Shown piece by piece: positions 1 to 64,000 of a stretch of 64,000 nt of DNA (positions within the stretch are counted from its first letter, which is position 1; each line of letters starts with the position of its first letter). Made by a program: the position numbers and the translations under genes. The DNA is from Sphingosinicella ginsenosidimutans (GTDB lineage: Bacteria > Pseudomonadota > Alphaproteobacteria > Sphingomonadales > Sphingomonadaceae). The notes beneath the pieces were generated by a model. It searched no databases. It was given only the letters and a program-made list of their open reading frames with translations, and was not told the DNA's origin. The DNA lies in assembly GCF_007995055.1 (NCBI RefSeq), contig NZ_VOQQ01000001.1:1781001-1845000 (forward strand), given 5' to 3'.

Positions 1-346
1 GGCCCGCCTTGGCGATCGCCTCGGCATCGTCGTCGCGGCAGGCCTGGACCAGCGTCCGGCGCGCCTGGCGATAGATGCCGGCGAGGCCGGTGGCGATCTC
101 GCCGCCTTTCTCGAAATCCAGGCTGGTCTCGAGCCCGTTCAGGATGGCGAGCGCGCGCGACTGGCGCTGGGCGCGCTGCGAAAGATCGCGCCGGCGCACC
201 GCGACGGTCAGCGCGTCGATCGCCTTGATGAGCTCGTCGAACATGATCTGGACCAGGCGATGCGGCGTGGCGCCCTCGATCCGGCTCGCCAGATCGACGC
301 TCTGATAGCGCGCGCGCGCCCCGAACTGCCCCCTTTGAACGTACAT
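1..346 (-). CDS. fliS: Flagellar export chaperone FliS (3' end cut by window edge)
   Basis: The first 115 codons are present; the C-terminus lies beyond base 1. The N-terminus (MYVQRGQFGARARYQSVDL) and the following 'SRIEGATPHRLVQIMFDELIKAI' type segment match the FliS family, whose members bind the C-terminal helix of flagellin in the cytoplasm, prevent premature polymerisation and deliver it to the export gate. It directly follows fliD, the usual fliD-fliS arrangement. The ATG at 344-346 is preceded by an AAGGATCC stretch that can serve as ribosome binding site. It is probably read from the sigma-28 type promoter upstream of the orphan gene and fliD. Confidence 0.9.
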   Translation of the reverse strand, partial: MYVQRGQFGARARYQSVDLASRIEGATPHRLVQIMFDELIKAIDALTVAVRRRDLSQRAQRQSRALAILNGLETSLDFEKGGEIATGLAGIYRQARRTLVQACRDDDAEAIAKAG

Positions 347-384
347 GCCTTGGATCCTTCTTACAAAACGCTACCGGACGACGA

Positions 385-2037
385 TCAGTTGTTGCTGCTC
401 GTCCACATCTTCACCTGCTGGTCGAGATAGGCCTGGGTCGCCTTGAACGAGGAGACCTGCTGGTTCATCTTTGTGAAGCTGGCGAGCAGCTGGTTGTAAT
501 ATTGCTCGGAACGGGCATCGAGCTTGGTCTGGTCATCCGCGATCCGGTCCGCCTCCGCCTTCAGCCGCTGCGAGGTCGTATCGAACGCGCCGCCGCGGGC
601 GCGCAGCGAATCGCGGATCGCCTGCAGCGCGCCACCGAGGCCCGGATCGATCGTGATCGTCGCGCTAGAAACCGCGCCCGAAACGCCCAGGATCAGGCCG
701 ACCGCTTTGCTTCCCGACGGCGCGATCAGGTTCGATCCGGACGCCTTGAAGGCGACGCCGTCGATCTTGCCCGATGCCGGCGGTCCGGGAAGGATGTCGG
801 TGACGGTATAGGTGCCCGGCTTCACGCCGGTGACGCTGCTCTTGATCGTCAGGAAGGGGCTGGAGCTCGACTGCGACGGGTTGAACAGCGCCTCGACGCC
901 GTCCGGATTGTTGGCCAGCGCGTTGGCGAGCACGGTCTGGTCGACGCTGAGCGTGCCGTCGCGATTGGTCCGCACGCCGATTTCCGCGAGGGTGTGCGGG
1001 CCATCGCCGGCGCTCGACAGCACCGCGGTGGTGAGTTGCGCCAGCTGACGCTGCATCTGCTGGACGCCGATGTCGCCGCGAAGCGGGCCGGCCGTGCCGT
1101 CGGCGGCCGGCTTGATCGCCTCGTTGATCATCTGCTGCAGCTGGTTGTACGCTTCGACGAAATCGCCGACCGCCTGCTGGATCGCCGCGGTCGGGCGAGT
1201 CGCGCCCATCGTGACCGGCGTATCGGGCGCGGCCTTCTTGAGCGTGATCTGGACGCCGGGGATGAGATCGGTGAAGCTGTTGGTCGCGCGGTGAACCTCC
1301 ACCCCGTCCAGGCTCACGATCGCGTCCTGCGCCGAGACCTTGAGGTCCATGCCGCCGGCCGTGTCGGGATCGTAAGCGAAGCGCTCCAGGCCCGAATCGG
1401 TGCCGTCGGCAAAGCTCAGCGTGAAGGCGTTGGCCGCGCCGGTCTGGCCCTTGATGACGAGCCGCGCGCCGCTCGTGTCGGTGACGACGCTCGCGGTGAC
1501 GCCGGCGCCGGCCTTGTTGATCGCCTGGGCAAGGCCGTCGAGGCTGTTGTTGCTCGAATCGATGACGACGTTGAAGCTGCCAGCGGCGGTGGCGATGGTC
1601 AGCGTCCCTTCGCCGACAGGCTCGGCGCGGCTGGCGAGCGAGGCTGAGGCGAGCGTCTGCGCCGCGGCGATCTGGCTCACGGTGATCGCGGCGGAAAGGT
1701 TGCCGATACGGCTTCCCGCCAGCGCGGTCGCGGTCAGCACGCTGCTGTCGGACACGTCGGGCTGGCTGAACAGCGAGCCGCCGGAAATCAGCGTGCCGAG
1801 CGCCGAGGCGAAGCTGTCGATCGCGCTGGACATGTTGCCGAGGGCGGAGACCTTGGCGGTGTTCGCGGCCTGGCGCTGGTCGATCAGGTCCTGCTGCGGC
1901 GCCTTCTGCGCGGCCGAGAGCTGGTCGACGAGGTTGTTGACGTCGATTCCGGAGCCGGTGCCGAGCGCCGAGAGGATCGCGCTCGAGGTCGAGCTGCTGG
2001 CCGAGCTCGTCGATCCGGTGGGGGAGGTGGTCGTCAT
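385..2037 (-). CDS. fliD: Flagellar filament cap FliD (hook-associated protein 2)
   Basis: 550 residues. FliD forms the cap at the filament tip and folds arriving flagellin subunits. The N-terminal part carries the family signature around 'LGTGSGIDVNNLVDQLSAAQKAPQ' (residues about 24-48), the middle contains the Ser/Thr-rich D2/D3 region, and the C-terminal 'YYNQLLASFTKMNQQVSSFKATQAYLDQQVKMW' is the coiled-coil FliD_C end. It sits between the orphan 96-residue gene and fliS. A weak sigma-28-like site (TAAATTCC, 11 bp, GTCGTTCT) lies at 2065-2091; a stronger one precedes the orphan gene. Confidence 0.95.
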   Translation of the reverse strand: MTTTSPTGSTSSASSSTSSAILSALGTGSGIDVNNLVDQLSAAQKAPQQDLIDQRQAANTAKVSALGNMSSAIDSFASALGTLISGGSLFSQPDVSDSSVLTATALAGSRIGNLSAAITVSQIAAAQTLASASLASRAEPVGEGTLTIATAAGSFNVVIDSSNNSLDGLAQAINKAGAGVTASVVTDTSGARLVIKGQTGAANAFTLSFADGTDSGLERFAYDPDTAGGMDLKVSAQDAIVSLDGVEVHRATNSFTDLIPGVQITLKKAAPDTPVTMGATRPTAAIQQAVGDFVEAYNQLQQMINEAIKPAADGTAGPLRGDIGVQQMQRQLAQLTTAVLSSAGDGPHTLAEIGVRTNRDGTLSVDQTVLANALANNPDGVEALFNPSQSSSSPFLTIKSSVTGVKPGTYTVTDILPGPPASGKIDGVAFKASGSNLIAPSGSKAVGLILGVSGAVSSATITIDPGLGGALQAIRDSLRARGGAFDTTSQRLKAEADRIADDQTKLDARSEQYYNQLLASFTKMNQQVSSFKATQAYLDQQVKMWTSSNN

Positions 2038-2064
2038 TGCGAAGCGTCCCTTTCGTCCTTTCGA

Positions 2065-2091
2065 AGAACGACCGGGCGCGCACGGAATTTA
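2065..2091 (-). promoter_or_regulatory. Weak sigma-28-like promoter candidate before fliD
   Basis: Reading the minus strand, TAAATTCC (2084-2091) is followed after 11 bp by GTCGTTCT (2065-2072). The -35 start TAAA and spacing fit the other sigma-28 sites of this window, but the -10 matches the local consensus GCCGTTAA at only five of eight positions. fliD may rather be read through from the orphan gene. Confidence 0.3.
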
Positions 2092-2111
2092 GCGGAAAAT
2101 GGCCGAAAAGA

Positions 2112-2402
2112 TCAGTCTTTCAGCAGCCGGAGAGCCTTTGCGTCGAGCCGCGACAGCGCACCGGCGGCAAGCGCCGGCTGCGATCGCATTCGTCGGGCGA
2201 TGACGGCCCCGTCCACCTTGGGCGGCGGCGGTGGCGGCGGCGCTGGTGGAGGCGCCGGCGCGCCGTCCGGGATGGCGCTGCGAAGCTCGTCGGCGAGTTC
2301 CTGCAGCCAGCGGTCCACCGGGCCGCCGTTGCGATCCGCTTCGGCGATCAGCTCCTCGATCTCCCGGAGCGTGCGGCGCAGCCGGTCGGGATCTTCGTCC
2401 AC
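2112..2402 (-). CDS. Orphan 96-residue protein with proline tract, in the fliD-fliS unit
   Basis: I do not recognise this protein. A GTG start at 2402 is favoured because GGGAGGA lies four to five bases upstream; an earlier in-frame start is not supported by a ribosome binding site. The N-terminal half is charged and helical (VDEDPDRLRRTLREIEELIAEAD), followed by 'VDRWLQELADELRSA', then a run of prolines (about residues 53-64), and a basic C-terminus ending SRLDAKALRLLKD. No signal peptide or membrane segment. It lies where flaG stands in some flaG-fliD-fliS clusters, but the sequence does not look like FlaG. A good sigma-28 type promoter (2442-2468) precedes it, which suggests a late flagellar role such as a chaperone or filament-related factor; that is inference. 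Confidence 0.75.
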   Translation of the reverse strand: MDEDPDRLRRTLREIEELIAEADRNGGPVDRWLQELADELRSAIPDGAPAPPPAPPPPPPPKVDGAVIARRMRSQPALAAGALSRLDAKALRLLKD

Positions 2403-2441
2403 CAGTTCCTCCCGCACGCGAAATGCGCGCTTTAACGAAAG

Positions 2442-2468
2442 GTAACGGCAGCGATGAAGAAAGCTTAA
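2442..2468 (-). promoter_or_regulatory. Sigma-28 type promoter for the orphan gene, fliD and fliS
   Basis: On the minus strand TTAAGCTT (2461-2468), 11 bp, then GCCGTTAC (2442-2449). Same spacing and nearly the same -10 as the fliC (GCCGTTAA), flgM (GCCGTTAT) and motA (ACCGTTAA) sites. The expected start of transcription is about 33 bases before the GTG at 2402. Confidence 0.65.
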
Positions 2469-2476
2469 ACGTGGCC

Positions 2477-3610
2477 CTAGGCTTCGGGCCGGCCGCCGGC
2501 GTCGAACCGCGCCCCGACCGGGACTTCGACCGCCGGCTGCGGCGTGCCGGTGGCGAGCGCGGTCTCCAGGTTGAAGACGAAGGCGAGGATGGTGGCGACC
2601 GCGAGATACAGGTCCTCGCGGATCACCTGTCCGGTGCGGCTGGTGTAATAAAGCGCGCGGGTAAGCTGGGGATAGGACAGCAGCGGCACATTGTGCTCGC
2701 CGGCCAGTTCGCGGATCGCCTCGGCGGTGGCGCCGCGGCCGCGCGCGACGACGATTGGCGCCGCGTCCTCGTTCGGCCGGTAGCGCAGCGCGACCGCGAA
2801 ATGGGTCGGGTTGGTGAGCACCACCGTCGCCTCGGCGATCGCGCCGCGGGCGGAGGCGCGCGCCACTTCGCGCTGGCGGCGGCGGACGGCGGCCTTGGCT
2901 TCGGGCGAGCCCTCGGTCTGCTTGTGCTCCTCCTTGATCTCGTCGCGGGTCATCCGCAGGCGCTTGATGCGCTGGAGGAACTGGGCCGGCACGTCGATCA
3001 TCGCGATTCCGGCCAGCGCGAGCGCCATCACCAGCACCGCGATCATGAAGGTGAAGCCGACATTGGCGAGCGCTGGGCGGATCTCGCTCGCCGACAGGCC
3101 GATCAGCGAGCGCGACTGGCTCATCAGCAGCCAGATGCCGATCGATCCGAGCACGAGCACCTTGGCGACCGACTTGCCGAGCTCGACCAGGCCCTGCGTG
3201 CCGAAGATGCGCTTGAGCCCGGACAGCGGATTGAGCTTCGATCCCTTGAAGCCGAGCGCCGCCGGGCGGAAACCGAGCGAGCCGAGCATCGCCGGCGCGC
3301 CGATCGCCGCGGCGATGGTGATCGCGAACAGGGCGAACAGCGGCAGGACGACCGCGCCGGCGAGGCGCCAGATCACCGCGCCGGGATCGAAATCGCGCAG
3401 GTCCGCGGCGTTGAACGACAGGCCGTCGGTCAGCATGTTCTGCAGCGCCGTCACGGTCATCGGGCCAAGGAAGGCGATCCACAGCGCGCCGCCAAGGACG
3501 ACAAGCGCGGTGCCGAGCTCGCGCGATTGAAGGACGTCGCCCTTTTCGGCGGCATCCTTCTTCCGTTTCGGAGTTGGTGCCTCTGTCCTTTCCTGGTCGG
3601 TATCAGCCAT
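2477..3610 (-). CDS. flhB: Flagellar type III export protein FlhB
   Basis: 377 residues when started at the ATG at 3610 (MADTDQERTEAPTPKRKKDAAEKGDV), the usual FlhB beginning; the longer frame to 3658 lies inside fliR and is unlikely. FlhB is the inner-membrane substrate-specificity switch of the flagellar export gate. Four membrane segments lie in the first 210 residues, followed by the cytoplasmic domain with the autocleavage motif NPTH ('TNPTHFAVALRYRP'). It overlaps the end of fliR by 8 bases, so is translated with the export gate genes. Last gene of the fliE-flhB superoperon before the sigma-28 site for the orphan gene. Confidence 0.96.
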   Translation of the reverse strand: MADTDQERTEAPTPKRKKDAAEKGDVLQSRELGTALVVLGGALWIAFLGPMTVTALQNMLTDGLSFNAADLRDFDPGAVIWRLAGAVVLPLFALFAITIAAAIGAPAMLGSLGFRPAALGFKGSKLNPLSGLKRIFGTQGLVELGKSVAKVLVLGSIGIWLLMSQSRSLIGLSASEIRPALANVGFTFMIAVLVMALALAGIAMIDVPAQFLQRIKRLRMTRDEIKEEHKQTEGSPEAKAAVRRRQREVARASARGAIAEATVVLTNPTHFAVALRYRPNEDAAPIVVARGRGATAEAIRELAGEHNVPLLSYPQLTRALYYTSRTGQVIREDLYLAVATILAFVFNLETALATGTPQPAVEVPVGARFDAGGRPEA

Positions 3611-4388
3611 GGCCGAGCGCCAGTTGCCGCGATTCGTCGAGCCCGGCGCGGATCGCACCGAGCACGCTGTCGCCGATCAGCGGGGCGGCGATCGCCATCA
3701 GGACGACGCCGGCGAGGAGCGCGGCCGGGAAACCGACCGCGAACAGGTTGAGCTGCGGGGCGGAGCGCGAGAGCATGCCCATCACGATCTGGACGAGGAC
3801 GATCGAAAAGCCGACCGGCAGCGCGATCGAAAGCCCGGCCGCGAACAGCGTCGACCCGAAATAGACGAGGCCGCGGATCGCCTCGGCCGAAAGCCAGGCG
3901 TCACCCGGCGGCAGCGCGCGATAGCTTTCGACGATCGAGGTCGCGAGCGCGAGATGCCCACCCACCGAGAGGAAGAGCAGGGTGCCGAAGATCGAGAGGA
4001 ATTGCGACAGGACCGGGTTGGACTGGCCGTTGGTCGGATCGACCATCGCGGCATAGCCGAGGCCCATGGTATTGCCGATCAGCTCGCCGCCGACGAGCGC
4101 CGCGGAAAAGCCGATCTGGACGGCGAAGCCGATCGCCAGGCCCGCCATCACCTCGCCGGCGACGAGCATCACCCCGTCGATCGAGGCGAGGCCGTCGGCC
4201 GGCAGGTGGAACTGGGCCGCGCCGAGGCCGGGAATGCCGATCGCAAGCGCGATCACCAGCCGCAGCTGGACCGGGACGAACGGGGCGCTGAAGATCGGCG
4301 CGGCGAGAAAGGCGGCGCCCGGGCGGATCATCGCGACCATCCACAGCCACAGCGTCGCCTCGACCCCGGTGAACCCCGCCGGCATCAT
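3603..4388 (-). CDS. fliR: Flagellar export gate protein FliR
   Basis: 261 residues, highly hydrophobic with about six membrane segments (start MMPAGFTGVEATLWLW). FliR with FliP and FliQ forms the helical export channel at the centre of the basal body. The start at 4388 overlaps the fliQ stop in an ATGA junction, and the end overlaps flhB, which supports this start over the longer open frame reaching 4613. Typical FliR length is about 260 residues. Confidence 0.95.
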   Translation of the reverse strand: MMPAGFTGVEATLWLWMVAMIRPGAAFLAAPIFSAPFVPVQLRLVIALAIGIPGLGAAQFHLPADGLASIDGVMLVAGEVMAGLAIGFAVQIGFSAALVGGELIGNTMGLGYAAMVDPTNGQSNPVLSQFLSIFGTLLFLSVGGHLALATSIVESYRALPPGDAWLSAEAIRGLVYFGSTLFAAGLSIALPVGFSIVLVQIVMGMLSRSAPQLNLFAVGFPAALLAGVVLMAIAAPLIGDSVLGAIRAGLDESRQLALGHG

Positions 4389-4657
4389 CGCGTGATCTCT
4401 GGGATCCGGGCGAAGACGTCCTGGGTGAAATCGGCGACCAGCATCATGATCGATCCGCCGAACAGGGCGAGGCAGATGGCGATCACGATCAGCTTGGGCA
4501 CGAAGGTCAGCGTCTGCTCGTTGATCGAGGTCGCCGCCTGGATCATGCCGACGACGAGGCCGACGATCAGCGCCGGGATCAGGATCGGCGCGCAGGCCAA
4601 AGCGAGGATCCACAGCGTCTGCTGCGCCACGCCGATGAAATAATCGGGCGTGTCCAT
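4385..4657 (-). CDS. fliQ: Flagellar export gate protein FliQ
   Basis: 90 residues with two membrane hairpin segments (MDTPDYFIGVAQQTLWILALACAPILIPALIVGLVVGM...). The 'QAATSINEQTLTFVPKL' segment is the family signature. FliQ packs around FliP5-FliR in the export gate. It starts four bases after the fliP stop and overlaps fliR by four bases. Confidence 0.96.
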   Translation of the reverse strand: MDTPDYFIGVAQQTLWILALACAPILIPALIVGLVVGMIQAATSINEQTLTFVPKLIVIAICLALFGGSIMMLVADFTQDVFARIPEITR

Positions 4658-4661
4658 CGCC

Positions 4662-5504
4662 TCAGGTCCCGAACGATGCGGCGAGCGAGCCCATCGTCAG
4701 CGCCCAGCCGTCGACAAGGACGAAGAGGAGCAGCTTGAAGGGCATCGACACGATCGTCGGCGACAGCATCATCATGCCCAGCGCCATCAGGGTCGAGGAG
4801 ACGACGATGTCGATGATGAGGAAGGGCAGGAAAATGAGGAAGCCGATCTCGAACGCCGTCTTCAGCTCGCTGGTCACATAGGCCGGCAGCAGGATCGAGA
4901 AGGGCACCGCCTCGCGCGAGGCGAAGCGCTGCACGCCGGCCATGTTCGCGAACAGCCTCAGATCGGTCTCGCGGGTCTGGCGGATCATGAAGCCGTGGAG
5001 CGCGGTCCCCGATCGCGACACCGCTTCCTCGATGCTGATCTGGCCGTTGCCATAGGGGGTGTAGGCCGTCGCGTTGATCTGCTCCACCACCGGCCGCATC
5101 ACGAACAGCGAGAGGAACAGGGCAAGGCCGACGAGGACCTGGTTGGGCGGGGTCTGCTGGAGCCCGATCGCCTGGCGAAGGATCGACAGCACGATGATGA
5201 TCCGCGTGAAGCTGGTCATCATCAGAAGGATCGACGGCAGCACCGTCAGCAGGCTCATCAGCAGCAGGATCTGCAGCGAGAGCGAGAGCGGACGGCCATT
5301 GCCGGCAATGGTGCTCATCGCCCGGTCGAGCGCGCCGGGCTGTCCGGCGGCGGCAGGCGCGGCGGCTGCGGCCGGCGCGGCTGCGGCCGGGGCGGCGGCC
5401 TGGGCATTGGCGATGCCGGGCAGTGCGACGAGGAGGATGGCGGCGATCGCGAGCAGGATCAGCGCGATCCGCATGCGCTTCGCCGGGGCGGCGGCCTCAA
5501 CCAT
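4662..5504 (-). CDS. fliP: Flagellar export gate protein FliP
   Basis: 280 residues. An N-terminal signal segment (residues about 12-34, ending ANAQ) is followed by an alanine-rich stretch and then the conserved FliP body with '[38 protein letters not shown]' and four membrane segments. FliP forms the pentameric core of the export gate. It overlaps fliO by 8 bases and precedes fliQ. Confidence 0.96.
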
Positions 5505-5769
5505 TGGCGCCGGCCTCCGCCGGGCTTTCGGAGACGAGCTGGACGCCGGCGCGGGAGACGGCGACGAGCAGATGCTTGCCGCCGAATTCGACCACCGCCA
5601 GCCGCCCGGTCGCGCCGAGCGGCAGCGCGTCGACGAGCTTCACCGCCCGCTCGCGCTGGCCGAAGCTCATGCCGCCCTGCGCCTTGCGCCACAGCCAGAG
5701 CGCGCCGAAGGCGAGCCCCGCGACCAGCGGCACGAGGACGATCAGCTTCAGGATATAGGCCGTCATCAT
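5497..5769 (-). CDS. fliO: FliO-like flagellar export gate assembly protein
   Basis: 90 residues: one N-terminal membrane segment ([22 protein letters not shown]) then a small soluble domain with '[41 protein letters not shown]', the typical FliO fold in which the protein assists FliP pentamer assembly. The ATG at 5769 overlaps the fliN stop (ATGA); a second ATG follows at once. FliO is poorly conserved, so the assignment rests on position between fliN and fliP as well as sequence. Confidence 0.88.
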
Positions 5770-6095
5770 TGGCGGCGCTCGACTCCGCCGGCCGCGGACG
5801 CCTCGGCGGCCACGACCTCGACCACGCGGATGCCGAAGCGGCCGTTCACGGTCACAACCTCGCCCTTGGCGATCAGGGTGCCGTTGGCCATGATGTCGAG
5901 CAGCTCGTGGCTCTGCCGATCGAGCTCGACGACGCTGCCTTCCGACAGCTCCATCAGCTCCGACAGCTTCAGCGCCGTGCTGCCGACCTCGACCGAGAGC
6001 CGGACCGGAATATCGGCGAGCATGCCGAAATTTCGCCTGCCCAGAACCGCCGCGTCCACGGCCTTGCCCTCGGCGATTTCCTGACCCTCCTTCAC
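5766..6095 (-). CDS. fliN: Flagellar motor switch protein FliN
   Basis: 109 residues, a compact SpoA/FliN domain: 'LADIPVRLSVEVGSTALKLSELMELSEGSVVELDRQSHELLDIMANGTLIAKGEVVTVNGRFGIRVVEV'. FliN forms the lower ring of the cytoplasmic C-ring together with FliM and provides a docking site for the FliH-FliI complex. Four-base overlaps with fliM upstream and fliO downstream indicate coupled translation. Confidence 0.96.
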   Translation of the reverse strand: MKEGQEIAEGKAVDAAVLGRRNFGMLADIPVRLSVEVGSTALKLSELMELSEGSVVELDRQSHELLDIMANGTLIAKGEVVTVNGRFGIRVVEVVAAEASAAGGVERRQ

Positions 6096-7060
6096 GATGC
6101 TGACCTCCTCGTTTCAATTCGTTCGACCCGGAGCGCGGCGCGCCCGTCATGTTCGCCGATGGTGCCCACCGCGATCTTGCGCCCCTCGACGAGGAGCGGG
6201 ACCAGCGAGGGCAGGGTGACGGGGATCACGTCCCCGACCTGGAGCTGCATCAGCTCCGAAAAGGTGAGCTCCGGCCGCGCGAGCACGGTGCGCGCCGGGA
6301 ACCTGATCTCGCCGACGGCGGCGGCGAGCCGGTCGTGCCATTCGCCCGCGGGCGGCGGCGTGTCGTCGTGCGAGCGCAGGAGCTCCTGCTCGACCGAGCG
6401 GAGCGCCGAGACCGGATAGACGATTTCGACCTGGGCTTCCTTGCCGGGCCAGGGGGTGATGGTGAAGCGCGTCACCGCCACCGGCTCGTCCGGTCGGACG
6501 AGGGCGGCGAAGGCGACATTGGTCTCGCGTGCGCGAAGGCTGGCCTTGACCGGCACGATCTCGGACCAGACCGACGACAGCGCCTCGATCAATTGCTCGG
6601 TGAGCCGCGCGAGGAGGCTTTCCTCGGTCGCGGTGAATTCGCGCGCGCGGTTCGCCGGGATGTCGCCCGTGCCGCCGTAGCGGGCGTCGACGAGGCGCGA
6701 GATCAGCGCCGGCTCGATCGCCAGCAGGATCGCGCCCTTGAGCGGCTTGAACGCATAGAGGCTGAGGCTGACGAACTCGGCCTGTTCGGCCTGCCAGTCG
6801 CCATAATTGCGGATGTAGGCGGGATCGGCGACGATTTTCGGCTTCGCGCGCGCGAACGGCTCGATCACGGCGCGAAGCTTCTTCACCATCCGCTCCCCGA
6901 TCCGGTCGAGCGCGGGCAGGGCCGACATCGGCCGACCGCCGTCTCCGCCGAAGGCGAAGGCGCGCGCGCCGCCGGCGGCGGTGCCGCCGGCCGACGCGCC
7001 CGGCGCCTCGCTCATCAGGGCCGAGATTTCTTCACCGGAGAGGGTCGTCTTGTCGGTCAT
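6092..7060 (-). CDS. fliM: Flagellar motor switch protein FliM
   Basis: 322 residues. The N-terminal peptide 'LSGEEISALMSEA' is the segment that in other species binds CheY-P; the middle domain carries 'ISRLVDARYGG' and the C-terminal SpoA domain ends 'VGTIGEHDGRAALRVERI'. FliM links FliG to FliN in the C-ring. Overlaps fliL upstream and fliN downstream by four bases. No che genes are seen in this window. Confidence 0.96.
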   Translation of the reverse strand: MTDKTTLSGEEISALMSEAPGASAGGTAAGGARAFAFGGDGGRPMSALPALDRIGERMVKKLRAVIEPFARAKPKIVADPAYIRNYGDWQAEQAEFVSLSLYAFKPLKGAILLAIEPALISRLVDARYGGTGDIPANRAREFTATEESLLARLTEQLIEALSSVWSEIVPVKASLRARETNVAFAALVRPDEPVAVTRFTITPWPGKEAQVEIVYPVSALRSVEQELLRSHDDTPPPAGEWHDRLAAAVGEIRFPARTVLARPELTFSELMQLQVGDVIPVTLPSLVPLLVEGRKIAVGTIGEHDGRAALRVERIETRRSAS

Positions 7061-7647
7061 TGGGTAACGAAGCTCGTGAAGTACACGTCGTCGATACCGC
7101 CGAACCCTTCCCGAATGGTTAACGCGTTGTTTATCGCGTTCTTTAATTCCTCGCGCAGCGCCTCCTTGCCCTGCAGCGTGGTGACGGCCACCGGATCCTG
7201 CTGCGAAAGCACCAGCAGGATCGCCGATCGCACGGCCATGTCGTGGGTGTGGAGATTTTCGACGACATGCTCGTCATAATAGGTCGACACGCCGATCCCG
7301 ACCTGCAGGAAGGCGTCGCCGCCGCGCAGGTTGGAGGTGAAATTCCCCTCCAGCGGAACATAGGTCGCCTTGAACACGCGCGGATCGACGCGGCCGTGGC
7401 GCGCCCGTTCGCGCGCGACCGCCGCGGTCGCCTCGCTGACGCCGTCGCGCACGACGAGGTGCGGCATGTTGGGATCCTCCTCCGCCGCCTCGCCGCCGCG
7501 GTGAAACGGGCCAAGGCCCATCGCGTAGAGCCCGCCGGCAAAGCCGCCGCCGCCGACCACGATCAGGCCCAGGAGCAGGACCAGGATTTTCTTCGTCTTG
7601 CCGGCCTTCTTCTTGGCCGGGGCATTGGCCTCGTTGCTGTCGCTCAT
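7057..7647 (-). CDS. fliL: Flagellar basal body-associated protein FliL
   Basis: 196 residues. A cytoplasmic lysine-rich N-terminus (MSDSNEANAPAKKKAGKTKK) is followed by one membrane helix (ILVLLLGLIVVGGGGFAGGLY) and a periplasmic domain of the FliL family ('VPLEGNFTSNLRGGDAFLQVGIGVSTYYDE' ... 'LVLSQQDPVAVTTLQGKEALREELKNAIN'). FliL surrounds stators and stabilises torque generation. The ATG at 7647 follows the fliK stop by 11 bases with a GGAAAT ribosome binding sequence. Confidence 0.93.
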   Translation of the reverse strand: MSDSNEANAPAKKKAGKTKKILVLLLGLIVVGGGGFAGGLYAMGLGPFHRGGEAAEEDPNMPHLVVRDGVSEATAAVARERARHGRVDPRVFKATYVPLEGNFTSNLRGGDAFLQVGIGVSTYYDEHVVENLHTHDMAVRSAILLVLSQQDPVAVTTLQGKEALREELKNAINNALTIREGFGGIDDVYFTSFVTQ

Positions 7648-7658
7648 CTCGATTTCCT

Positions 7659-9053
7659 TTATGCGTAGCGTTCGCCGCGACCGCGGCGGGATTGGCCCTC
7701 TGGCTCGACGCGGTCGGCCGCATCGGGCGCGGTTCTCACGAAGACAGGCTCCCGGGCCGCCTCGTGGCGGCGCGGGTCGCTGGACGCTTGCCCGCCGGAA
7801 CCGCCGGCGAGATCGACATGGGTTTCGGCGATGCGGACGCCCTGGGCGCGCGCTTCGGCGACAAGCTTCGGCTGCGCGTCGGCGATCACGGCACGCGCCG
7901 CCTCCGTCTCGACGGTCAGGCGCACCGATGTGCCGCGCTCGCCCTGGGACAGCTCGACGCGCATCTGGCCGAGCGTCTCGGGATGGAGCTTGAATCGCAT
8001 CGGGCCGTCCGCGTCGGCGCTGCTCGCGATGTCGCGGGCCAGCCGATCGAGCCACAGGCTGTCGCGGGCGAGATCGAGCTGGTGGCCCATCACCCGCTCG
8101 GCGATCGGCGCCTCCGCGCGGTTGTCGGGCCCGCCGGCCGGCCGCGCCGGATCGGGCCCACGCTCGGCGAGCGTGCCGAGGGCGGCCTGAAGCGCGGTGA
8201 ACGGATTGGGCGCCGTCGGTTGCGGCGCGGCCTGCGCGGCCTGCGCGGGCTTCTCGGCCTCGGCGAGTGCCGGCGCGGCCGGGGCCGATTCGACCTTCGG
8301 CGCTGTGTCGCGCGCGTGGAGGACCGGCGCGGATGGCAGCGGCGGTGGCCCGGCCGGTTTGGGATCGGCGTCCTTGATCTTCCCGGCCTCCGCATTCGCC
8401 CTCGGCGCGATCTTTTCGGCCGTTTTGGCGGGCGGCGCGTCGCCGGACACGGCCGCCTCGATCGGCGCCTGCGTCTCGGCGGACGCGGCGGGCTCTGGTG
8501 CGGTGACGGTCGCCGGCAGCGGCGCGGCAAGGATGGGCGCCTGGGGCGCGGCCGCAATTTCCACCCGGCCCGGATGGCCGCTCGCCCTCATGGGGCGGCC
8601 GTCCACGCGCGGGGAAGCCTTGGCGTCCGGCTCGGCGGGGATATCGCTCGGCGGCGGCGGCGCGGCCGGCGTCACCTGGACGGGCGTGACGATGACCGGG
8701 GCCGCGTTCTGCGCCTCGATCAGCGGCACGAGATCGTCCGGCGCGACGCTGTCGTCGGCCCCGGATCCAGCCTTCTCGTCGGAATCGTCGGTCGGCGCCG
8801 GCGATGCATCCGCCTCGCCCGCGGTTGCGGTCGGCGTGCGGCCGCCGGCCAGCGCCTCGCGGAGCGCCGCGAGGAGCGTGGCCGCGGCGCCGGGTGCCGG
8901 CGCCTGCGCCGGCGCGTCGGCGGCCTTGGGCGCGCCGATCGCGAGCAGGGTCGCGAAGGGCGAGTTGGCGGTGCCCGCCTCGCCGTCGGCCGGTGCCTTG
9001 CCCTCGCCGGCAGGGATGCCCGCCGTGGGCCGCATGTTCGGAACCGAAGCCAT
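7659..9053 (-). CDS. fliK: Flagellar hook-length control protein FliK
   Basis: 464 residues. A long Ala/Pro-rich low-complexity N-terminal two thirds, as expected of the molecular ruler, precedes the conserved C-terminal domain 'MRFKLHPETLGQMRVELSQGERGTSVRLTVETEAARAVI', which contacts FlhB to switch export specificity. The ATG at 9053 overlaps the fliJ stop as TGATG; a GTG three bases earlier (9056) is the alternative. Confidence 0.92.
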   Translation of the reverse strand: MASVPNMRPTAGIPAGEGKAPADGEAGTANSPFATLLAIGAPKAADAPAQAPAPGAAATLLAALREALAGGRTPTATAGEADASPAPTDDSDEKAGSGADDSVAPDDLVPLIEAQNAAPVIVTPVQVTPAAPPPPSDIPAEPDAKASPRVDGRPMRASGHPGRVEIAAAPQAPILAAPLPATVTAPEPAASAETQAPIEAAVSGDAPPAKTAEKIAPRANAEAGKIKDADPKPAGPPPLPSAPVLHARDTAPKVESAPAAPALAEAEKPAQAAQAAPQPTAPNPFTALQAALGTLAERGPDPARPAGGPDNRAEAPIAERVMGHQLDLARDSLWLDRLARDIASSADADGPMRFKLHPETLGQMRVELSQGERGTSVRLTVETEAARAVIADAQPKLVAEARAQGVRIAETHVDLAGGSGGQASSDPRRHEAAREPVFVRTAPDAADRVEPEGQSRRGRGERYA

Positions 9054-9481
9054 CACATCGTCTCTCCATCGCTGAGGCGGGTGCGCGGGCGGCCGCTTCG
9101 CAGCGGCCGGCGCTCGGCGAGCGCCACCGCGGCGTCGATCGCTGCCTTTTGAAGTTTCTCGGCGCTCTCCTGCTCGCGCCGCGCCGAAATCCGCTCGCTC
9201 TCGCGGGCGATCGCGACGCTGCGCGCGCTGTCGATCGATCGGCCGAGGCCGATCCGCGCGGAATCGAGCCGCATCGCGAGCTCGCCGAGCTGGGCGAGGG
9301 TGGCGCCGGTGCTCGGCCCCGCGCTCGGCCTCAGCTCGCCGCGCATCCGGGCGAGCTTTTCCTGATTGCTTTCAAGCAACTGCACCTGGCCCGCCGCCTT
9401 GGCCGCGGCCGATGCGGCAAGCCCGTGCTGGATGCGCCGGACCCGCGCGATGCGCGCGCGCTGCTGGATTGCGTTCTTCAT
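9053..9481 (-). CDS. fliJ: FliJ-like flagellar export chaperone
   Basis: 142 residues, almost wholly helical coiled coil (QVQLLESNQEKLARMRGEL ... AESERISARREQESAEKLQKAAIDAAVAL) with a basic C-terminus. FliJ is the stalk of the FliH-FliI ATPase and recycles chaperones. FliJ sequences are weakly conserved; the call rests on size, coiled-coil character and place directly after fliI, with four-base overlap. Confidence 0.85.
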   Translation of the reverse strand: MKNAIQQRARIARVRRIQHGLAASAAAKAAGQVQLLESNQEKLARMRGELRPSAGPSTGATLAQLGELAMRLDSARIGLGRSIDSARSVAIARESERISARREQESAEKLQKAAIDAAVALAERRPLRSGRPRTRLSDGETM

Positions 9482-10803
9482 TTCATCAGCTCCTGGAGGG
9501 CGGCGACCGATTCATCGAAGCCGATCCGCTCCTTCGGGGTCTGCTTCAGGAAATCGAGCAGCTCGGGCCGGCGCACGATCGCCTCGTCGATCATCGGATC
9601 GCCGCCGGCGGCATAGGCGCCCATCAGGATGAGATCGCGATTCTCCTCGAACACCGACCACAGCCGACGAAAGCCCGCCGCCGCGGCGGCATGGGCCGGG
9701 GTCACGATGTCCGCCATGACGCGGCTCAGCGAACGGCCGACGTCGATCGCCGGATAGACCGATTGCTCGGCCAGGCTGCGCGACAGGATGATGTGGCCAT
9801 CGACGATCGCGCGCGCCGCATCGACGATTGGGTCGTCCGTATCGTCGCCGTCGGCCAGCACGGTGTAGAGCGCGGTGATCGATCCGCCGGTCCGCGCATC
9901 GGCGCCGGCGCGCTCCACCAGGCGCGGGATGAGGCCGAGCGCGGAGGGCGGATAGCCCTTCACCGTCGGCGGCTCGCCGAGCGACAGGCCGATCTCGCGC
10001 TGCGCGTGCGCGACGCGGGTGAGGCTGTCGATCAGCAGCAGGACCTTGAGCCCGCGTGCGCGGAAATCCTCGGCGATGGCGGTCGCGCGCATCGCCGCGC
10101 GAAGGCGCAGCAAGGGGGCATGATCGGCCGGCACGGCGACGACGACCGACTTCGATCGGACGTCCGGCGGCAATTTGGTGGCGAGGAAATCGGAGACTTC
10201 GCGGCTGCGCTCGCCGATCAGGCCGACGACGATCACGTCGGCTTCCGCGCCGGCGATCATCTGGCCCATCAGCACCGATTTGCCGACGCCGGATCCGGCG
10301 ACGATGGCGATGCGCTGGCCGACGCCGGCGGTCAGCAGGGCATTGACTGCCCGCACGCCGATATCGAACGGGGTCAGCACTCGCGCGCGATCCAGCGGAT
10401 TGCCGCGGCGGCCGGCGAGCGGCCATTTGTCGGCGGCGCCGATCGGCCCCAGGCCGTCGAGCGGCTGCCCGAGCCCGTCGACGACGCGGCCGAGCAGGGC
10501 CGGGCCGACTTCGCACAGGCTGCCGCTGGCATCGGGCTCGACCCGCGCGCCATTGGCGTAGGCGGCCTCGCCGTCGAGCGCCATCAGGAGCGTGCGCTCG
10601 CCGCGGAAGCCGACCACTTCGGCGCGCGCGACATGGCCGTCGGCGGTGGCGACCCGCGCGCCCGATCCGATCGGTCGGGACAGGCCGGTCGCCTCCAGCA
10701 TCAGGCCGTCATAGGCGGCGAGCCGGCCGACCCGGCGCGGGCCGTCGGCGCCGGCATGGACCGGCTCCAGAAGATCGCGGGCCAGGGCGGCGAGCCGGCT
10801 CAT
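9478..10803 (-). CDS. fliI: Flagellum-specific export ATPase FliI
   Basis: 441 residues. F1-beta-like ATPase with Walker A 'GSGVGKSVL' (about residue 168), 'GLIGERSREVSDF', Walker B region 'LKVLLLIDSLTRVAHAQREIGLSLGEPP' and the 'YTVLADGDDTDDPIVDAARAIVDGHIILSR' segment typical of type III export ATPases. It energises unfolding and delivery of export substrates. Overlaps fliH and fliJ by four bases each. Confidence 0.97.
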   Translation of the reverse strand: MSRLAALARDLLEPVHAGADGPRRVGRLAAYDGLMLEATGLSRPIGSGARVATADGHVARAEVVGFRGERTLLMALDGEAAYANGARVEPDASGSLCEVGPALLGRVVDGLGQPLDGLGPIGAADKWPLAGRRGNPLDRARVLTPFDIGVRAVNALLTAGVGQRIAIVAGSGVGKSVLMGQMIAGAEADVIVVGLIGERSREVSDFLATKLPPDVRSKSVVVAVPADHAPLLRLRAAMRATAIAEDFRARGLKVLLLIDSLTRVAHAQREIGLSLGEPPTVKGYPPSALGLIPRLVERAGADARTGGSITALYTVLADGDDTDDPIVDAARAIVDGHIILSRSLAEQSVYPAIDVGRSLSRVMADIVTPAHAAAAAGFRRLWSVFEENRDLILMGAYAAGGDPMIDEAIVRRPELLDFLKQTPKERIGFDESVAALQELMK

Positions 10804-11423
10804 TTCGGCGCCGCCATCTTGTCCAGCTCCGCGCGCAGCCGCTCCAGGCGCACGGCCGGGCCGTCCTCGATCCAGCCATGGCCGGTTTCGAGCACGACCG
10901 TGCCGCGCTGGAGCGTCGCGTCCGGGGCGATCTCGATGTCGAGCGCGGCCGGCGCGAGCAGCTCGGCGTCGTCGGGATGGACGCGCAGCTTCGATGGCTC
11001 GACATTCTCGCCGATCAGCGCGGCGGCTTCCCTCGCCCGCGCCAGCAGGGTCATCGGATCGATCTCGACCTGGCCGATCACCTCGCGCACCAGCCGGTCC
11101 ACCGTCTCGGCGAGCAACAAAGCGAGCGCATTGGTCGGCTCGGGCCGAAGCACCTCGAGCGATTCGGCAAGCCGCGCCATCGCGTCGCGCTCGGCCGCAT
11201 ATTCGAGCCCGGCGACCCGGCGGCCCTCGGCGATACCGAGCTCATAGGGATCGGCCGGGGTGTGGACCGGCTCGGGCTCGGCGGCAAAGCCGCCCGGCTC
11301 GAAATCGTTGGTCGGCCCGGGCGCGGCGTCGCGCGGCCGGAACGCGCTTTCGCTCCGGCTGAGGACGAAGCCGCCGACGCTCGCCGCGGCACTGGTGGTT
11401 CCGCCGCGCAGGACCCTAGACAT
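10800..11423 (-). CDS. fliH: FliH, regulator of the flagellar export ATPase
   Basis: 207 residues. The N-terminal half is low-complexity; the C-terminal half 'LALLLAETVDRLVREVIGQVEIDPMTLLARAREAAALIGENVEPSKLRVHPDDAELL' ... 'VLETGHGWIEDGPAVRLERLRAELDKM' matches the FliH/YscL type, homologous to the peripheral stalk of F-type ATPases. The start at 11423 overlaps the end of fliG by 8 bases, which argues against the longer open frame to 11630. Confidence 0.92.
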   Translation of the reverse strand: MSRVLRGGTTSAAASVGGFVLSRSESAFRPRDAAPGPTNDFEPGGFAAEPEPVHTPADPYELGIAEGRRVAGLEYAAERDAMARLAESLEVLRPEPTNALALLLAETVDRLVREVIGQVEIDPMTLLARAREAAALIGENVEPSKLRVHPDDAELLAPAALDIEIAPDATLQRGTVVLETGHGWIEDGPAVRLERLRAELDKMAAPK

Positions 11424-12456
11424 AATCTTCCCCGCGTCCGGCGAGCATGATCGTCCCGGCGTCGGCGAGGCGGCGCGCCATCGCGAGCACTTCCTTCTGC
11501 GCGTCCTGGACCTCGGCGAGGCGCATCGGGCCGCGCGCCTCCATCTCGTCCTTGATCGAATCGGCGGCGCGGCTCGACATGCAGCCGAACATCTTGTCCT
11601 TGAGCCGCTCGTCGGCGCCCTTGAGCGCAACGATCAGCACCTCGTTGTCGACATTCCGCAGCAGGATGCCGAGATTCTTCTCGTCGAGGTCCATGAGGTC
11701 CTCGAAGATGAACATCTCGTCCTCGATCCGCTGGGCAAGGTTCTTGTCGATCTTGCCGAGCGTGCGGATGATCCGCTGCTCCTGGCCGGAGCGCATGTTG
11801 TTCATGATCTTGGCCGCCTCGCTCGCGCCGCCGCGCGTCGGCGCGGAGGAGGAGAAGGAGACGCGGCCCACCTCGCGGACCAGGATCCGCTCGAGCTCCT
11901 CGAGCGCTTCCGGCGTCACCGATTCGAGCCGCGCGACGCGATAGATCACGTCGGGCTGCATCTCGCTCGGCAGCAGCTGGAGCACGTCGGCCGCGATCGG
12001 CGGCTCGAGATGGGCGACCACCAGCGCCGCGATCTGCGGATGCTCCTGCTCGATCAGCGCCGCGATCGTCTTCGCGTCCATCCAGCGCAGCGCCTCGAGC
12101 GCGCGGCTGCGGGTCGGCGGGGTGATGCGGGCAAGGACGTTGCCGGCGCGCTCGGCCCCGAGCGCATGTTCCATGACGGCGCGGATGCGCGGGGCGGCGC
12201 CGAAGCCGATCGTGGTGCGCGCGCGGGTCTTTTCGAGGAAGGTGTGGAACACCGATTCGACCTGGTCCTCGGTCACGTCGGCGACGCCGAACATGGCCGA
12301 TCCCAGATGCTGCACCTCATAAGGTTCGAGGTGGCTCAGGATCTCGGCGGCCTCGTTGTCGCCGAGCAGCATCAGCAGGATGGCCGCCGCCTCGCTCCCG
12401 TTGGGATCGATCGGCGCGGAATTGGCGCCCAGCGCGGCGGTATCGACGGCTTCCAT
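11416..12456 (-). CDS. fliG: Flagellar motor switch protein FliG
   Basis: 346 residues. FliG links the MS ring to the C-ring and contacts the stators. The N-terminal domain has 'AAILLMLLGDNEAAEILSHLEPYEVQHLGSAMF'; the C-terminal torque helix contains the charged pattern 'EDEMFIFEDLMDLDEKNLGILLRNVDNEVLIVALKGADERLKDKMFGCMSSRA'. AAGGA lies upstream of the ATG, five bases after the fliF stop. Confidence 0.97.
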   Translation of the reverse strand: MEAVDTAALGANSAPIDPNGSEAAAILLMLLGDNEAAEILSHLEPYEVQHLGSAMFGVADVTEDQVESVFHTFLEKTRARTTIGFGAAPRIRAVMEHALGAERAGNVLARITPPTRSRALEALRWMDAKTIAALIEQEHPQIAALVVAHLEPPIAADVLQLLPSEMQPDVIYRVARLESVTPEALEELERILVREVGRVSFSSSAPTRGGASEAAKIMNNMRSGQEQRIIRTLGKIDKNLAQRIEDEMFIFEDLMDLDEKNLGILLRNVDNEVLIVALKGADERLKDKMFGCMSSRAADSIKDEMEARGPMRLAEVQDAQKEVLAMARRLADAGTIMLAGRGEDYV

Positions 12457-12461
12457 GTTCC

Positions 12462-14186
12462 TTACGCTCCCTGCTTGGTGTCGTTGCGGATGAGGTCGCG
12501 GACCACGAGCGCGGCGCGGGCCGGATCCTGGCGGACGAAACCGCGGATCAGCGCGGCGCGCGCTTCATAGTCGCGGGTCGCCTCGATCATCTCGAGCGTG
12601 ACCTTCATGTCGTTTTCGGTGCGCGTGCGCTCGGCCAGCGCGCCGGCGATCTGGCCGCCCATCTCGCCGCGCGCCGACTTGCTCTCCTCGGCGCGCTTGG
12701 CGAGCGCGTTGCTCGCCTTCTTGAGCATCGGCCGGCCGATCCCGAACACGACGAGCAGGGCGACCAGGATGGCGGTCGCGTTGCGGACCGCGGGCCAGAC
12801 CCAGGGCGCCTCGTACCAGCTCGTCGTCGGGGTTTCGCTGGTCGCGAAGGGGCGGGCGTTCAGCGCCACCACGTCGCCGCGCGTCTGATCGAAGCCGACC
12901 GCGCCCTTCACCAGCTGCTCCAGCGCCTGCATCTCCTGCGCGCTGCGCGGCCGGCCGGTGTCGGGATTGCGAAGCGCGATCGCGACGGTGAGGCGCTTCA
13001 GCACGCCGGTCTGCTGGCGGGTCACGGAAACCTCGCGGCCGACCGCGAAGTCGCGGTTGACGTTCTCGGTCGTGCGGCCGCCGCCGGCCGCCGGGGCGGG
13101 CGCGCCGGCCGGGGTCGGGGTCACCGCGCCGCCGGGCGCCGCCGCGACCTGCGAGGCGGGCGGCGGGGTGTTGGAGAGCGCGCCGGGGATGCCGCCGACC
13201 GCGCTTGCGCCGGAGGTGTCGCTGGTCCGCTGGGTCTGCTCGCTGGTGACCGCGCTCGCATTGGCCGGGAAGCCCTCGCGGGTCGACTGCACCTCGGAGA
13301 AGTCCATCTCCGCATGGACCTCGGCGGTGAAATTGCCGGCGCCGAGCATCGGCGTCAGCAGGTTTGCGATCGTCTGGCGATAACGATCCTCCACCTGCGC
13401 CTGGACGGAAAGCTGCTGCTCGCTCGCCTGGGTGGCGCCGGTGCCGCCGGTGCGCGAGAGGAGCTGGCCGTTCTGGTCGACCACGGACACGTTGTCGGGC
13501 GAAAGCCCCGGCACCGAAGAGGCGACGAGATGGACGATCGCCTGCACCTGCGCGTCGGACAGCGAACGGCCGCCCTTCAGCGTCAGCATGACGGAGGCGG
13601 AAGGCTGGGCGGCGTCGCGAACGAACACGCTCGGCGCTTCCACCGCGAGATGGACCCGGGCCGACTGGACGGCGTCGATCGCCTCGATCGTGCGGGCGAG
13701 ATCGAGCTCGCGCGAGGAACGGATGCGCTCGCCCTCGACGGCGCGGCTGGCGCCCATCGGCATGTTGTTCAGCGTATCCTCGCCGCTCGGCCCGCTGCGC
13801 GGCAGGCCCTGGCCGGCGAGCAGCATCCGCGCCTGGTAATATTGATCCTCCGGAACGTCGATCGCGCCGGTTGTGCGGTCGATCGTATAGGGGATGTTGG
13901 CGGTGCGAAGCGCCTCGACCACCGGCGCCTTTTCCTCGTCGGCAAGGCCGGGGAAGAGCGGGCGGCTGGGCGCCGCGCTCAACATGCTCCAGATCAGGAA
14001 GCCGATCGCGAGAAGGGCGACGAAGCCGACGGCCGGCAGGCTCTTGGCCACCGCCGGCTGCGCGATGAAGTTGCGCGCGTTCTGGATGATGCCGTTGGCG
14101 CTGAAGCCATTGCCGGCGGGCGCCGCCGCCGGCGCGGGCCGCGCGGCGGGCATCGAAAGATCGGGGGTGGTTGCAAGGTCGCTCAT
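12462..14186 (-). CDS. fliF: Flagellar MS-ring protein FliF
   Basis: 574 residues. Two membrane segments, one near residues 48-70 (SLPAVGFVALLAIGFLIWSML) and one near 462-482 (WPAVRNATAILVALLVVFGIG), flank the periplasmic ring-building motifs including 'IPYTIDRTTGAIDVPEDQYYQARMLLAGQGLP'. A Pro/Ala-rich insert separates the ring domains. The cytoplasmic tail binds FliG. One base separates its ATG from the fliE stop. Confidence 0.97.
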   Translation of the reverse strand: MSDLATTPDLSMPAARPAPAAAPAGNGFSANGIIQNARNFIAQPAVAKSLPAVGFVALLAIGFLIWSMLSAAPSRPLFPGLADEEKAPVVEALRTANIPYTIDRTTGAIDVPEDQYYQARMLLAGQGLPRSGPSGEDTLNNMPMGASRAVEGERIRSSRELDLARTIEAIDAVQSARVHLAVEAPSVFVRDAAQPSASVMLTLKGGRSLSDAQVQAIVHLVASSVPGLSPDNVSVVDQNGQLLSRTGGTGATQASEQQLSVQAQVEDRYRQTIANLLTPMLGAGNFTAEVHAEMDFSEVQSTREGFPANASAVTSEQTQRTSDTSGASAVGGIPGALSNTPPPASQVAAAPGGAVTPTPAGAPAPAAGGGRTTENVNRDFAVGREVSVTRQQTGVLKRLTVAIALRNPDTGRPRSAQEMQALEQLVKGAVGFDQTRGDVVALNARPFATSETPTTSWYEAPWVWPAVRNATAILVALLVVFGIGRPMLKKASNALAKRAEESKSARGEMGGQIAGALAERTRTENDMKVTLEMIEATRDYEARAALIRGFVRQDPARAALVVRDLIRNDTKQGA

Positions 14187-14187
14187 A

Positions 14188-14547
14188 TCACACCGGCATG
14201 TTCATGATGTCTTTGTAGGCGGTCAGGAGATGGTTCCTGACCTGCAGCGTCGCTTCGAACCCGAGCGACGCGCGCTGGCGGGCGAGCATCACCGCGGCGA
14301 TGTCCGTGGTCTCGCCGCGCTCGTAGGATTCGCTCATCGCGTTCGCGCGCGCATCGGCCTCGTTCACCCGGGCGAGCGCGCCGCGCAGCGCCGAGGCGAA
14401 GTCGCCGGGCTGGACGGCGCCAGCGCCGCCGGGCGCTCCCGGCGCCGGATTGACGGCGTCCGATCCCGCGGCGCGCTGGAGGGCGCTGTTGCGCTCCAGG
14501 ATCTGCGCCCGCATGGCCATGAGCCGGCTTGCGTCGATGCCCTGCAT
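14188..14547 (-). CDS. fliE: Flagellar hook-basal body protein FliE
   Basis: 119 residues. FliE connects the MS ring and the export gate with the rod. The C-terminal 'RGETTDIAAVMLARQRASLGFEATLQVRNHLLTAYKDIMNMPV' is the family signature. It follows the sigma-54 activator gene after 11 bases, so the activator and the basal body genes appear to share the promoter at 15814-15830. Confidence 0.95.
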   Translation of the reverse strand: MQGIDASRLMAMRAQILERNSALQRAAGSDAVNPAPGAPGGAGAVQPGDFASALRGALARVNEADARANAMSESYERGETTDIAAVMLARQRASLGFEATLQVRNHLLTAYKDIMNMPV

Positions 14548-14558
14548 CTTTCTTTCTC

Positions 14559-15779
14559 CTAGGCGGCCGCGGCGCGCATTTCGGCGAGCCGGTAGCGAAG
14601 CGTTCGTTCACTGATGCCGAGCCGTTCGGCGGCGCGGCTGCGATGGCCGCCGGTTTCGGCGAGCGCCTCGCGGATCATTTCGGCCTCGGCGGACCGGGCG
14701 ACCTCGGCGAGCGGGCGCACGCCGGCTTCGGCCGGGGCGCAGCGCACCGGATCGATGGCGAGCGCTTCGGCCTCGATGCGATCCCCGGTGCCGAGCAGCA
14801 GCGCGCGCTGGATCACATTGTCGAGCTCGCGCGCATTGCCGGGCCAGCTGTGGCGCATCAGAAGATCGAGCGCCTCGACGGTCGGGAACCTGAACGGGGC
14901 GGTCGGGCGGTAATGGCGCAGCAGCAGCGCCGCCGCGATCGCGCGCACGTCGAGCCGGCGCTGGCGCAGCGGCGCGAGCGCGACGGGGACGACGTTCAGC
15001 CGCCAGTAGAGATCGGCGCGGAAGCGGCCCCCGGCGACTTCGCCGGCAAGATCGCGATTGGCGCAGGCGACGACCCGGACGTCGACGCTCTCGGCCTTGA
15101 TCGCGCCGACCGGAAGCACCTCGCGCTCCTGAAGCGCGCGCAGCAGCTTGGCCTGGAGGGCAAGCGGCAGATCGGCGATTTCGTCGAGCAGCAGGGTGCC
15201 GCCATTGGCGGCGCGGAACAGGCCCTCGCCGTCCTGGCCGGCGCCGGTGAAGCTGCCCTTGCGATGACCGAAGAGGATCGCCTCGAGCATCGTTTCGGGA
15301 AGCGCGGCGCAGTTGACCGCGACGAACGGGCCGGCGGCGCGCGGCGAACAGGCGTGGATCGCGCGCGCGATCCCTTCCTTGCCGGTGCCGGTCTCGCCGA
15401 GGATCAGGACGGAGGCGTCGCTTGCGGCGATCCGGCGGACGAACTCCATCAGCCGCGCGCTTTCGGGCTCGCCGCAGGCCGGAAGGCCGGAGGTCCGGAC
15501 CAGCTCGGCGACCAGCGCATTGCCGAACGCCATGTCGTCATAGCCGAAGCGGATCAGCGTCGGCGCGTCCTCGGCGAGGATCAGCGTCGGATCGGCCTCG
15601 GCGAAGTCGACCAGGAGATCGCGGGGCGCGGCCATTCCGGCTTCGCGCGCGGCATAGATGGCGGGGGACGGCGCGGGCGCTTCGCCCGCGTCGAACAAGG
15701 TCGGCGCGAGGCCGGCCCCGCTCAGCCAGGTGGCGAGCGCCGGATTGTCCTGTGCGGCTGCCCTGCTCAAAGCGATCAT
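14559..15779 (-). CDS. Sigma-54-dependent flagellar transcription activator (FlbD/FleQ type)
   Basis: 406 residues from the ATG at 15779; the longer open frame would start upstream of the sigma-54 promoter and is rejected. The AAA+ domain has Walker A GETGTGKE (residues 128-135), a sigma-54 contact loop GSFTGA (175-180, canonical GAFTGA), Walker B '[12 protein letters not shown]', and an arginine-finger region. The C-terminus is a Fis-type helix-turn-helix ([25 protein letters not shown]). The first 115 residues do not show a normal phospho-receiver domain, unlike Caulobacter FlbD, so it may act without phosphorylation. Sitting at the head of the basal-body superoperon with its own sigma-54 promoter and next to a CGGCA-N6-TGCCG palindrome, it is very likely the class II master activator and self-regulated. 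Confidence 0.9.
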
Positions 15780-15813
15780 TCGTGCAAACCCCCGAATTCG
15801 GTCGCCTGAAAAC

Positions 15814-15830
15814 AAGCAAGGGGCGTGCCA
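15814..15830 (-). promoter_or_regulatory. Sigma-54 promoter of the activator and fliE-flhB superoperon
   Basis: Minus strand reads TGGCACGCCCCTTGCTT: full -24 TGGCACG, 4 bp, -12 TTGC. The start point is expected about 15804, 25 bases before the activator ATG. Confidence 0.88.
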
Positions 15831-15836
15831 GATCGG

Positions 15837-15852
15837 CGGCAGACTTTTGCCG
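15837..15852. promoter_or_regulatory. Palindrome CGGCA-N6-TGCCG, candidate activator binding site
   Basis: CGGCA (15837-15841), six bases, TGCCG (15848-15852). The same motif occurs twice upstream of flgB. Here it is centred about 40 bp before the activator start point, just beyond the -24 element, a place where a bound activator could also repress its own promoter. Confidence 0.6.
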
Positions 15853-15906
15853 CTCTCGCGAGGCTGGGGGCAGGGGGGTTCGGGCGTCGGATCGCCGCCG
15901 GTCGCG

Positions 15907-15924
15907 GCGTCGGAAAACCGACGC
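15907..15924. repeat. Perfect inverted repeat GCGTCGG-AAAA-CCGACGC
   Basis: Seven-base arms around four A bases, between the activator and fliC promoters, about 100 bp upstream of the sigma-54 start point and 16 bp before the fliC sigma-28 -35 element. It could be a protein binding site; no T tract follows, so a terminator role is unlikely. Confidence 0.5.
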
Positions 15925-15939
15925 GCCAAAAAAGCCGAT

Positions 15940-15966
15940 TAAAGCCCCGTCGGGACCGGCCGTTAA
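15940..15966 (+). promoter_or_regulatory. Sigma-28 promoter of fliC
   Basis: TAAAGCCC (15940-15947), exactly 11 bp, GCCGTTAA (15959-15966). This fits the enterobacterial FliA consensus TAAA-N15-GCCGATAA with one difference in the -10. It gives a leader of about 58 bases before the fliC ATG. Confidence 0.8.
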
Positions 15967-16030
15967 TGCTTCACGTGGCAGTCAGGGATCGACCCGGCCG
16001 CCCATGATGAGAGTGGGAAAGGAACCCAAG

Positions 16031-16840
16031 ATGACTGTGATCAACACCAACACGTCTGCGCTTCGCGCGCAGAATGCCGGCCGGGTCGCGAACATGGCCC
16101 TGTCGCAGGCGATGGAGCGTCTGTCCACGGGCAAGCGCATCAACTCCGCGAAGGACGATGCGGCCGGCCTCGCCATTGCGAGCTCGATGACCTCGCAGAT
16201 CCGCGGCATGAACCAGGCGATCCGCAATGCCAATGACGGCATCTCGTTCGCCCAGACCGCCGACGGCGCGCTCAACGAAGTCACCAACATGCTCCAGCGT
16301 ATCCGCGAGCTTGCGGTGCAGAGCGCCAGCGGCACCTACTCCGACGACGACCGCGCCAACCTGCAGGCCGAAGTCGAGCAGCTCGGCGCCCAGATCGACG
16401 ACATCGTCGCGAACACCAAGTTCAACGGCGTCGCCGTGTTCGGTTCGAGCGACGTGACCGTCAACATTCAGACGGGCTCGGGTTCTTCGGACCAGACCGC
16501 GCTGACCGTCACCGGTTTCGACGTTTCGGACGCGACGGCTTCGGACGTCGGCACCGCTTCGGGCGCCAGCACGGCGATGGACGACGTCGATGACGCCCTG
16601 AAGGCGGTCGCCACGACCCGCGCCTCGCTCGGCGCCGGCCAGAGCCGCCTCGAGTCGATCGTCAACAACCTCAACAACAATGTCGCCAACCTGTCCGATG
16701 CGCGGTCGCGGATCGAGGATGCCGATTTCTCGGCCGAATCGACCAACCTCGCCAAGGCGCAGATCCTGAGCCAGGCGTCGACCGCGATGCTGGCCCAGGC
16801 CAATCAGAGCCAGTCGGGCGTGCTCAACCTGCTTCGCTAA
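16031..16840 (+). CDS. fliC: Flagellin
   Basis: 269 residues, the main filament subunit. The N-terminal D0/D1 part ([18 protein letters not shown] ... [24 protein letters not shown]) and the C-terminal part ([45 protein letters not shown]) are complete; the central variable region is very short (about residues 150-185), making this a minimal flagellin. GAAAGGA lies before the ATG; the in-frame upstream ATG at 16007 lacks this. The only flagellin gene in the window, followed by a strong terminator. Confidence 0.97.
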
Positions 16841-16865
16841 GAATAAGCAAAGCCAGCGAAGCGAG

Positions 16866-16902
16866 GCCCCGGTGCGGATATCCGCACCGGGGCTTCTTTT
16901 TT
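16866..16902 (+). terminator. Strong terminator after fliC
   Basis: A perfect palindrome with 14-base arms (GCCCCGGTGCGGAT and its complement, 16866-16893) is followed by TTCTTTTTT. It ends fliC transcription and lies just before the end of the convergent HAD-type gene. Confidence 0.92.
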
Positions 16903-16911
16903 GGTGGGGCA

Positions 16912-19278
16912 TCACGCGGCCTTCTTGAGCGCGGCGCGATCCTTGAGGACGAGCGGCCGGAAGGCGATGGCGAGGAGATAGGGCGTCGCCCCCACATTCT
17001 GCGGCGGCGGCGCGAGCAGCAGCGCCTCGGGACCGCAGCGGAAGAGACCGGGCCCTTCCTCGTTCATCCCTTCGCGCACCGGCTGGGCCGGGATCGGCGC
17101 GACCGCGATCTCGCGTGAACGTGGCCCGAAGGCCGCGACCGGATGGAAAGCGCATTCGTCGATCTGGACCCAGTCGCAGACCGCGCCGAAATTGATCCCG
17201 ACCGCGAACCGGCCGGCGCCGACCGGGACGGTCGCGAGATAATAGCCGTCATGCGTGGCATGGGCCTCGACCTCGATCATCGCCTGGCCGCGCGCATCGG
17301 CGAGCATCACCGGCAGCGTCAGCGCCGGGCCGCGGAAGTCCGCGTTGCGAAGGTCGAGATCGAAGCGGTTGGCGCCGAGCAGCGCGAGCGCGGTCGGCAG
17401 GCCATAAGGCTGGATCTCGCCGGACAGATACATGCGCTCGCCCTGGTGGAGATAGAAAAGCCCGCGCCGGCGCATCCCTTCCGCGGCGCGCTCGACGTCG
17501 AGCAGGCGCACGCTGTCCTTCGTGCCAAGGTTGATGTCATGCTCGAACGCTTCGAGCAGGGCGACTTCCTCGGCGCTCGGCATGAACAGCAGCCGGCCGA
17601 GCACGCCCGCCGCCATGTGCCGGCGGCAATCCGCATCGTCGGACGCCGGCGGACGTGCCATGCCCGCGCGTGGCTGGCGGGCGAAGGCGATGCAGGCCTC
17701 CTGGATGCGATCGCGGATCGCGTTCTGCGCGCTTTTGGTGCCGCCGCCCTTGCGGATCGGATCGCCTTTCGGCCCGTAATCGACGACCGAGCCGCGCGGG
17801 CAGGTGCTGAGCTGCTCGATGACCGCGATCGGACCCGACAGCGCGTGGAGCGCGCGCAGGTCATAATGGCGCGCGTCGAGGAAGCCCTTCTTGTCGAGGC
17901 CGCTCAATATCTCTTCGCGAAGCAGCAGGTAGCGGCCGGCGACATGAAGGTCGAAGCGCTCGGCGAGCACGGGCGCGAGCTGGTTCTGCGCGGTCCCGTT
18001 ATAGCCGAGGTCGACGAACAGCACGGCATCGCCGCGCTCCACGCCCGCCGCCCGGAGATGGGCGAACAGGCGGTCGGCGAAGGCGGTCGATCGCGCGACG
18101 ATCTTTTCGAGCGCGGCGGGCTGGAGCGCGGCGCGGCTGAACGCCTCCTGCGACGTGCCGAGCGCGCGCGCCTCGCTGTCGGTGAGGCCGAGCTGGCGGG
18201 CGAGCACGTCGACTCGGCCATGCTTCGCCTGGGTGGCGAGATAGGCGCCGACCGCCGCTTCGCCGGTGAAGGTCGCGCGGCGCGCGGTGAACCGGCTGAT
18301 CTCTGCGGTGGCGGCCTTCGTGCCGGTCATCGCCTCGAAGACGCGGGCGGGAAGGTGGCCGTCGCGAAGCAGGAAGACGGGCTTCACCGGCCGCCCGGTG
18401 CGCGCCGCGATCTCGGCGGCTTCGCCCTGAACCCAGGCGGCGAAGGTCTGGAAGACCGGGCCGAGCACGTCGTGGCCGAGCGTCCAGGCGGCGTCCGTCT
18501 CCTCGCGAAGCGCGATCGCCGGGCGGTGCGGCTGATAGGCGGGGACATCGGCGCGGATGCGCCCGTCGATCATCGCGGCCGCCGCCGCCTCGAGCCGCAG
18601 CCGCTGTTGCGCGAAATGGTCGAACTGGCGGAAATGCGCGGTCGCCACCCCCAGCCCGGCGGGGGCCTTCTGGTCGGCCTCGGCATTGTCGCCGACGTGG
18701 AGCACGGCCCCGGCGGGAACGCCGAGCGCGGCGAGCACCGGCTCGAAAAGGCCCGTCGCCTTGGTTTTGCCGAAGGCGGAGGAGCAGAAGATCCGGTCGA
18801 TGAGGTTCGCCACCTCGTCGCCGGCCGCCGATGTGATGAGCGCGCGAAGCTGGTCTTCGGCCAGATAGGTGTCGCTGACGACGATCACCTCGAGTCCCCG
18901 CGCCTTCGCCGCGCGGATCAGCGCGACGACGGGTGCGAAGGCGAAGGCGTGGCGCGCCTCGGCGGCCAGCTCGGCCGCGATCGCCGCCGCGCGCTCGGCA
19001 TCGCAGGCCGATGGCATCAGCGTTCGGTAGATATGGTCGATCGTGACCTCAGCCCGCTCCTCGGCGAGCCAGGCGGTCTTGCGCGCCTTGCTTTCGGCGC
19101 GGGTGCGGACCCAGCCGCCACCGCCGGCGATCGGCAGATCGGCGAAGATGTCGTGCGGCGCCTCGACGTTGCGCCAGATCAGCGTGTCGAAACAGTCGAG
19201 CGACAGCACCCGGATCCCATCGGGCGCGCGATCCAGCAGATTCGGCAGCTCGGCGGCGGTGACCTTCACCTGCATCAT
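16912..19278 (-). CDS. Large HAD-superfamily hydrolase-like protein co-transcribed with fliA
   Basis: 788 residues from the ATG at 19278, which overlaps the fliA stop as ATGA. The N-terminal third is a HAD domain: motif I 'LSLDCFDTLIWR' (Asp28 and Asp31), motif II 'VIVVSDTYL', a lysine in 'AFGKTKATGLFEPVL' and motif IV 'LHVGDNAEAD', so the catalytic residues look intact. The remainder has segments such as 'FLLRDGHLPARVFEAM' and 'LFVDLGYNGTAQNQLAPVL' seen in large HAD-type proteins of polysaccharide loci (COG5610-like by memory), plus a C-terminal beta-rich region. No signal peptide. Coupled translation with the flagellar sigma factor and position facing flagellin suggest a part in flagellin or surface modification; substrate unknown. 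Confidence 0.8.
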   Translation of the reverse strand: MMQVKVTAAELPNLLDRAPDGIRVLSLDCFDTLIWRNVEAPHDIFADLPIAGGGGWVRTRAESKARKTAWLAEERAEVTIDHIYRTLMPSACDAERAAAIAAELAAEARHAFAFAPVVALIRAAKARGLEVIVVSDTYLAEDQLRALITSAAGDEVANLIDRIFCSSAFGKTKATGLFEPVLAALGVPAGAVLHVGDNAEADQKAPAGLGVATAHFRQFDHFAQQRLRLEAAAAAMIDGRIRADVPAYQPHRPAIALREETDAAWTLGHDVLGPVFQTFAAWVQGEAAEIAARTGRPVKPVFLLRDGHLPARVFEAMTGTKAATAEISRFTARRATFTGEAAVGAYLATQAKHGRVDVLARQLGLTDSEARALGTSQEAFSRAALQPAALEKIVARSTAFADRLFAHLRAAGVERGDAVLFVDLGYNGTAQNQLAPVLAERFDLHVAGRYLLLREEILSGLDKKGFLDARHYDLRALHALSGPIAVIEQLSTCPRGSVVDYGPKGDPIRKGGGTKSAQNAIRDRIQEACIAFARQPRAGMARPPASDDADCRRHMAAGVLGRLLFMPSAEEVALLEAFEHDINLGTKDSVRLLDVERAAEGMRRRGLFYLHQGERMYLSGEIQPYGLPTALALLGANRFDLDLRNADFRGPALTLPVMLADARGQAMIEVEAHATHDGYYLATVPVGAGRFAVGINFGAVCDWVQIDECAFHPVAAFGPRSREIAVAPIPAQPVREGMNEEGPGLFRCGPEALLLAPPPQNVGATPYLLAIAFRPLVLKDRAALKKAA

Positions 19279-20006
19279 TCGTCCCATCCGGAAAGGGCGC
19301 CGCGCAGCTTGTCGAGCGCGGCTTTCTTGATCTGGCAGATCCGCGCCGCGCCGACGCCGAGCGTCTGGCCGATCTCGTCGAGGTTCATCTCCTCGACGAA
19401 ATAGAGCTGCAGCACCATCGCGTCGCGCTCGGGAAGCTGGCGGATGCCGTTGGCGATCGCCTGCTTCAGCCGCTCTCGGTCGATGCGGTCGTCGGCCCGC
19501 TCCTCGACATCGGCGAACCACATGGAATGATCGGAATAGACCTCGTCGATCGATTCCTGGTGGACGGCCTGGCTGTCGTCGACGAGCGCGCGATAATCGG
19601 CGGCGTCGAGCCCCATTTCGGCAGCCATCTCGTCCTCGGTCGGCGCGCGGCCGAACCGGCCCTCCAGCCGGTGGCGAACGTCGGCAAGCTCGCGCCGCCG
19701 CGCCATCGCCGATCGACAGATGAGCGCATGGCGGCGCAGATGATCGATCATCGCGCCGCGGATCCGCAGCGTCGCATAGGTCGCGAAGGCGTGGCCGCGA
19801 TCCTCGAATCCCTTGGCGGCCTCGACCAGCGCGACCATGCCGATCTGGACGAGATCCTCGATCTCGATCGCGGAGGCGACTCGGCCGTGCACGTGCCAGG
19901 CGATCTTGCGGACCAGCGCCATGTGGGCGCGGACCAGCGCATCCGGCGACTGCGCCGGCCGGCGGCCGTAGAGCGGCCCGGGGTCGATGGCGTTAGCAAG
20001 CGCCAT
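19275..20006 (-). CDS. fliA: Flagellar sigma factor FliA (sigma-28)
   Basis: 243 residues. Region 2 'LVRKIAWHVHGRVASAIEIEDLVQIGMVALVEAAKGFEDRGHAFATYATLRIRGAMIDHLRR' and region 4 'LPERDAMVLQLYFVEEMNLDEIGQTLGVGAARICQIKKAALDKLR' are typical of FliA/WhiG sigma factors. It directs the late genes; matching promoters are seen before fliC, flgM, motA and the orphan gene. It overlaps flhG by 14 bases and the HAD gene by four, so is itself read from the sigma-54 promoter at 23756-23770. Confidence 0.95.
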   Translation of the reverse strand: MALANAIDPGPLYGRRPAQSPDALVRAHMALVRKIAWHVHGRVASAIEIEDLVQIGMVALVEAAKGFEDRGHAFATYATLRIRGAMIDHLRRHALICRSAMARRRELADVRHRLEGRFGRAPTEDEMAAEMGLDAADYRALVDDSQAVHQESIDEVYSDHSMWFADVEERADDRIDRERLKQAIANGIRQLPERDAMVLQLYFVEEMNLDEIGQTLGVGAARICQIKKAALDKLRGALSGWDE

Positions 20007-20799
20007 GCATCGCCTCCATCGTCGCCCGCACGGCGACCGGCGCGGCGGGCGCGATCCGCGCCGCGACGCGGGTCATCGCCTTGCTGGCGCGCGCGCTGGG
20101 GAACAGCTCCATGCAGCAGCGCTTGCGGCGCACGGCCTCGCGCACATAGGGATCCTCGGGGATCGACCCGGCATGATCGAGCCGGACGTCCAGGAAGCGC
20201 GTGATCACGCTCTCGAAATGGTCGAAGAGGGCGCGGCCGGCCTGATCGCTTTCGACGAGGTTGGTGACGACCGTGAAGTCGGAGACGCCCTGGCCGACGG
20301 CGAGCGCCTTGACCAGCGCATAGGCATCCATGAACGCCGTCGGCTCGGGCGCGAGCACGATCAGCGCGCGATCCGCCGCGGCGACCAGCGCCATGCTTTC
20401 CGCGCCGATGCCGGCGCCGGTATCGACGATGACATGGTCGTAATCGCCCGCCTCGGTCTCGAGCGCTTTCAGCAGGCGAACGCGCTCGGCCTGTGACAGC
20501 GTCGATCCGATGCCGATGCCGCTATGGCCGGCCGCGAGCCCGATGCCGCACGGCCCGGGCACGATGATGTCGGCCAGCTCGCAATGGCGGGCGAGCAGAT
20601 CGGCAAGGGTCATGCTCGGGTTGAGGCCGAGCAGGATGCCGGCATTGGCGACCCCCATGTCGCAATCGACGAGAAGGGTCCGCGCGCCGGACTTGGCGAG
20701 CGCCACCGCGAGGTTGACGGCGACATTGGTCTTGCCGACACCGCCCTTGCCGCTCGTCACCGCGAACATGCGGGCCTTGCCGTTCATCGTCTCGCTCAC
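19993..20799 (-). CDS. flhG: FlhG/FleN-type MinD-like ATPase controlling flagellar number
   Basis: 268 residues with GTG start (GGAGG seven bases upstream) overlapping the flhA stop. Deviant Walker A 'SGKGGVGKTNVAVNLAVALA', 'VDCDMGVANAGILLGL', and switch 'VIVDTGAGI' place it in the MinD/ParA family; the flanking flhA and fliA identify it as FlhG/FleN, which limits flagellar number and in some species inhibits the sigma-54 activator. A C-terminal amphipathic membrane helix is not obvious. No flhF lies between flhA and flhG, which is unusual. Confidence 0.9.
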   Translation of the reverse strand: MSETMNGKARMFAVTSGKGGVGKTNVAVNLAVALAKSGARTLLVDCDMGVANAGILLGLNPSMTLADLLARHCELADIIVPGPCGIGLAAGHSGIGIGSTLSQAERVRLLKALETEAGDYDHVIVDTGAGIGAESMALVAAADRALIVLAPEPTAFMDAYALVKALAVGQGVSDFTVVTNLVESDQAGRALFDHFESVITRFLDVRLDHAGSIPEDPYVREAVRRKRCCMELFPSARASKAMTRVAARIAPAAPVAVRATMEAMHGAC

Positions 20800-22901
20800 G
20801 CGGGAACCTCCGTTTCAAGCATTGGATGCTGGTTCTCGCCACCGACGACGGCGACGACCTCGACGGGCTTGCCGTCGGGGATTTCAAGGAAGGACAGGAC
20901 CGGCACGTCCGGCAGGTGCGGGCTCAGCAGCCGCGCCAGCGCCCGCCGGACGATCGGCGAGGTGACGACGGCGAAGCGCCGCCCTTCGCGGAGCAGCGGG
21001 CCGGCGACGCCGCCGACCGCCTGGACGATCTTCTGGGCAAGGCCGGGCTCGATCGGATGGACCGCGTCGCGGCCCGTGCGGACGGCCTGGTTGAGCAGGC
21101 CTTCGAGACTGCCGTCGAGCGTGACCACCGGCAGCGGCATCTTCACCGGCACGATCGTCTGGACGATGAGCGCGCCGATCCGCTGGCGGACGGCCTCGAC
21201 GAGCTGGACCGGATCGGTCTCCTCGCGCGCCGCCTCGACCATCGCCTCGGCGATGCGGCGGAAATCCTTGAGCGGCACGCCCTCGCTCAGCAGTGCGCGG
21301 CACAGGCCGGCGATGGCGGCGAGCGGCAGCGGCTGCGGCGTCAGGTTGGCGACGAGCTGGGGCGCGCTGTCCTTCAGCGCGTCGAGCAGCTTCTGCGCCT
21401 CGTCCATGCCGAACAGGTCGGCGGCGGCGGTCTGGATGATCTGGTTGAGATGGGTCGCCGCGACGGTTGCCGGATCGACCACCGTATAGCCGGCGACCAC
21501 CGCCTCCGCGCGCTGCGATGGCGGGATCCACACCGCGTCGAGCCCGAAGGTCGGATCCTTGACCTGTCGGCCCTGGATCTTGTCGAGCAGGTCGCCGCTG
21601 TCGAGCGCGAGCAGGTCTTCCGGCCAGATCTCGTCCTCGCCGACCACGACGCCCGCGACCGAGATGCGATAGGTGTTGGGGCCGAGGCTGAGCTCGTCGC
21701 GCACCCGGACGATCGGCACGACGAAGCCGAGCTCGCGCGAAAGCTGGCGGCGGATGCCCGTGATCCGCGCCATGAGCGGGGCGCCCTTGCGCTCGTCGAC
21801 CAGGCCGATCAGGCCGAAGCCGAGTTCGAGGCAGAGCGCGGCATCGTCGCTGACCTCGTCCCAGCCGATGAGGTGCGGCGCCGGCGGCGCGGGCGGGGCT
21901 TCGACCACCATCGCCCTGGCGTCGGCCGCCTTCTTGAGCTTCCACGCGATCGTCCCGGCGACGGCCGCCGCCGGCAGGATCACGAAATGCGGCATGCCGG
22001 GCAGGACGCCGAGAATGGCGAGGATCGCCGCCACCGGGGTCCAGGCCTTGGCCGATCCGAACTGGCTGGTGATCTGGCCCGAAAGATCGAATGGCGAGGA
22101 AACGCGGGTGACGATCGCCGCCGCCGCGATCGAGAGCAGCAGCGCCGGCACCTGCGCGACCAGCGCGTCGCCGATCGCGAGCAGGACATAGGTCGAGGCC
22201 GCATCCTTCAGCGACAGCGAATGGCTCACCGTGCCGAGGATCAGCCCGCCGATGATGTTGACCATCAGGATCAGCACGCCGGCGATCGCGTCGCCCTTCA
22301 CGAACTTGGAGGCGCCGTCCATCGATCCGTAGAAATCGGCCTCGGTGGCGACTTCCTGGCGGCGGAACTTGGCTTCTTCGGGGGTCAGCAGGCCGGCATT
22401 GAGATCGGCGTCGATCGCCATCTGCTTGCCCGGCATGGCATCGAGGGTGAAGCGCGCCGAGACTTCCGACACGCGGCCGGCGCCCTTGGTGATGACCACC
22501 AGGTTGATGATCATCAGGATCATGAAGACGAAGATGCCGACGGCATAATCGCCGCCGATCAGGAAATTGCCGAACGCCTCGATCACATGGCCGGCCGCGT
22601 TCGTGCCGGTATGGCCGTTGACCAGGACGACGCGGGCCGATGCGACGTTGAGCGCGAGGCGAAGCAGCGTCGTGAACAGCAGCACCGTCGGAAAGGACGA
22701 GAAATCGAGCGGGCGGGCGACGTTCAGCGCCACCATCAGCACCGCAAGGCTGACCATGATGTTGGTGATGAAGCCGACGTCGAGCAGCGCCGCCGGCACC
22801 GGCACGACCATCAGCATGACGAGCAGCAGGATCGCGACCGGCAGGATCGCGCCCTTGCCGGCGTTCAGCCACACGCGCCTGTTCAGGGCCATCTGGCTCA
22901 T
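20796..22901 (-). CDS. flhA: Flagellar export gate protein FlhA
   Basis: 701 residues. About eight membrane segments in the first 320 residues, the FHIPEP signature 'RFTLDAMPGKQMAIDADLNAGLLT' and a large cytoplasmic domain from about residue 340 that binds chaperone-substrate complexes. FlhA forms the nonameric ring of the export gate and couples proton flow to export. It starts three bases after the transglycosylase stop. Confidence 0.97.
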   Translation of the reverse strand: MSQMALNRRVWLNAGKGAILPVAILLLVMLMVVPVPAALLDVGFITNIMVSLAVLMVALNVARPLDFSSFPTVLLFTTLLRLALNVASARVVLVNGHTGTNAAGHVIEAFGNFLIGGDYAVGIFVFMILMIINLVVITKGAGRVSEVSARFTLDAMPGKQMAIDADLNAGLLTPEEAKFRRQEVATEADFYGSMDGASKFVKGDAIAGVLILMVNIIGGLILGTVSHSLSLKDAASTYVLLAIGDALVAQVPALLLSIAAAAIVTRVSSPFDLSGQITSQFGSAKAWTPVAAILAILGVLPGMPHFVILPAAAVAGTIAWKLKKAADARAMVVEAPPAPPAPHLIGWDEVSDDAALCLELGFGLIGLVDERKGAPLMARITGIRRQLSRELGFVVPIVRVRDELSLGPNTYRISVAGVVVGEDEIWPEDLLALDSGDLLDKIQGRQVKDPTFGLDAVWIPPSQRAEAVVAGYTVVDPATVAATHLNQIIQTAAADLFGMDEAQKLLDALKDSAPQLVANLTPQPLPLAAIAGLCRALLSEGVPLKDFRRIAEAMVEAAREETDPVQLVEAVRQRIGALIVQTIVPVKMPLPVVTLDGSLEGLLNQAVRTGRDAVHPIEPGLAQKIVQAVGGVAGPLLREGRRFAVVTSPIVRRALARLLSPHLPDVPVLSFLEIPDGKPVEVVAVVGGENQHPMLETEVPA

Positions 22902-22904
22902 CGC

Positions 22905-23726
22905 TTAACCCCCGATCCCGGCGAGCATGAGATAGGCGAGCCGCGCATATTCGGGCGAAGGGCCGCCGAAGGGCCGCGTCGGATCGGTGCCGAGCCCGGT
23001 CGGATCATTGGGGTCGATCCCCAGCGCCGCCATCCGCATCGCCGCCGATTGCGGCGCGGCGGCCTGGGCATAGCGCACCTGCGGCATCGTGCTGCTGCCG
23101 CCGCCGATCCGCTCGGCGAAATGCTGGCGGATCTCGGCGAAGCTGCGGGCGCTGCCGTCGCGATTGTAGAAGACCGCGCGATTGGCGCGGGCGGCGGCGG
23201 GAAGGAGCGCGGCGGCGGCCGCGTCCGGGTTGGAATCGTGCGCGCGCAGGAAGCGGGTCGCCCCGGCGGCGCCGAGGAAATGGGCGAGGTAGAGATCGAC
23301 CGGCTCGGCGGCGCGGCCGAGCCGCTGCTCGATATAATCCTTGTTGTCCGACGCATATTCGCCGGCCATGGCGGAAGCGGCCTCGGGCTCGCGCCTGAGA
23401 TCGAGGATCGCCTGGCGCAGCTGCGGGTCGGAAACGTAGAAATGGCCGTTATGGCCCTGGCGGATCGCGTCGGCCGCCCAGCCGAGGCCGTGCTCGGCGC
23501 CGTGGCGCTTCACCGTGCCGAGCCAGGTCTGCTCGATGAACTGGAACAATCCGGTCGCGCTCGACGTGCGGGCGCGCGCATTCGGATTGAAGCCGCTCTC
23601 CATCCGCGCCTGATTGAGCAGGTAGGAGAAATCGACGCCGGTGCGCGACGCGGCGAGCTGGATCGCGCTGTTGATCCGGCCCCGCAGGGAGCCTTCGGCA
23701 ACAGCGCTGTTCGTCGTCGGAATCAT
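22905..23726 (-). CDS. Lytic transglycosylase-type muramidase (flagellar SLT protein)
   Basis: 273 residues, starting at ATG 23726 with GAAAGGGG upstream. The SLT fold is visible: 'INSAIQLAASRTGVDFSYLLNQARMESGFNPNARARTSSATGLFQFIEQTWLGTVKRHG', with catalytic Glu in 'ARMESGFN'. No clear signal peptide, as in proteins exported by the flagellar apparatus. FlgJ in this cluster lacks its peptidoglycan hydrolase domain, so this enzyme probably opens the wall for the rod. First gene of the unit with flhA-flhG-fliA, under a sigma-54 promoter. Confidence 0.88.
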   Translation of the reverse strand: MIPTTNSAVAEGSLRGRINSAIQLAASRTGVDFSYLLNQARMESGFNPNARARTSSATGLFQFIEQTWLGTVKRHGAEHGLGWAADAIRQGHNGHFYVSDPQLRQAILDLRREPEAASAMAGEYASDNKDYIEQRLGRAAEPVDLYLAHFLGAAGATRFLRAHDSNPDAAAAALLPAAARANRAVFYNRDGSARSFAEIRQHFAERIGGGSSTMPQVRYAQAAAPQSAAMRMAALGIDPNDPTGLGTDPTRPFGGPSPEYARLAYLMLAGIGG

Positions 23727-23755
23727 GACGCCCCTTTCCATTCAGGGGCATCTCA

Positions 23756-23770
23756 GCAAATGGCGTGCCA
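23756..23770 (-). promoter_or_regulatory. Sigma-54 promoter of the transglycosylase-flhA-flhG-fliA unit
   Basis: Minus strand TGGCACGCCATTTGC: full -24 TGGCACG, 4 bp, -12 TTGC. It lies between flgN and the transglycosylase gene; the start point is expected about 23744, placing fliA under sigma-54 control. Confidence 0.87.
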
Positions 23771-23794
23771 GTTGGCCGCCGCGCGGCGCTTTCG

Positions 23795-24103
23795 TCAGCG
23801 CGCGCCGGCGCGGTAGGTGCCTGGACGGGCGTGGCCGCGCGCCTCGGCGATGCGATCGATCCGCCGGGCGATTCCGTCCGTCAGGAAATTGACGCGGGCC
23901 TGGGCGGCGCTGGCCTGGGCCGCGAGCGCGGCGAGCCGGGGCCGGTGGTCGGCATGGGGCGCGGGGGCCTCGGCGCGCAGCGCCTCGACGGCCGCGCGCA
24001 AGGCTTCGGCGGCCGCTTCGACGGCCGCCGCGGTGCCGCCGTCGAGGGCGCGGATCATCGCGTCCTGGCAGGCGGCGAGTCGATCGAAGCCAGTCTGGCT
24101 CAT
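23795..24103 (-). CDS. flgN: FlgN-like flagellar chaperone
   Basis: 102 residues, helical and alanine-rich (DRLAACQDAMIRALDGGTAAAVEAAAEALRAAVEALRAEA), ending in a basic tail. FlgN chaperones the hook-filament junction proteins FlgK and FlgL. FlgN proteins share little sequence; the call depends on size, helix pattern and the flgM-flgN order, with a four-base overlap. Confidence 0.75.
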   Translation of the reverse strand: MSQTGFDRLAACQDAMIRALDGGTAAAVEAAAEALRAAVEALRAEAPAPHADHRPRLAALAAQASAAQARVNFLTDGIARRIDRIAEARGHARPGTYRAGAR

Positions 24104-24378
24104 GCCTCTCGGCGCGGCAGATCGAGCGCGATCATTCGCTCGGCGATCTTGTCGGCATCGACCGGATAGCGGCCGTCGGCGATGGCGGCGCGGATCTCCG
24201 CCACCTTGGCCTCGTCGATCGGCGGGCCTTCGGCGACCAGGCTCATGATGGAGCTCTGGACGGCGCCGCCGCCGCGGGTGGTCGCGCCGCCGGTGGAGGT
24301 GGTGGCGCTCGTCGCCTCGACGCTGCCACGCGCGGCGCCGATCCGGCCGGGTCCGGTCTTGCCCACTCCCTCGATCAT
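24100..24378 (-). CDS. flgM: Anti-sigma-28 factor FlgM
   Basis: 92 residues from the ATG at 24378 (AAGGGA upstream). A Gly/Ser/Thr-rich disordered N-terminal half and the conserved C-terminal 'IDEAKVAEIRAAIADGRYPVDADKIAERMIALDL' are typical of FlgM, which binds FliA until hook completion allows its export. It has its own sigma-28 type promoter at 24423-24449 and probably also receives transcription from flgA. Confidence 0.93.
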   Translation of the reverse strand: MIEGVGKTGPGRIGAARGSVEATSATTSTGGATTRGGGAVQSSIMSLVAEGPPIDEAKVAEIRAAIADGRYPVDADKIAERMIALDLPRREA

Positions 24379-24422
24379 CTCGTTCCCTTTCGCGAGGGCC
24401 GAAATACCCTCTCCGGAACCTG

Positions 24423-24449
24423 ATAACGGCCGCGTTAGCATTTAATTAA
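24423..24449 (-). promoter_or_regulatory. Sigma-28 type promoter of flgM-flgN
   Basis: TTAATTAA (24442-24449), 11 bp, GCCGTTAT (24423-24430) on the minus strand, overlapping the 3' end of flgA. This gives the usual feedback in which FliA makes its own inhibitor. Confidence 0.7.
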
Positions 24450-24966
24450 ATCCGGGAAGGGCGATCCGCCCGTCGGGCAGGACTTCGCCGATAAGCGGGG
24501 CCGCGCGCTGTTCCATCCGGACGCGGATTCGATCGCCGGCGGCGCCGTCCTGGTCGGCGGTGCCGATCGCGCTGACGGTGAAGCTCGCGCTGCGGGCGAC
24601 GACGGTGACCTGGTCGCCGCGGCGGATGATCGGCGCGGCGCGAACCGGTGCCGAGGCGGGCGTCGCGTGCGGCGCCTGCGTCGATGCGTCGGCGACCAGC
24701 GGCACCCGGATCCGCCAGCCACGCGAGGCGCAGCGCACCGCGACCGCGCCCATTGCGGGGGCGTCGACGGTGACGGGCTCGGGGCAGGGCGCGAGCCGCA
24801 GCCGGCGGTCGATCGGCTGCCGGGCGCCGCCAGGCTGGCCGATCGCGGCGCCGAGGGAGGCAGCGACCTGCACGTCGAGATTGTCCAGATTCTCGAAGCC
24901 CTGTGCCCCGGCCGCCGCGGGAATCGCGGCCGCCAGCAGGGCGAGGCGTCGGAAAATTGGCGTCAT
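24442..24966 (-). CDS. flgA: Flagellar P-ring assembly chaperone FlgA
   Basis: 174 residues when started at ATG 24966 (MTPIFRRLALLAAAIPAAAGAQG, a clear Sec signal peptide). The longer frame to 24999 would begin inside the sigma-54 promoter. The C-terminal SAF-type domain 'IIRRGDQVTVVARSASFTVSAIGTADQDGAAGDRIRVRMEQRA' fits FlgA, the periplasmic chaperone for FlgI. Ahead of flgM-flgN. Confidence 0.9.
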   Translation of the reverse strand: MTPIFRRLALLAAAIPAAAGAQGFENLDNLDVQVAASLGAAIGQPGGARQPIDRRLRLAPCPEPVTVDAPAMGAVAVRCASRGWRIRVPLVADASTQAPHATPASAPVRAAPIIRRGDQVTVVARSASFTVSAIGTADQDGAAGDRIRVRMEQRAAPLIGEVLPDGRIALPGFN

Positions 24967-24997
24967 TGCATGCACTCCAGCCATTTCGGCGGAGTCC

Positions 24998-25014
24998 AAG
25001 CAATGGCCGTGCCA
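24998..25014 (-). promoter_or_regulatory. Sigma-54 promoter of flgA
   Basis: Minus strand TGGCACGGCCATTGCTT: full -24 TGGCACG, 4 bp, -12 TTGC, directly after the end of the short motB-like gene and about 20 bases before the expected start point upstream of flgA. Confidence 0.87.
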
Positions 25015-25022
25015 AGCCGCGC

Positions 25023-25472
25023 CTAGCGCCGGGAAACCACGATCCGCTGGTCGCCCGGCCCGGCCGCTTCATCGAAGGACACGGCGATGGCGCGCTCGTC
25101 CAGCCCGGCGGCGCGCAAGGCGCGGGAGACCGCGACGCTGCGCGCGGCGGCGAGCTCGAACCGGTCGAGCCGGCCGCCGCCCTCGCCAAGGCCCCGGCTC
25201 GAGACACGGACGTTGCCGCCGCGAAGTTGCGGGACAAGGGCGGCGATCCGGGCGCGGCCGGCCTCGGTCAGCCGCGCCTCGCCCGGCTCGAACAGGCTGG
25301 CGGCGTCGAGTTCGGCCGTCGGGACGGGGCCGGCCGCGGCCCCGGGCGCCGCGCCGGCGCTCCCGGTCGGCCGCGCGGCCTCGACGGCGTGCAGGAAGAC
25401 GAAGCAGCCGAGCAGGAGCAGCAGCAGATCGGCGAAGCTGATCGCCCAGCGCGCGGAGACGGCGTCCTTCAT
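25023..25472 (-). CDS. Short MotB-like stator protein with OmpA-type domain
   Basis: 149 residues from ATG 25472, which overlaps the upstream motA-like gene (ATGA). One membrane helix near residues 11-31 contains the proton-channel aspartate position ('ISFADLLLLLLGCFVF', Asp15), followed by a short linker and an OmpA-like domain ('FEPGEARLTEAGRARIAALVPQL' ... 'FELAAARSVAVSRALRAAGLDERAIAVSF'). It is half the size of the MotB at 36137 and lacks most of the linker. With its MotA-like partner it may be a second stator or a related proton-driven unit. Confidence 0.75.
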   Translation of the reverse strand: MKDAVSARWAISFADLLLLLLGCFVFLHAVEAARPTGSAGAAPGAAAGPVPTAELDAASLFEPGEARLTEAGRARIAALVPQLRGGNVRVSSRGLGEGGGRLDRFELAAARSVAVSRALRAAGLDERAIAVSFDEAAGPGDQRIVVSRR

Positions 25473-26146
25473 GCGCTTTGCGCGAAGCGCCGGCTGCGCC
25501 ACTGCCGGATCGCGTCATCCTCCTGGCGCGCGAGGATTTCGAGCCGGCCGATGACGCGCTCCTGCCAATGCAGCTCCGCACGCGACAAACGCTCGAGCCG
25601 CGCCGCGATGGGGCCGGCGATCACGAAGGCGATGAACAGGCCGTAGAGCGTCGTCAGCATCGCCGTCGCCATCGCCGGCCCCATCGCCGCGACGTCGTGC
25701 ATCCGCGCGAACATCGCGACGAGCCCGAAGACCGTGCCGATCATGCCCATCGCCGGGCCGATCTCGCTCGCCGATCGCCACAACCGGATCGCGCCCTCGT
25801 GCCGGGCCCGGCGATCGTCCAGATCATCGCGCGCCCAGGCGGCGAACGTCTCGCTGCCGTCGGCCTCGGCGAGGCGGCAGGCGGCGCGGCGCACGAAATC
25901 GACCGGCGTCTTCACGCGGTCGGCGCAGACGATGCCTTTATATTCGGAAATGCGCTGGATCTGGCGCACGGCGCGCTCGGCGGTGCGGCCGTCCTCTTCG
26001 GGCCGGGCGCGAAGCAGCGGGCGCAAGGCGGCGATCGCGCGCCGGGCGTCCGCGGCGGTCGCCTGGACGATGACGGCGAGGCCGGTGCCGCCGAAGACGA
26101 GGAGGAAGGCGACGGGATCGAAGAAACGCTCGAACAGGCCCGACAT
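25469..26146 (-). CDS. MotA-like stator protein (second pair)
   Basis: 225 residues. Segments 'PVAFLLVFGGTGLAVIVQA', 'GPAMGMIGTVFGLVAMFARM' and 'MATAMLTTLYGLFIAFVIAGPIAARLERL' correspond to the MotA/TolQ/ExbB proton channel core, with a cytoplasmic loop between. GAGGA precedes the ATG. Divergent from flgB and translationally coupled to the short MotB-like gene. It differs from the MotA at 35261, so the cluster encodes two stator-type pairs. Confidence 0.82.
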   Translation of the reverse strand: MSGLFERFFDPVAFLLVFGGTGLAVIVQATAADARRAIAALRPLLRARPEEDGRTAERAVRQIQRISEYKGIVCADRVKTPVDFVRRAACRLAEADGSETFAAWARDDLDDRRARHEGAIRLWRSASEIGPAMGMIGTVFGLVAMFARMHDVAAMGPAMATAMLTTLYGLFIAFVIAGPIAARLERLSRAELHWQERVIGRLEILARQEDDAIRQWRSRRFAQSA

Positions 26147-26162
26147 CCCGATCCTCCCCGCA

Positions 26163-26180
26163 CCGGCAAGAAAGTGCCGG
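26163..26180. promoter_or_regulatory. Palindrome CGGCA-N6-TGCCG, distal site upstream of flgB
   Basis: CCGGCA (26163-26168), six bases, TGCCGG (26175-26180). Same arms and spacing as the site at 15837. It is centred 20 bp from the next copy, two turns of the helix, and about 207 bp before the flgB start point. Confidence 0.65.
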
Positions 26181-26182
26181 CC

Positions 26183-26200
26183 CCGGCAAAAACTTGCCGG
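26183..26200. promoter_or_regulatory. Palindrome CGGCA-N6-TGCCG, proximal site upstream of flgB
   Basis: CCGGCAAAAACTTGCCGG, a perfect dyad apart from four central bases (26183-26200). With the distal copy it forms a tandem pair in the divergent motA-like/flgB spacer, a likely enhancer for the sigma-54 promoter at 26253. Confidence 0.68.
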
Positions 26201-26252
26201 TCCTCACACGAAACACGCTTCGGCAGGGGCGCACGGCCAGCGCGCAACGAGT

Positions 26253-26267
26253 TGGCACGATCATTGC
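26253..26267 (+). promoter_or_regulatory. Sigma-54 promoter of flgB-flgL
   Basis: TGGCACGATCATTGC: full -24 TGGCACG, 4 bp, -12 TTGC. The start point is expected near 26279, about 58 bases before the flgB ATG. Confidence 0.88.
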
Positions 26268-26336
26268 GTGTGTCGGGCCGGACGCCCCTGCCTGTCAGAA
26301 TAACGACGGGTGCGGGCGAAGCTTTAGGAGGTTTCG

Positions 26337-26690
26337 ATGGCCCAGGGCGACAGCCTGTTCGGCATCCACGGCACCGCGCTGGCGCTGCGTTCGCAGCGCC
26401 TGTCGCTGCTCGCATCGAACATCGCCAACGCCGCGACGCCCGGTTACCAGGCGCGCGACATCGATTTCAATTCGGCGCTCGACATGGCCCAGCGCGGCTA
26501 TGGCGCCGATCGGGCGGCGTCCCAGTCCGTCCAGTACCGGATTCCGACCGAGGCCTCGATGGACGGCAACACGGTCGAGCTTTCCACCGAACAGACGCTC
26601 TTCGCGGAGAATGCGGTCCAGTACCGCACGACGCTGGCCTTCCTCGAAGGCCGCATCTCCACGATCCGGCGCGCGCTCAAGGGGGACTAG
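26337..26690 (+). CDS. flgB: Flagellar proximal rod protein FlgB
   Basis: 117 residues. 'LFGIHGTALALRSQRLSLLASNIANAATPGYQARDIDFNSAL' is the FlgB N-terminal rod motif with the ANT(T)PGY signature; the C-terminal 'NAVQYRTTLAFLEGRISTIRRALKGD' forms the partner helix. A perfect TAGGAGG lies five bases before the ATG. First gene of an 11-gene rod-hook operon. Confidence 0.96.
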   Translation: MAQGDSLFGIHGTALALRSQRLSLLASNIANAATPGYQARDIDFNSALDMAQRGYGADRAASQSVQYRIPTEASMDGNTVELSTEQTLFAENAVQYRTTLAFLEGRISTIRRALKGD

Positions 26691-26691
26691 G

Positions 26692-27096
26692 ATGAGCAGT
26701 CCGATGAACGTCTTCGATATCGCCGGGCGCGCCATGTCGGCGCAGCTGATGCGATTGAACGCGACCGCATCGAACCTGGCCAATGCCGGCTCGGTCTCGG
26801 GCAGCCGCGAGACCGCCTTTCGCGCGCTTCGGCCCGTCTTCCGCACCGTCGAGGACAGCCCCGGCGTCGCCACCGTCCAGGTCGACCGCGTCGTCCAGGC
26901 CAATATCGAGCCGACCCGCCGCCACGATCCCAATCATCCGCTCGCGGATGCCAATGGCGACGTATGGGACGCCGGCGTCGATCAGTCGGCCGAGCTCATC
27001 GATATGGTCGAGGCCGCTCGCCAGTACCAGAACAACGTCCAGGTCCTCCAGACCGCCAAGACCCTCACCCTCGACACATTGAAGCTCGGACAATGA
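26692..27096 (+). CDS. flgC: Flagellar proximal rod protein FlgC
   Basis: 134 residues. 'MNVFDIAGRAMSAQLMRLNATASNLANAGSVSGS' and C-terminal 'NVQVLQTAKTLTLDTLKLGQ' match FlgC. An alternative in-frame ATG is at 26704. Starts one base after the flgB stop and overlaps flgD by four bases. Confidence 0.95.
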   Translation: MSSPMNVFDIAGRAMSAQLMRLNATASNLANAGSVSGSRETAFRALRPVFRTVEDSPGVATVQVDRVVQANIEPTRRHDPNHPLADANGDVWDAGVDQSAELIDMVEAARQYQNNVQVLQTAKTLTLDTLKLGQ

Positions 27097-27773
27097 CCAG
27101 CACGGACACCAGCAATTCGCTCGGGTCGCTCACCGATCCGACCAGCGCCTCGACGACGGTCAATTCGTCGGCGATGTCGCAGCTCAACCAGAACGATTTC
27201 CTGCGGCTGATGACGACCCAGCTCACCACCCAGGATCCGTTCAATCCGGTCGACAACACGCAGATGGTCGCCCAGATGGCGCAATTCTCGCAGGTCGCCG
27301 GCATCGCGCAGATGAACCAGAGCCTGCAGCAGCTCGTGACCTCCATGGGCGGCAATCGCATTTCCGATGCGGCGAGCTGGATCGGCCGGTCGATGCTCGT
27401 CCAGTCCGACATCGCGACGCCGCTCAGGGACGGCAGCTATTCCGGCGCGGTCAGCCTTCCCAACGGCGCCGACAGCGTCACGATCAACTTCGTCGACGCC
27501 AACGGCCAGGTCGTCCACAGCCAGAGCGCGACCGATCAGGTCGCCGGCACCATGCCCTTCGCATGGGACGGCAAGGACGATGACGGCAATGTCGTCGCGA
27601 CCGGCCCGCTCTCGATCCAGGTCGTCGCTCGGGTGAACGGACAGAACACCTCGCCGGCCACCGCCACCTGGACATCGATCGCCGGCATCCAGTCGCCCGC
27701 CAATGGCGGCGCCACCCAGCTCGTCACCGGGCTCGGCATCCTTTCACCCGAAGACGCGATCCGTCTCGCCTGA
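27093..27773 (+). CDS. flgD: Flagellar hook cap FlgD
   Basis: 226 residues. The N-terminal 'LNQNDFLRLMTTQLTTQDPFNPVDNTQMVAQMAQFSQVAGIAQMNQSL' is the conserved FlgD segment; the C-terminal part has a FlgD Ig-like/Tudor arrangement ('FAWDGKDDDGNVVATGPLSIQV'). FlgD caps the growing hook. ATGA junction with flgC. Confidence 0.95.
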   Translation: MTSTDTSNSLGSLTDPTSASTTVNSSAMSQLNQNDFLRLMTTQLTTQDPFNPVDNTQMVAQMAQFSQVAGIAQMNQSLQQLVTSMGGNRISDAASWIGRSMLVQSDIATPLRDGSYSGAVSLPNGADSVTINFVDANGQVVHSQSATDQVAGTMPFAWDGKDDDGNVVATGPLSIQVVARVNGQNTSPATATWTSIAGIQSPANGGATQLVTGLGILSPEDAIRLA

Positions 27774-27797
27774 CCGATTACCAAAGGAGCATCCGAC

Positions 27798-29084
27798 ATG
27801 TCCTTCTACACCTCGCTCTCCGGCCTTCGCGGCGCGCAGACCGATCTTTCGGTCATTTCGAACAACATCGCGAATGTCGGCTCGATCGGCTTCAAGCGCA
27901 GCCGCGCCGAATTCGGCGACATCATGCCGCCGTCGACGACGACCGCGGGCCAGGGCACGCGGCTCAAGTCGATCGAGCAGCAGTTCACGCAGGGCGGCTT
28001 CGAAACCTCTGAGCGCGAGCTCGATCTCGCCATTTCGGGCACCGGCTTCTTCGTCACGCGCGACGCGCTGACCGCCGGCTCGACCTATTTCTCGCGCAAC
28101 GGTTCGCTGAAGGTGGACGGCCAGCGCTACCTGGTCGATTCGAACGGCGGCTACATCCAGGTGCTGCCGGTCGATACCGAGGGCAACATCACGGCGACCG
28201 GCCTTGGCGCCGCCCGCAACATCCAGCTTCCGCTGACCTCGGGCACGCCGCGCGCGACCTCGCTGCTCAGCCTCGGCGTCAGCCTGCCGCAGACCGCGGA
28301 CAAGCCCGATACGCGCGCCGTCTACAATCCGGGTCACCCCTACACGTTCGACCGGCTCGACGCGAACAGCTACAATTTCTCGCAGCAGACCACGGTCTAT
28401 GACAGCGAGGGCAACGCCCAGGCGGCGACGCTCTATTTCGTGCGAACGGGATCGACCACCGCCGGCGACGCCGCCGACACGTGGGATGTCCACCTGTTCG
28501 TCGGCAACGAGGAAGCCTCGGCGAGCGGCTCGACCCCGGTCGTCCCGCTCCAGCTCACCTTCGATGCCAGCGGCAACCTCACCTCGCCGACGACCTCGAC
28601 GACATTCAGCTCCGTCCTGCCGTCGGGCGCCTCGGCGCCGATCGCGCTGACGGTCGATCTCGGCACCGCGACCCACCAGGGCCCGGGCACCTTCTCGGTC
28701 GATTCGGTGAACCAGGACGGCGTCGCCTCGGCCAAGTTCAGCGACGTTTCGATCGGCGAGGATGGGCTCATCACCGCGGTCTTCTCCGATGGCAGCACGC
28801 AGGCGCTCGGCAAGCTCATCATCGCCAATTTCTCCAACCCGGCGGGTCTTCGCCAGCAGGGCGACGGCCGCTGGACCATCACCGGGGACAGCGGCGCTGC
28901 GATCATCGGCCAGGCCGGCAATGACGGCTTCGGCCGCATCCAGACCGGCGCGCTCGAACAGTCGAACGTCGACGTGACCGAAGAGCTCGTCTCGCTGATC
29001 GCGGCGCAGCGCAATTTCCAGGCGAATGCCAAGGCGCTCGAGACCGCGAACACGATGACCGATTCGATCATCAACCTGCGCTGA
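27798..29084 (+). CDS. flgE: Flagellar hook protein FlgE
   Basis: 428 residues. N-terminal 'FYTSLSGLRGAQTDLSVISNNIANVGSIGFKRSRAEFGDI' and C-terminal 'EELVSLIAAQRNFQANAKALETANTMTDSIINLR' frame the variable middle part typical of the hook subunit. AAAGGAG precedes the ATG. Confidence 0.96.
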   Translation: MSFYTSLSGLRGAQTDLSVISNNIANVGSIGFKRSRAEFGDIMPPSTTTAGQGTRLKSIEQQFTQGGFETSERELDLAISGTGFFVTRDALTAGSTYFSRNGSLKVDGQRYLVDSNGGYIQVLPVDTEGNITATGLGAARNIQLPLTSGTPRATSLLSLGVSLPQTADKPDTRAVYNPGHPYTFDRLDANSYNFSQQTTVYDSEGNAQAATLYFVRTGSTTAGDAADTWDVHLFVGNEEASASGSTPVVPLQLTFDASGNLTSPTTSTTFSSVLPSGASAPIALTVDLGTATHQGPGTFSVDSVNQDGVASAKFSDVSIGEDGLITAVFSDGSTQALGKLIIANFSNPAGLRQQGDGRWTITGDSGAAIIGQAGNDGFGRIQTGALEQSNVDVTEELVSLIAAQRNFQANAKALETANTMTDSIINLR

Positions 29085-29107
29085 GGATGAAAAGGGACCG
29101 CTGACCG

Positions 29108-29851
29108 ATGGACCGGATCGTCCATACCTCGCTCTCGGCGCTTCGCGCCGCGATGGCTGCCCAGACGGCGACGGCGCACAACCTCGCCAACGCCAACACG
29201 CCGGGCTTCCGCGCGGACATGGCGTCGGCGCGTGCCCTGTGGATCCGGGGCGCGGGCCTGGAGGCGCGCGCGCCGGCTTCGGAAGAGGTCGTCGCCGCCG
29301 ACATGAATGCGGGCGAGATCCATTCCACTGGGCGCGGCCTCGACGTCGCCATGCAGGGCGATGCGATGCTCACCGTCCAGGCGGCGAATGGCGAGGAGGC
29401 CTATTCCCGCCGCGGCGATCTGCAGCTCAACGATTCCGGGCTGCTCACCACCGGCGACGGCCATCCCGTGCTCGGCGATTCCGGGCCGATCACCTTGCCG
29501 CCCGCCGATTCGATGCGGATCGCCGAGGACGGCACGATCTGGATCGTCCCGCCCGGCGGCGATCCGGGCCAGCCCCAGCAGGTGGACCGGCTGAAGCTGG
29601 TCTCGCCCGCCGGCTCGCAGATCGTGAAGGGCGTCGACAATCTGTTCCGCGTGCCTAATGGCGGCGCGCTTCCGTCCGATCCCGGGGCGCGGCTCACCGC
29701 CGGCAGCCTCGAAGGATCGAACGTCCAGACCAGCCAGGCGCTGATCGACATGATCCAGGCGAGCCGCGCCTGGGATACGCAGCTCAAGCTGATTTCCACG
29801 GCCCGCGACATGGATACCGCGGCCACGGATCTCATGCGGCTGCCCGGATAG
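29108..29851 (+). CDS. flgF: Flagellar proximal rod protein FlgF
   Basis: 247 residues. 'VHTSLSALRAAMAAQTATAHNLANANTPGFRADMASARAL' and the C-terminal 'QTSQALIDMIQASRAWDTQLKLISTARDMD' are FlgF features. Placed between hook and distal rod genes as usual. Confidence 0.94.
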   Translation: MDRIVHTSLSALRAAMAAQTATAHNLANANTPGFRADMASARALWIRGAGLEARAPASEEVVAADMNAGEIHSTGRGLDVAMQGDAMLTVQAANGEEAYSRRGDLQLNDSGLLTTGDGHPVLGDSGPITLPPADSMRIAEDGTIWIVPPGGDPGQPQQVDRLKLVSPAGSQIVKGVDNLFRVPNGGALPSDPGARLTAGSLEGSNVQTSQALIDMIQASRAWDTQLKLISTARDMDTAATDLMRLPG

Positions 29852-29868
29852 GTTCAAGGAGAAGGACT

Positions 29869-30657
29869 ATGAGCACCGCCGCCCTCGACGTCGCCCGCAC
29901 CGGGCTCGACGCACAGGACCAGCGCATGCGCGTCATCGCCAACAATCTGGCGAACGTGAACACGACCGGGTTCAAGCGCGACCGCGCCGAATTCCAGACG
30001 CTGGCCTATCAGCTGATGACCGCGGCCGGCGCCAATTCGGCCGGCGACAATCGCTATGCGGTCGGCCTCAACCTCGGCACCGGCGTGCGGATGACCGGCA
30101 CCTCGCGCGAGGTGACGCAGGGCACGATGAACAATACCGGCAACCCGCTCGACATGGCGATCGAGGGCGAGGGCTATTTCCAGGTGACGCGCCCGGACGG
30201 CACCCTTGCCTATACCCGCGCCGGCAATTTCCATCTCTCGCCGGAAGGCAAGATCGTCACCTCCGACGGCATGCCGCTCCAGCCGGAAATCCAGATCCCG
30301 GACAATGCCCAGTCGATCACGATCGGCGCCGACGGCACGGTTTCGGTGACGCTGCCCGGACAGGCGGATCCGAGCCAGGTCGGCAAGATCGACATCTCGC
30401 GCTTCGCCAATCCGGCGGGCCTGCAGGCGATCGGCAACAATCTCTACATGGAGACCGCGGCCAGCGGCACCGCCCAGACCGGCGGCGCGACCGAGGAAGG
30501 CCGCGGCGCGATCCGCCAGTCCACGCTCGAGGCGTCCAACGTCAACGTCGTCCAGGAGCTGGTCGACATGATCGAGACGCAGCGCGCCTATGAGGTCAAT
30601 TCGAAGATGATCCAGTCGACCGACGAGATGCTGCGCAATGCGAACCAGCAGATCTAA
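29869..30657 (+). CDS. flgG: Flagellar distal rod protein FlgG
   Basis: 262 residues. 'LDVARTGLDAQDQRMRVIANNLANVNTTGFKRDRAEFQTLAYQ' and 'ASNVNVVQELVDMIETQRAYEVNSKMIQSTDEMLRNANQQ' are the classic distal rod ends, and the 260-262 residue length is standard. AAGGAG precedes the ATG. Confidence 0.97.
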   Translation: MSTAALDVARTGLDAQDQRMRVIANNLANVNTTGFKRDRAEFQTLAYQLMTAAGANSAGDNRYAVGLNLGTGVRMTGTSREVTQGTMNNTGNPLDMAIEGEGYFQVTRPDGTLAYTRAGNFHLSPEGKIVTSDGMPLQPEIQIPDNAQSITIGADGTVSVTLPGQADPSQVGKIDISRFANPAGLQAIGNNLYMETAASGTAQTGGATEEGRGAIRQSTLEASNVNVVQELVDMIETQRAYEVNSKMIQSTDEMLRNANQQI

Positions 30658-30658
30658 G

Positions 30659-31312
30659 ATGCGCCGCGCCGCTCTTCTCGCCTGCGCCGCCGTGCTGCTC
30701 ACCGCCGCGCATCGGCCGCGCGTGCCGGAACCGGATTATCATCCGGTGCTCCCGGTCGCGCCGCCGCCGCCGCCCGCGAACGGATCGATCTTCCAGGCCT
30801 CGCAGGGCTTCACCCCGCTGACGAGCGGCGCCCGCGCCGGCGCCGTCGGCGACGTGCTGACGATCACCCTCGTCGAGCGCACCCAGGGGCAGAGCACGAC
30901 GACGTCGCAGACCGCCCACACGGGCAGCATCGGCCTCACCCCGCCGAGCACCGGCCCCCTGTCGCTCTTCTCCCCGACCGACGCGTCGGCCGGCGGCAAT
31001 TCGACCTTCCAGGGGAGCGGTCAGACCGCCCAGGCGAACAGCCTTGTCGGCGAGATCAGCGTCACCGTGGCGGAGGTGCTCCCGAACGGATCGCTGGTCG
31101 TTCGCGGCGAAAAGCAGCTTCGGATCAATCGCGGCAACGAATCGATCCGCCTGTCGGGTATCGTCCGCCCGTCGGACATCGGCCCGGACAATCGCGTGCC
31201 ATCGACGCGTATCGCCAACGCGCGGATCGATTATGTCGGCCGCGGCGAGATCAGCCGCGCCAGCCGCCAGGGCTGGCTGCAGCGCTTCTTCACCATGCTC
31301 AGCCCGTTCTGA
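30659..31312 (+). CDS. flgH: Flagellar L-ring protein FlgH, lipobox unclear
   Basis: 217 residues from ATG 30659, one base after the flgG stop. 'ANGSIFQASQGFTPLTSGARAGAVGDVLTITLVERTQGQSTTT' and 'EVLPNGSLVVRGEKQLRINRGNESIRLSGIVRPSDIGPDN' identify FlgH. The signal segment (MRRAALLACAAVLLTAAHRP) has its only cysteine at residue 9, inside the hydrophobic stretch, and no standard L-x-x-C after it; an earlier start at 30638 would put LLAC at residue 16. Lipid anchoring is thus uncertain. Confidence 0.93.
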   Translation: MRRAALLACAAVLLTAAHRPRVPEPDYHPVLPVAPPPPPANGSIFQASQGFTPLTSGARAGAVGDVLTITLVERTQGQSTTTSQTAHTGSIGLTPPSTGPLSLFSPTDASAGGNSTFQGSGQTAQANSLVGEISVTVAEVLPNGSLVVRGEKQLRINRGNESIRLSGIVRPSDIGPDNRVPSTRIANARIDYVGRGEISRASRQGWLQRFFTMLSPF

Positions 31313-31323
31313 GGAACCCCGCC

Positions 31324-32427
31324 ATGATCCGTCGCCTGCTTCTCGCCCTTGTCCTCTGCCTTGCCGCGGCCTCGCCGGCGGCGGCGCAGATGACGCGCAT
31401 CAAGGACCTCGGCTCGTTCCAGGGCGTGCGCCCGAACCAGCTCGTCGGCTACGGCATCGTGGTCGGGCTCGCCGGCACCGGCGACGACAATCTCGAATAT
31501 GCGACGCAGGGGATGAACGGCGTCGCCTCGCGCTTCGGCCTCACGCTGCCGCCCGGCGTCAATCCGGCGCTCAAGAATGCGGCGGCGGTGATGGTGACGG
31601 CGGACCTGCCGCCCTTCGCGCGGCCGGGCCAGGTGCTCGACATCACCGTCTCGGCGCTCGGCCGGGCGCGTTCGCTTCGCGGCGGCACGCTGATCCTCAC
31701 CCCGCTGCGCGGTGCGGACAACCAGATCTACGCGATGGCGCAGGGCAATCTCGCCGTCGGCGGCCTCGGCGTCACCGCGCAGGACGGCAGCCAGGTTTCG
31801 GTCAACGTGCCCTCGGCCGGCCGCATCCCGGGCGGCGCCACGGTGGAGCGCGCGGTCGACACCGGCTTCGCGACGGCGCCGGGCCTCGTCTTCAATCTCA
31901 GCGAATCCGATTTCACCACCGCGGAACGGGTCGCCAATGCGATCAATTCCGGCCTCGGCCAGCCGATCGCGCGTGCGATCGACGGCGTGTCGATCGCGAT
32001 CGAGGCGCCCCTGGGGGCGGAGGTCCGCACCTCGCTGATCAGCCGGATCGAGAATCTTCCGGTCCAGCCGGCCGACGCGCCGGCGCGGGTCATCGTCAAC
32101 GCGCGCACCGGCACGGTCGTGATCAACGGCGCGGTTCGGATCAGCCCGGCGGCGGTCAGCCACGGCCGGCTCACCGTCGCGGTCCAGGAAAATCCCACCG
32201 TGGTCCAGCCGGCGCCGCTCAGCAACGGCCGCACCGCCGTCCAGCAGCAGAGCAATATCGAGGTCACCGAGCATCGCTCGCCGATGTTCGAGCTGCCGCA
32301 GGGCGCGAGCCTTGCCGACATCGTCCGCGCGGTGAACGCGATCGGCGCGGCGCCGTCCGATCTGGTCGCGATCCTCGAAGCGCTGAAACAGGCGGGCGCG
32401 CTGCGCGCCGATCTGGTGATCCTGTGA
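31324..32427 (+). CDS. flgI: Flagellar P-ring protein FlgI
   Basis: 367 residues with a Sec signal peptide (MIRRLLLALVLCLAAASPAAAQ). 'RIKDLGSFQGVRPNQLVGYGIVVGLAGTGDD' and 'DIVRAVNAIGAAPSDLVAILEALKQAGALRADLVIL' are the conserved ends. FlgI forms the periplasmic bushing around the rod, assembled with FlgA. Confidence 0.97.
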   Translation: MIRRLLLALVLCLAAASPAAAQMTRIKDLGSFQGVRPNQLVGYGIVVGLAGTGDDNLEYATQGMNGVASRFGLTLPPGVNPALKNAAAVMVTADLPPFARPGQVLDITVSALGRARSLRGGTLILTPLRGADNQIYAMAQGNLAVGGLGVTAQDGSQVSVNVPSAGRIPGGATVERAVDTGFATAPGLVFNLSESDFTTAERVANAINSGLGQPIARAIDGVSIAIEAPLGAEVRTSLISRIENLPVQPADAPARVIVNARTGTVVINGAVRISPAAVSHGRLTVAVQENPTVVQPAPLSNGRTAVQQQSNIEVTEHRSPMFELPQGASLADIVRAVNAIGAAPSDLVAILEALKQAGALRADLVIL

Positions 32428-32789
32428 GCGCGCAGATCGGCCCGGCCTATTCGCTCGCACCGGGGGCCAACGGCCCGATCGGCGCGCAGCAGGACCCGCG
32501 CGATCGGCTGCGCACGGCCGCGCAGCAGTTCGAGGCCGTGTTCCTGCGCCAGATGATCGGATCGATGCGCCAGGCCAAGCTGGCCGACAACTGGCTCGAC
32601 AGCAGCGCCACCGATCAGTTCCAGGAAATGGCCGACGCCCGGCTCGCCGACAGCATGTCGCAGCAGGGGGCGTTCGGCATCGCCCAGATGCTGATCTCGC
32701 AGTTCGAACATCAGCTCGGCGGCGGCCAGCCCCAATCGTCCGGCGGCGACACGCGGCCCGGCGCCGACAGCAATGGAGCACGTTCGTGA
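32424..32789 (+). CDS. flgJ: FlgJ-like rod cap, N-terminal domain only
   Basis: 121 residues from a GTG at 32424 overlapping the flgI stop. 'RLRTAAQQFEAVFLRQMIGSMRQAKLADNW' ... 'FQEMADARLADSMSQQGAFGIAQMLISQF' is the FlgJ rod-cap domain. The C-terminal glucosaminidase domain of enterobacterial FlgJ (about 300 residues in total) is absent, a common alphaproteobacterial state; the separate transglycosylase at 22905 may supply that activity. Confidence 0.9.
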   Translation: MSAQIGPAYSLAPGANGPIGAQQDPRDRLRTAAQQFEAVFLRQMIGSMRQAKLADNWLDSSATDQFQEMADARLADSMSQQGAFGIAQMLISQFEHQLGGGQPQSSGGDTRPGADSNGARS

Positions 32790-34135
32790 GCGATCTTCTC
32801 GCCATCGGCTCGTCCGGCCTCTCGGCCTATCGCAACGCCCTGTCGGCGGTCGGCGAGAATGTCGCCAATGCCGACACGCCCGGCTATTCGCGGCGCACCG
32901 TCAGGATGCAGGCGGTGGACGCCACCGGCAGCATGCCCTTCTACAAGGACCAGGTCGTCTTCGGCGGCGTCGAGACGGTGGGTGTCCAGCGCGCCTGGGA
33001 CGAGTTCAAGGCGGCGGAAGCGCGCCAGGCCGATTCGGCGGCTGGACGGGCGGACACGCGCCAGCAATGGCTCGGCGCGGTCGAATCCGCGCTCGACGAC
33101 GGGCCGACCGGGGTCGGCTCCACGCTGACGCGCTTCTTCGCCTCGGCGACGACGCTCGCCGGCGATCCCGGCGATCCGCTCAAGCGCTCGCAGATGTTGA
33201 CCGCGCTCGAAGATACGACGCGCGCCTTCCGCTCGACCGCCGATTCGCTCTCGCGCGTGTCGGACGGCATTGCGAGCGCCGCGAAGCTCGACGTCGATTC
33301 GGTCAACGCCTCGCTCGCCGCGCTCTACAATCTCAACGGGACGATCCGCACCGCATCGCCCGGCAGTTCCGCGCGCGCCTCGCTCGAGGACCAGCGCGAC
33401 CAGCTGATCGACCAGCTGTCGCAGAAGCTCGACATCACCGCGACGATCAACGGCGACGGCACGGTCAGCCTCAATTCGGCCAGCGCGTCGGGGGTGTCCC
33501 TCCTCCAGGGCACAGGCCCGGGCTTCGTCACCATGAATCGGGCGACCGACGGGCGACTCGCCTTCACCCTTTCGATCGGCGGTTCGACGACGCCGCTTCC
33601 GGTCGGCAGCGGCACGCTGTCCGGCTATGCCGATACCGCGTCGCAGACCGCGGATCGCCGGGCGCAGCTCGACGCGCTCGGCGCCGATTTCGTCGCGACG
33701 ATCAACGATTGGCAGGCGGGCGGCATCGACGCCAACGGCAATCCGGGGGCGGACCTGCTCAGCCAGGCCGGCGGCGCGACCACCATGCAGATCGCCGTTG
33801 CCGATCCGGCTCTGATCGCCGCCGCCGGCACCGACGGCACCGCCAACGGCAATCTGATCGCGCTCGACGGCGTGCGCGCCTCGGCGGGGCTCGAGGACCG
33901 CTGGGGCGGCATCGTCTCGCAGAACGCGCAGGTGCTTGCCTCGGCCAAGTCCGAAGCCGCGGCCGCCGACAGCTGGCGTGATTTCAGCAAGGCCGCGCTC
34001 GACGGGGTCAGCGGCGTCGATCTCGATCGCGAGGCCGCCGATCTGCTTCGCTATCAGCAGGCCTACAGCGCCTCGGCCCGGATCATCCAGGTCGCGCGCG
34101 AAACCGTCCAGTCCCTGTTCGATGCGCTGCGTTAG
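32786..34135 (+). CDS. flgK: Flagellar hook-associated protein FlgK
   Basis: 449 residues, GTG start overlapping the flgJ stop. 'LLAIGSSGLSAYRNALSAVGENVANADTPGYSRRTVRMQ' and the C-terminal 'GVDLDREAADLLRYQQAYSASARIIQVARETVQSLFDAL' are FlgK signatures. It forms the first layer of the hook-filament junction. Confidence 0.96.
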   Translation: MSDLLAIGSSGLSAYRNALSAVGENVANADTPGYSRRTVRMQAVDATGSMPFYKDQVVFGGVETVGVQRAWDEFKAAEARQADSAAGRADTRQQWLGAVESALDDGPTGVGSTLTRFFASATTLAGDPGDPLKRSQMLTALEDTTRAFRSTADSLSRVSDGIASAAKLDVDSVNASLAALYNLNGTIRTASPGSSARASLEDQRDQLIDQLSQKLDITATINGDGTVSLNSASASGVSLLQGTGPGFVTMNRATDGRLAFTLSIGGSTTPLPVGSGTLSGYADTASQTADRRAQLDALGADFVATINDWQAGGIDANGNPGADLLSQAGGATTMQIAVADPALIAAAGTDGTANGNLIALDGVRASAGLEDRWGGIVSQNAQVLASAKSEAAAADSWRDFSKAALDGVSGVDLDREAADLLRYQQAYSASARIIQVARETVQSLFDALR

Positions 34136-34146
34136 GACGTGATACC

Positions 34147-34989
34147 ATGATCAGCGGCACCCGTTACAACCTGACCCTGGAGATCAACCGGCAGCTCTCG
34201 CTGGCCCAGCAGATCGCTTATGGCCAGGCGCAGATCTCCACCACGAAACGCCTCCAGGCGCCGTCGGACGACCCGGTCGCCGCCGCGCGGATCGCGCAGA
34301 TCGGCATCACCCAGGTCAATGAAAGCGCCTGGAACACCAATCTCGCCAATGCCGCGGCCGCCGCGTCGCGCGCCGATACCGCGCTCGGTGCCGTGGAAAA
34401 TGCGCTGGGCCGCGCCAACGAGCTGATGATCTCGGCCGCGAACGGCACGCTTTCGGCGGCGGACCGCTCGACGATCGCGCTCGAACTGCGCTCGATCGCC
34501 GACGAGCTGTCGGCGCTCCAGGTAACCAAGGATTCGCGCGGCAACGATCTCTTCCCGTCGAGCGCGCCGACCCAGATCCCGGTCGGCGACGGCCTGACCA
34601 TCGCGGCGGTGGGGACCAAGGCGGACATTTTCCAGGTCGATACCTCTTCGGGCCCGCAGGACATGGCCGCGATCATCGGCGCCGCCGCCGATGCGCTCGA
34701 TGCCAACGATCCGGCGGCGATCGGCCAGTCGCTCGACGATATCGGCGCCGCCGTGCAGCATGCCGCGACCGAGCATGGCAAGCAGGGCGCGCGCGGCAAC
34801 CGCATCGACCAGTTCATCGACGGCCTCGCCGACAGCGGCCTCCAGCTCAAGGAGGAGCGCTCCGGCCTCGAGGACACCGACGTGACCGCGGTGGTCGCCA
34901 AGCTCCAGTCGCAGGAGCTGACGCTTCAGGCGGCACAGGCGGTCTTCGCCAGGGTCAACCAGCACACCCTGTTCGACCTGCTCGGCTAG
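34147..34989 (+). CDS. flgL: Flagellar hook-associated protein FlgL
   Basis: 280 residues, somewhat shorter than the enterobacterial protein. 'ISGTRYNLTLEINRQLSLAQQIAYGQAQISTTKRLQAPSDDPVAAARIAQIG' and the C-terminal 'ALVAKLQSQELTLQAAQAVFARVNQHTLFDLLG'-type end match FlgL, second layer of the hook-filament junction. Last gene of the operon, followed by a hairpin at 35012. Confidence 0.94.
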   Translation: MISGTRYNLTLEINRQLSLAQQIAYGQAQISTTKRLQAPSDDPVAAARIAQIGITQVNESAWNTNLANAAAAASRADTALGAVENALGRANELMISAANGTLSAADRSTIALELRSIADELSALQVTKDSRGNDLFPSSAPTQIPVGDGLTIAAVGTKADIFQVDTSSGPQDMAAIIGAAADALDANDPAAIGQSLDDIGAAVQHAATEHGKQGARGNRIDQFIDGLADSGLQLKEERSGLEDTDVTAVVAKLQSQELTLQAAQAVFARVNQHTLFDLLG

Positions 34990-35011
34990 AGCCGTCCGCG
35001 CGCAACGCGAG

Positions 35012-35044
35012 CCTCCCCGCCCTGCTGGCAGGGGAGGGGGAATT
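35012..35044 (+). terminator. Probable terminator after flgL
   Basis: CCTCCCC pairs with GGGGAGG (35012-35018 and 35031-35037) around an inner GCC/GGC helix, then a short AATTTT run. The rest of the 271-base gap to motA contains the motor promoters. Confidence 0.55.
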
Positions 35045-35148
35045 TTCGAACTTCGATGGGACAGGCTCGTGTTCGGCGGATTGGCTGCGTTCGGCCGCCG
35101 GGCGTGCGGAGGCACGCAAATCCGCCCGAAATTCCCCGAAATCCGCCG

Positions 35149-35175
35149 GAAAAATCGGGGTTTATCGGCCGTTAA
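35149..35175 (+). promoter_or_regulatory. Possible upstream sigma-28 promoter of motA
   Basis: GAAAAATC (35149-35156), 11 bp, GCCGTTAA (35168-35175). The -10 is identical to that of fliC; the -35 has G for the first T. It lies 30 bp upstream of the better site. Confidence 0.4.
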
Positions 35176-35178
35176 CCG

Positions 35179-35205
35179 TAAAGTCCGGCCGCCCGCCACC
35201 GTTAA
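35179..35205 (+). promoter_or_regulatory. Sigma-28 promoter of motA-motB
   Basis: TAAAGTCC (35179-35186), 11 bp, ACCGTTAA (35198-35205). The same TAAAG and CCGTTAA core as in front of fliC. Leader of roughly 49 bases to the motA ATG. Confidence 0.75.
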
Positions 35206-35260
35206 ATCCCAATAGGCCGGGGGCTTCGCGCCCTCACGCAAGCTTCTACGCGGGGATTCC

Positions 35261-36124
35261 ATGTTCGCAGCGGTTGGCATCATTGTCGTCATTGTCATGG
35301 TGTTCGGCGGCTTCATTCTCGGTGGCGGCAGCATCGGCGTCATCGCGCACGCGCTGCCGCTCGAATTCCTCGTCATCGGCGGGGCCGCCGTCGGCTCGAC
35401 CGTTACCGGCAATTCGCTGAAGGAACTGAAGGCGCTGGGCGGCGGCCTGATCCGCGTCTTCAAGGGCCCGACCTACCAGAAGCGCGATTTCCTCGACGTC
35501 ATCTTCCTCGTCTCCAAGCTGATGAAGATGCTGCGGACCGACGGCCCGGTCGCGGTCGAGCCGCATATCGAGGATCCGAAGTCGAGCGCGATCTTCGCCG
35601 ACTATCCAAAGCTCCTCAAGGACGACACGCTCGTCCACCTGATCTGCGACACGCTGCGCCTGGTGGTCGTCTCGTCCGGCACCCTCGATCCCCATGCGGT
35701 CGAGGAGGTGATGGACAATGCGATCAAGACCCATCACCACGACGCGATCCGGCCGGCGGCGACGTTGCAGACGCTGGCGGACGCGCTTCCCGCGCTCGGC
35801 ATCGTCGCGGCAGTGCTCGGCGTCGTGAAGACGATGGCCTCGATCGATCAGCCGCCGGCGATCCTCGGCGAGATGATCGGATCGGCGCTGGTCGGAACTT
35901 TCCTCGGCGTCCTGCTCGCCTATGGCTTCGTCGGTCCGTTCGCGAACCGGGCCAAGCAGGTGATCGAAGCCGACGGCGCGATCTACCAGGTCGTCAAGCA
36001 GATCGTCATCGCCTCGCTCCACGGCCACCCGCTTCCGCTGGTGATCGAGGCGGCCCGCTCCGGCATCCAGCATTCGAACCAGCCGGCCTTTGCCGACGTG
36101 TTCGATGGCATGCGCGGCCGGTAA
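35261..36124 (+). CDS. motA: Flagellar motor stator protein MotA
   Basis: 287 residues with four membrane segments and the channel motif 'SALVGTFLGVLLAYGFVGPFANRAKQ'. The large cytoplasmic loop (residues about 60-170) contacts FliG. MotA with MotB conducts protons to drive rotation. GGGGA precedes the ATG; motB follows after 12 bases. Confidence 0.96.
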   Translation: MFAAVGIIVVIVMVFGGFILGGGSIGVIAHALPLEFLVIGGAAVGSTVTGNSLKELKALGGGLIRVFKGPTYQKRDFLDVIFLVSKLMKMLRTDGPVAVEPHIEDPKSSAIFADYPKLLKDDTLVHLICDTLRLVVVSSGTLDPHAVEEVMDNAIKTHHHDAIRPAATLQTLADALPALGIVAAVLGVVKTMASIDQPPAILGEMIGSALVGTFLGVLLAYGFVGPFANRAKQVIEADGAIYQVVKQIVIASLHGHPLPLVIEAARSGIQHSNQPAFADVFDGMRGR

Positions 36125-36136
36125 GGGACCAAACTC

Positions 36137-37093
36137 ATGGCGACCCGCGCCAAACCCGGACGCAACGAGCCCGCGCCGCAGCCGATCATCGTCAAGAAGG
36201 TGGTCGAAGCCGCGCACGACGCCCATCACGGCGGCGCGTGGAAGATCGCCTATGCCGATTTCGTGACCGCGATGATGGCCTTCTTCCTGCTCCTGTGGAT
36301 CATCGGCGCGACCGACGAGAACAAGAAGCGCGGCCTTGCCGATTACTTCACGCCGACCCTGATCGAATATAAGCAGGACAGCGCCGGATCGGATGGCATC
36401 CTTGGCGGCGATTCAATCATCTCGGCGGACAATTATCCGCACCGGGCGACCCAGACGGGATCGCGCGCGATCGTGGTCCCGCGCGACGTAACCGGCGGCG
36501 TCCGCGAAGGCGAAGCGCCGCGCACCGAGGATCATCAGCGCTTCATGCAGCTGCGCGAGGAGATTCTGCGCCGCATCCAGTCCGATCCGAACCTGCGCCA
36601 GCTTCGCAACCATGTCAGCTTCACCGAGGATGACGAGGGCCTTCGGATCGACCTGATGGACGAAGCGGATTTTTCGATGTTCCGGGTGGGCACCGACGTG
36701 CTGCTGCCCCAGGCGCGCGCACTGGTCGCGCAGGTGGCGAGCGTCATCCAGGGCGTGCCCAATCAGGTCGTGGTGCGCGGCCACACCGATTCGCTGCCTT
36801 ATTCGTCGGGCCAGACGATGAACAACTGGATGCTCTCGACCGCGCGGGCGGAAAGCACCCGGGCGGCGCTCCAGTCCTCCGGCGTCCCGGTCACGCGGAT
36901 CAGCCGCATCGAGGGCGTCGCCGATCGCGAACCGTTCGTCCCGAACGACCGCTACGATCCGCGCAACCGCCGCATCTCGATCACGCTGGCCTGGCGATCG
37001 GCCGGAGCGGTGGCCCGGCCCGCGACGAATGGGCCCACGGCGGCCGGTCCCGCGGGCCCGGCGACCGGGAACCCCGTGGTGAGGGCGCATTAA
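36137..37093 (+). CDS. motB: Flagellar motor stator protein MotB
   Basis: 318 residues. One membrane helix with the proton-binding aspartate (Asp41 in 'IAYADFVTAMMAFFLLLWI'), a periplasmic linker, and an OmpA-type peptidoglycan binding domain ('VVVRGHTDSLPYSSGQTMNNWMLSTARAESTRAALQ' ... 'YDPRNRRISITL'). A Pro/Gly/Ala tail follows. AAGGGA precedes the ATG. Confidence 0.96.
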   Translation: MATRAKPGRNEPAPQPIIVKKVVEAAHDAHHGGAWKIAYADFVTAMMAFFLLLWIIGATDENKKRGLADYFTPTLIEYKQDSAGSDGILGGDSIISADNYPHRATQTGSRAIVVPRDVTGGVREGEAPRTEDHQRFMQLREEILRRIQSDPNLRQLRNHVSFTEDDEGLRIDLMDEADFSMFRVGTDVLLPQARALVAQVASVIQGVPNQVVVRGHTDSLPYSSGQTMNNWMLSTARAESTRAALQSSGVPVTRISRIEGVADREPFVPNDRYDPRNRRISITLAWRSAGAVARPATNGPTAAGPAGPATGNPVVRAH

Positions 37094-37148
37094 CCAATCT
37101 TCGCTAGCGTCACCAGGCATAGGCAACCGCGCGGCACGAGGCGAGGGA

Positions 37149-38141
37149 ATGGACAGCCAGGCGCTCTATCGGGACATCGGACGTTTTTTCGCACAGCATG
37201 GGCTGTGGCCGACCCCGCAGAACTACGCCCTCGTCTACCAGGTCCTCGTCGACGGCCAGTCGCCCGCCGCGCAGGCGGTCAAGGCGGCGACGAGCGACGG
37301 CGTGCGCCTCACCCAGCGCGAGGCGGACCAGATCATGGACACGCACGGCGTCGCGACCGCCGCGGCGCCGCCGCGGCAGGACGCGGCCAGCGCCGCGCTG
37401 ATCTCGGCGACCCGGCGCCAGGTGGAGGAATTCACCGCGATCGTCGAAGCCTCGCAGGCTCAGGCGAAGAGCTATGGCGAGGATCTCGCCGCCGGCGCCC
37501 GCCAGCTCGAGGAATCGGGCGACGCCGATCAGGTCGCGACGCTGATCGGCATCACGCGCGCGATGGTCGAACGCACCCAGCAGGCCGAGCAGCAGCTCGA
37601 TGCGGCGCGCAGCGAGGCTGAAAATCTCCGCACCAGGCTTGCCGAGGTCTCGGAGGAGGCGCGGTCCGATCCGCTCACCCATCTCCCCAACCGCCGCGCG
37701 TTCGAGGAACGCTATGCCCTGCTTCAGCAGGAGAGGATCGAGGTCAGCCTCGCCATTTGCGACGTCGACAAGTTCAAGCGCATCAACGACACCTATGGCC
37801 ATGGCGTCGGCGATCGGGTGCTTCGCTCAGTCGCCGGGCTGCTGCGCGAATGCTGCGACGGCCATATGGTGGCGCGCCTCGGCGGCGAGGAGTTCGTCGT
37901 CCTGTTCGAGCGGATGGAGCCAGGCCAGGCCGCCGCGATCCTCGACGAAGCGCGCGAGACGCTGGCCGAAAAGAAGTTCCGCCTGCGCGAGAATGACGCG
38001 CCGATCGGCCAGGTGACCTTCTCCGCCGGCGTCGCGCGCGGCAGCCATCCGCTCGGCACCCCCGCGCTCCAGCGCGCCGACGAACTGCTCTACATCGCCA
38101 AGAACGAGGGCCGGAACCGGGTCTGCGTCGAGCCCGCCTGA
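37149..38141 (+). CDS. Diguanylate cyclase (GGDEF domain)
   Basis: 330 residues. The N-terminal 170 residues are helical with an unrecognised sensor part ('GLWPTPQNYALVYQVLVDGQ') and coiled coil. The GGDEF domain begins 'DPLTHLPNRRAFEERYALL', has 'CDVDKFKRINDTYGHGVGD' and the active site GGEEF. No RxxD inhibitory site is visible before the GGEEF, so feedback inhibition by cyclic-di-GMP through that site is unlikely. Directly follows motAB by 55 bases with GGCGAGGGA next to the ATG, and may tune motility. Convergent with the Rrf2 gene, four bases apart. Confidence 0.9.
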   Translation: MDSQALYRDIGRFFAQHGLWPTPQNYALVYQVLVDGQSPAAQAVKAATSDGVRLTQREADQIMDTHGVATAAAPPRQDAASAALISATRRQVEEFTAIVEASQAQAKSYGEDLAAGARQLEESGDADQVATLIGITRAMVERTQQAEQQLDAARSEAENLRTRLAEVSEEARSDPLTHLPNRRAFEERYALLQQERIEVSLAICDVDKFKRINDTYGHGVGDRVLRSVAGLLRECCDGHMVARLGGEEFVVLFERMEPGQAAAILDEARETLAEKKFRLRENDAPIGQVTFSAGVARGSHPLGTPALQRADELLYIAKNEGRNRVCVEPA

Positions 38142-38145
38142 GCCG

Positions 38146-38577
38146 TCAGACGGCGGCGGGCGTCATGCCGAGCAATGCCGCAAGGCCGCGGCGCTGCGAC
38201 AGAAGGTCCGCGAGCGTGTAGCGATCGAGCACCGCCATGAAGGCGGCCAGCGCCTCCTGCATGGCGACGGTCAAGCCGCAGGCTGGCGCGATGATGCAGC
38301 CGCCGCATTCGAGCAGGCCGAAGCCCTCCTCGGTATGGCGCACGATCGCGCCGACATTGATCTCGGATGGATCGCGGCCAAGGCGGATGCCGCCGTTGCG
38401 CCCGCGCACGCTGGCGACATGGCCCGCGCGGACGAGGTCGTTCACCACCTTCATCAGATGGTTTTGCGAGATGCCGTAGGCCCGGGCGATCTCGCCGATC
38501 GCGCACAAGCGATCGGGCCGCGCGCCCAGGTAGAGCAGCACGCGCATCGCATAATCGGTGTAGCGCGTCAGGCGCAT
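38146..38577 (-). CDS. Rrf2-family Fe-S regulator, NsrR-like
   Basis: 143 residues from ATG 38577. 'MRLTRYTDYAMRVLLYLG' and the winged helix 'YGISQNHLMKVVNDLVRAGHVASVRGRNGGIRLGRDP' are NsrR/Rrf2 features. Three cysteines (91, 94, 100: 'LLECGGCIIAPACGLTVAM') could ligate an Fe-S cluster, as in the nitric oxide sensor NsrR. Divergent from a truncated hemoglobin gene, the typical NsrR target. The longer open frame to 38820 overlaps that gene and is rejected. Confidence 0.88.
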   Translation of the reverse strand: MRLTRYTDYAMRVLLYLGARPDRLCAIGEIARAYGISQNHLMKVVNDLVRAGHVASVRGRNGGIRLGRDPSEINVGAIVRHTEEGFGLLECGGCIIAPACGLTVAMQEALAAFMAVLDRYTLADLLSQRRGLAALLGMTPAAV

Positions 38578-38620
38578 CGGCTCCTCGAACGGTTGGCCGC
38601 GCATAATATGTATTGCGGTT

Positions 38621-38647
38621 GCATGTTTCAAATTCGGTGATACATGC
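38621..38647. promoter_or_regulatory. Dyad in the NsrR-like/hemoglobin spacer
   Basis: GCATGT (38621-38626) and ACATGC (38642-38647) are inverted around an AT-rich centre; ATGTAT (38608-38613) and two ATACAT copies (38640, 38655) add further symmetry. It overlaps the expected promoter zone and the start of the hemoglobin gene, a likely operator for the NsrR-like repressor. Confidence 0.45.
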
Positions 38648-39132
38648 GCCGCAGATACATGATTTCGGAGCGAGTCGTGCAGGGGATCGAAACCGTGGCC
38701 GGGATCGACGAGGCCGGCCTCACCCGCCTCGTCCATCTCTTCTACAGCCGGGTCCGCGAGGATGAGGCCCTGGCGCCGGTGTTCGATGCCGCCATCGCCG
38801 AGGCGGATTGGCCGCACCATCTGGGGAAGATGGTCGCCTTCTGGTCATCGGTGATGCTCACCAGCGGACGCTACAAGGGCAATCCGATGATGATGCACCT
38901 GAAGCACAAGGCGCGCATCACGCCGGCGCTGTTCGGCCGCTGGCTGGCCCTGTGGGCGAAGACCGCGGACGAGGTGATGCCGCCGGCGGCCGCGGCCGCG
39001 CTCAAGGCCAGGGCCGAGCGGATCGCCGAGAGCCTCCAGCTCGCCCTGTTCTTCCGAATCGATCCGGCCGGGACGCCGGCGCCCTTCGTCGATCATGGCG
39101 TCCAGCGCCTTTCGCATGGCCGCCTGACATGA
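38644..39132 (+). CDS. Group III truncated hemoglobin
   Basis: 162 residues from ATG 38644; a second ATG at 38659 is an alternative start. Globin features 'LTRLVHLFYSRVREDEALAPVFDAAI', 'WPHHLGKMVAFWSSVMLTSGRYKGNPMMMHLKH' (proximal His region) and 'LQLALFFRIDP' place it in the truncated hemoglobin III family, linked to nitric oxide or oxygen chemistry. Overlaps the DUF1971 gene by four bases and is probably controlled by the divergent NsrR-like protein. Confidence 0.88.
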   Translation: MRRRYMISERVVQGIETVAGIDEAGLTRLVHLFYSRVREDEALAPVFDAAIAEADWPHHLGKMVAFWSSVMLTSGRYKGNPMMMHLKHKARITPALFGRWLALWAKTADEVMPPAAAAALKARAERIAESLQLALFFRIDPAGTPAPFVDHGVQRLSHGRLT

Positions 39133-39728
39133 CGCGCTGGCTGCCGGTCTGGCTCAGGACGGCCCTGGCGGCTTCGGGCGACCGCGCTTTCTCCGAATTC
39201 CTTCGGATGATGGCGTGGATCGCGCTCGCCGGGGTGATCATGGTGGCCCTCGCGCTCGGCTATCTGTCGCTGTTCGGGCCGCTCCATCTCCACATGGTGG
39301 TCGCCACCATCCTCGGCGTGTTCTTCTCGGTCCTGATCGGCTCCGGGCTGTTCGCCGCCGCGTTCTTCAGCGACAAGAGCGGCCACGACGAGCGGGTGGA
39401 CAATGCGACCCGATCGGCCCGCGCGCGCATGCCCAATCCGGTCGATCTGCCGCCCGGTCTCGCCCCCTATCGCCGGTCCGCGACCTTCACCGAGGCGACG
39501 GTGCCGGCCGCGCTCCTGCGCGATCACGACAGCAAGGAGGGCAGCTGGGGCCTCATCCATGTCGAGGCCGGCGCGCTTCGCTACCGGATCACCGATCCGA
39601 GGCGCGCCGCGTTCGAGACGATCCTGTCTCCCGATACCGCGCCGGGGCTGATCGAACCGACGATCCGTCACAATGTCGAGCCGGTCGGCCCGGTGCGGTT
39701 CCACATCGAGTTCTGGCGGGCGTCCTAG
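39129..39728 (+). CDS. DUF1971-domain protein with two membrane helices
   Basis: 199 residues. Two membrane segments (about residues 26-48 'RMMAWIALAGVIMVALALGYL' and 53-78) are followed by a cupin-like DUF1971 domain ('LAPYRRSATFTEATVPAALLRDHDSKEGSWGLIHVEAGALRYRITDPRRAAFE'), resembling the C-terminal part of TehB-like tellurite proteins. DUF1971 genes often accompany NsrR-controlled nitrosative stress genes. Translationally coupled to the hemoglobin; its end overlaps the convergent kinase gene by four bases. Confidence 0.82.
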   Translation: MTRWLPVWLRTALAASGDRAFSEFLRMMAWIALAGVIMVALALGYLSLFGPLHLHMVVATILGVFFSVLIGSGLFAAAFFSDKSGHDERVDNATRSARARMPNPVDLPPGLAPYRRSATFTEATVPAALLRDHDSKEGSWGLIHVEAGALRYRITDPRRAAFETILSPDTAPGLIEPTIRHNVEPVGPVRFHIEFWRAS

Positions 39729-41767
39729 CCGGTCGATCCGCGGCCCTGGCGGATCGCTCGGTCCATCTGCTCGATCGAGAACGGCTTGGTGAGGACGATC
39801 GCCTGGTCGAGGTCCGGCGGCATCGACGATCCCTCGGCATAGCCGCTGATGATGATTCCCGGCAGATCGGGGCGCAGCCGCCGGGCCTGCCGGAGCACCT
39901 CGTCCCCTGAAATCACCGGCATCGCATAATCGGTGACGATGAGGTCGTAATCCGCGCCGTCGCGTTCCAGCCGCCGGAGCGCGGCGCGGCCGTCGCCTTC
40001 GGCATCGACCTTGTGGCCGAGATCGCGAAGCATGCCGGCGGTGGTCTCGCGAACCGCGTCGTGATCGTCGACCAGCATGATTCGCAGCGCCGGCGTGCCC
40101 GAAGGCGCCGCCTGGGGCGCTGGCGGCGCCGGCGTCCGTGCCTCCGTCCGCGGCGCGCGCGGCAGCCACAGCGAGATGCGCGTGCCCTTGCCGACCTCGC
40201 TCCGGATCTCGAGCGCCCCGCCGGACTGGCGCGCGAACCCGTAGACCATCGACAGGCCGAGCCCGGTCCCCTTGCCCACTTCCTTGGTGGTGAAAAAGGG
40301 CTCGGTCACCTGCTCCAGGATTTCCGGCGGGATGCCGGTGCCGTGATCCTCGACGCTCAGCACGACATAATTGCCCGGGCGCAGGTTGTGCGGATTGCCG
40401 CTGCGCGCGCGGCGGTTGGCGGCGCCGAGGATGATGCGGCCGCCCTGCGGCATCGCGTCCCGCGCGTTGATGACGAGGTTCATCAGCGCCAGCTCGAGCT
40501 GGGTGGCGTCCGCATAGGCCGGCCAGGGCTGCCCGGCGATGCGCCATTCGAGCTCGACCAGGCCGCCGAGCGTATGGGCGAGAATGTCGGTGAGCGCGTT
40601 GGCGAGGCCGGTGATATCGATCTCGGCGGGCCGCAGCTGCTGGCGGCGCGAGAAGGCGAGCAGGCGGCTGACCAGCTCCGAACCCTGTTCGGCGGCGTGG
40701 CGCGTCATGCCGAGGATCTTGCGATGCTCCTCCTCCAGCGGCAGGCGCCGCTCGATCAGGCCCAGCCCGCCAAGCACCGCGGCCAGCAGGTTGTTGAAAT
40801 CGTGGGCGATGCCGCCGGTAAGCTTGCCGATCGCATCCATCTTGTGCGCCTGGAGCAACTGGGTCTCCAGCTCCTTGCGATCGGTGACGTCGAGCAGCGA
40901 TCCGGCGAACTGCGCCGGCGCGCCATTCTCGCCGCGAAGCAGCACGGCCTGGTCGAGAAAGTGGCGATATCTGCCGTCGCCGCAGCGCCAGCGATATTCG
41001 ATCGACATTCCGCCGGACTGAATACGCTCGCTCAGCGCCCGCAGCACGCGCTCGCGATCTTCCGGATGCAACCGCTCCGCCCACAAGTTGGGGGCGTCGG
41101 CCAGCGAGTCGAACGAAAAGCCGGTCACCGCCTCGAAATTGCCGCCGACGAACTGCGGCAGGCGCGGATCGGATTCGGCCGCTTCGAGATAGAGGAGGAT
41201 CGGCAGCGACTCGATGATCGCCGCCTGCCGCTGCTCGGTGACGCGCAGCTTCTTTTCGGCGCGCAACCGCTCGGCATTGGCGCGAAGATTGGCGTCCAGC
41301 AGCGCCTGTTCGTGTTCGGCCTTGCGCTGGACCTCGCGATGCATCCGGAACAGATCGACGAACACCGCGACTTTCGATCGGAGCACCACCGGCTCCACCG
41401 GCTTGAACACATAATCCACCGCGCCCATCGAATAGCCGCGCAGCAGATGCTCTTTCTCCTTGTTGACCGCGGAGAGGAAGACGATCGGAATTCGGCGCGT
41501 CTGTTCGCGGCCGCGGATGATCTGGGCGGTCTCATATCCGTCCATGCCCGGCATGAAGACGTCGAGCAGGATGACTGCGAACTCGCCCCTCAGCAGGTGT
41601 CTCAGCGCCGCGTCGCCCGACGAGGCGACCTCGATATCGGCGAGGTCTTCGAGCACGGTGCGGATCGCGAGCAGATTATGCTCGTCATCATCGACGACGA
41701 GGACGCGCGGTCGCTCCTCGTCCCCGGCGTCGGTGGCGCCGGCCTCGGCGGGGCGTGTCGTCGCCAT
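39725..41767 (-). CDS. Hybrid histidine kinase with REC domains at both ends
   Basis: 680 residues from ATG 41767. Order: N-terminal receiver (Asp69 in '[16 protein letters not shown]'), coiled coil, PAS (about 185-300), HisKA with His322 ('[11 protein letters not shown]'), HATPase ('[16 protein letters not shown]', '[21 protein letters not shown]') and a C-terminal receiver ('[17 protein letters not shown]'). No membrane segment. Begins four bases after the stop of the large HAMP-array kinase, so the two probably form one signalling unit in which the first kinase's output can reach this receiver. Confidence 0.9.
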
Positions 41768-41771
41768 CTCC

Positions 41772-47147
<5,376 letters not shown>

Positions 47148-47369
47148 ACATCGCTCCTTCGTGCGGCCCCCCGCCCGAATCCGATGCAGATCTCGGTCCT
47201 ATCCGAGCCACCATATCAACAACATCGGTAAACGAGTCACCAAAAATGCGCGGGGGCTAATCGGGGGCCATGGGTTGCATCGCGCGGCGCCCGCTGGCTA
47301 CAAAAGGGGCGGGGCAAGTTCGATCCATGCGAAATCCGGGGCCGGAGAAGGGATTTTCACCGCGCTTTC

Positions 47370-47738
47370 ATGTCTTCCGACGCTCTTTCTACGTTCATCC
47401 GCTCGACCTTCCGTTCCGTCTGGGCGCTGGAACTGCTCTGCCTGCTGAGGCAGAATCGCGGCCGCGGCCTCACCCATGAGGAGATGGTCGCGCGGTTGCG
47501 GGGGAGCGATCTGGTGGTTTCGCAAAGCGTCGAATCACTGACGGCGGCCGGCCTTGTCCTCTCGGAATCCGACGGGTCGATCCGCTACGCCCCCGTGTCC
47601 GACGATCTCGACCGCCTCGCCGCTGACGCCGAGGCGCGCTACGCCAGGAGCCCCGATGCGGTGCGGCGCCTGATCGTCACCGCCGCCAATCCGAGCGTGT
47701 CGGCCTTTGCCGACGCATTCAGGCTGAGGAAGGACTGA
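47370..47738 (+). CDS. Winged-helix-like protein of unknown function
   Basis: 122 residues. '[62 protein letters not shown]' has the helix-helix-wing pattern of a small DNA-binding or adaptor protein; the rest is helical. No further family is recognised. Divergent from the giant kinase across a 222-base spacer in which I found no clear promoter, and upstream of two small membrane protein genes with three-base and one-base spacing. Likely linked to the kinase system, by inference from position. Confidence 0.75.
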
Positions 47739-47741
47739 GGC

Positions 47742-48017
47742 GTGGGAGAGGTCTTTCCGACGATCGTCTATCTGCTGTGCTTCCTGACCAGCGCGGCCTG
47801 CGCGGTCCTGCTCGCGCGCAACTATCTGCGCACGCGGATGCGGATGCTGATGTGGAGCGCGCTCTGCTTCTTCTTCCTGTCGTGCAACAATTTCATCGTC
47901 ATTCTCGATCTGCTTATCTTCCCGGACACCGATTTCCGCGTGTGGCGCACGCTCACCTCGCTGGGCGCCGTCGGCGTGCTTCTGTTCGGCTTCATCTGGG
48001 ATGGTTCGGAGGACTGA
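47742..48017 (+). CDS. Small membrane protein, DUF5985-like
   Basis: 91 residues, GTG start, with three membrane segments (IVYLLCFLTSAACAVLLARNYL, MLMWSALCFFFLSCNNFIVILDLLIF, LTSLGAVGVLLFGFIW). The pattern fits a family of small membrane proteins found in pairs in alphaproteobacteria (DUF5985 from memory). Function unknown; forms an operon with its neighbour paralogue. Confidence 0.78.
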   Translation: MGEVFPTIVYLLCFLTSAACAVLLARNYLRTRMRMLMWSALCFFFLSCNNFIVILDLLIFPDTDFRVWRTLTSLGAVGVLLFGFIWDGSED

Positions 48018-48018
48018 C

Positions 48019-48282
48019 ATGGCGACCATCTACGCCTTCCTCTCCGGCGCGGTCGCGATGGGATATGTCGCCGCCGGACTGTTCTTCCTGCGCTTCTGGT
48101 CGCGGACCCGCGAAGGCCTGTTTCTCGCCTTCGCCTGCGCCTTCTGGCTGCTCGGCGCATCGCAGGCGGTGATGACGCTGACCGACATCCCGGTCGAGGA
48201 ACGGAGCGGCCTCTTCCTCCTGCGCCTCGCCGCCTTCCTGCTGATCCTCGTCTCGGTCGCGCTCAAGAACCGCCGCGCCTGA
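48019..48282 (+). CDS. Small membrane protein, second DUF5985-like paralogue
   Basis: 87 residues from ATG 48019, one base after the previous stop. Three membrane segments (IYAFLSGAVAMGYVAAGLFFLRFW, GLFLAFACAFWLLGASQAVMTL, LFLLRLAAFLLILVSVAL). Same size and topology as the preceding protein, suggesting a hetero-oligomeric membrane unit possibly sensing or reporting to the adjacent kinase. Confidence 0.78.
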   Translation: MATIYAFLSGAVAMGYVAAGLFFLRFWSRTREGLFLAFACAFWLLGASQAVMTLTDIPVEERSGLFLLRLAAFLLILVSVALKNRRA

Positions 48283-48308
48283 GACGGCGCGCGGCGCGCC
48301 GGAAGCGG

Positions 48309-48325
48309 GCGCATCCCAAATGCGC
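48309..48325. terminator. Hairpin between the DUF5985-like gene and tRNA-Thr
   Basis: GCGCAT-CCCAA-ATGCGC between two converging transcripts. No U tract is seen, so termination is only possible, not certain. Confidence 0.3.
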
Positions 48326-48345
48326 GGGGAGGAAGGTATCGAAGG

Positions 48346-48421
48346 TGGTGCCGCTTGTCAGACTCGAACTGACGACCCCATCATTACGAATGATGTGCTC
48401 TACCGGCTGAGCTAAAGCGGC
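48346..48421 (-). tRNA. tRNA-Thr (anticodon CGT)
   Basis: 76 nt with encoded CCA. The acceptor stem GCCGCTT/AAGCGGC, D arm with AGCTCAGCCGGTAGAGC, anticodon stem CATCA/TGATG around loop TTCGTAA (anticodon CGT, reads ACG), and T arm GTTCGAGTC are all present. Confidence 0.96.
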
Positions 48422-48442
48422 CCGGCGTTCGGGAAGCGCGCC

Positions 48443-48469
48443 ATTATCAGCGGGTCCGGCGAAAGACAA
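48443..48469 (-). promoter_or_regulatory. Housekeeping promoter of tRNA-Thr
   Basis: TTGTCT (48464-48469) and GATAAT (48443-48448) on the minus strand with a 15-bp spacer (16 if CTTGTC is used), about 22 bases before the tRNA 5' end. Confidence 0.5.
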
Positions 48470-48563
48470 GCGTGCCGCCGGTTCGCGCGTCCTTAACCAT
48501 ATCTCAACCGCTCGGGTGCACCTTGGCGCCCACTCAAACGCGCGTGCCGGGGAACGCCCATCG

Positions 48564-49880
48564 ATGGACAGCTTGCGGGGTTTTGAAGAGGACGCGCCAG
48601 CCGCCTGGCAAGGTGACGACGAGCCCGCGCCCGAGCGGCCGCCCGAAATCGGCGTGGACGAGCGGCGCATGCATGTTCGCGCCTACAATTACTGGGTCTC
48701 CCTGCTCGGCGATCGCCCGTTCCCGTCCATCCAGGATGTCGATCCGCAGAGCCTGGAGGATTTCGGGCCGAACAGCGTCCTGCTCGATTTCTCCGCCGAT
48801 CCGGAGGATCCCGCGGTCGCCTTTCTCGGCCATGCGCTGCGCAGCGAATGCGAGCTCGACCGGTCGATCGAGCGGATCAGCGAGGTGCCCGGGCGCTCGC
48901 TCCTGTCGCGGCTCACCGATCATTACCTCCAGATCATCGCCAATCGCGCGCCGATCGGCTTCGAGGCCGAGTTCATCGGCCTTCACGGCCGTCCGACGCT
49001 CTATCGCGGCATCCTGATGCCGCTCTCGTCGAACGGCGAGGAGATCGATTTCGTCTATGGCGTGATCAACTGGAAGGTCATCGCCGACAACGAGACGACC
49101 GATGCGCTCGCGATCGAGGTCGGCCAGTCGGTCGCCGCCGCCCCGGCGCCGAGCGAAAGCCCGGTCTGGGCCGACGGCCCGACGGCGCATCTCGAGGACG
49201 AGCCGGCCTTGCCGGCGCTTTCGGAGGAAGCCGGGCTGACGCTCAGCCTCTGGCCCGAGGAGGTCGAGGGCGATGCCGTGCCGGCCGCGCTCGATGCCGA
49301 TGCCGGGCTGGCCGACCGGCTCGGGCATGCCCGCGAAAGCGCGTCGCTCGCGCTCGGCGCCGATCGCCGCAGCCGCGCCGCCCTGTATCGGGCCCTCGAC
49401 GATGCCTATGCCTTCGCCCGCGCGGCCGCCGCCGCGCCGGACGATTATGCCGAGCTGCTCGAAGATGCCGGGATCAAGGCGCAGGCCCGCGCGCCGATGA
49501 CCCCGGTCGTGAAGCTCGTCTTCGGCGCGGACTATGACAAGACGCGCCTCACCGAATTCGCCGCCGCCCTTTCCTGGGCAGAGCGCGAAGGGATCGTCGT
49601 GGGCAGCCTCGCCGATCACCTCGAATCCTTTCCCGGCGGCCTCAAGGGCATCGTCGCTGCGGAACGCGCCCATCGCCGCCCGGCGGCCAAGGCCGATCCG
49701 CTCGCCGAGAGCCGCGCCCGGCTGCGCGCCGCGCCGCCGATCGCCGAGGTTCCGGTCCAGCTTCCGGGCGAGGAGGAGTTCGTCCTGATGGTCGCGCGGC
49801 GCACCGGCGCGGGCCTCGCGCTCGTCGCCCCGGTGGCGGATCGCCGCCTCGTCGAACAGGCGATCCGCAAGACGGCGTAA
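48564..49880 (+). CDS. PAS-domain protein of unknown function
   Basis: 438 residues from ATG 48564 (GGGGAA upstream). Residues about 35-180 resemble the PAS_5-type domain ('RAYNYWVSLLGDRPFPSIQDVDP' ... 'HYLQIIANRAPIGFEAEF' ... 'LYRGILMPLSSNGEEIDFVYGVINWK'). The remainder is acidic and alanine-rich with a helical segment 'SRAALYRALDDAYAFARAA' and no recognised output domain. No membrane segment. Single gene between tRNA-Thr and the cupredoxin; function not inferred. Confidence 0.8.
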   Translation: MDSLRGFEEDAPAAWQGDDEPAPERPPEIGVDERRMHVRAYNYWVSLLGDRPFPSIQDVDPQSLEDFGPNSVLLDFSADPEDPAVAFLGHALRSECELDRSIERISEVPGRSLLSRLTDHYLQIIANRAPIGFEAEFIGLHGRPTLYRGILMPLSSNGEEIDFVYGVINWKVIADNETTDALAIEVGQSVAAAPAPSESPVWADGPTAHLEDEPALPALSEEAGLTLSLWPEEVEGDAVPAALDADAGLADRLGHARESASLALGADRRSRAALYRALDDAYAFARAAAAAPDDYAELLEDAGIKAQARAPMTPVVKLVFGADYDKTRLTEFAAALSWAEREGIVVGSLADHLESFPGGLKGIVAAERAHRRPAAKADPLAESRARLRAAPPIAEVPVQLPGEEEFVLMVARRTGAGLALVAPVADRRLVEQAIRKTA

Positions 49881-49955
49881 GCGGCCTGCCCTTTGCGCGG
49901 CCATGTCGCGGCCCTATATCCGGCGCCAGCCCGTGGGCGGTGACAGGAGACCGAC

Positions 49956-50348
49956 ATGCGCCTCAAATCCTTCCTTCCGCTCATCCTCGTTCTCGCCGCG
50001 CCGGCGGCGGCACAGCCCGATGCCGGCGATGCCCTGACGGTCGAGGTCCACCTGTCGAGCTTCAGCTTCGATCCGTCGGCGGTGCGCGTGCCGCATGGCC
50101 GGTCGGTCGATCTCAGGCTCGTCAACACCGGCAATGGCGGGCACAATTTCTCCGCGCCGCAATTCTTCGCCGCGGCGACGGTCGCGCCGGCCGATGCGGC
50201 GCGGATCCGCCGCGGCGCGGTCGAGGTGCCGGGCCACGGGACCGTGGACATCCACCTCGTCGCCCCGGCCGCCGGCCATTACGACCTGCGCTGCACCCAC
50301 CCGCTTCATGCCGCCTTCGGGATGCGCGGCGCGGTCGAAGTCGACTGA
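49956..50348 (+). CDS. Secreted cupredoxin-domain copper protein
   Basis: 130 residues with a Sec signal peptide (MRLKSFLPLILVLAAPAAAQ). A blue-copper fold is indicated by 'VNTGNGGHNFSAPQFF' and 'YDLRCTHPLHAAFGMRGAVEV', giving His, Cys, His and Met in the order expected of a type 1 copper site. Likely a periplasmic electron carrier or copper binding protein; partner unknown. Confidence 0.82.
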   Translation: MRLKSFLPLILVLAAPAAAQPDAGDALTVEVHLSSFSFDPSAVRVPHGRSVDLRLVNTGNGGHNFSAPQFFAAATVAPADAARIRRGAVEVPGHGTVDIHLVAPAAGHYDLRCTHPLHAAFGMRGAVEVD

Positions 50349-50466
50349 TCCAAGCGGCTTGCCCGGCCCGTCCACCGGCCTTGCTCCGGCGCAAAGGGCG
50401 GCGCTATAGCCGCGACCACGACGGACCCCGTTTCCGCCGGTGGAGAGAGCGCCGGGAGGCCATTGA

Positions 50467-53400
50467 ATGAATTCGCAGAACAAGGTCGCGGGGGACGCTG
50501 CTCGTCAGCGCCTGGTGGAGAAGCTCGTCGTCGCCCTCTGCCACGGCGCCCTGCCGGGCGAGCTGGACGGTTTCACGGACGACGACCGGCGCGCGGCGGC
50601 GGCCTTCGTCGCGACCGCCTGCGAGCGACGGCCGAACGGCACGCCGGTGGTGAAGATCGAAACGACCGGCACCCGCCTCGGCGAGCGCGGGATGCGCCTG
50701 TGCGTCGCCAACGACAACATGCCGTTCCTGGTCGATTCGGTCGCCGCGGCCATCTCGGCGCGCGGGCTCGTCATCCACCGGCTGCTCCACCCCGTCCTGC
50801 CGATCCGGCGCGACGCGAAGGGCGCGCTCGTCGATGTCGGCGATGGCGAGGGATCGGTCCGCGAATCGATCATGTATATCGAGGTCGACCGCGCCGATGC
50901 CAAGGTACGCACCGAGCTTGCGGCCGAATTGCGGACCGTGCTCGATTCGGTCCGCGCCGCGGTGCGGGACTGGCCGGCGATGCAGGCGCGGATGCGCGCC
51001 GATGCGGCGGCGCTCGACGATGACGAAGGCCGCGCGCTGCTCGAATGGTTCGCCGGCGGCGCGATGACCCTGCTCGGTTTCGAGGTCGAACGGCCGGATC
51101 AGCCGGCGAGCGAGACGCTCGGCATTTTCAGCCTGCCCGGCGATCCGACCGACGAGGGCGGAAGCGAAGGCGCGATCCGCTATTTCGAAAAGGGCGGCGA
51201 GATTCCGCTGATGGCCAAGGCCGATCGCAAGTCGCCGGTCCATCGCCATGTCCCGCTCGATCTGGTCTGCGTGCCCGTGCGCGAGAATGGCCGCATCACC
51301 GGCGTCGGCGTCCATGTCGGCCTGTGGACCAGCCAGGCGCTCAACGCGCCGGTCGAGGACGTGCCGTTGCTGCGCCGCCGCCTCGCCGAGCTGGAGGCCG
51401 GCTTCGGTTTCGATCCGGCCGGGCATAGCGGCAAGGCGCTGCGGCACGCGATGACTTCGCTGCCGCACGATCTGCTCATCAATCTCGACACCGATTCGGT
51501 GCGCACGCTCGTCGTCACCGCCATGTCGCTGGCCGATCGGCCGCGCCCGACGCTGGTGCTCGTCCGCTCGATCCTCAAGGGGCATCTCTTCGCTTTCGTC
51601 TGGCTCCCGCGCGACGAGCTCACCACCCGCCGGCGGGTCGAGATCGGGGAGATGATCGGCACGGCGGCGAAGGGCCGCCAGACCGCCTGGTCGGTCGATC
51701 TCGGCGACGGCGACCTCGCCTTGCTTCGCTACACCTATGCGGTCTCGGCCAAGCAGCCGACGCCGGACCGGGCGGCGCTCGATGCCCAGCTCGATGCGAT
51801 GGTGCGCGGCTGGGCGCCTGCGGTGGAAGCGCGGCTCAACCATCTGGTCGGCGCCAATCGCGCGGCGCGCCTCACGCTTCAGCACGCGAACAGCTTTCCG
51901 CCGCCCTATCGCTCGCGCTACCCGGCGGAGGACGCGGCGGACGATATCGTCCGGCTCGATCTCCTCCCCAACGAACGGGCGCGCTCGGTCCGCCTCTATC
52001 GCCTGCCGATCGATCCGGAGAGCCAGATCCGGATGAAGATCTACCGCCATGGCGGCCTCATTCCCCTGTCCGATGTCGTTCCGGTGCTGGAGAATTTCGG
52101 CTTCCGCGTGCTCAAGGAAACGCCGACCAAGCTCGAAGGCGAGGGGGGCGAGAGCAACATCCACGAATTCCACGTCGCCACCGCCGACGGATCGGATGCC
52201 GGCGCGGTGATGGCCCGCGCCTCGGTGATCGAGGCGGCGATCGCGGCCGTGCTCGAAATGCGCGCCGAAAATGACGCGTTCAACCAGCTCATCGTCTCGG
52301 TCGCGCTCGATCCGGAAGGGGTCGTGCTGCTGCGCGCCTGGTTCCGTTATCTGCGCCAGACCGGCCAGTCCTATGGCCTCGCGACCGTGGTCGAGGCGCT
52401 TCGCAAGGCGCCGGATGTCGCGCGCGGCCTCATCTCCCTCTTCGCCGCGATGCACGATCCGGCGCTCGCGGCGCCGCGCGACGAGGCCGTCCAGGCCGCC
52501 GAGAAGCGCATCGACAAGGGGCTGACGAGCGTCGCCGCGATCGACGAGGACCGGATCCTGCGTCTCCTTCGCGGCGTCGTCGCGGCGACCTTGCGGACCA
52601 ACGCCTTTTCGCCGGCCGCCGAGGAAGCGCTCGCCTTCAAGCTCGATTCCGCCGCCGTCCCGAACCTTCCCGCGCCGCGGCCGTGGCGCGAGATCTGGGT
52701 CTATTCGCCGCGCATCGAGGGCATCCACCTGCGCGGCGGACCGATCGCTCGCGGCGGTCTTCGCTGGTCCGACCGGCGCGACGATTTCCGCACCGAAATC
52801 CTCGGCCTGATGAAGGCGCAGCTCGTCAAGAACGCCGTCATCGTCCCGACCGGCGCCAAGGGCGGCTTCTATCCCAAGCAGCTGCCGCCGGCGTCGGATC
52901 GCGACGCCTGGCTGGCCGAAGGCACGGAAAGCTACCGCATCTTCATCCGCGCGCTCCTTTCCGTCACCGACAATATCGTCGCCAACAAGGTCGTCCATCC
53001 GCCCAAGGTCGTGATCCGCGACGGGGACGATCCCTATTTCGTCGTCGCCGCCGACAAGGGCACGGCGACCTTCTCCGACGTCGCCAACCAGATCGCGACC
53101 GATCGCAAGTTCTGGCTCGGCGATGCCTTCGCGAGCGGCGGCAGCTATGGCTATGACCACAAGGCCATGGGCATCACGGCCAAGGGCGCGTGGGTCTCCG
53201 TCCAGCGCCATTTCAGGGAGCTCGGGATCGATGTCCAGAAGGACACGATCCGCGTCGCCGGCGTCGGCGACATGTCCGGCGACGTGTTCGGCAACGGCAT
53301 GCTGCTGTCGAAGGCGATCAAGCTGGTCGCCGCCTTCGATCATCGCCACATCTTCCTTGATCCCGATCCCGATCCGGCGACGAGCTGGAAGGAGCGCAAG

Positions 53401-55125
53401 CGGATGTTCAATCTGCCGCGCTCCAGCTGGGCGGATTACGATCCGAAGCTGATCTCGAAAGGCGGCGGCGTCTTCCCGCGCAGCCAGAAATCGATTCCGC
53501 TTTCAAGAGAGGTCCGCGCGCTGCTCGGCATCGACGCGGCGGAGGCGGAGCCCGCGCGGGTGATCCAGGCGATCCTCAAGGCGCGGGTCGATCTGCTCTG
53601 GTTCGGCGGCATCGGCACCTACATCAAGGCGTCGAGCGAGAGCCATGCGGATGTCGGCGATCCCGGCAACGACGCCATCCGCGTCGACGCCGCGGATGTC
53701 GGCGCCAGGGCGATCGGGGAGGGCGCGAACCTCGCCATCACCCAGGCCGGCCGCATCGAATTCGCCGAAATGGGCGGGCGCAACAATACCGACTTCATCG
53801 ACAATTCGGCCGGCGTCGATTGTTCGGACAACGAGGTCAACATCAAGATCCCGCTCAACCGCGAGATGCTCGAAGGGCGGCTCGATTTCGAGGCGCGCAA
53901 CCTGCTGCTCGCGGCGATGACCGACGAGGTCGCCGATCTGGTGCTGGAGGATAACCGGCTCCAGACATTGGCCTTGTCGATCGCCGAGCGTGGCGGCGCG
54001 GCCGCGCTGCCGCAGATGGTGCGCGTCATCGAGCTGCTCGAGGAAAGCGGCCGGCTCAACCGCGCCGTCGAGGGGCTGGAGAGCAACGAGGACCTGCTCC
54101 GCCGCGCCCAGCAGAATCGCGGTCTCACCCGGCCGGAGCTCGCCGTCCTGCTCTCGACGACGAAGATGCGGCTGCAGGCGGCGATCGAGCAATCGGGCTT
54201 CACCGACGATCCGACGCTGGAGCCCGAGCTGCTCGCCGCCTTCCCGAAGGCGATGCAGGAGGGGCATCGCGAGGCGATCCTTCAGCATCGGCTGAAGAGC
54301 GAGATCATCGCGACCAAGATCGCCAATCGCCTCGTCAACCGGCTCGGAATCATCGCGCCCTTCGCGTTGACCGAGGAGGAAGGGGCATCCTTCGGCCAGG
54401 CCGCCGCCGCCTTCGTCGCCGCCGAGCGCCTGTTCGACATGAGCGCGTTGTGGGCCGACATCGAAAAGGCCAATGTCGACGAACAGGTCCGGCTCACCCT
54501 GTTCGGCGAGGCCGCGACCGGCCTTCAGCTCCACGTCGCCGATCTCCTGCGCTCCATTCCGGCCGGCGCCAAGCCCGGCGCGATCGTCGCCGAGCTCGCC
54601 CCCGGCCTCGCCCGGCTCCAGGGCGCGCTCGACGAGCTGCTGCGGCCGGAGCCGCGGGCGGATGCCGCGGGCCTGCGCGCCCGGCTCGATGCCGCCGGCG
54701 CGCCGCGGGGGATCGCCGATCGAATCGCGCGCCTGTTCGAGCTCGACGGTGCGGTCGGCCTCGCCCTGCTGGCGCGCCGCCGCAAGCTCGACGAGATCAT
54801 GCTCACCAAGGCCTATTCACGGCTCGGCGAGGTCCTGGGGCTGGATTGGGCGCATAATGCGGCCAAGCATTTCCAGCCCACCGACCAGTGGGAGCGCCTG
54901 CTGACGGCTGGGCTCTCGCGCGATTTCGAGCAGCTGCGGCTCGATTTCATCGACCAGCGCGGCGGCGGCGATCCCGCCGCGTCGGTCGAGGCGTGGATCG
55001 CCGATCAGGCGCCGCGCATCGAGCAGTTCCGCCACACTGTCTCCCGCGCCCGCACCGCGCCGGCGATCACGGTCCCGATGCTGGCCCAGATCGCGACCCA
55101 GGCGCGGGCGCTGCTGGCGAGATAA
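50467..55125 (+). CDS. NAD-dependent glutamate dehydrogenase, large (GDH-180) type
   Basis: 1,552 residues, close to the about 1,600 of this class. It oxidises glutamate to 2-oxoglutarate and ammonium. N-terminal regulatory region (1-700) with ACT-like parts; catalytic domain with 'GPIARGGLRWSDRRDDFRTE' (about 758) and 'VPTGAKGGFYPK', 'FASGGSYGYDHKAMGITAKGAW' (about 888) and the NAD-binding 'VAGVGDMSGDVFGNG' (about 934). Long helical C-terminal domain. Transcribed alone; the spacer 50349-50466 shows no obvious motif. Confidence 0.95.
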   Translation: MNSQNKVAGDAARQRLVEKLVVALCHGALPGELDGFTDDDRRAAAAFVATACERRPNGTPVVKIETTGTRLGERGMRLCVANDNMPFLVDSVAAAISARGLVIHRLLHPVLPIRRDAKGALVDVGDGEGSVRESIMYIEVDRADAKVRTELAAELRTVLDSVRAAVRDWPAMQARMRADAAALDDDEGRALLEWFAGGAMTLLGFEVERPDQPASETLGIFSLPGDPTDEGGSEGAIRYFEKGGEIPLMAKADRKSPVHRHVPLDLVCVPVRENGRITGVGVHVGLWTSQALNAPVEDVPLLRRRLAELEAGFGFDPAGHSGKALRHAMTSLPHDLLINLDTDSVRTLVVTAMSLADRPRPTLVLVRSILKGHLFAFVWLPRDELTTRRRVEIGEMIGTAAKGRQTAWSVDLGDGDLALLRYTYAVSAKQPTPDRAALDAQLDAMVRGWAPAVEARLNHLVGANRAARLTLQHANSFPPPYRSRYPAEDAADDIVRLDLLPNERARSVRLYRLPIDPESQIRMKIYRHGGLIPLSDVVPVLENFGFRVLKETPTKLEGEGGESNIHEFHVATADGSDAGAVMARASVIEAAIAAVLEMRAENDAFNQLIVSVALDPEGVVLLRAWFRYLRQTGQSYGLATVVEALRKAPDVARGLISLFAAMHDPALAAPRDEAVQAAEKRIDKGLTSVAAIDEDRILRLLRGVVAATLRTNAFSPAAEEALAFKLDSAAVPNLPAPRPWREIWVYSPRIEGIHLRGGPIARGGLRWSDRRDDFRTEILGLMKAQLVKNAVIVPTGAKGGFYPKQLPPASDRDAWLAEGTESYRIFIRALLSVTDNIVANKVVHPPKVVIRDGDDPYFVVAADKGTATFSDVANQIATDRKFWLGDAFASGGSYGYDHKAMGITAKGAWVSVQRHFRELGIDVQKDTIRVAGVGDMSGDVFGNGMLLSKAIKLVAAFDHRHIFLDPDPDPATSWKERKRMFNLPRSSWADYDPKLISKGGGVFPRSQKSIPLSREVRALLGIDAAEAEPARVIQAILKARVDLLWFGGIGTYIKASSESHADVGDPGNDAIRVDAADVGARAIGEGANLAITQAGRIEFAEMGGRNNTDFIDNSAGVDCSDNEVNIKIPLNREMLEGRLDFEARNLLLAAMTDEVADLVLEDNRLQTLALSIAERGGAAALPQMVRVIELLEESGRLNRAVEGLESNEDLLRRAQQNRGLTRPELAVLLSTTKMRLQAAIEQSGFTDDPTLEPELLAAFPKAMQEGHREAILQHRLKSEIIATKIANRLVNRLGIIAPFALTEEEGASFGQAAAAFVAAERLFDMSALWADIEKANVDEQVRLTLFGEAATGLQLHVADLLRSIPAGAKPGAIVAELAPGLARLQGALDELLRPEPRADAAGLRARLDAAGAPRGIADRIARLFELDGAVGLALLARRRKLDEIMLTKAYSRLGEVLGLDWAHNAAKHFQPTDQWERLLTAGLSRDFEQLRLDFIDQRGGGDPAASVEAWIADQAPRIEQFRHTVSRARTAPAITVPMLAQIATQARALLAR

Positions 55126-55150
55126 GGCTCAATCCTCACTGTCGCCGCAG

Positions 55151-55258
55151 GCGATGGGGAGGGGGGCCGGCTGAAAGCCGGTGGAGGGGCTTTCGGAGTC
55201 AGCAGGCCCCGCCACCGCTCTCCGCGCGGCCCCCCATCCGCTAGGCGGACGGGGAGGA
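55151..55258. repeat. Cluster of GC-rich hairpins after the glutamate dehydrogenase gene
   Basis: Three foldable elements: CCGGCT-GAA-AGCCGG (55167-55181), GGGGC/GCCCC (55186-55190 with 55206-55210) and CCCC-A-TCCGC-TAG-GCGGA-C-GGGG (about 55232-55254). GGGGAGG runs resemble the hairpin after flgL. Located between converging genes, so it may end both transcripts; it may be a dispersed intergenic repeat of the genome. Confidence 0.55.
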
Positions 55259-55259
55259 T

Positions 55260-55472
55260 CTACTTTCTCTCGAACAGCCAGACGCGGATCGCGCTGGCGA
55301 GATTGGCCGGGCTTTCGGCCGCCACCCGCTCGGCGTCGATCCGCGCCACCAGCGCATTGAGCGGCAGCCCCTCGGCCGCCGCCGCGTCGCGAAGCGCTTC
55401 CCAGAAGACCGGCTCCAGGCTGATCGACGTCGCGTGGCCTGCGATCATCACCGAGCGTTTGACCGGCCCCAT
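55260..55472 (-). CDS. Small ribbon-helix-helix domain protein
   Basis: 70 residues from ATG 55472 ('MGPVKRSVMIAGHATSISLEPVFWEALRDAAAAEGLPLNALVARIDAERVAAESPANLASAIRVWLFERK' is the whole type, residues 1-70 in short form: beta strand KRSVMIAGHATSISLEPVFW then two helices). This fits ribbon-helix-helix proteins of the COG4321 kind. It follows phbB after four bases, so may be co-transcribed and may regulate neighbouring genes. Confidence 0.78.
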   Translation of the reverse strand: MGPVKRSVMIAGHATSISLEPVFWEALRDAAAAEGLPLNALVARIDAERVAAESPANLASAIRVWLFERK

Positions 55473-55476
55473 CGCC

Positions 55477-56202
55477 TCAATACATGTGCTGGCCGCCGTT
55501 GATCGACAGGGTCGATCCGGTGACGAAGCCCGCATCCTCGCCGGTGAGGAACAGCACGCCGCGGGCGATTTCCTCGGCGCGGCCGAGCCGGCCCACCGGG
55601 ATTTTCGCGACGATCTTCTCCAGCACGTCGGCCGGCACGGCGGCGACCATGTCGGTGTCGATATAGCCGGGCGCGATCGCGTTGACGGTGATGCCGGCCC
55701 GCGCGCCTTCCTGGGCGAGCGCCTTGGTGAAGCCGTGAATGCCGGACTTGGCCGCCGCATAATTGACCTGGCCATATTGGCCGGCCTGGCCGTTGATCGA
55801 TCCGATGTTGACGATGCGGCCATATTTGCGGGCGTTCATCCCGTCCCACACCGCCTTGGCCATGTTGAAGCAGCCGCCGAGATTGACGTCGATCACATGG
55901 GCCCAGGCCTCATGGGTCATCCGCTTCATCGTGCCGTCCCGGGTGATGCCGGCATTGTTGACGAGGATGTCGACGGGGCCGAGATCGGCCTCGATCTCGG
56001 CGACCTTCGCGACGCAGGCGTCGAAATCGGCGACATCCCATTTGTAGGTCTTGATGCCGGTGCGGCTGGTGAAGGCGTGGGCCTTTTCGTCATTGCCGGC
56101 ATAATTGGCGGCGACGGTGACGCCCGCGTCCCTGAGCGCGATGCTGATCGCCTCGCCGATGCCGCGCGATCCTCCGGTAACGATTGCGACCCGTGCCATC
56201 AT
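55477..56202 (-). CDS. phbB: Acetoacetyl-CoA reductase
   Basis: 241 residues, short-chain dehydrogenase. NADPH site 'VTGGSRGIGEAIS', 'NNAGITRD', catalytic Ser-Tyr-Lys in 'NIGSINGQAGQYGQVNYAAAKSGIHG', and the PhbB-typical length and 'FTKALAQEGARAGITVNAIAPGYIDTDMV'. It reduces acetoacetyl-CoA to 3-hydroxybutyryl-CoA for polyhydroxybutyrate. phbA and phbC are not in the window. A FabG-like role is the alternative. Confidence 0.9.
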   Translation of the reverse strand: MMARVAIVTGGSRGIGEAISIALRDAGVTVAANYAGNDEKAHAFTSRTGIKTYKWDVADFDACVAKVAEIEADLGPVDILVNNAGITRDGTMKRMTHEAWAHVIDVNLGGCFNMAKAVWDGMNARKYGRIVNIGSINGQAGQYGQVNYAAAKSGIHGFTKALAQEGARAGITVNAIAPGYIDTDMVAAVPADVLEKIVAKIPVGRLGRAEEIARGVLFLTGEDAGFVTGSTLSINGGQHMY

Positions 56203-56230
56203 CCACTCCTGCTCTGTTTATGGCTCAGGC

Positions 56231-57238
56231 TTATTGATCCGGGCGCCATCCTTCAAGCGCGCGGCCGACGAGGGTGCGAAGCATCTCCACGCCGGGCCGG
56301 GAATCGTTGAGGCAGGGCAGATAGGCGAAATCACTCCCGCCGGCGTCGAGGAAGGTCTTGCGGCCGCGTATGTCGAGCTCCTCCAGCGTCTCGACGCAAT
56401 CGGCGGCGAAGCCCGGGGCGAGGATCGCGACCTTGCCCACGCCCTTGGCCGGGAGACCCGCGAGCACCTCGTCCGTCGCCGGCGCCAGCCATTTCGCCCG
56501 GCCGAATCGCGACTGGAAGGCGACGATCAGCTCGCGGCCCAGGGCCTCGGAGAGAAGCCGCGCGGTCTTGCGGCAATGGCAGTGATAGGGATCGCCCAGC
56601 TCCAGCGTGCGCTGCGGCATTCCGTGGAAGCTCGCGACGATCGCGTCCGGCGCGAAGGGCAGCGCGGCGATCGAGGCGCGCACCGATTGCGCGAGCGCGC
56701 CGATATAGGCCGGATCGTCATGATAGGGGTCCAGCGTCCGCACCGCCGGCAGCCAGCGCATGTGCCTGAGGTGCCGGAACGCCTCGTCGAGCGCGGTCGC
56801 CGTCGTCGCCCCGCAATATTGCGGGTAGAGCGGCGCGATCAGCAGCCGGGTGCAGCCCATCGCGAACAGCGCGTCGATCCGCTCGGCGATGGCCGGCTGG
56901 CCATAGCGCATCGCATGATCGACGATCGCCTCCGGCCCGAAGCTGTCGGCAAGCGCTGCGGCGATCCGCGCCGTGTGGACGGCGAGCGGCGAGCCCTCCT
57001 CCATCCACACCTGCCGATAGGCATGGGCCGATTTCGCCGGCCGCGTGCGCAGGATGATGCCGTGCAGGATCGGCTTCCACACCAGCTGCGGGATCTCGAC
57101 GACGCGCGGATCGGAGAGGAATTCGCGCAGATAGAGCCGCACCGCGCCCGGCTCCGGCGCATTGGGCGTGCCGAGATTGATGAGGAGCACCCCGATCTTC
57201 GGGGCCGGGACGGCGGGATGATCGACGGGCCGGGTCAC
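56231..57238 (-). CDS. hemH: Ferrochelatase
   Basis: 335 residues. 'KIGVLLINLGTPNAPEPGAVRLYLREFLSDPRVVEIP' is the classic N-terminus; 'VASFHGMPQRTLELGDPYHCHCRKTARLL' contains the catalytic His and 'VAFQSRFGRAKWLAPATDEVL' the second signature. It inserts iron into protoporphyrin IX in the last step of heme synthesis. Overlaps the end of the upstream dehydrogenase gene by four bases. Confidence 0.96.
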   Translation of the reverse strand: MTRPVDHPAVPAPKIGVLLINLGTPNAPEPGAVRLYLREFLSDPRVVEIPQLVWKPILHGIILRTRPAKSAHAYRQVWMEEGSPLAVHTARIAAALADSFGPEAIVDHAMRYGQPAIAERIDALFAMGCTRLLIAPLYPQYCGATTATALDEAFRHLRHMRWLPAVRTLDPYHDDPAYIGALAQSVRASIAALPFAPDAIVASFHGMPQRTLELGDPYHCHCRKTARLLSEALGRELIVAFQSRFGRAKWLAPATDEVLAGLPAKGVGKVAILAPGFAADCVETLEELDIRGRKTFLDAGGSDFAYLPCLNDSRPGVEMLRTLVGRALEGWRPDQ

Positions 57239-59463
57239 GATGCCGCCCCGATCTCGATCGGCAGGCTCCGGATCCGCCGGCCGCTGAGCGCGTGATAGGC
57301 ATTGGCGATGGCCGGCGCGGCGGTCGGCACGGCAAGCTCGGTGACGCCGCCGGGATCATCTTCGCTCTCGATCAGTTCGACCGCGATGTCGGGCGCATCG
57401 GCGAGCCGCGGCAGATCATAATCGCCGAACGCGCGGATCGCGGGGATGCCGTGCGCGAAGCCGAGCGGACGTCCCGTCGCGCAGGCGATGCCGTGGATCA
57501 GGCCGCCTTCGATCTGCTGCTTCACGATCTCCGGGTTCACGATCCGGCCGCAATCGACGGCGCAGACGGCGCGGAGCACGCGGATGCGCTGCTCGCGGGT
57601 CAGCTCGATTTCGACCAGTGTCGCCACATAGGATCCATAGGCCGCGTGGCAGGCGATGCCCATGCCGCCGCCGGCCGCGCCGCCGTCCCACCCGCCGATC
57701 GCGGTTGCGGTGGACAGCACCCGGGCGAGCCTGGGATTGTCGCCGAGCATCTGCATCCGGAAACTGAACGGCTCGACGCCGGCGGCGCGGGCGATCTCGT
57801 CGAGGAAACATTCGGTGAAATAGCAGCCGTGGACGTGCGTGCCGCCGCGCTGGATGCCGAGATCGAGGCCGACATCCGCGGCCACATGGTCCACCTCGAT
57901 ATTGGCGATGCCATAAGGCGGGACTGCGCCGGCCGCCGGCGCCCCGCCCGGCGAGAAGAAGGTCGGGCTCGTCCCAAGCCGCGTCGCTGTCTGCGCCCCT
58001 GCGTCCGGCATCGCGATCTGCGCGCGCCAGCCGGCGATCCGGCCCTGGACCATGAAGGCGGTCATCACGGCGGCGGCCGGCGGGCCGAACGTGTCGCGCT
58101 GGATCTCGCTGATCCGGGGCCAGGAGAGCTGGACGGGCCTGCCGAGCCGCATCGCCATGATCGCGGCCTGCTCGACCGCCGCGGTCTCCAGCTTGCGGCC
58201 GTAACCGCCGCCGACGAGGGTGGGATAGAGCGTGATCTGCCCCTCGCGCAGCCCGGCCGCGCGCGCGGCGGCGGCGCGGGCCAGTTCCGGCGCCATGACG
58301 GGCGCCCAGATTTCGAGCCGGTCGCCGGTCAGCCGCGCGGTCGCGGTCAGCGGCTCGACGGCGGCGCTCGGCATCGGCGCGATCCGATAGGCCTGCGAAA
58401 CCGGGCTCGATCCGGCCTGGTCCTCGTCGATCGCGCCCTGTCGGAATGCGCGGGAGGCCGAACCGGAATCGAGCGCGCGATCGAGCATTCCGGCGATGTC
58501 GGCGCTCGACGGCGCATCGGCCGGGCCTTCGAAGCGCGGGTTCATCGCATCGATCGCCTTGCCGGCGGCCCAGCCGTTGACCGCCGCGACGCCGACCCAG
58601 CCGGGATTCTCGAACAGTTCGAGCGCGCCGAACACCGCGCGGCCCGCATCGCGGTCGAGCCCGATCAGCCGGCCGCCGCGCGGCGCCATGCGGACGCTCG
58701 CATAGACCATGCCGGGGAGGCGCACGTCGCCCGCGAACATCGCGCTGCCGTCGATCTTCGACGGGGTGTCGAGCCTCGGCAGCGGCTGCCCGGCAAGCCG
58801 GTTCTCGACATCGCCGCGCATCGGCAGGTCGTCGGGAACGGTCCCGCCCGCGGCCGCTTCGGCAAGCTCGGCGAAGGCGATGCGCTCGCCGCCGCGCCAC
58901 ACGAAGCCGCCATGGGCGTCGAGCGCGCGCCAGTCGCCGCCCCATCGCTCGGCCGCCGCCATGCACAAGAGCGCGCGCGCCGCCGCCCCGGCTTCGCGAA
59001 GCGGCGCCTCGAACATCCGGACCGACGTCGATCCGCCGGTCGCCATCAGCGCGCCGCGCGTCGCATATTCGCGCGCCGTCCAGCGATCGATCCCGAAGGT
59101 GGAGGGAAGGGCGCTCGCCGCCGCCGCCTCCTCGGCCAGAACGAGATTGGCATAGAGCGGGTTGATCGGCGCCGGCTCGACCGCGACGGTTCGCCAGTCC
59201 GCGCCGAGCTCGTCGGCAAGGATTTGCGGCAGGCTGGTATAGACGCCCTGGCCCGCTTCCGCCTGCGGCACCGCGACGATGATCCGCCCGTCCCGGCCGA
59301 TCTTCAGGAAGGCGTTGAACAGCTGCTCGCCCGGGCCGGCCTGGAGATTGGGGCGATAGCTGCGCGGCCACGCCGCCCAGGCCAGCGCAAGCCCGATTCC
59401 CGCGCCGCCGCCGATCAGCAACGTGCGCCGGCTGATCCCGCCTGTGTCCCCATCGCGCGCCAT
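57235..59463 (-). CDS. Xanthine dehydrogenase-family molybdopterin subunit (IorB-like), Tat-exported
   Basis: 742 residues. Tat signal 'ISRRTLLIGGGAGIGLALAWAAW' at the N-terminus; then 'IGRDGRIIVAVPQAEAGQGVYTSLPQILADELGADW', 'YGRKLETAAVEQAAIMAMRLGRPVQLSW' and 'GIACHAAYGSYVATLVEIEL' typical of the beta subunit of isoquinoline 1-oxidoreductase-like molybdenum hydroxylases. The usual partner, a small [2Fe-2S] subunit, is not next to it. Substrate unknown. Translationally linked to hemH. Confidence 0.87.
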   Translation of the reverse strand: MARDGDTGGISRRTLLIGGGAGIGLALAWAAWPRSYRPNLQAGPGEQLFNAFLKIGRDGRIIVAVPQAEAGQGVYTSLPQILADELGADWRTVAVEPAPINPLYANLVLAEEAAAASALPSTFGIDRWTAREYATRGALMATGGSTSVRMFEAPLREAGAAARALLCMAAAERWGGDWRALDAHGGFVWRGGERIAFAELAEAAAGGTVPDDLPMRGDVENRLAGQPLPRLDTPSKIDGSAMFAGDVRLPGMVYASVRMAPRGGRLIGLDRDAGRAVFGALELFENPGWVGVAAVNGWAAGKAIDAMNPRFEGPADAPSSADIAGMLDRALDSGSASRAFRQGAIDEDQAGSSPVSQAYRIAPMPSAAVEPLTATARLTGDRLEIWAPVMAPELARAAAARAAGLREGQITLYPTLVGGGYGRKLETAAVEQAAIMAMRLGRPVQLSWPRISEIQRDTFGPPAAAVMTAFMVQGRIAGWRAQIAMPDAGAQTATRLGTSPTFFSPGGAPAAGAVPPYGIANIEVDHVAADVGLDLGIQRGGTHVHGCYFTECFLDEIARAAGVEPFSFRMQMLGDNPRLARVLSTATAIGGWDGGAAGGGMGIACHAAYGSYVATLVEIELTREQRIRVLRAVCAVDCGRIVNPEIVKQQIEGGLIHGIACATGRPLGFAHGIPAIRAFGDYDLPRLADAPDIAVELIESEDDPGGVTELAVPTAAPAIANAYHALSGRRIRSLPIEIGAAS

Positions 59464-59576
59464 CCGCCGCCTGATAGAGGGGGGAGCCGAAAGCGGCTAG
59501 TGCTCGCGCGCGCCGGCCATGGCCTCCCTTGAAAGCGCTGTGAGAATGAGGCAGTGGCGGCGGCGAGGAGTCCAGC

Positions 59577-59858
59577 ATGGCCGCCGCACGGATCTATCAG
59601 CGCCAGAAGAATGCGATGCAGTCGGGCAAGGCCACGGCCGGCCAGTGGGTGCTCGAGTTCGAATCGTCCGCGCCGCAGCGCCCCGATCCGCTGACCGGCT
59701 GGGCCGGCGGCGCCGATACGGTGCAGCAGGTCCGGCTGACCTTCCCGACTCTCGAGGCGGCGAGGGCCTATGCCGAGCGCGAGGGGATCGAGGTTCATGT
59801 CGTCCCCCCCGCGCAGCCGAAGCTCAAGATCCAGGCCTACGCCGACAATTTCCGCTGA
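59577..59858 (+). CDS. NADH dehydrogenase accessory subunit, NDUFS4 type
   Basis: 93 residues. 'ARIYQRQKNAMQSGKATAGQWVLEFESSAPQRPDPLTGWAGGADTVQQVRLTFPTLEAARAYAEREGIEVHV' matches the ETC complex I subunit family found in alphaproteobacteria and mitochondria, where it stabilises the NADH-oxidising arm. Encoded apart from the nuo operon, as is usual. Its end overlaps the convergent membrane protein gene by 22 bases. Confidence 0.9.
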   Translation: MAAARIYQRQKNAMQSGKATAGQWVLEFESSAPQRPDPLTGWAGGADTVQQVRLTFPTLEAARAYAEREGIEVHVVPPAQPKLKIQAYADNFR

Positions 59859-60406
59859 GCCCGGCGGAACAGCCAGGCCGCGAGCGCGAACAGGCCGACG
59901 AAGAATCCGTTCAGCACGATGAGGCCGATCGTCCCCGGCGGCTCGTCGCGTCCCGCGATGGCGGCAGGGACGGTGACGAGCGCCTGCGCCGCCGCCGCGG
60001 CCGTCATCGCCCGCGCCATCCCGCCGGCCTCGAACCCGGCGCCGATCGCCCCGCCGAGCGCGAGCAGCAGGACGCCCGCATAGACCAGGTTCAGCGGATT
60101 GTCCTCGCTGCCGATGATGCCGACCGCGAGGTTGATCCAGATCAGCAGGAAAGCCGCGCCAAGCGCCGCCGCCGCGCCCATCCGGTACGCATTGTCCCGC
60201 GCCCGCCGCGCGAGGAATTCGAAGGCGACGCCGATGCCGCCGATGATCGCGCCCGCGACCACGAAATCGCTCGCGGTCCAGCGCACCTCGCTCGTGAACC
60301 GCATCGCAACCGCCGGCAGGAGCAGCAGCGCCCCCGCCAAACCCCACCCGACCACGCGCCACGGATTGATCCAGCCGCCCGCGCCCGGCTCCGCTTCCTT
60401 TGCCAT
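59837..60406 (-). CDS. Multi-pass membrane protein of unknown function
   Basis: 189 residues from ATG 60406 (AAGGGA upstream); longer frames extend past the promoter of the divergent gene. Six likely membrane segments, including 'VVGWGLAGALLLLPAVAMRF', 'FVVAGAIIGGIGVAFEFLARRA', 'AAALGAAFLLIWINLAVGII' and 'IGLIVLNGFFVGLFALAAWLF'. Family not recognised beyond a general alphaproteobacterial membrane protein. Divergent from the winged-helix regulator at 60495, which is its probable controller. Confidence 0.78.
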   Translation of the reverse strand: MAKEAEPGAGGWINPWRVVGWGLAGALLLLPAVAMRFTSEVRWTASDFVVAGAIIGGIGVAFEFLARRARDNAYRMGAAAALGAAFLLIWINLAVGIIGSEDNPLNLVYAGVLLLALGGAIGAGFEAGGMARAMTAAAAAQALVTVPAAIAGRDEPPGTIGLIVLNGFFVGLFALAAWLFRRAQRKLSA

Positions 60407-60494
60407 ATCGATGTCCCTTGTGCATGAAAGAGGGCGTCGTGCTGCGCTGGCCGGCGGTGAAAGGCATGAGCAGAGTCTGAGGTTTTGCTGAAAC

Positions 60495-61544
60495 ATGATG
60501 CCGGTCAGCCTCGCCTTCGGCGATTTCGTCCTTGATCCGGCCCAGCGCCGGCTGTGGCGCTCCGGGGAGCCGGTCGAGCTCAACAGCCGCTATTTCGACG
60601 CGCTCGCCCTGCTGGCGCGAGAGCCCGGCATCCTGATCTCGAAGGATCGCTTCATGGCCGAGGTCTGGCGCGGCGTGCCGGTGACCGACGAGGCGCTGAC
60701 CCAATGCGTCCGCGCGCTCCGCCGCCAGCTCGGCGACGATGCCGCGCGGCCGCGTTTCATCGAAACGGTGCCCAAGCACGGCTATCGGTTCATCGCCCCG
60801 GTGCGCGCGCAGGGCGAAGCGTCCGCGCCGGCTCCCGTCGCCGGCTCCGGCCTCCGGCGCCTGCTTCTCCTCGGCGGTGCGGGAACGCTCGGCGGAGGCG
60901 TGGCCGGGGCGATCGGCGGCCTGCTCTACGGCTTCGCGGCGGCGAGCGGGCAGGCGGGCGCGGGCGGGCTATCGGCGCTGCTGGTGGTGCTGTGGGTGAC
61001 GATCCTCGTCGCGCTCGTCGGCGGCGCCGGCGTCGCGTTCGGGATCGCCGGCGCGGCGGTCGCGACCGGGCGCGGCTGGCGCTGGAGCGTCGCTGGCGGC
61101 GCAATTGGCGGGCTCGTCATCGGCGGCGGCGTCAAGCTGCTCGGGCTCGACGCGTTCAATCTGCTGCTCGGCCAGTCGCCCGCCAACGTGACCGGTGGCG
61201 CCGAGGGCGCGGCGCTCGGCGGCGCGGTCGGCCTCGCGGGCTGGCTTGCGGCGCGCTTTGGCGGATCGCTGCGCCGCCGCCTCGCGATCGCCGCCCTGAC
61301 CGGCGCAGCGGCGGGCGCGCTCATCCCGCTCATGGGTGGCCGGCTCTTCGGCGGCAGCCTCGATCTCCTCGCTCATCGCATGCCCGGCGCGCGTCTGCGG
61401 CTCGATTCGCTCGGCGCATTGTTCGGCGAAGCCGGCTTCGGCCCCATCGCCCAGTGCGTCACCGGCGCGCTTGAGGGTGCGCTGTTCGCCGCCAGTATCG
61501 TCGGCGCGCTGATCCTGGCAGGGCGGCGCCTGGACCGTCCCTAG
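60495..61544 (+). CDS. CadC/ToxR-type winged-helix protein with membrane C-terminus
   Basis: 349 residues. Residues 1-105 form an OmpR/ToxR winged helix ('[77 protein letters not shown]' ... '[16 protein letters not shown]'). The rest is glycine/alanine-rich with several membrane segments from about residue 115, unlike the single helix and sensor domain of CadC. DNA binding at the membrane is likely; the spacer 60407-60494 to the divergent membrane protein gene is its probable site. Confidence 0.85.
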
Positions 61545-62068
61545 GCCAGCAGGTCGCCCGCCAGCAACAGCAGCAGCTTCACATCGATCGCGCAGCCTTC
61601 CGCGCGCTTCCGCGCGACGAAGGCGGAGACGTCGGTGAGCGCGACGCGGTGGACGATGATGTTCTCGCCCTCGACGCCGCCGCCCGCGCCGACCTTCTCC
61701 AAGCCTTCGGCGCGCAGCAAGGTGAAGCCTTCCGAGGCCAGGCCGGGCGAGGAATGGAACTGGCCGAGATCGATCATCCGCGCGGCGCGATAGCCGGTTT
61801 CCTCCTCGAGCTCGCGGATCGCCGCGGTCTCGGCCGCCTCGCCCTCGGTCTCGTCGCCGATCAGGCCGGCGGGGAGTTCCAGGCAGTTGCGCCCGAGCGG
61901 CACGCGATATTGCTCGACCAGGAGGACATGTCCTTCGTCGATCGCCAGGATCACCGCGGCGGTGATTCCCCGCGTTCGCGAGACATATTCCCATTTGCCG
62001 CGCGTCTTCGCCGCGAGGAAGCGGCCCTGCCAGACGGTCACTTCGGGCGCGTCGCGGTCGGCGCTCAC
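61541..62068 (-). CDS. Nudix hydrolase, ADP-ribose pyrophosphatase-like
   Basis: 175 residues, GTG start overlapping the upstream stop. The Nudix box is visible in '[21 protein letters not shown]', preceded by '[26 protein letters not shown]' typical of ADP-ribose/sugar-nucleotide hydrolases of the NudF group. It cleaves nucleoside diphosphate derivatives with a divalent metal. Convergent with the winged-helix gene, overlapping four bases. Confidence 0.9.
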
Positions 62069-62748
62069 AGTTCGACCACGCTGTCCGGCAGCTCGTTGGG
62101 GTTGTCGGCCTCGGGAGGGATGACGCGCGCCAGCACGGCGCCGATCTTCTCGACCGCAAGCGCCATGCCCTCGCCCGCCCGGCCCGCCTTCACCTCGGCG
62201 ATCAGCACCGCCATCGCCTCGCCCCAATCCTCGGGCGCGGTCTTTTCGGCGATCGCCTTGTCGGCGACGATCTCGGCGCGATGCTCGAGCAGCGAGAGAT
62301 AGAGGAGCACGCCGGTGCGCCCGCGCGTCCGCCGCTCGCAGGTGACACGGAACATGTCGATCGCGCGGCGGCGCACCCGCCGCGTCTTGGTCGCGCCCGG
62401 CGTCAGGGCCATTCTGAGCGGCATCCAGGCGAAGAGGAGCCGGCCGATCAGGAAGGCGCCGGCGAGCTTCGCGAACACGAAAAGCATCACCTCGCCCCGC
62501 GTCGGCTGCGCGTTCCAGCCGAGCAGCAGCGTCGTCCACCAGTCGATCCAGCCCTGCGGGACCAGGGCGATGCCCGCCGGCACGAGCAGCATCAGGAGCA
62601 CGGCATAATGAAGCGCGACGTCGTGATAGGCGTCGGATCGCGGCGCGACGATGGTGACGATCTCGCCGTCGCTCTTCGCCTCCGCGGCCTGAACCGCCGC
62701 GGTCACGCGGTCGTGATCCGCCTCGCTCAGCCTCTGCCGCATCACCAT
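62065..62748 (-). CDS. TPM-domain membrane protein
   Basis: 227 residues (ATG at 62748; a second ATG at 62742). N-terminal '[28 protein letters not shown]', two membrane segments (about 50-70 and 85-108), and C-terminal '[42 protein letters not shown]' form the divided TPM_phosphatase-type domain. Function not established. It follows the larger TPM protein with overlapping codons. Confidence 0.82.
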
Positions 62749-63605
62749 CCCCCCGACGCGCCGCCGCCGCCGAACGATCCGCCGCCGCCGGAAAAGCCGC
62801 CGCCGCCGCCACCACCGCCGCCGCCCCAGGACGATCCACCGCCGCCGTGGCGGCCCGAATTGCCGAGGCTGTTGAGCGCCATTCCGAGCAGGAACCAGCC
62901 AATGTCGCTGCCCGCATTGTCGTGGCGATAGGGCGTGCCGGGGCCCCAGACCGAAACGTCGCGCCGGTAGCGCTGGCCGCCGCCCCGCGAGGCCGCGGAG
63001 ATGAACAGGATGACCAGGATCACGCCGACCCAGAACAGGATCGGGGCGATCGATCCGCCGCGCTCGCGTTGCTGTTGCTGCGCCTGCTGGGCGGCGAGCG
63101 CGCGTTGCTCGGCCTGCTCCGGCGGCGCCTGGAGCTGGGCGATGATCGCGTCGGTCCCGGCCTCGATGCCGCCGGCATAGTCGTTGTCGTGGAAATGCGG
63201 GACGATGTCGTCGCGGATGATCTGGCTCGACAGCGCGTCGGTGAGGATGCCCCCGAGCCCGTAGCCGACCTCGATGCGGACCTTGCGCTCATTCAAGGCG
63301 ATGATCAGCAGGACGCCGTTATTCGCCTCGCTCTGCCCGATCTGCCAGTGGCGGCCGATCTGGTAGCCATAATCCTCGATCGTCATGTCGCCGATCGTCG
63401 GCACCGTGACGATGACGAGCTGGCGCGAGGTCGCCTGCTGCAGGGCCTCCAGCTTCTGCGTCAGTGCCGCTTCCTGCTCGGGGCTGAGCAGGTTCGCCTG
63501 ATCGACGACCCGGCCGGTGAGCTGCGGAAAATCCTGCGCCGCCGCCGGCACGGCGAGGAGCAGCGCCAGCAGGACGGCGAGCAGCGCCCGGGCGGCGCCG
63601 GTCAC
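62742..63605 (-). CDS. YgcG-like TPM-domain protein, glycine-rich tail
   Basis: 287 residues, GTG start overlapping the LemA gene stop. Signal peptide ([18 protein letters not shown]), TPM domain ('[65 protein letters not shown]'), one membrane helix ([21 protein letters not shown]) and a Gly/Ser-rich tail. LemA-YgcG-TPM gene order is common in proteobacteria; the proteins are linked to envelope quality control but their reaction is unknown. Confidence 0.88.
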
Positions 63606-64000
63606 TGATTGTTGCCGAAGGCGTCCGCGACGCTTGGGGCGCGCTGGGCGGCCTCATCGGCCTGATAGGGCTGCATCGGCTGCGATCCGTAGATGACCTT
63701 GGCCCCGATCACCGCGGGGAAGGTGCGGATCTCGGTATTATAGGCCTGGACGGCGGCGTTATAATCGCGGCGCGCGACCGCGATCCGGTTCTCCGTTCCC
63801 TCCAGCTGCGATTGGAGGGTGAGGAAATTCTCGTTGGTGTGGAGCTCCGGATAGGCCTCCTGGAGCCGCTGGAGCGTCAGCGTCAGCTGGGTCTGCGCGG
63901 CGGCATAACGCTGCATCGCCGCCGGATCGGTGAGCTGGTCGGGCGTGACGGTGATCCGGCTCGCGCTCGCGCGCGCCTCGGTCACCTCGCGAAGCACGGT
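63602..64000 (-). CDS. lemA: LemA family protein (N-terminal part beyond window)
   Basis: The last 131 residues are present and the frame stays open to base 64000. 'REVTEARASASRITVTPDQLTDPAAMQRYAAAQTQLTLTLQRLQEAYPELHTNENFLTLQSQLEGTENRIAVARRDYNAAVQAYNTEIRTFPAVI' is the LemA helical bundle. Translationally coupled to the YgcG-like gene. Confidence 0.92.
   Translation of the reverse strand, partial: TVLREVTEARASASRITVTPDQLTDPAAMQRYAAAQTQLTLTLQRLQEAYPELHTNENFLTLQSQLEGTENRIAVARRDYNAAVQAYNTEIRTFPAVIGAKVIYGSQPMQPYQADEAAQRAPSVADAFGNNQ

Follow-up and report, generated by a model that had tools for sequence, protein, structure and literature searches.

In NtrC-type enhancers two dimers bind the same face of the helix some 100 bp ahead of a sigma-54 promoter, and Caulobacter FlbD, which activates middle and late flagellar genes, represses fliF at ftr4. 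FlrC, which has a kinase partner, turns on rod and hook genes together with sigma-54 (PMC6504787), and the gene of FleT, a sigma-54 activator of the Rhodobacter sphaeroides Fla1 system, is described as sharing an operon with fliEFGHIJ (PMC7277832). In Sphingomonas sp. WG a regulator has been named FlbD, and FliX and FlbT are reported in the cluster (PMC8921679). No earlier description of the dyad considered here was found for sphingomonads in the literature at the level of titles and abstract openings. In a 64-kb stretch of the Sphingosinicella ginsenosidimutans genome (the window), CGGCA-N6-TGCCG dyads lie at two flagellar sigma-54 promoters (Table 1). With a probability of roughly 0.8, the local flagellar sigma-54 activator would bind these dyads, the pair upstream of flgB would activate flgB, and, less certainly, the single dyad would limit the activator's own operon.

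Table 1. Features of the window, in order of position.
Feature	Position	Strand	Basis
fliF, MS-ring protein, presumably in the same operon as the activator	12462..14186	-	Pfam PF01514, PF08345
fliE, directly downstream of the activator	14188..14547	-	Pfam PF02049
Flagellar sigma-54 activator, 406 aa, AAA+ and Fis-type HTH	14559..15779	-	Pfam; orthologues; alignment; trees
Sigma-54 promoter TGGCACG-N4-TTGC of activator-fliE-fliF operon	15816..15830	-	pattern match
Single dyad adjoining activator promoter, inferred -33 to -48	15837..15852	.	exact match; matrix score 22.9, second in window
Sigma-28-type promoter TAAAG-N14-GCCGTTAA of divergent flagellin gene	15940..15966	+	exact consensus match
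fliC, flagellin, divergent from activator	16031..16840	+	Pfam Flagellin_N, Flagellin_C
Sigma-54 promoter upstream of transglycosylase gene, flhA, ParA/MinD-type ATPase gene (flhG-like) and sigma-70-family gene (fliA-like), without recognisable dyad	23756..23770	-	pattern and matrix scan
Sigma-54 promoter upstream of flgA-flgM, without recognisable dyad	25000..25014	-	pattern and matrix scan
Distal dyad of flgB pair, CGGCA-N6-TGCCG	26164..26179 (18-bp palindrome 26163-26180)	.	exact match; matrix score 17.6
Proximal dyad of flgB pair	26184..26199 (18-bp palindrome 26183-26200)	.	exact match; top matrix score in window, 26.6
Sigma-54 promoter TGGCACG-N4-TTGC of flgB operon	26253..26267	+	pattern match
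flgB, rod protein, first in operon	26337..26690	+	ORF; tblastn orthologues in relatives; Shewanella FlgB match 49%

A string scan of the window recovered the three copies of the preliminary description with exact arms and the six-base spacing reported, and the two copies at flgB, 20 bp apart from center to center, lengthen to CCGGCA-N6-TGCCGG. All copies had been taken as intergenic, which holds for 15837, 26164, and 26184 but overlooked a fourth exact copy at 49007-49022 within a predicted coding frame. The string by itself is not rare: there are 36 exact copies in the 3.04-Mb genome, or about 0.76 per 64 kb, which is a fairer background rate than the 0.31 expected for the window from dinucleotide shuffles. 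By a crude codon-usage test 32 of the 36, the 49007 copy included, are in coding frame, and the four outside such frames are the three window sites and one at C1:386992; the 15837 site is overlapped only by a TTG frame that is extended too far, and lies ahead of the ATG where activator orthologues begin in the alignment. These counts, together with the coding fourth copy, speak for production of the string by chance from a GC-rich genome and its codon usage. Against chance stands conservation at flgB. Among 149 genomes of the family, 77 places matched the activator with E no higher than 1e-73, a single one in each such genome and the window's own among them; the window and the best 60 of the 76 other matches gave a set of 61 loci, with flgB present in 33 (window included) and no flgB within the stretch covered in the others. 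Of these 33 loci, 32 have the exact dyad in the 350 bp preceding flgB, 51 copies in total, and spacers of 2–5 and 7–10 yielded two exact copies altogether in the same regions; a binomial figure on loci would overstate certainty because the relatives are not independent. Conservation at this level, nearly only at spacing 6 and in helical phase, rules out a chance origin for the flgB pair and makes chance a scarcely credible account of the string as a whole, with a low level of such doubt remaining for the single dyad at 15837. It is because of this conservation, and not because the string is rare, that the dyad is regarded as a flagellar control element. Ranks 1–3 in the window also go to 26184, 15837, and 26164 (next score 13.7) with a matrix built from relatives' sites having exact arms, the window excluded. 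The motif accompanies only two of the four perfect sigma-54 promoters of the window, the matrix scan of the window having found no dyad at 25000-25014 or 23756-23770. The sigma-28-type match at the divergent flagellin gene, to a consensus that we take to be that of sigma-28, compares with 0.01 expected at one mismatch or fewer.

The arrangement at flgB resembles the NtrC-type paired enhancer in its two-site, same-face layout, although DNA sequence and regulon differ. Ahead of flgB, a sigma-54 box could be placed in 31 of the 33 family loci; in L041 and L043 the dyad is present and no box was found by the pattern used. At least two sites occur in 21 of those 31, the first two 18–22 bp apart and in helical register. 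Distances from site to -24 G group near -53, -62, -73, -83, -92, and -104 with few between, giving a 10.5-bp periodicity with R of 0.79 for 50 sites and of 0.65 for the 17 distinct distances, the latter equalled in 1 of 5000 uniform draws. In the window the proximal dyad center is 62.5 bp from the -24 G, the most frequent distance among family loci (12 of 50 sites), and the distal center 82.5 bp, a distance counted 10 times in all. The pair had been placed at about -190 of flgB; measured, its center is about 155 bp upstream of the start codon and at about -97 relative to the inferred start site. As is usual for sigma-54 upstream activating sequences, these are dimer sites with inverted repeats, located ahead of a -24/-12 promoter, and the periodicity test places them in same-face register, with the relatives again not independent. 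The enhancer-like character proposed earlier is borne out by conservation, distance to the sigma-54 box, helical phase, and clustering near the activator gene, and the best reading of the sequence is that the pair is an enhancer of flgB and the dyads are putative operators of the activator.

That clustering was computed directly, as were the sites, promoters, conservation, and phasing. Among the matches listed, 75 strict-form sites in 23 genomes (own included) of 37 searched, 50 are no more than 25 kb from the activator gene, with 1.1 expected, and 25 are located elsewhere. Distribution in relatives had been named in the preliminary description as a check, and strict sites proved not to be random; in the genome itself most copies of the looser exact string are coding. 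The dyad is thus supported as a flagellar control element linked to the activator's locus. In 4 of 12 downstream stretches (L248-L259), chosen for an already-known site and so not a conservation test, sites lie about 190–195 bp upstream of a sigma-54 box, and three further stretches retrieved alongside (L260-L262) contained no site.

We infer the binder to be this activator, acting by contact from the pair. At flgB, operators resembling CGGCAA-N4-TTGCCG would hold two activator dimers next to each other on the same face of the helix, centered near -87 and -107, whose AAA+ domains would assemble and touch sigma-54 RNA polymerase at the promoter, opening it. The activator has an HTH_8 match (Pfam), and binding of the dyads by its Fis-type HTH is consistent but unproven. 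The binder could instead be another protein, such as a local repressor or a further sigma-54 activator from another locus: there are six other matches to the activator in the genome, and R. sphaeroides is described as employing two activators jointly, FleQ with FleT (PMC7277832). This seems distinctly unlikely given that the strict sites cluster around this activator gene, the sole sigma-54 activator in the window by tblastn, and that FlbD, another flagellar activator, is accompanied by a near-identical half-site in its own loci.

For the single dyad, the earlier position of about -40 agrees with a start inferred 12 bases past the -12 GC, near 15804. Its center is 15.5 bp from the -24 G and the site abuts the -24 box, so that it would adjoin the polymerase footprint; activator bound there may overlap that footprint and limit activator-fliE-fliF transcription once activator is sufficient. 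Such repression, suggested previously, is plausible from the geometry here and stands at about even odds, the weakest step of the mechanism, its position not being conserved. Of the 61 loci, only 7 have an exact dyad in the 350 bp preceding the activator. Apart from the window, L031 alone combines a site with a placed sigma-54 box, and its site is some 155 bp ahead of the -24 G; self-repression accordingly depends on the geometry of one genome. It is also possible, but on balance unlikely, that the 15837 dyad serves positive autoregulation, with the activator driving its own sigma-54 promoter. Some activator is required by a promoter of this type, no other is encoded in the window, and the L031 site is at enhancer distance, but the center of the 15837 site is too near the -24 G for the usual enhancer arrangement.

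One activator serving enhancers and an early promoter, with a shared half-site GGCA(A), might suggest the Caulobacter-type FlbD/ftr circuit with an orthologous activator, and FlbD, FliX, and FlbT have been named in Sphingomonas sp. WG (PMC8921679). The two regulators have in common that they are flagellar sigma-54 activators without known kinase, with half-site GGCA and likely use in both activation and repression. The spacer is nevertheless one base longer here, 6 rather than 5, gene order differs, and the flagellin promoter is of sigma-28 type. Comparison was with dyads found in FlbD loci: of 32 such loci, 25 have an exact GGCA-N5-TGCC close to the fliF start and none has N6, and none of the 33 flgB upstream regions of the family has the exact N5 dyad. 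The dyad of FlbD loci lies just upstream of fliF, where ftr4 has been put (PMC3930126); in Caulobacter sp. D5 the site at fliF is matched only if two mismatches are allowed. The activator scored 286.7 bits against NCBIfam FlbD, for which the cut-off is 750, and no PF10768 match to FliX was found in the genome at E 0.001; four same-genus genomes with FliX had neither an FlbD nor an activator match (E 1e-4) in the stretches covered, and so offered no case in which two systems insulated by spacer length could be compared. FlbD and activator orthologues fall into distinct groups, and the AU test rejects joining them in one clade (p-AU 0.00013). Together with gene order, the trees and this test rule out orthology to FlbD, and the circuit with an orthologous activator is very improbable, although a likeness in logic is possible.

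The activator-fliE-fliF gene order is shared instead with FlrC/FleR and FleT. An activator gene lies directly upstream of fliE-fliF in 8 of 10 gammaproteobacterial loci inspected, for which FlrC/FleR is the name we presume from gene position. The Shewanella protein has a receiver domain, whereas the activator here has no receiver match in Pfam and Response_reg is also absent from two orthologues. FleT is likened here by description, as an alphaproteobacterial sigma-54 activator in an operon with fliE-fliF; it is described as working with FleQ (PMC7277832), whereas no second activator was found in the window. In unrooted trees the family activators join those of three alphaproteobacteria that have this gene order (100), and the gammaproteobacterial rows form their own group (84); the first tree used 69 of 125 collected proteins and the later one, with the AU test, 50 of 128. 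Evidence for the N6 dyad beyond the family is mixed. Three other alphaproteobacteria with the activator-fliE-fliF order have a sigma-54 box at flgB and no dyad. In 700 bp upstream of flgB from 30 loci outside the window, GGCA-N6-TGCC was found in two (one of them Shewanella, 211.5 bp upstream of the -24 G), N4 in three of one genus, and N5 in three, most having nothing at spacers 4–6. Ten named gammaproteobacterial or Pseudomonadota genomes were scanned for GGCAA-N4-TTGCC, which is more frequent than its reversed control in 8 of them, near-flagellar sites having been looked at in few; in Shewanella 3 of 18 fall inside 20 kb of flagellar cluster. CGGCAA-N2-TTGCCG gave 1–8 sites in each of seven genomes searched throughout, with no clear flagellar clustering.

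A tentative and rather doubtful generalization is that flagellar sigma-54 activators keep the half-site GGCA/GGCAA and vary the spacer by lineage; the specificity of the flagellar switch would then evolve through the spacer, with the recognition helix nearly fixed. The lineage spacers would be N5 for FlbD, N6 for this family and perhaps Shewanella, and N4 at flgB in three genomes, all from a single genus that lies outside the class, and, if this is true, the spacer would be set by how the HTH dimer is held. The one-base difference from FlbD loci offers a clean test of dyad spacing as specificity among related activators, and at flgB the helical phasing of the sites opens enhancer geometry to simple insertion tests. 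A candidate operator is now concrete for an activator family without a detected receiver and, in this genome, without a FliX match, and part of the regulon becomes readable from sequence across the family.

The palindrome CGGCA-N6-TGCCG is recovered by string search, in exact form, at the three places given in the preliminary description, singly at 15837-15852 beside the promoter of the flagellar sigma-54 activator P0001 and as a pair of 18-mers, 26163-26180 and 26183-26200, upstream of flgB. The window has a fourth exact copy, at 49007-49022, which is inside a coding sequence. The site at 15837 falls within an over-extended TTG frame; orthologues of the activator begin at the ATG at 15779. 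The full 3.04-Mb genome contains 36 exact copies, and by a codon-usage test 32 of them, 49007 included, are in coding frames, leaving as non-coding the three reported sites and one at contig position C1:386992. The bare string is therefore unremarkable, and it is its placement that is remarkable. A matrix built from 49 flgB sites of relatives, with the window's own two excluded, ranks 26184 (26.6), 15837 (22.9), and 26164 (17.6) first to third in the window, ahead of a next-best score of 13.7 and just 1.9 for the coding copy at 49007; outside the window, a single coding site (L187) scores 17.9, slightly above 26164.

Among 149 family genomes searched, 77, the window's own counted, have a match to P0001 with an E value of 1e-73 or better; the best 60 of the other 76 matches were retrieved, making 61 loci once the window is added. 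In the 350 bp preceding flgB, which is present in 33 of the 61 (window counted), an exact dyad was found in 32 of the 33 loci and a dyad with at most one mismatch in all 33, with 51 exact N6 copies in total versus two for spacers of 2-5 and 7-10 combined. A sigma-54 box could be placed upstream of flgB in 31 of these 33 loci, and 21 of the 31 have at least two sites, with 18-22 bp separating the first from the second. Measured from the -24 G, the centres gather at about -53, -62, -73, -83, -92, and -104, with a few between and steps of about one helical turn; periodicity at 10.5 bp has R of 0.79 for 50 sites and 0.65 for the 17 distinct distances, the latter equalled by 1 of 5000 uniform draws. 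The strict form CGGCAA-N4-TTGCCG is present in 36 of 37 genomes searched, and among 75 strict sites listed for 23 genomes, 50 are no more than 25 kb from the activator gene (1.1 expected by length) and 25 are elsewhere. Conservation, helical spacing, and clustering near the activator bear out the suggestion that the flgB pair is enhancer-like, and the pair is very likely the enhancer through which P0001 would act.

Perfect sigma-54 boxes in the window and the dyads at them
Promoter	Position	Strand	Box	Dyad
activator-fliE-fliF	15816-15830	minus	perfect TGGCACG-N4-TTGC	present
transglycosylase-flhA-flhG-like-fliA-like	23756-23770	minus	perfect TGGCACG-N4-TTGC	without
flgA-flgM	25000-25014	minus	perfect TGGCACG-N4-TTGC	without
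flgB	26253-26267	plus	perfect TGGCACG-N4-TTGC	pair present

Four of the genome's five perfect boxes are in the window, with dyads only at activator-fliE-fliF and flgB. If transcription is taken to start 12 bases beyond the -12 GC, the centres of the flgB dyads fall at about -107 and -87; at the activator promoter, the single dyad covers about -33 to -48. A position of -190 of flgB, as first assigned to the pair, does not fit its centre about 155 bp ahead of the start codon. Divergent from flgB is another pair, MotA/ExbB-like and OmpA/MotB-plug-like (25023-26146, minus), smaller than the motA/motB pair at 35261-37093. The latter has the window's second sigma-28-like promoter, with one mismatch, about 60 bp upstream (35179-35205, plus). 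Farther along, a hybrid histidine kinase of 1791 aa (41772-47147, minus), which contains some nine to ten HAMP stretches, adjoins another hybrid kinase (39725-41902); a GGDEF protein (37149-38141) is close by.

Of the 61 loci, 7 carry an exact N6 copy in the 350 bp preceding the activator and 14 a copy with at most one mismatch; other spacers have 0 or 1 exact, and up to eight loci (N3) with one mismatch. N6 copies are enriched here and variable in position: only one further locus, L031, combines a site with a sigma-54 box that could be placed, and there the site precedes the -24 G by about 155 bp. The preliminary interpretation is supported in part, for the flgB enhancer; given the variation among relatives, repression of the activator operon by the single copy is a possibility suggested by the geometry seen in a single genome, the window's own.

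Relatives carry dyads at further promoters. In 22 loci, the window counted, the transglycosylase gene preceding flhA could be located, and eight of these have sites about 300-440 bp upstream, as a pair spaced by 30 bp in six (L059, L062, L070, L074, L078, L080) and singly in two (L054, L064); unlike these eight, the window has no dyad at its own transglycosylase-flhA promoter. In 12 stretches downstream of the activator (L248-L259), chosen because strict sites were already known there, most sites are close to the junction of fliI and fliK or at fliM/fliN; in L249, L250, L253, and L255 they precede a sigma-54 box by about 190-195 bp. No site was found in the window's downstream stretch or in three from other relatives (L260-L262).

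P0001 combines an AAA+ sigma-54 domain with a Fis-type HTH and has no receiver-domain match; of two FlbD proteins scanned for a receiver, one gave a sub-threshold match and one none, and a Shewanella protein of FlrC position matched clearly. The sigma-54 contact loop reads GSFTGA, not GAFTGA, in P0001 and in two of eight aligned relatives (L021, L026). In alignment, an RTLR core is common to the 11-residue family HTH segment and that of FlbD (GISIRTLRNKL). In the trees the family forms a group of its own (support 100 and 99) and FlbD a separate one (100), and a joint clade was rejected (p-AU 0.00013). Three other alphaproteobacterial activators preceding fliE-fliF group with the family (support 100). 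P0001 is directly before fliE-fliF, as are gammaproteobacterial FlrC/FleR-position activators in 8 of 10 loci, whereas the FlbD gene is downstream of fliF. FliX was not found in the window's genome. A simple picture of the group is weakened by Sphingomonas sp. WG, for whose flagellar cluster FlbD, FliX, and FlbT are reported (PMC8921679). Four same-genus genomes (G244, G246, G255, G256; stretches L348-L355) have FliX, with no FlbD match in the stretches fetched; fliG is nearby in three, which suggests a further flagellar system.

The spacer also differs, N5 at fliF of FlbD loci versus N6 at flgB of the family: fliF could be placed in 32 FlbD loci, of which 25 have exact GGCA-N5-TGCC close to its start and none has the N6 form there. 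In two Brevundimonas contigs the site is beside a TTAACCA- or TTTACCA-like box immediately ahead of fliF; at the same place in Caulobacter sp. D5, GGCAA-N3-TTGCC fits only with two mismatches. A review puts ftr4 just ahead of fliF (PMC3930126), and the FlbD-locus dyads are equated with ftr by position. One contig labelled Bordetella (L110) has an alphaproteobacterial FlbD locus grouping with Caulobacter and is probably a mislabelled bin.

Beyond the family, 30 flgB loci outside the window were sampled by a phylum-wide search plus Shewanella. Dyads with N5 are at flgB in three of them and with N4 in three genomes, all from one genus and all at exactly the same position; genome-wide, sites of the N4 form showed no clear clustering. 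Three alphaproteobacteria with the same activator-fliE-fliF order have no dyad at flgB. The N6 dyad occurs in only two of the 30, one being Shewanella, so that on this sample an N6 pair at flgB is mainly a trait of the window's family.
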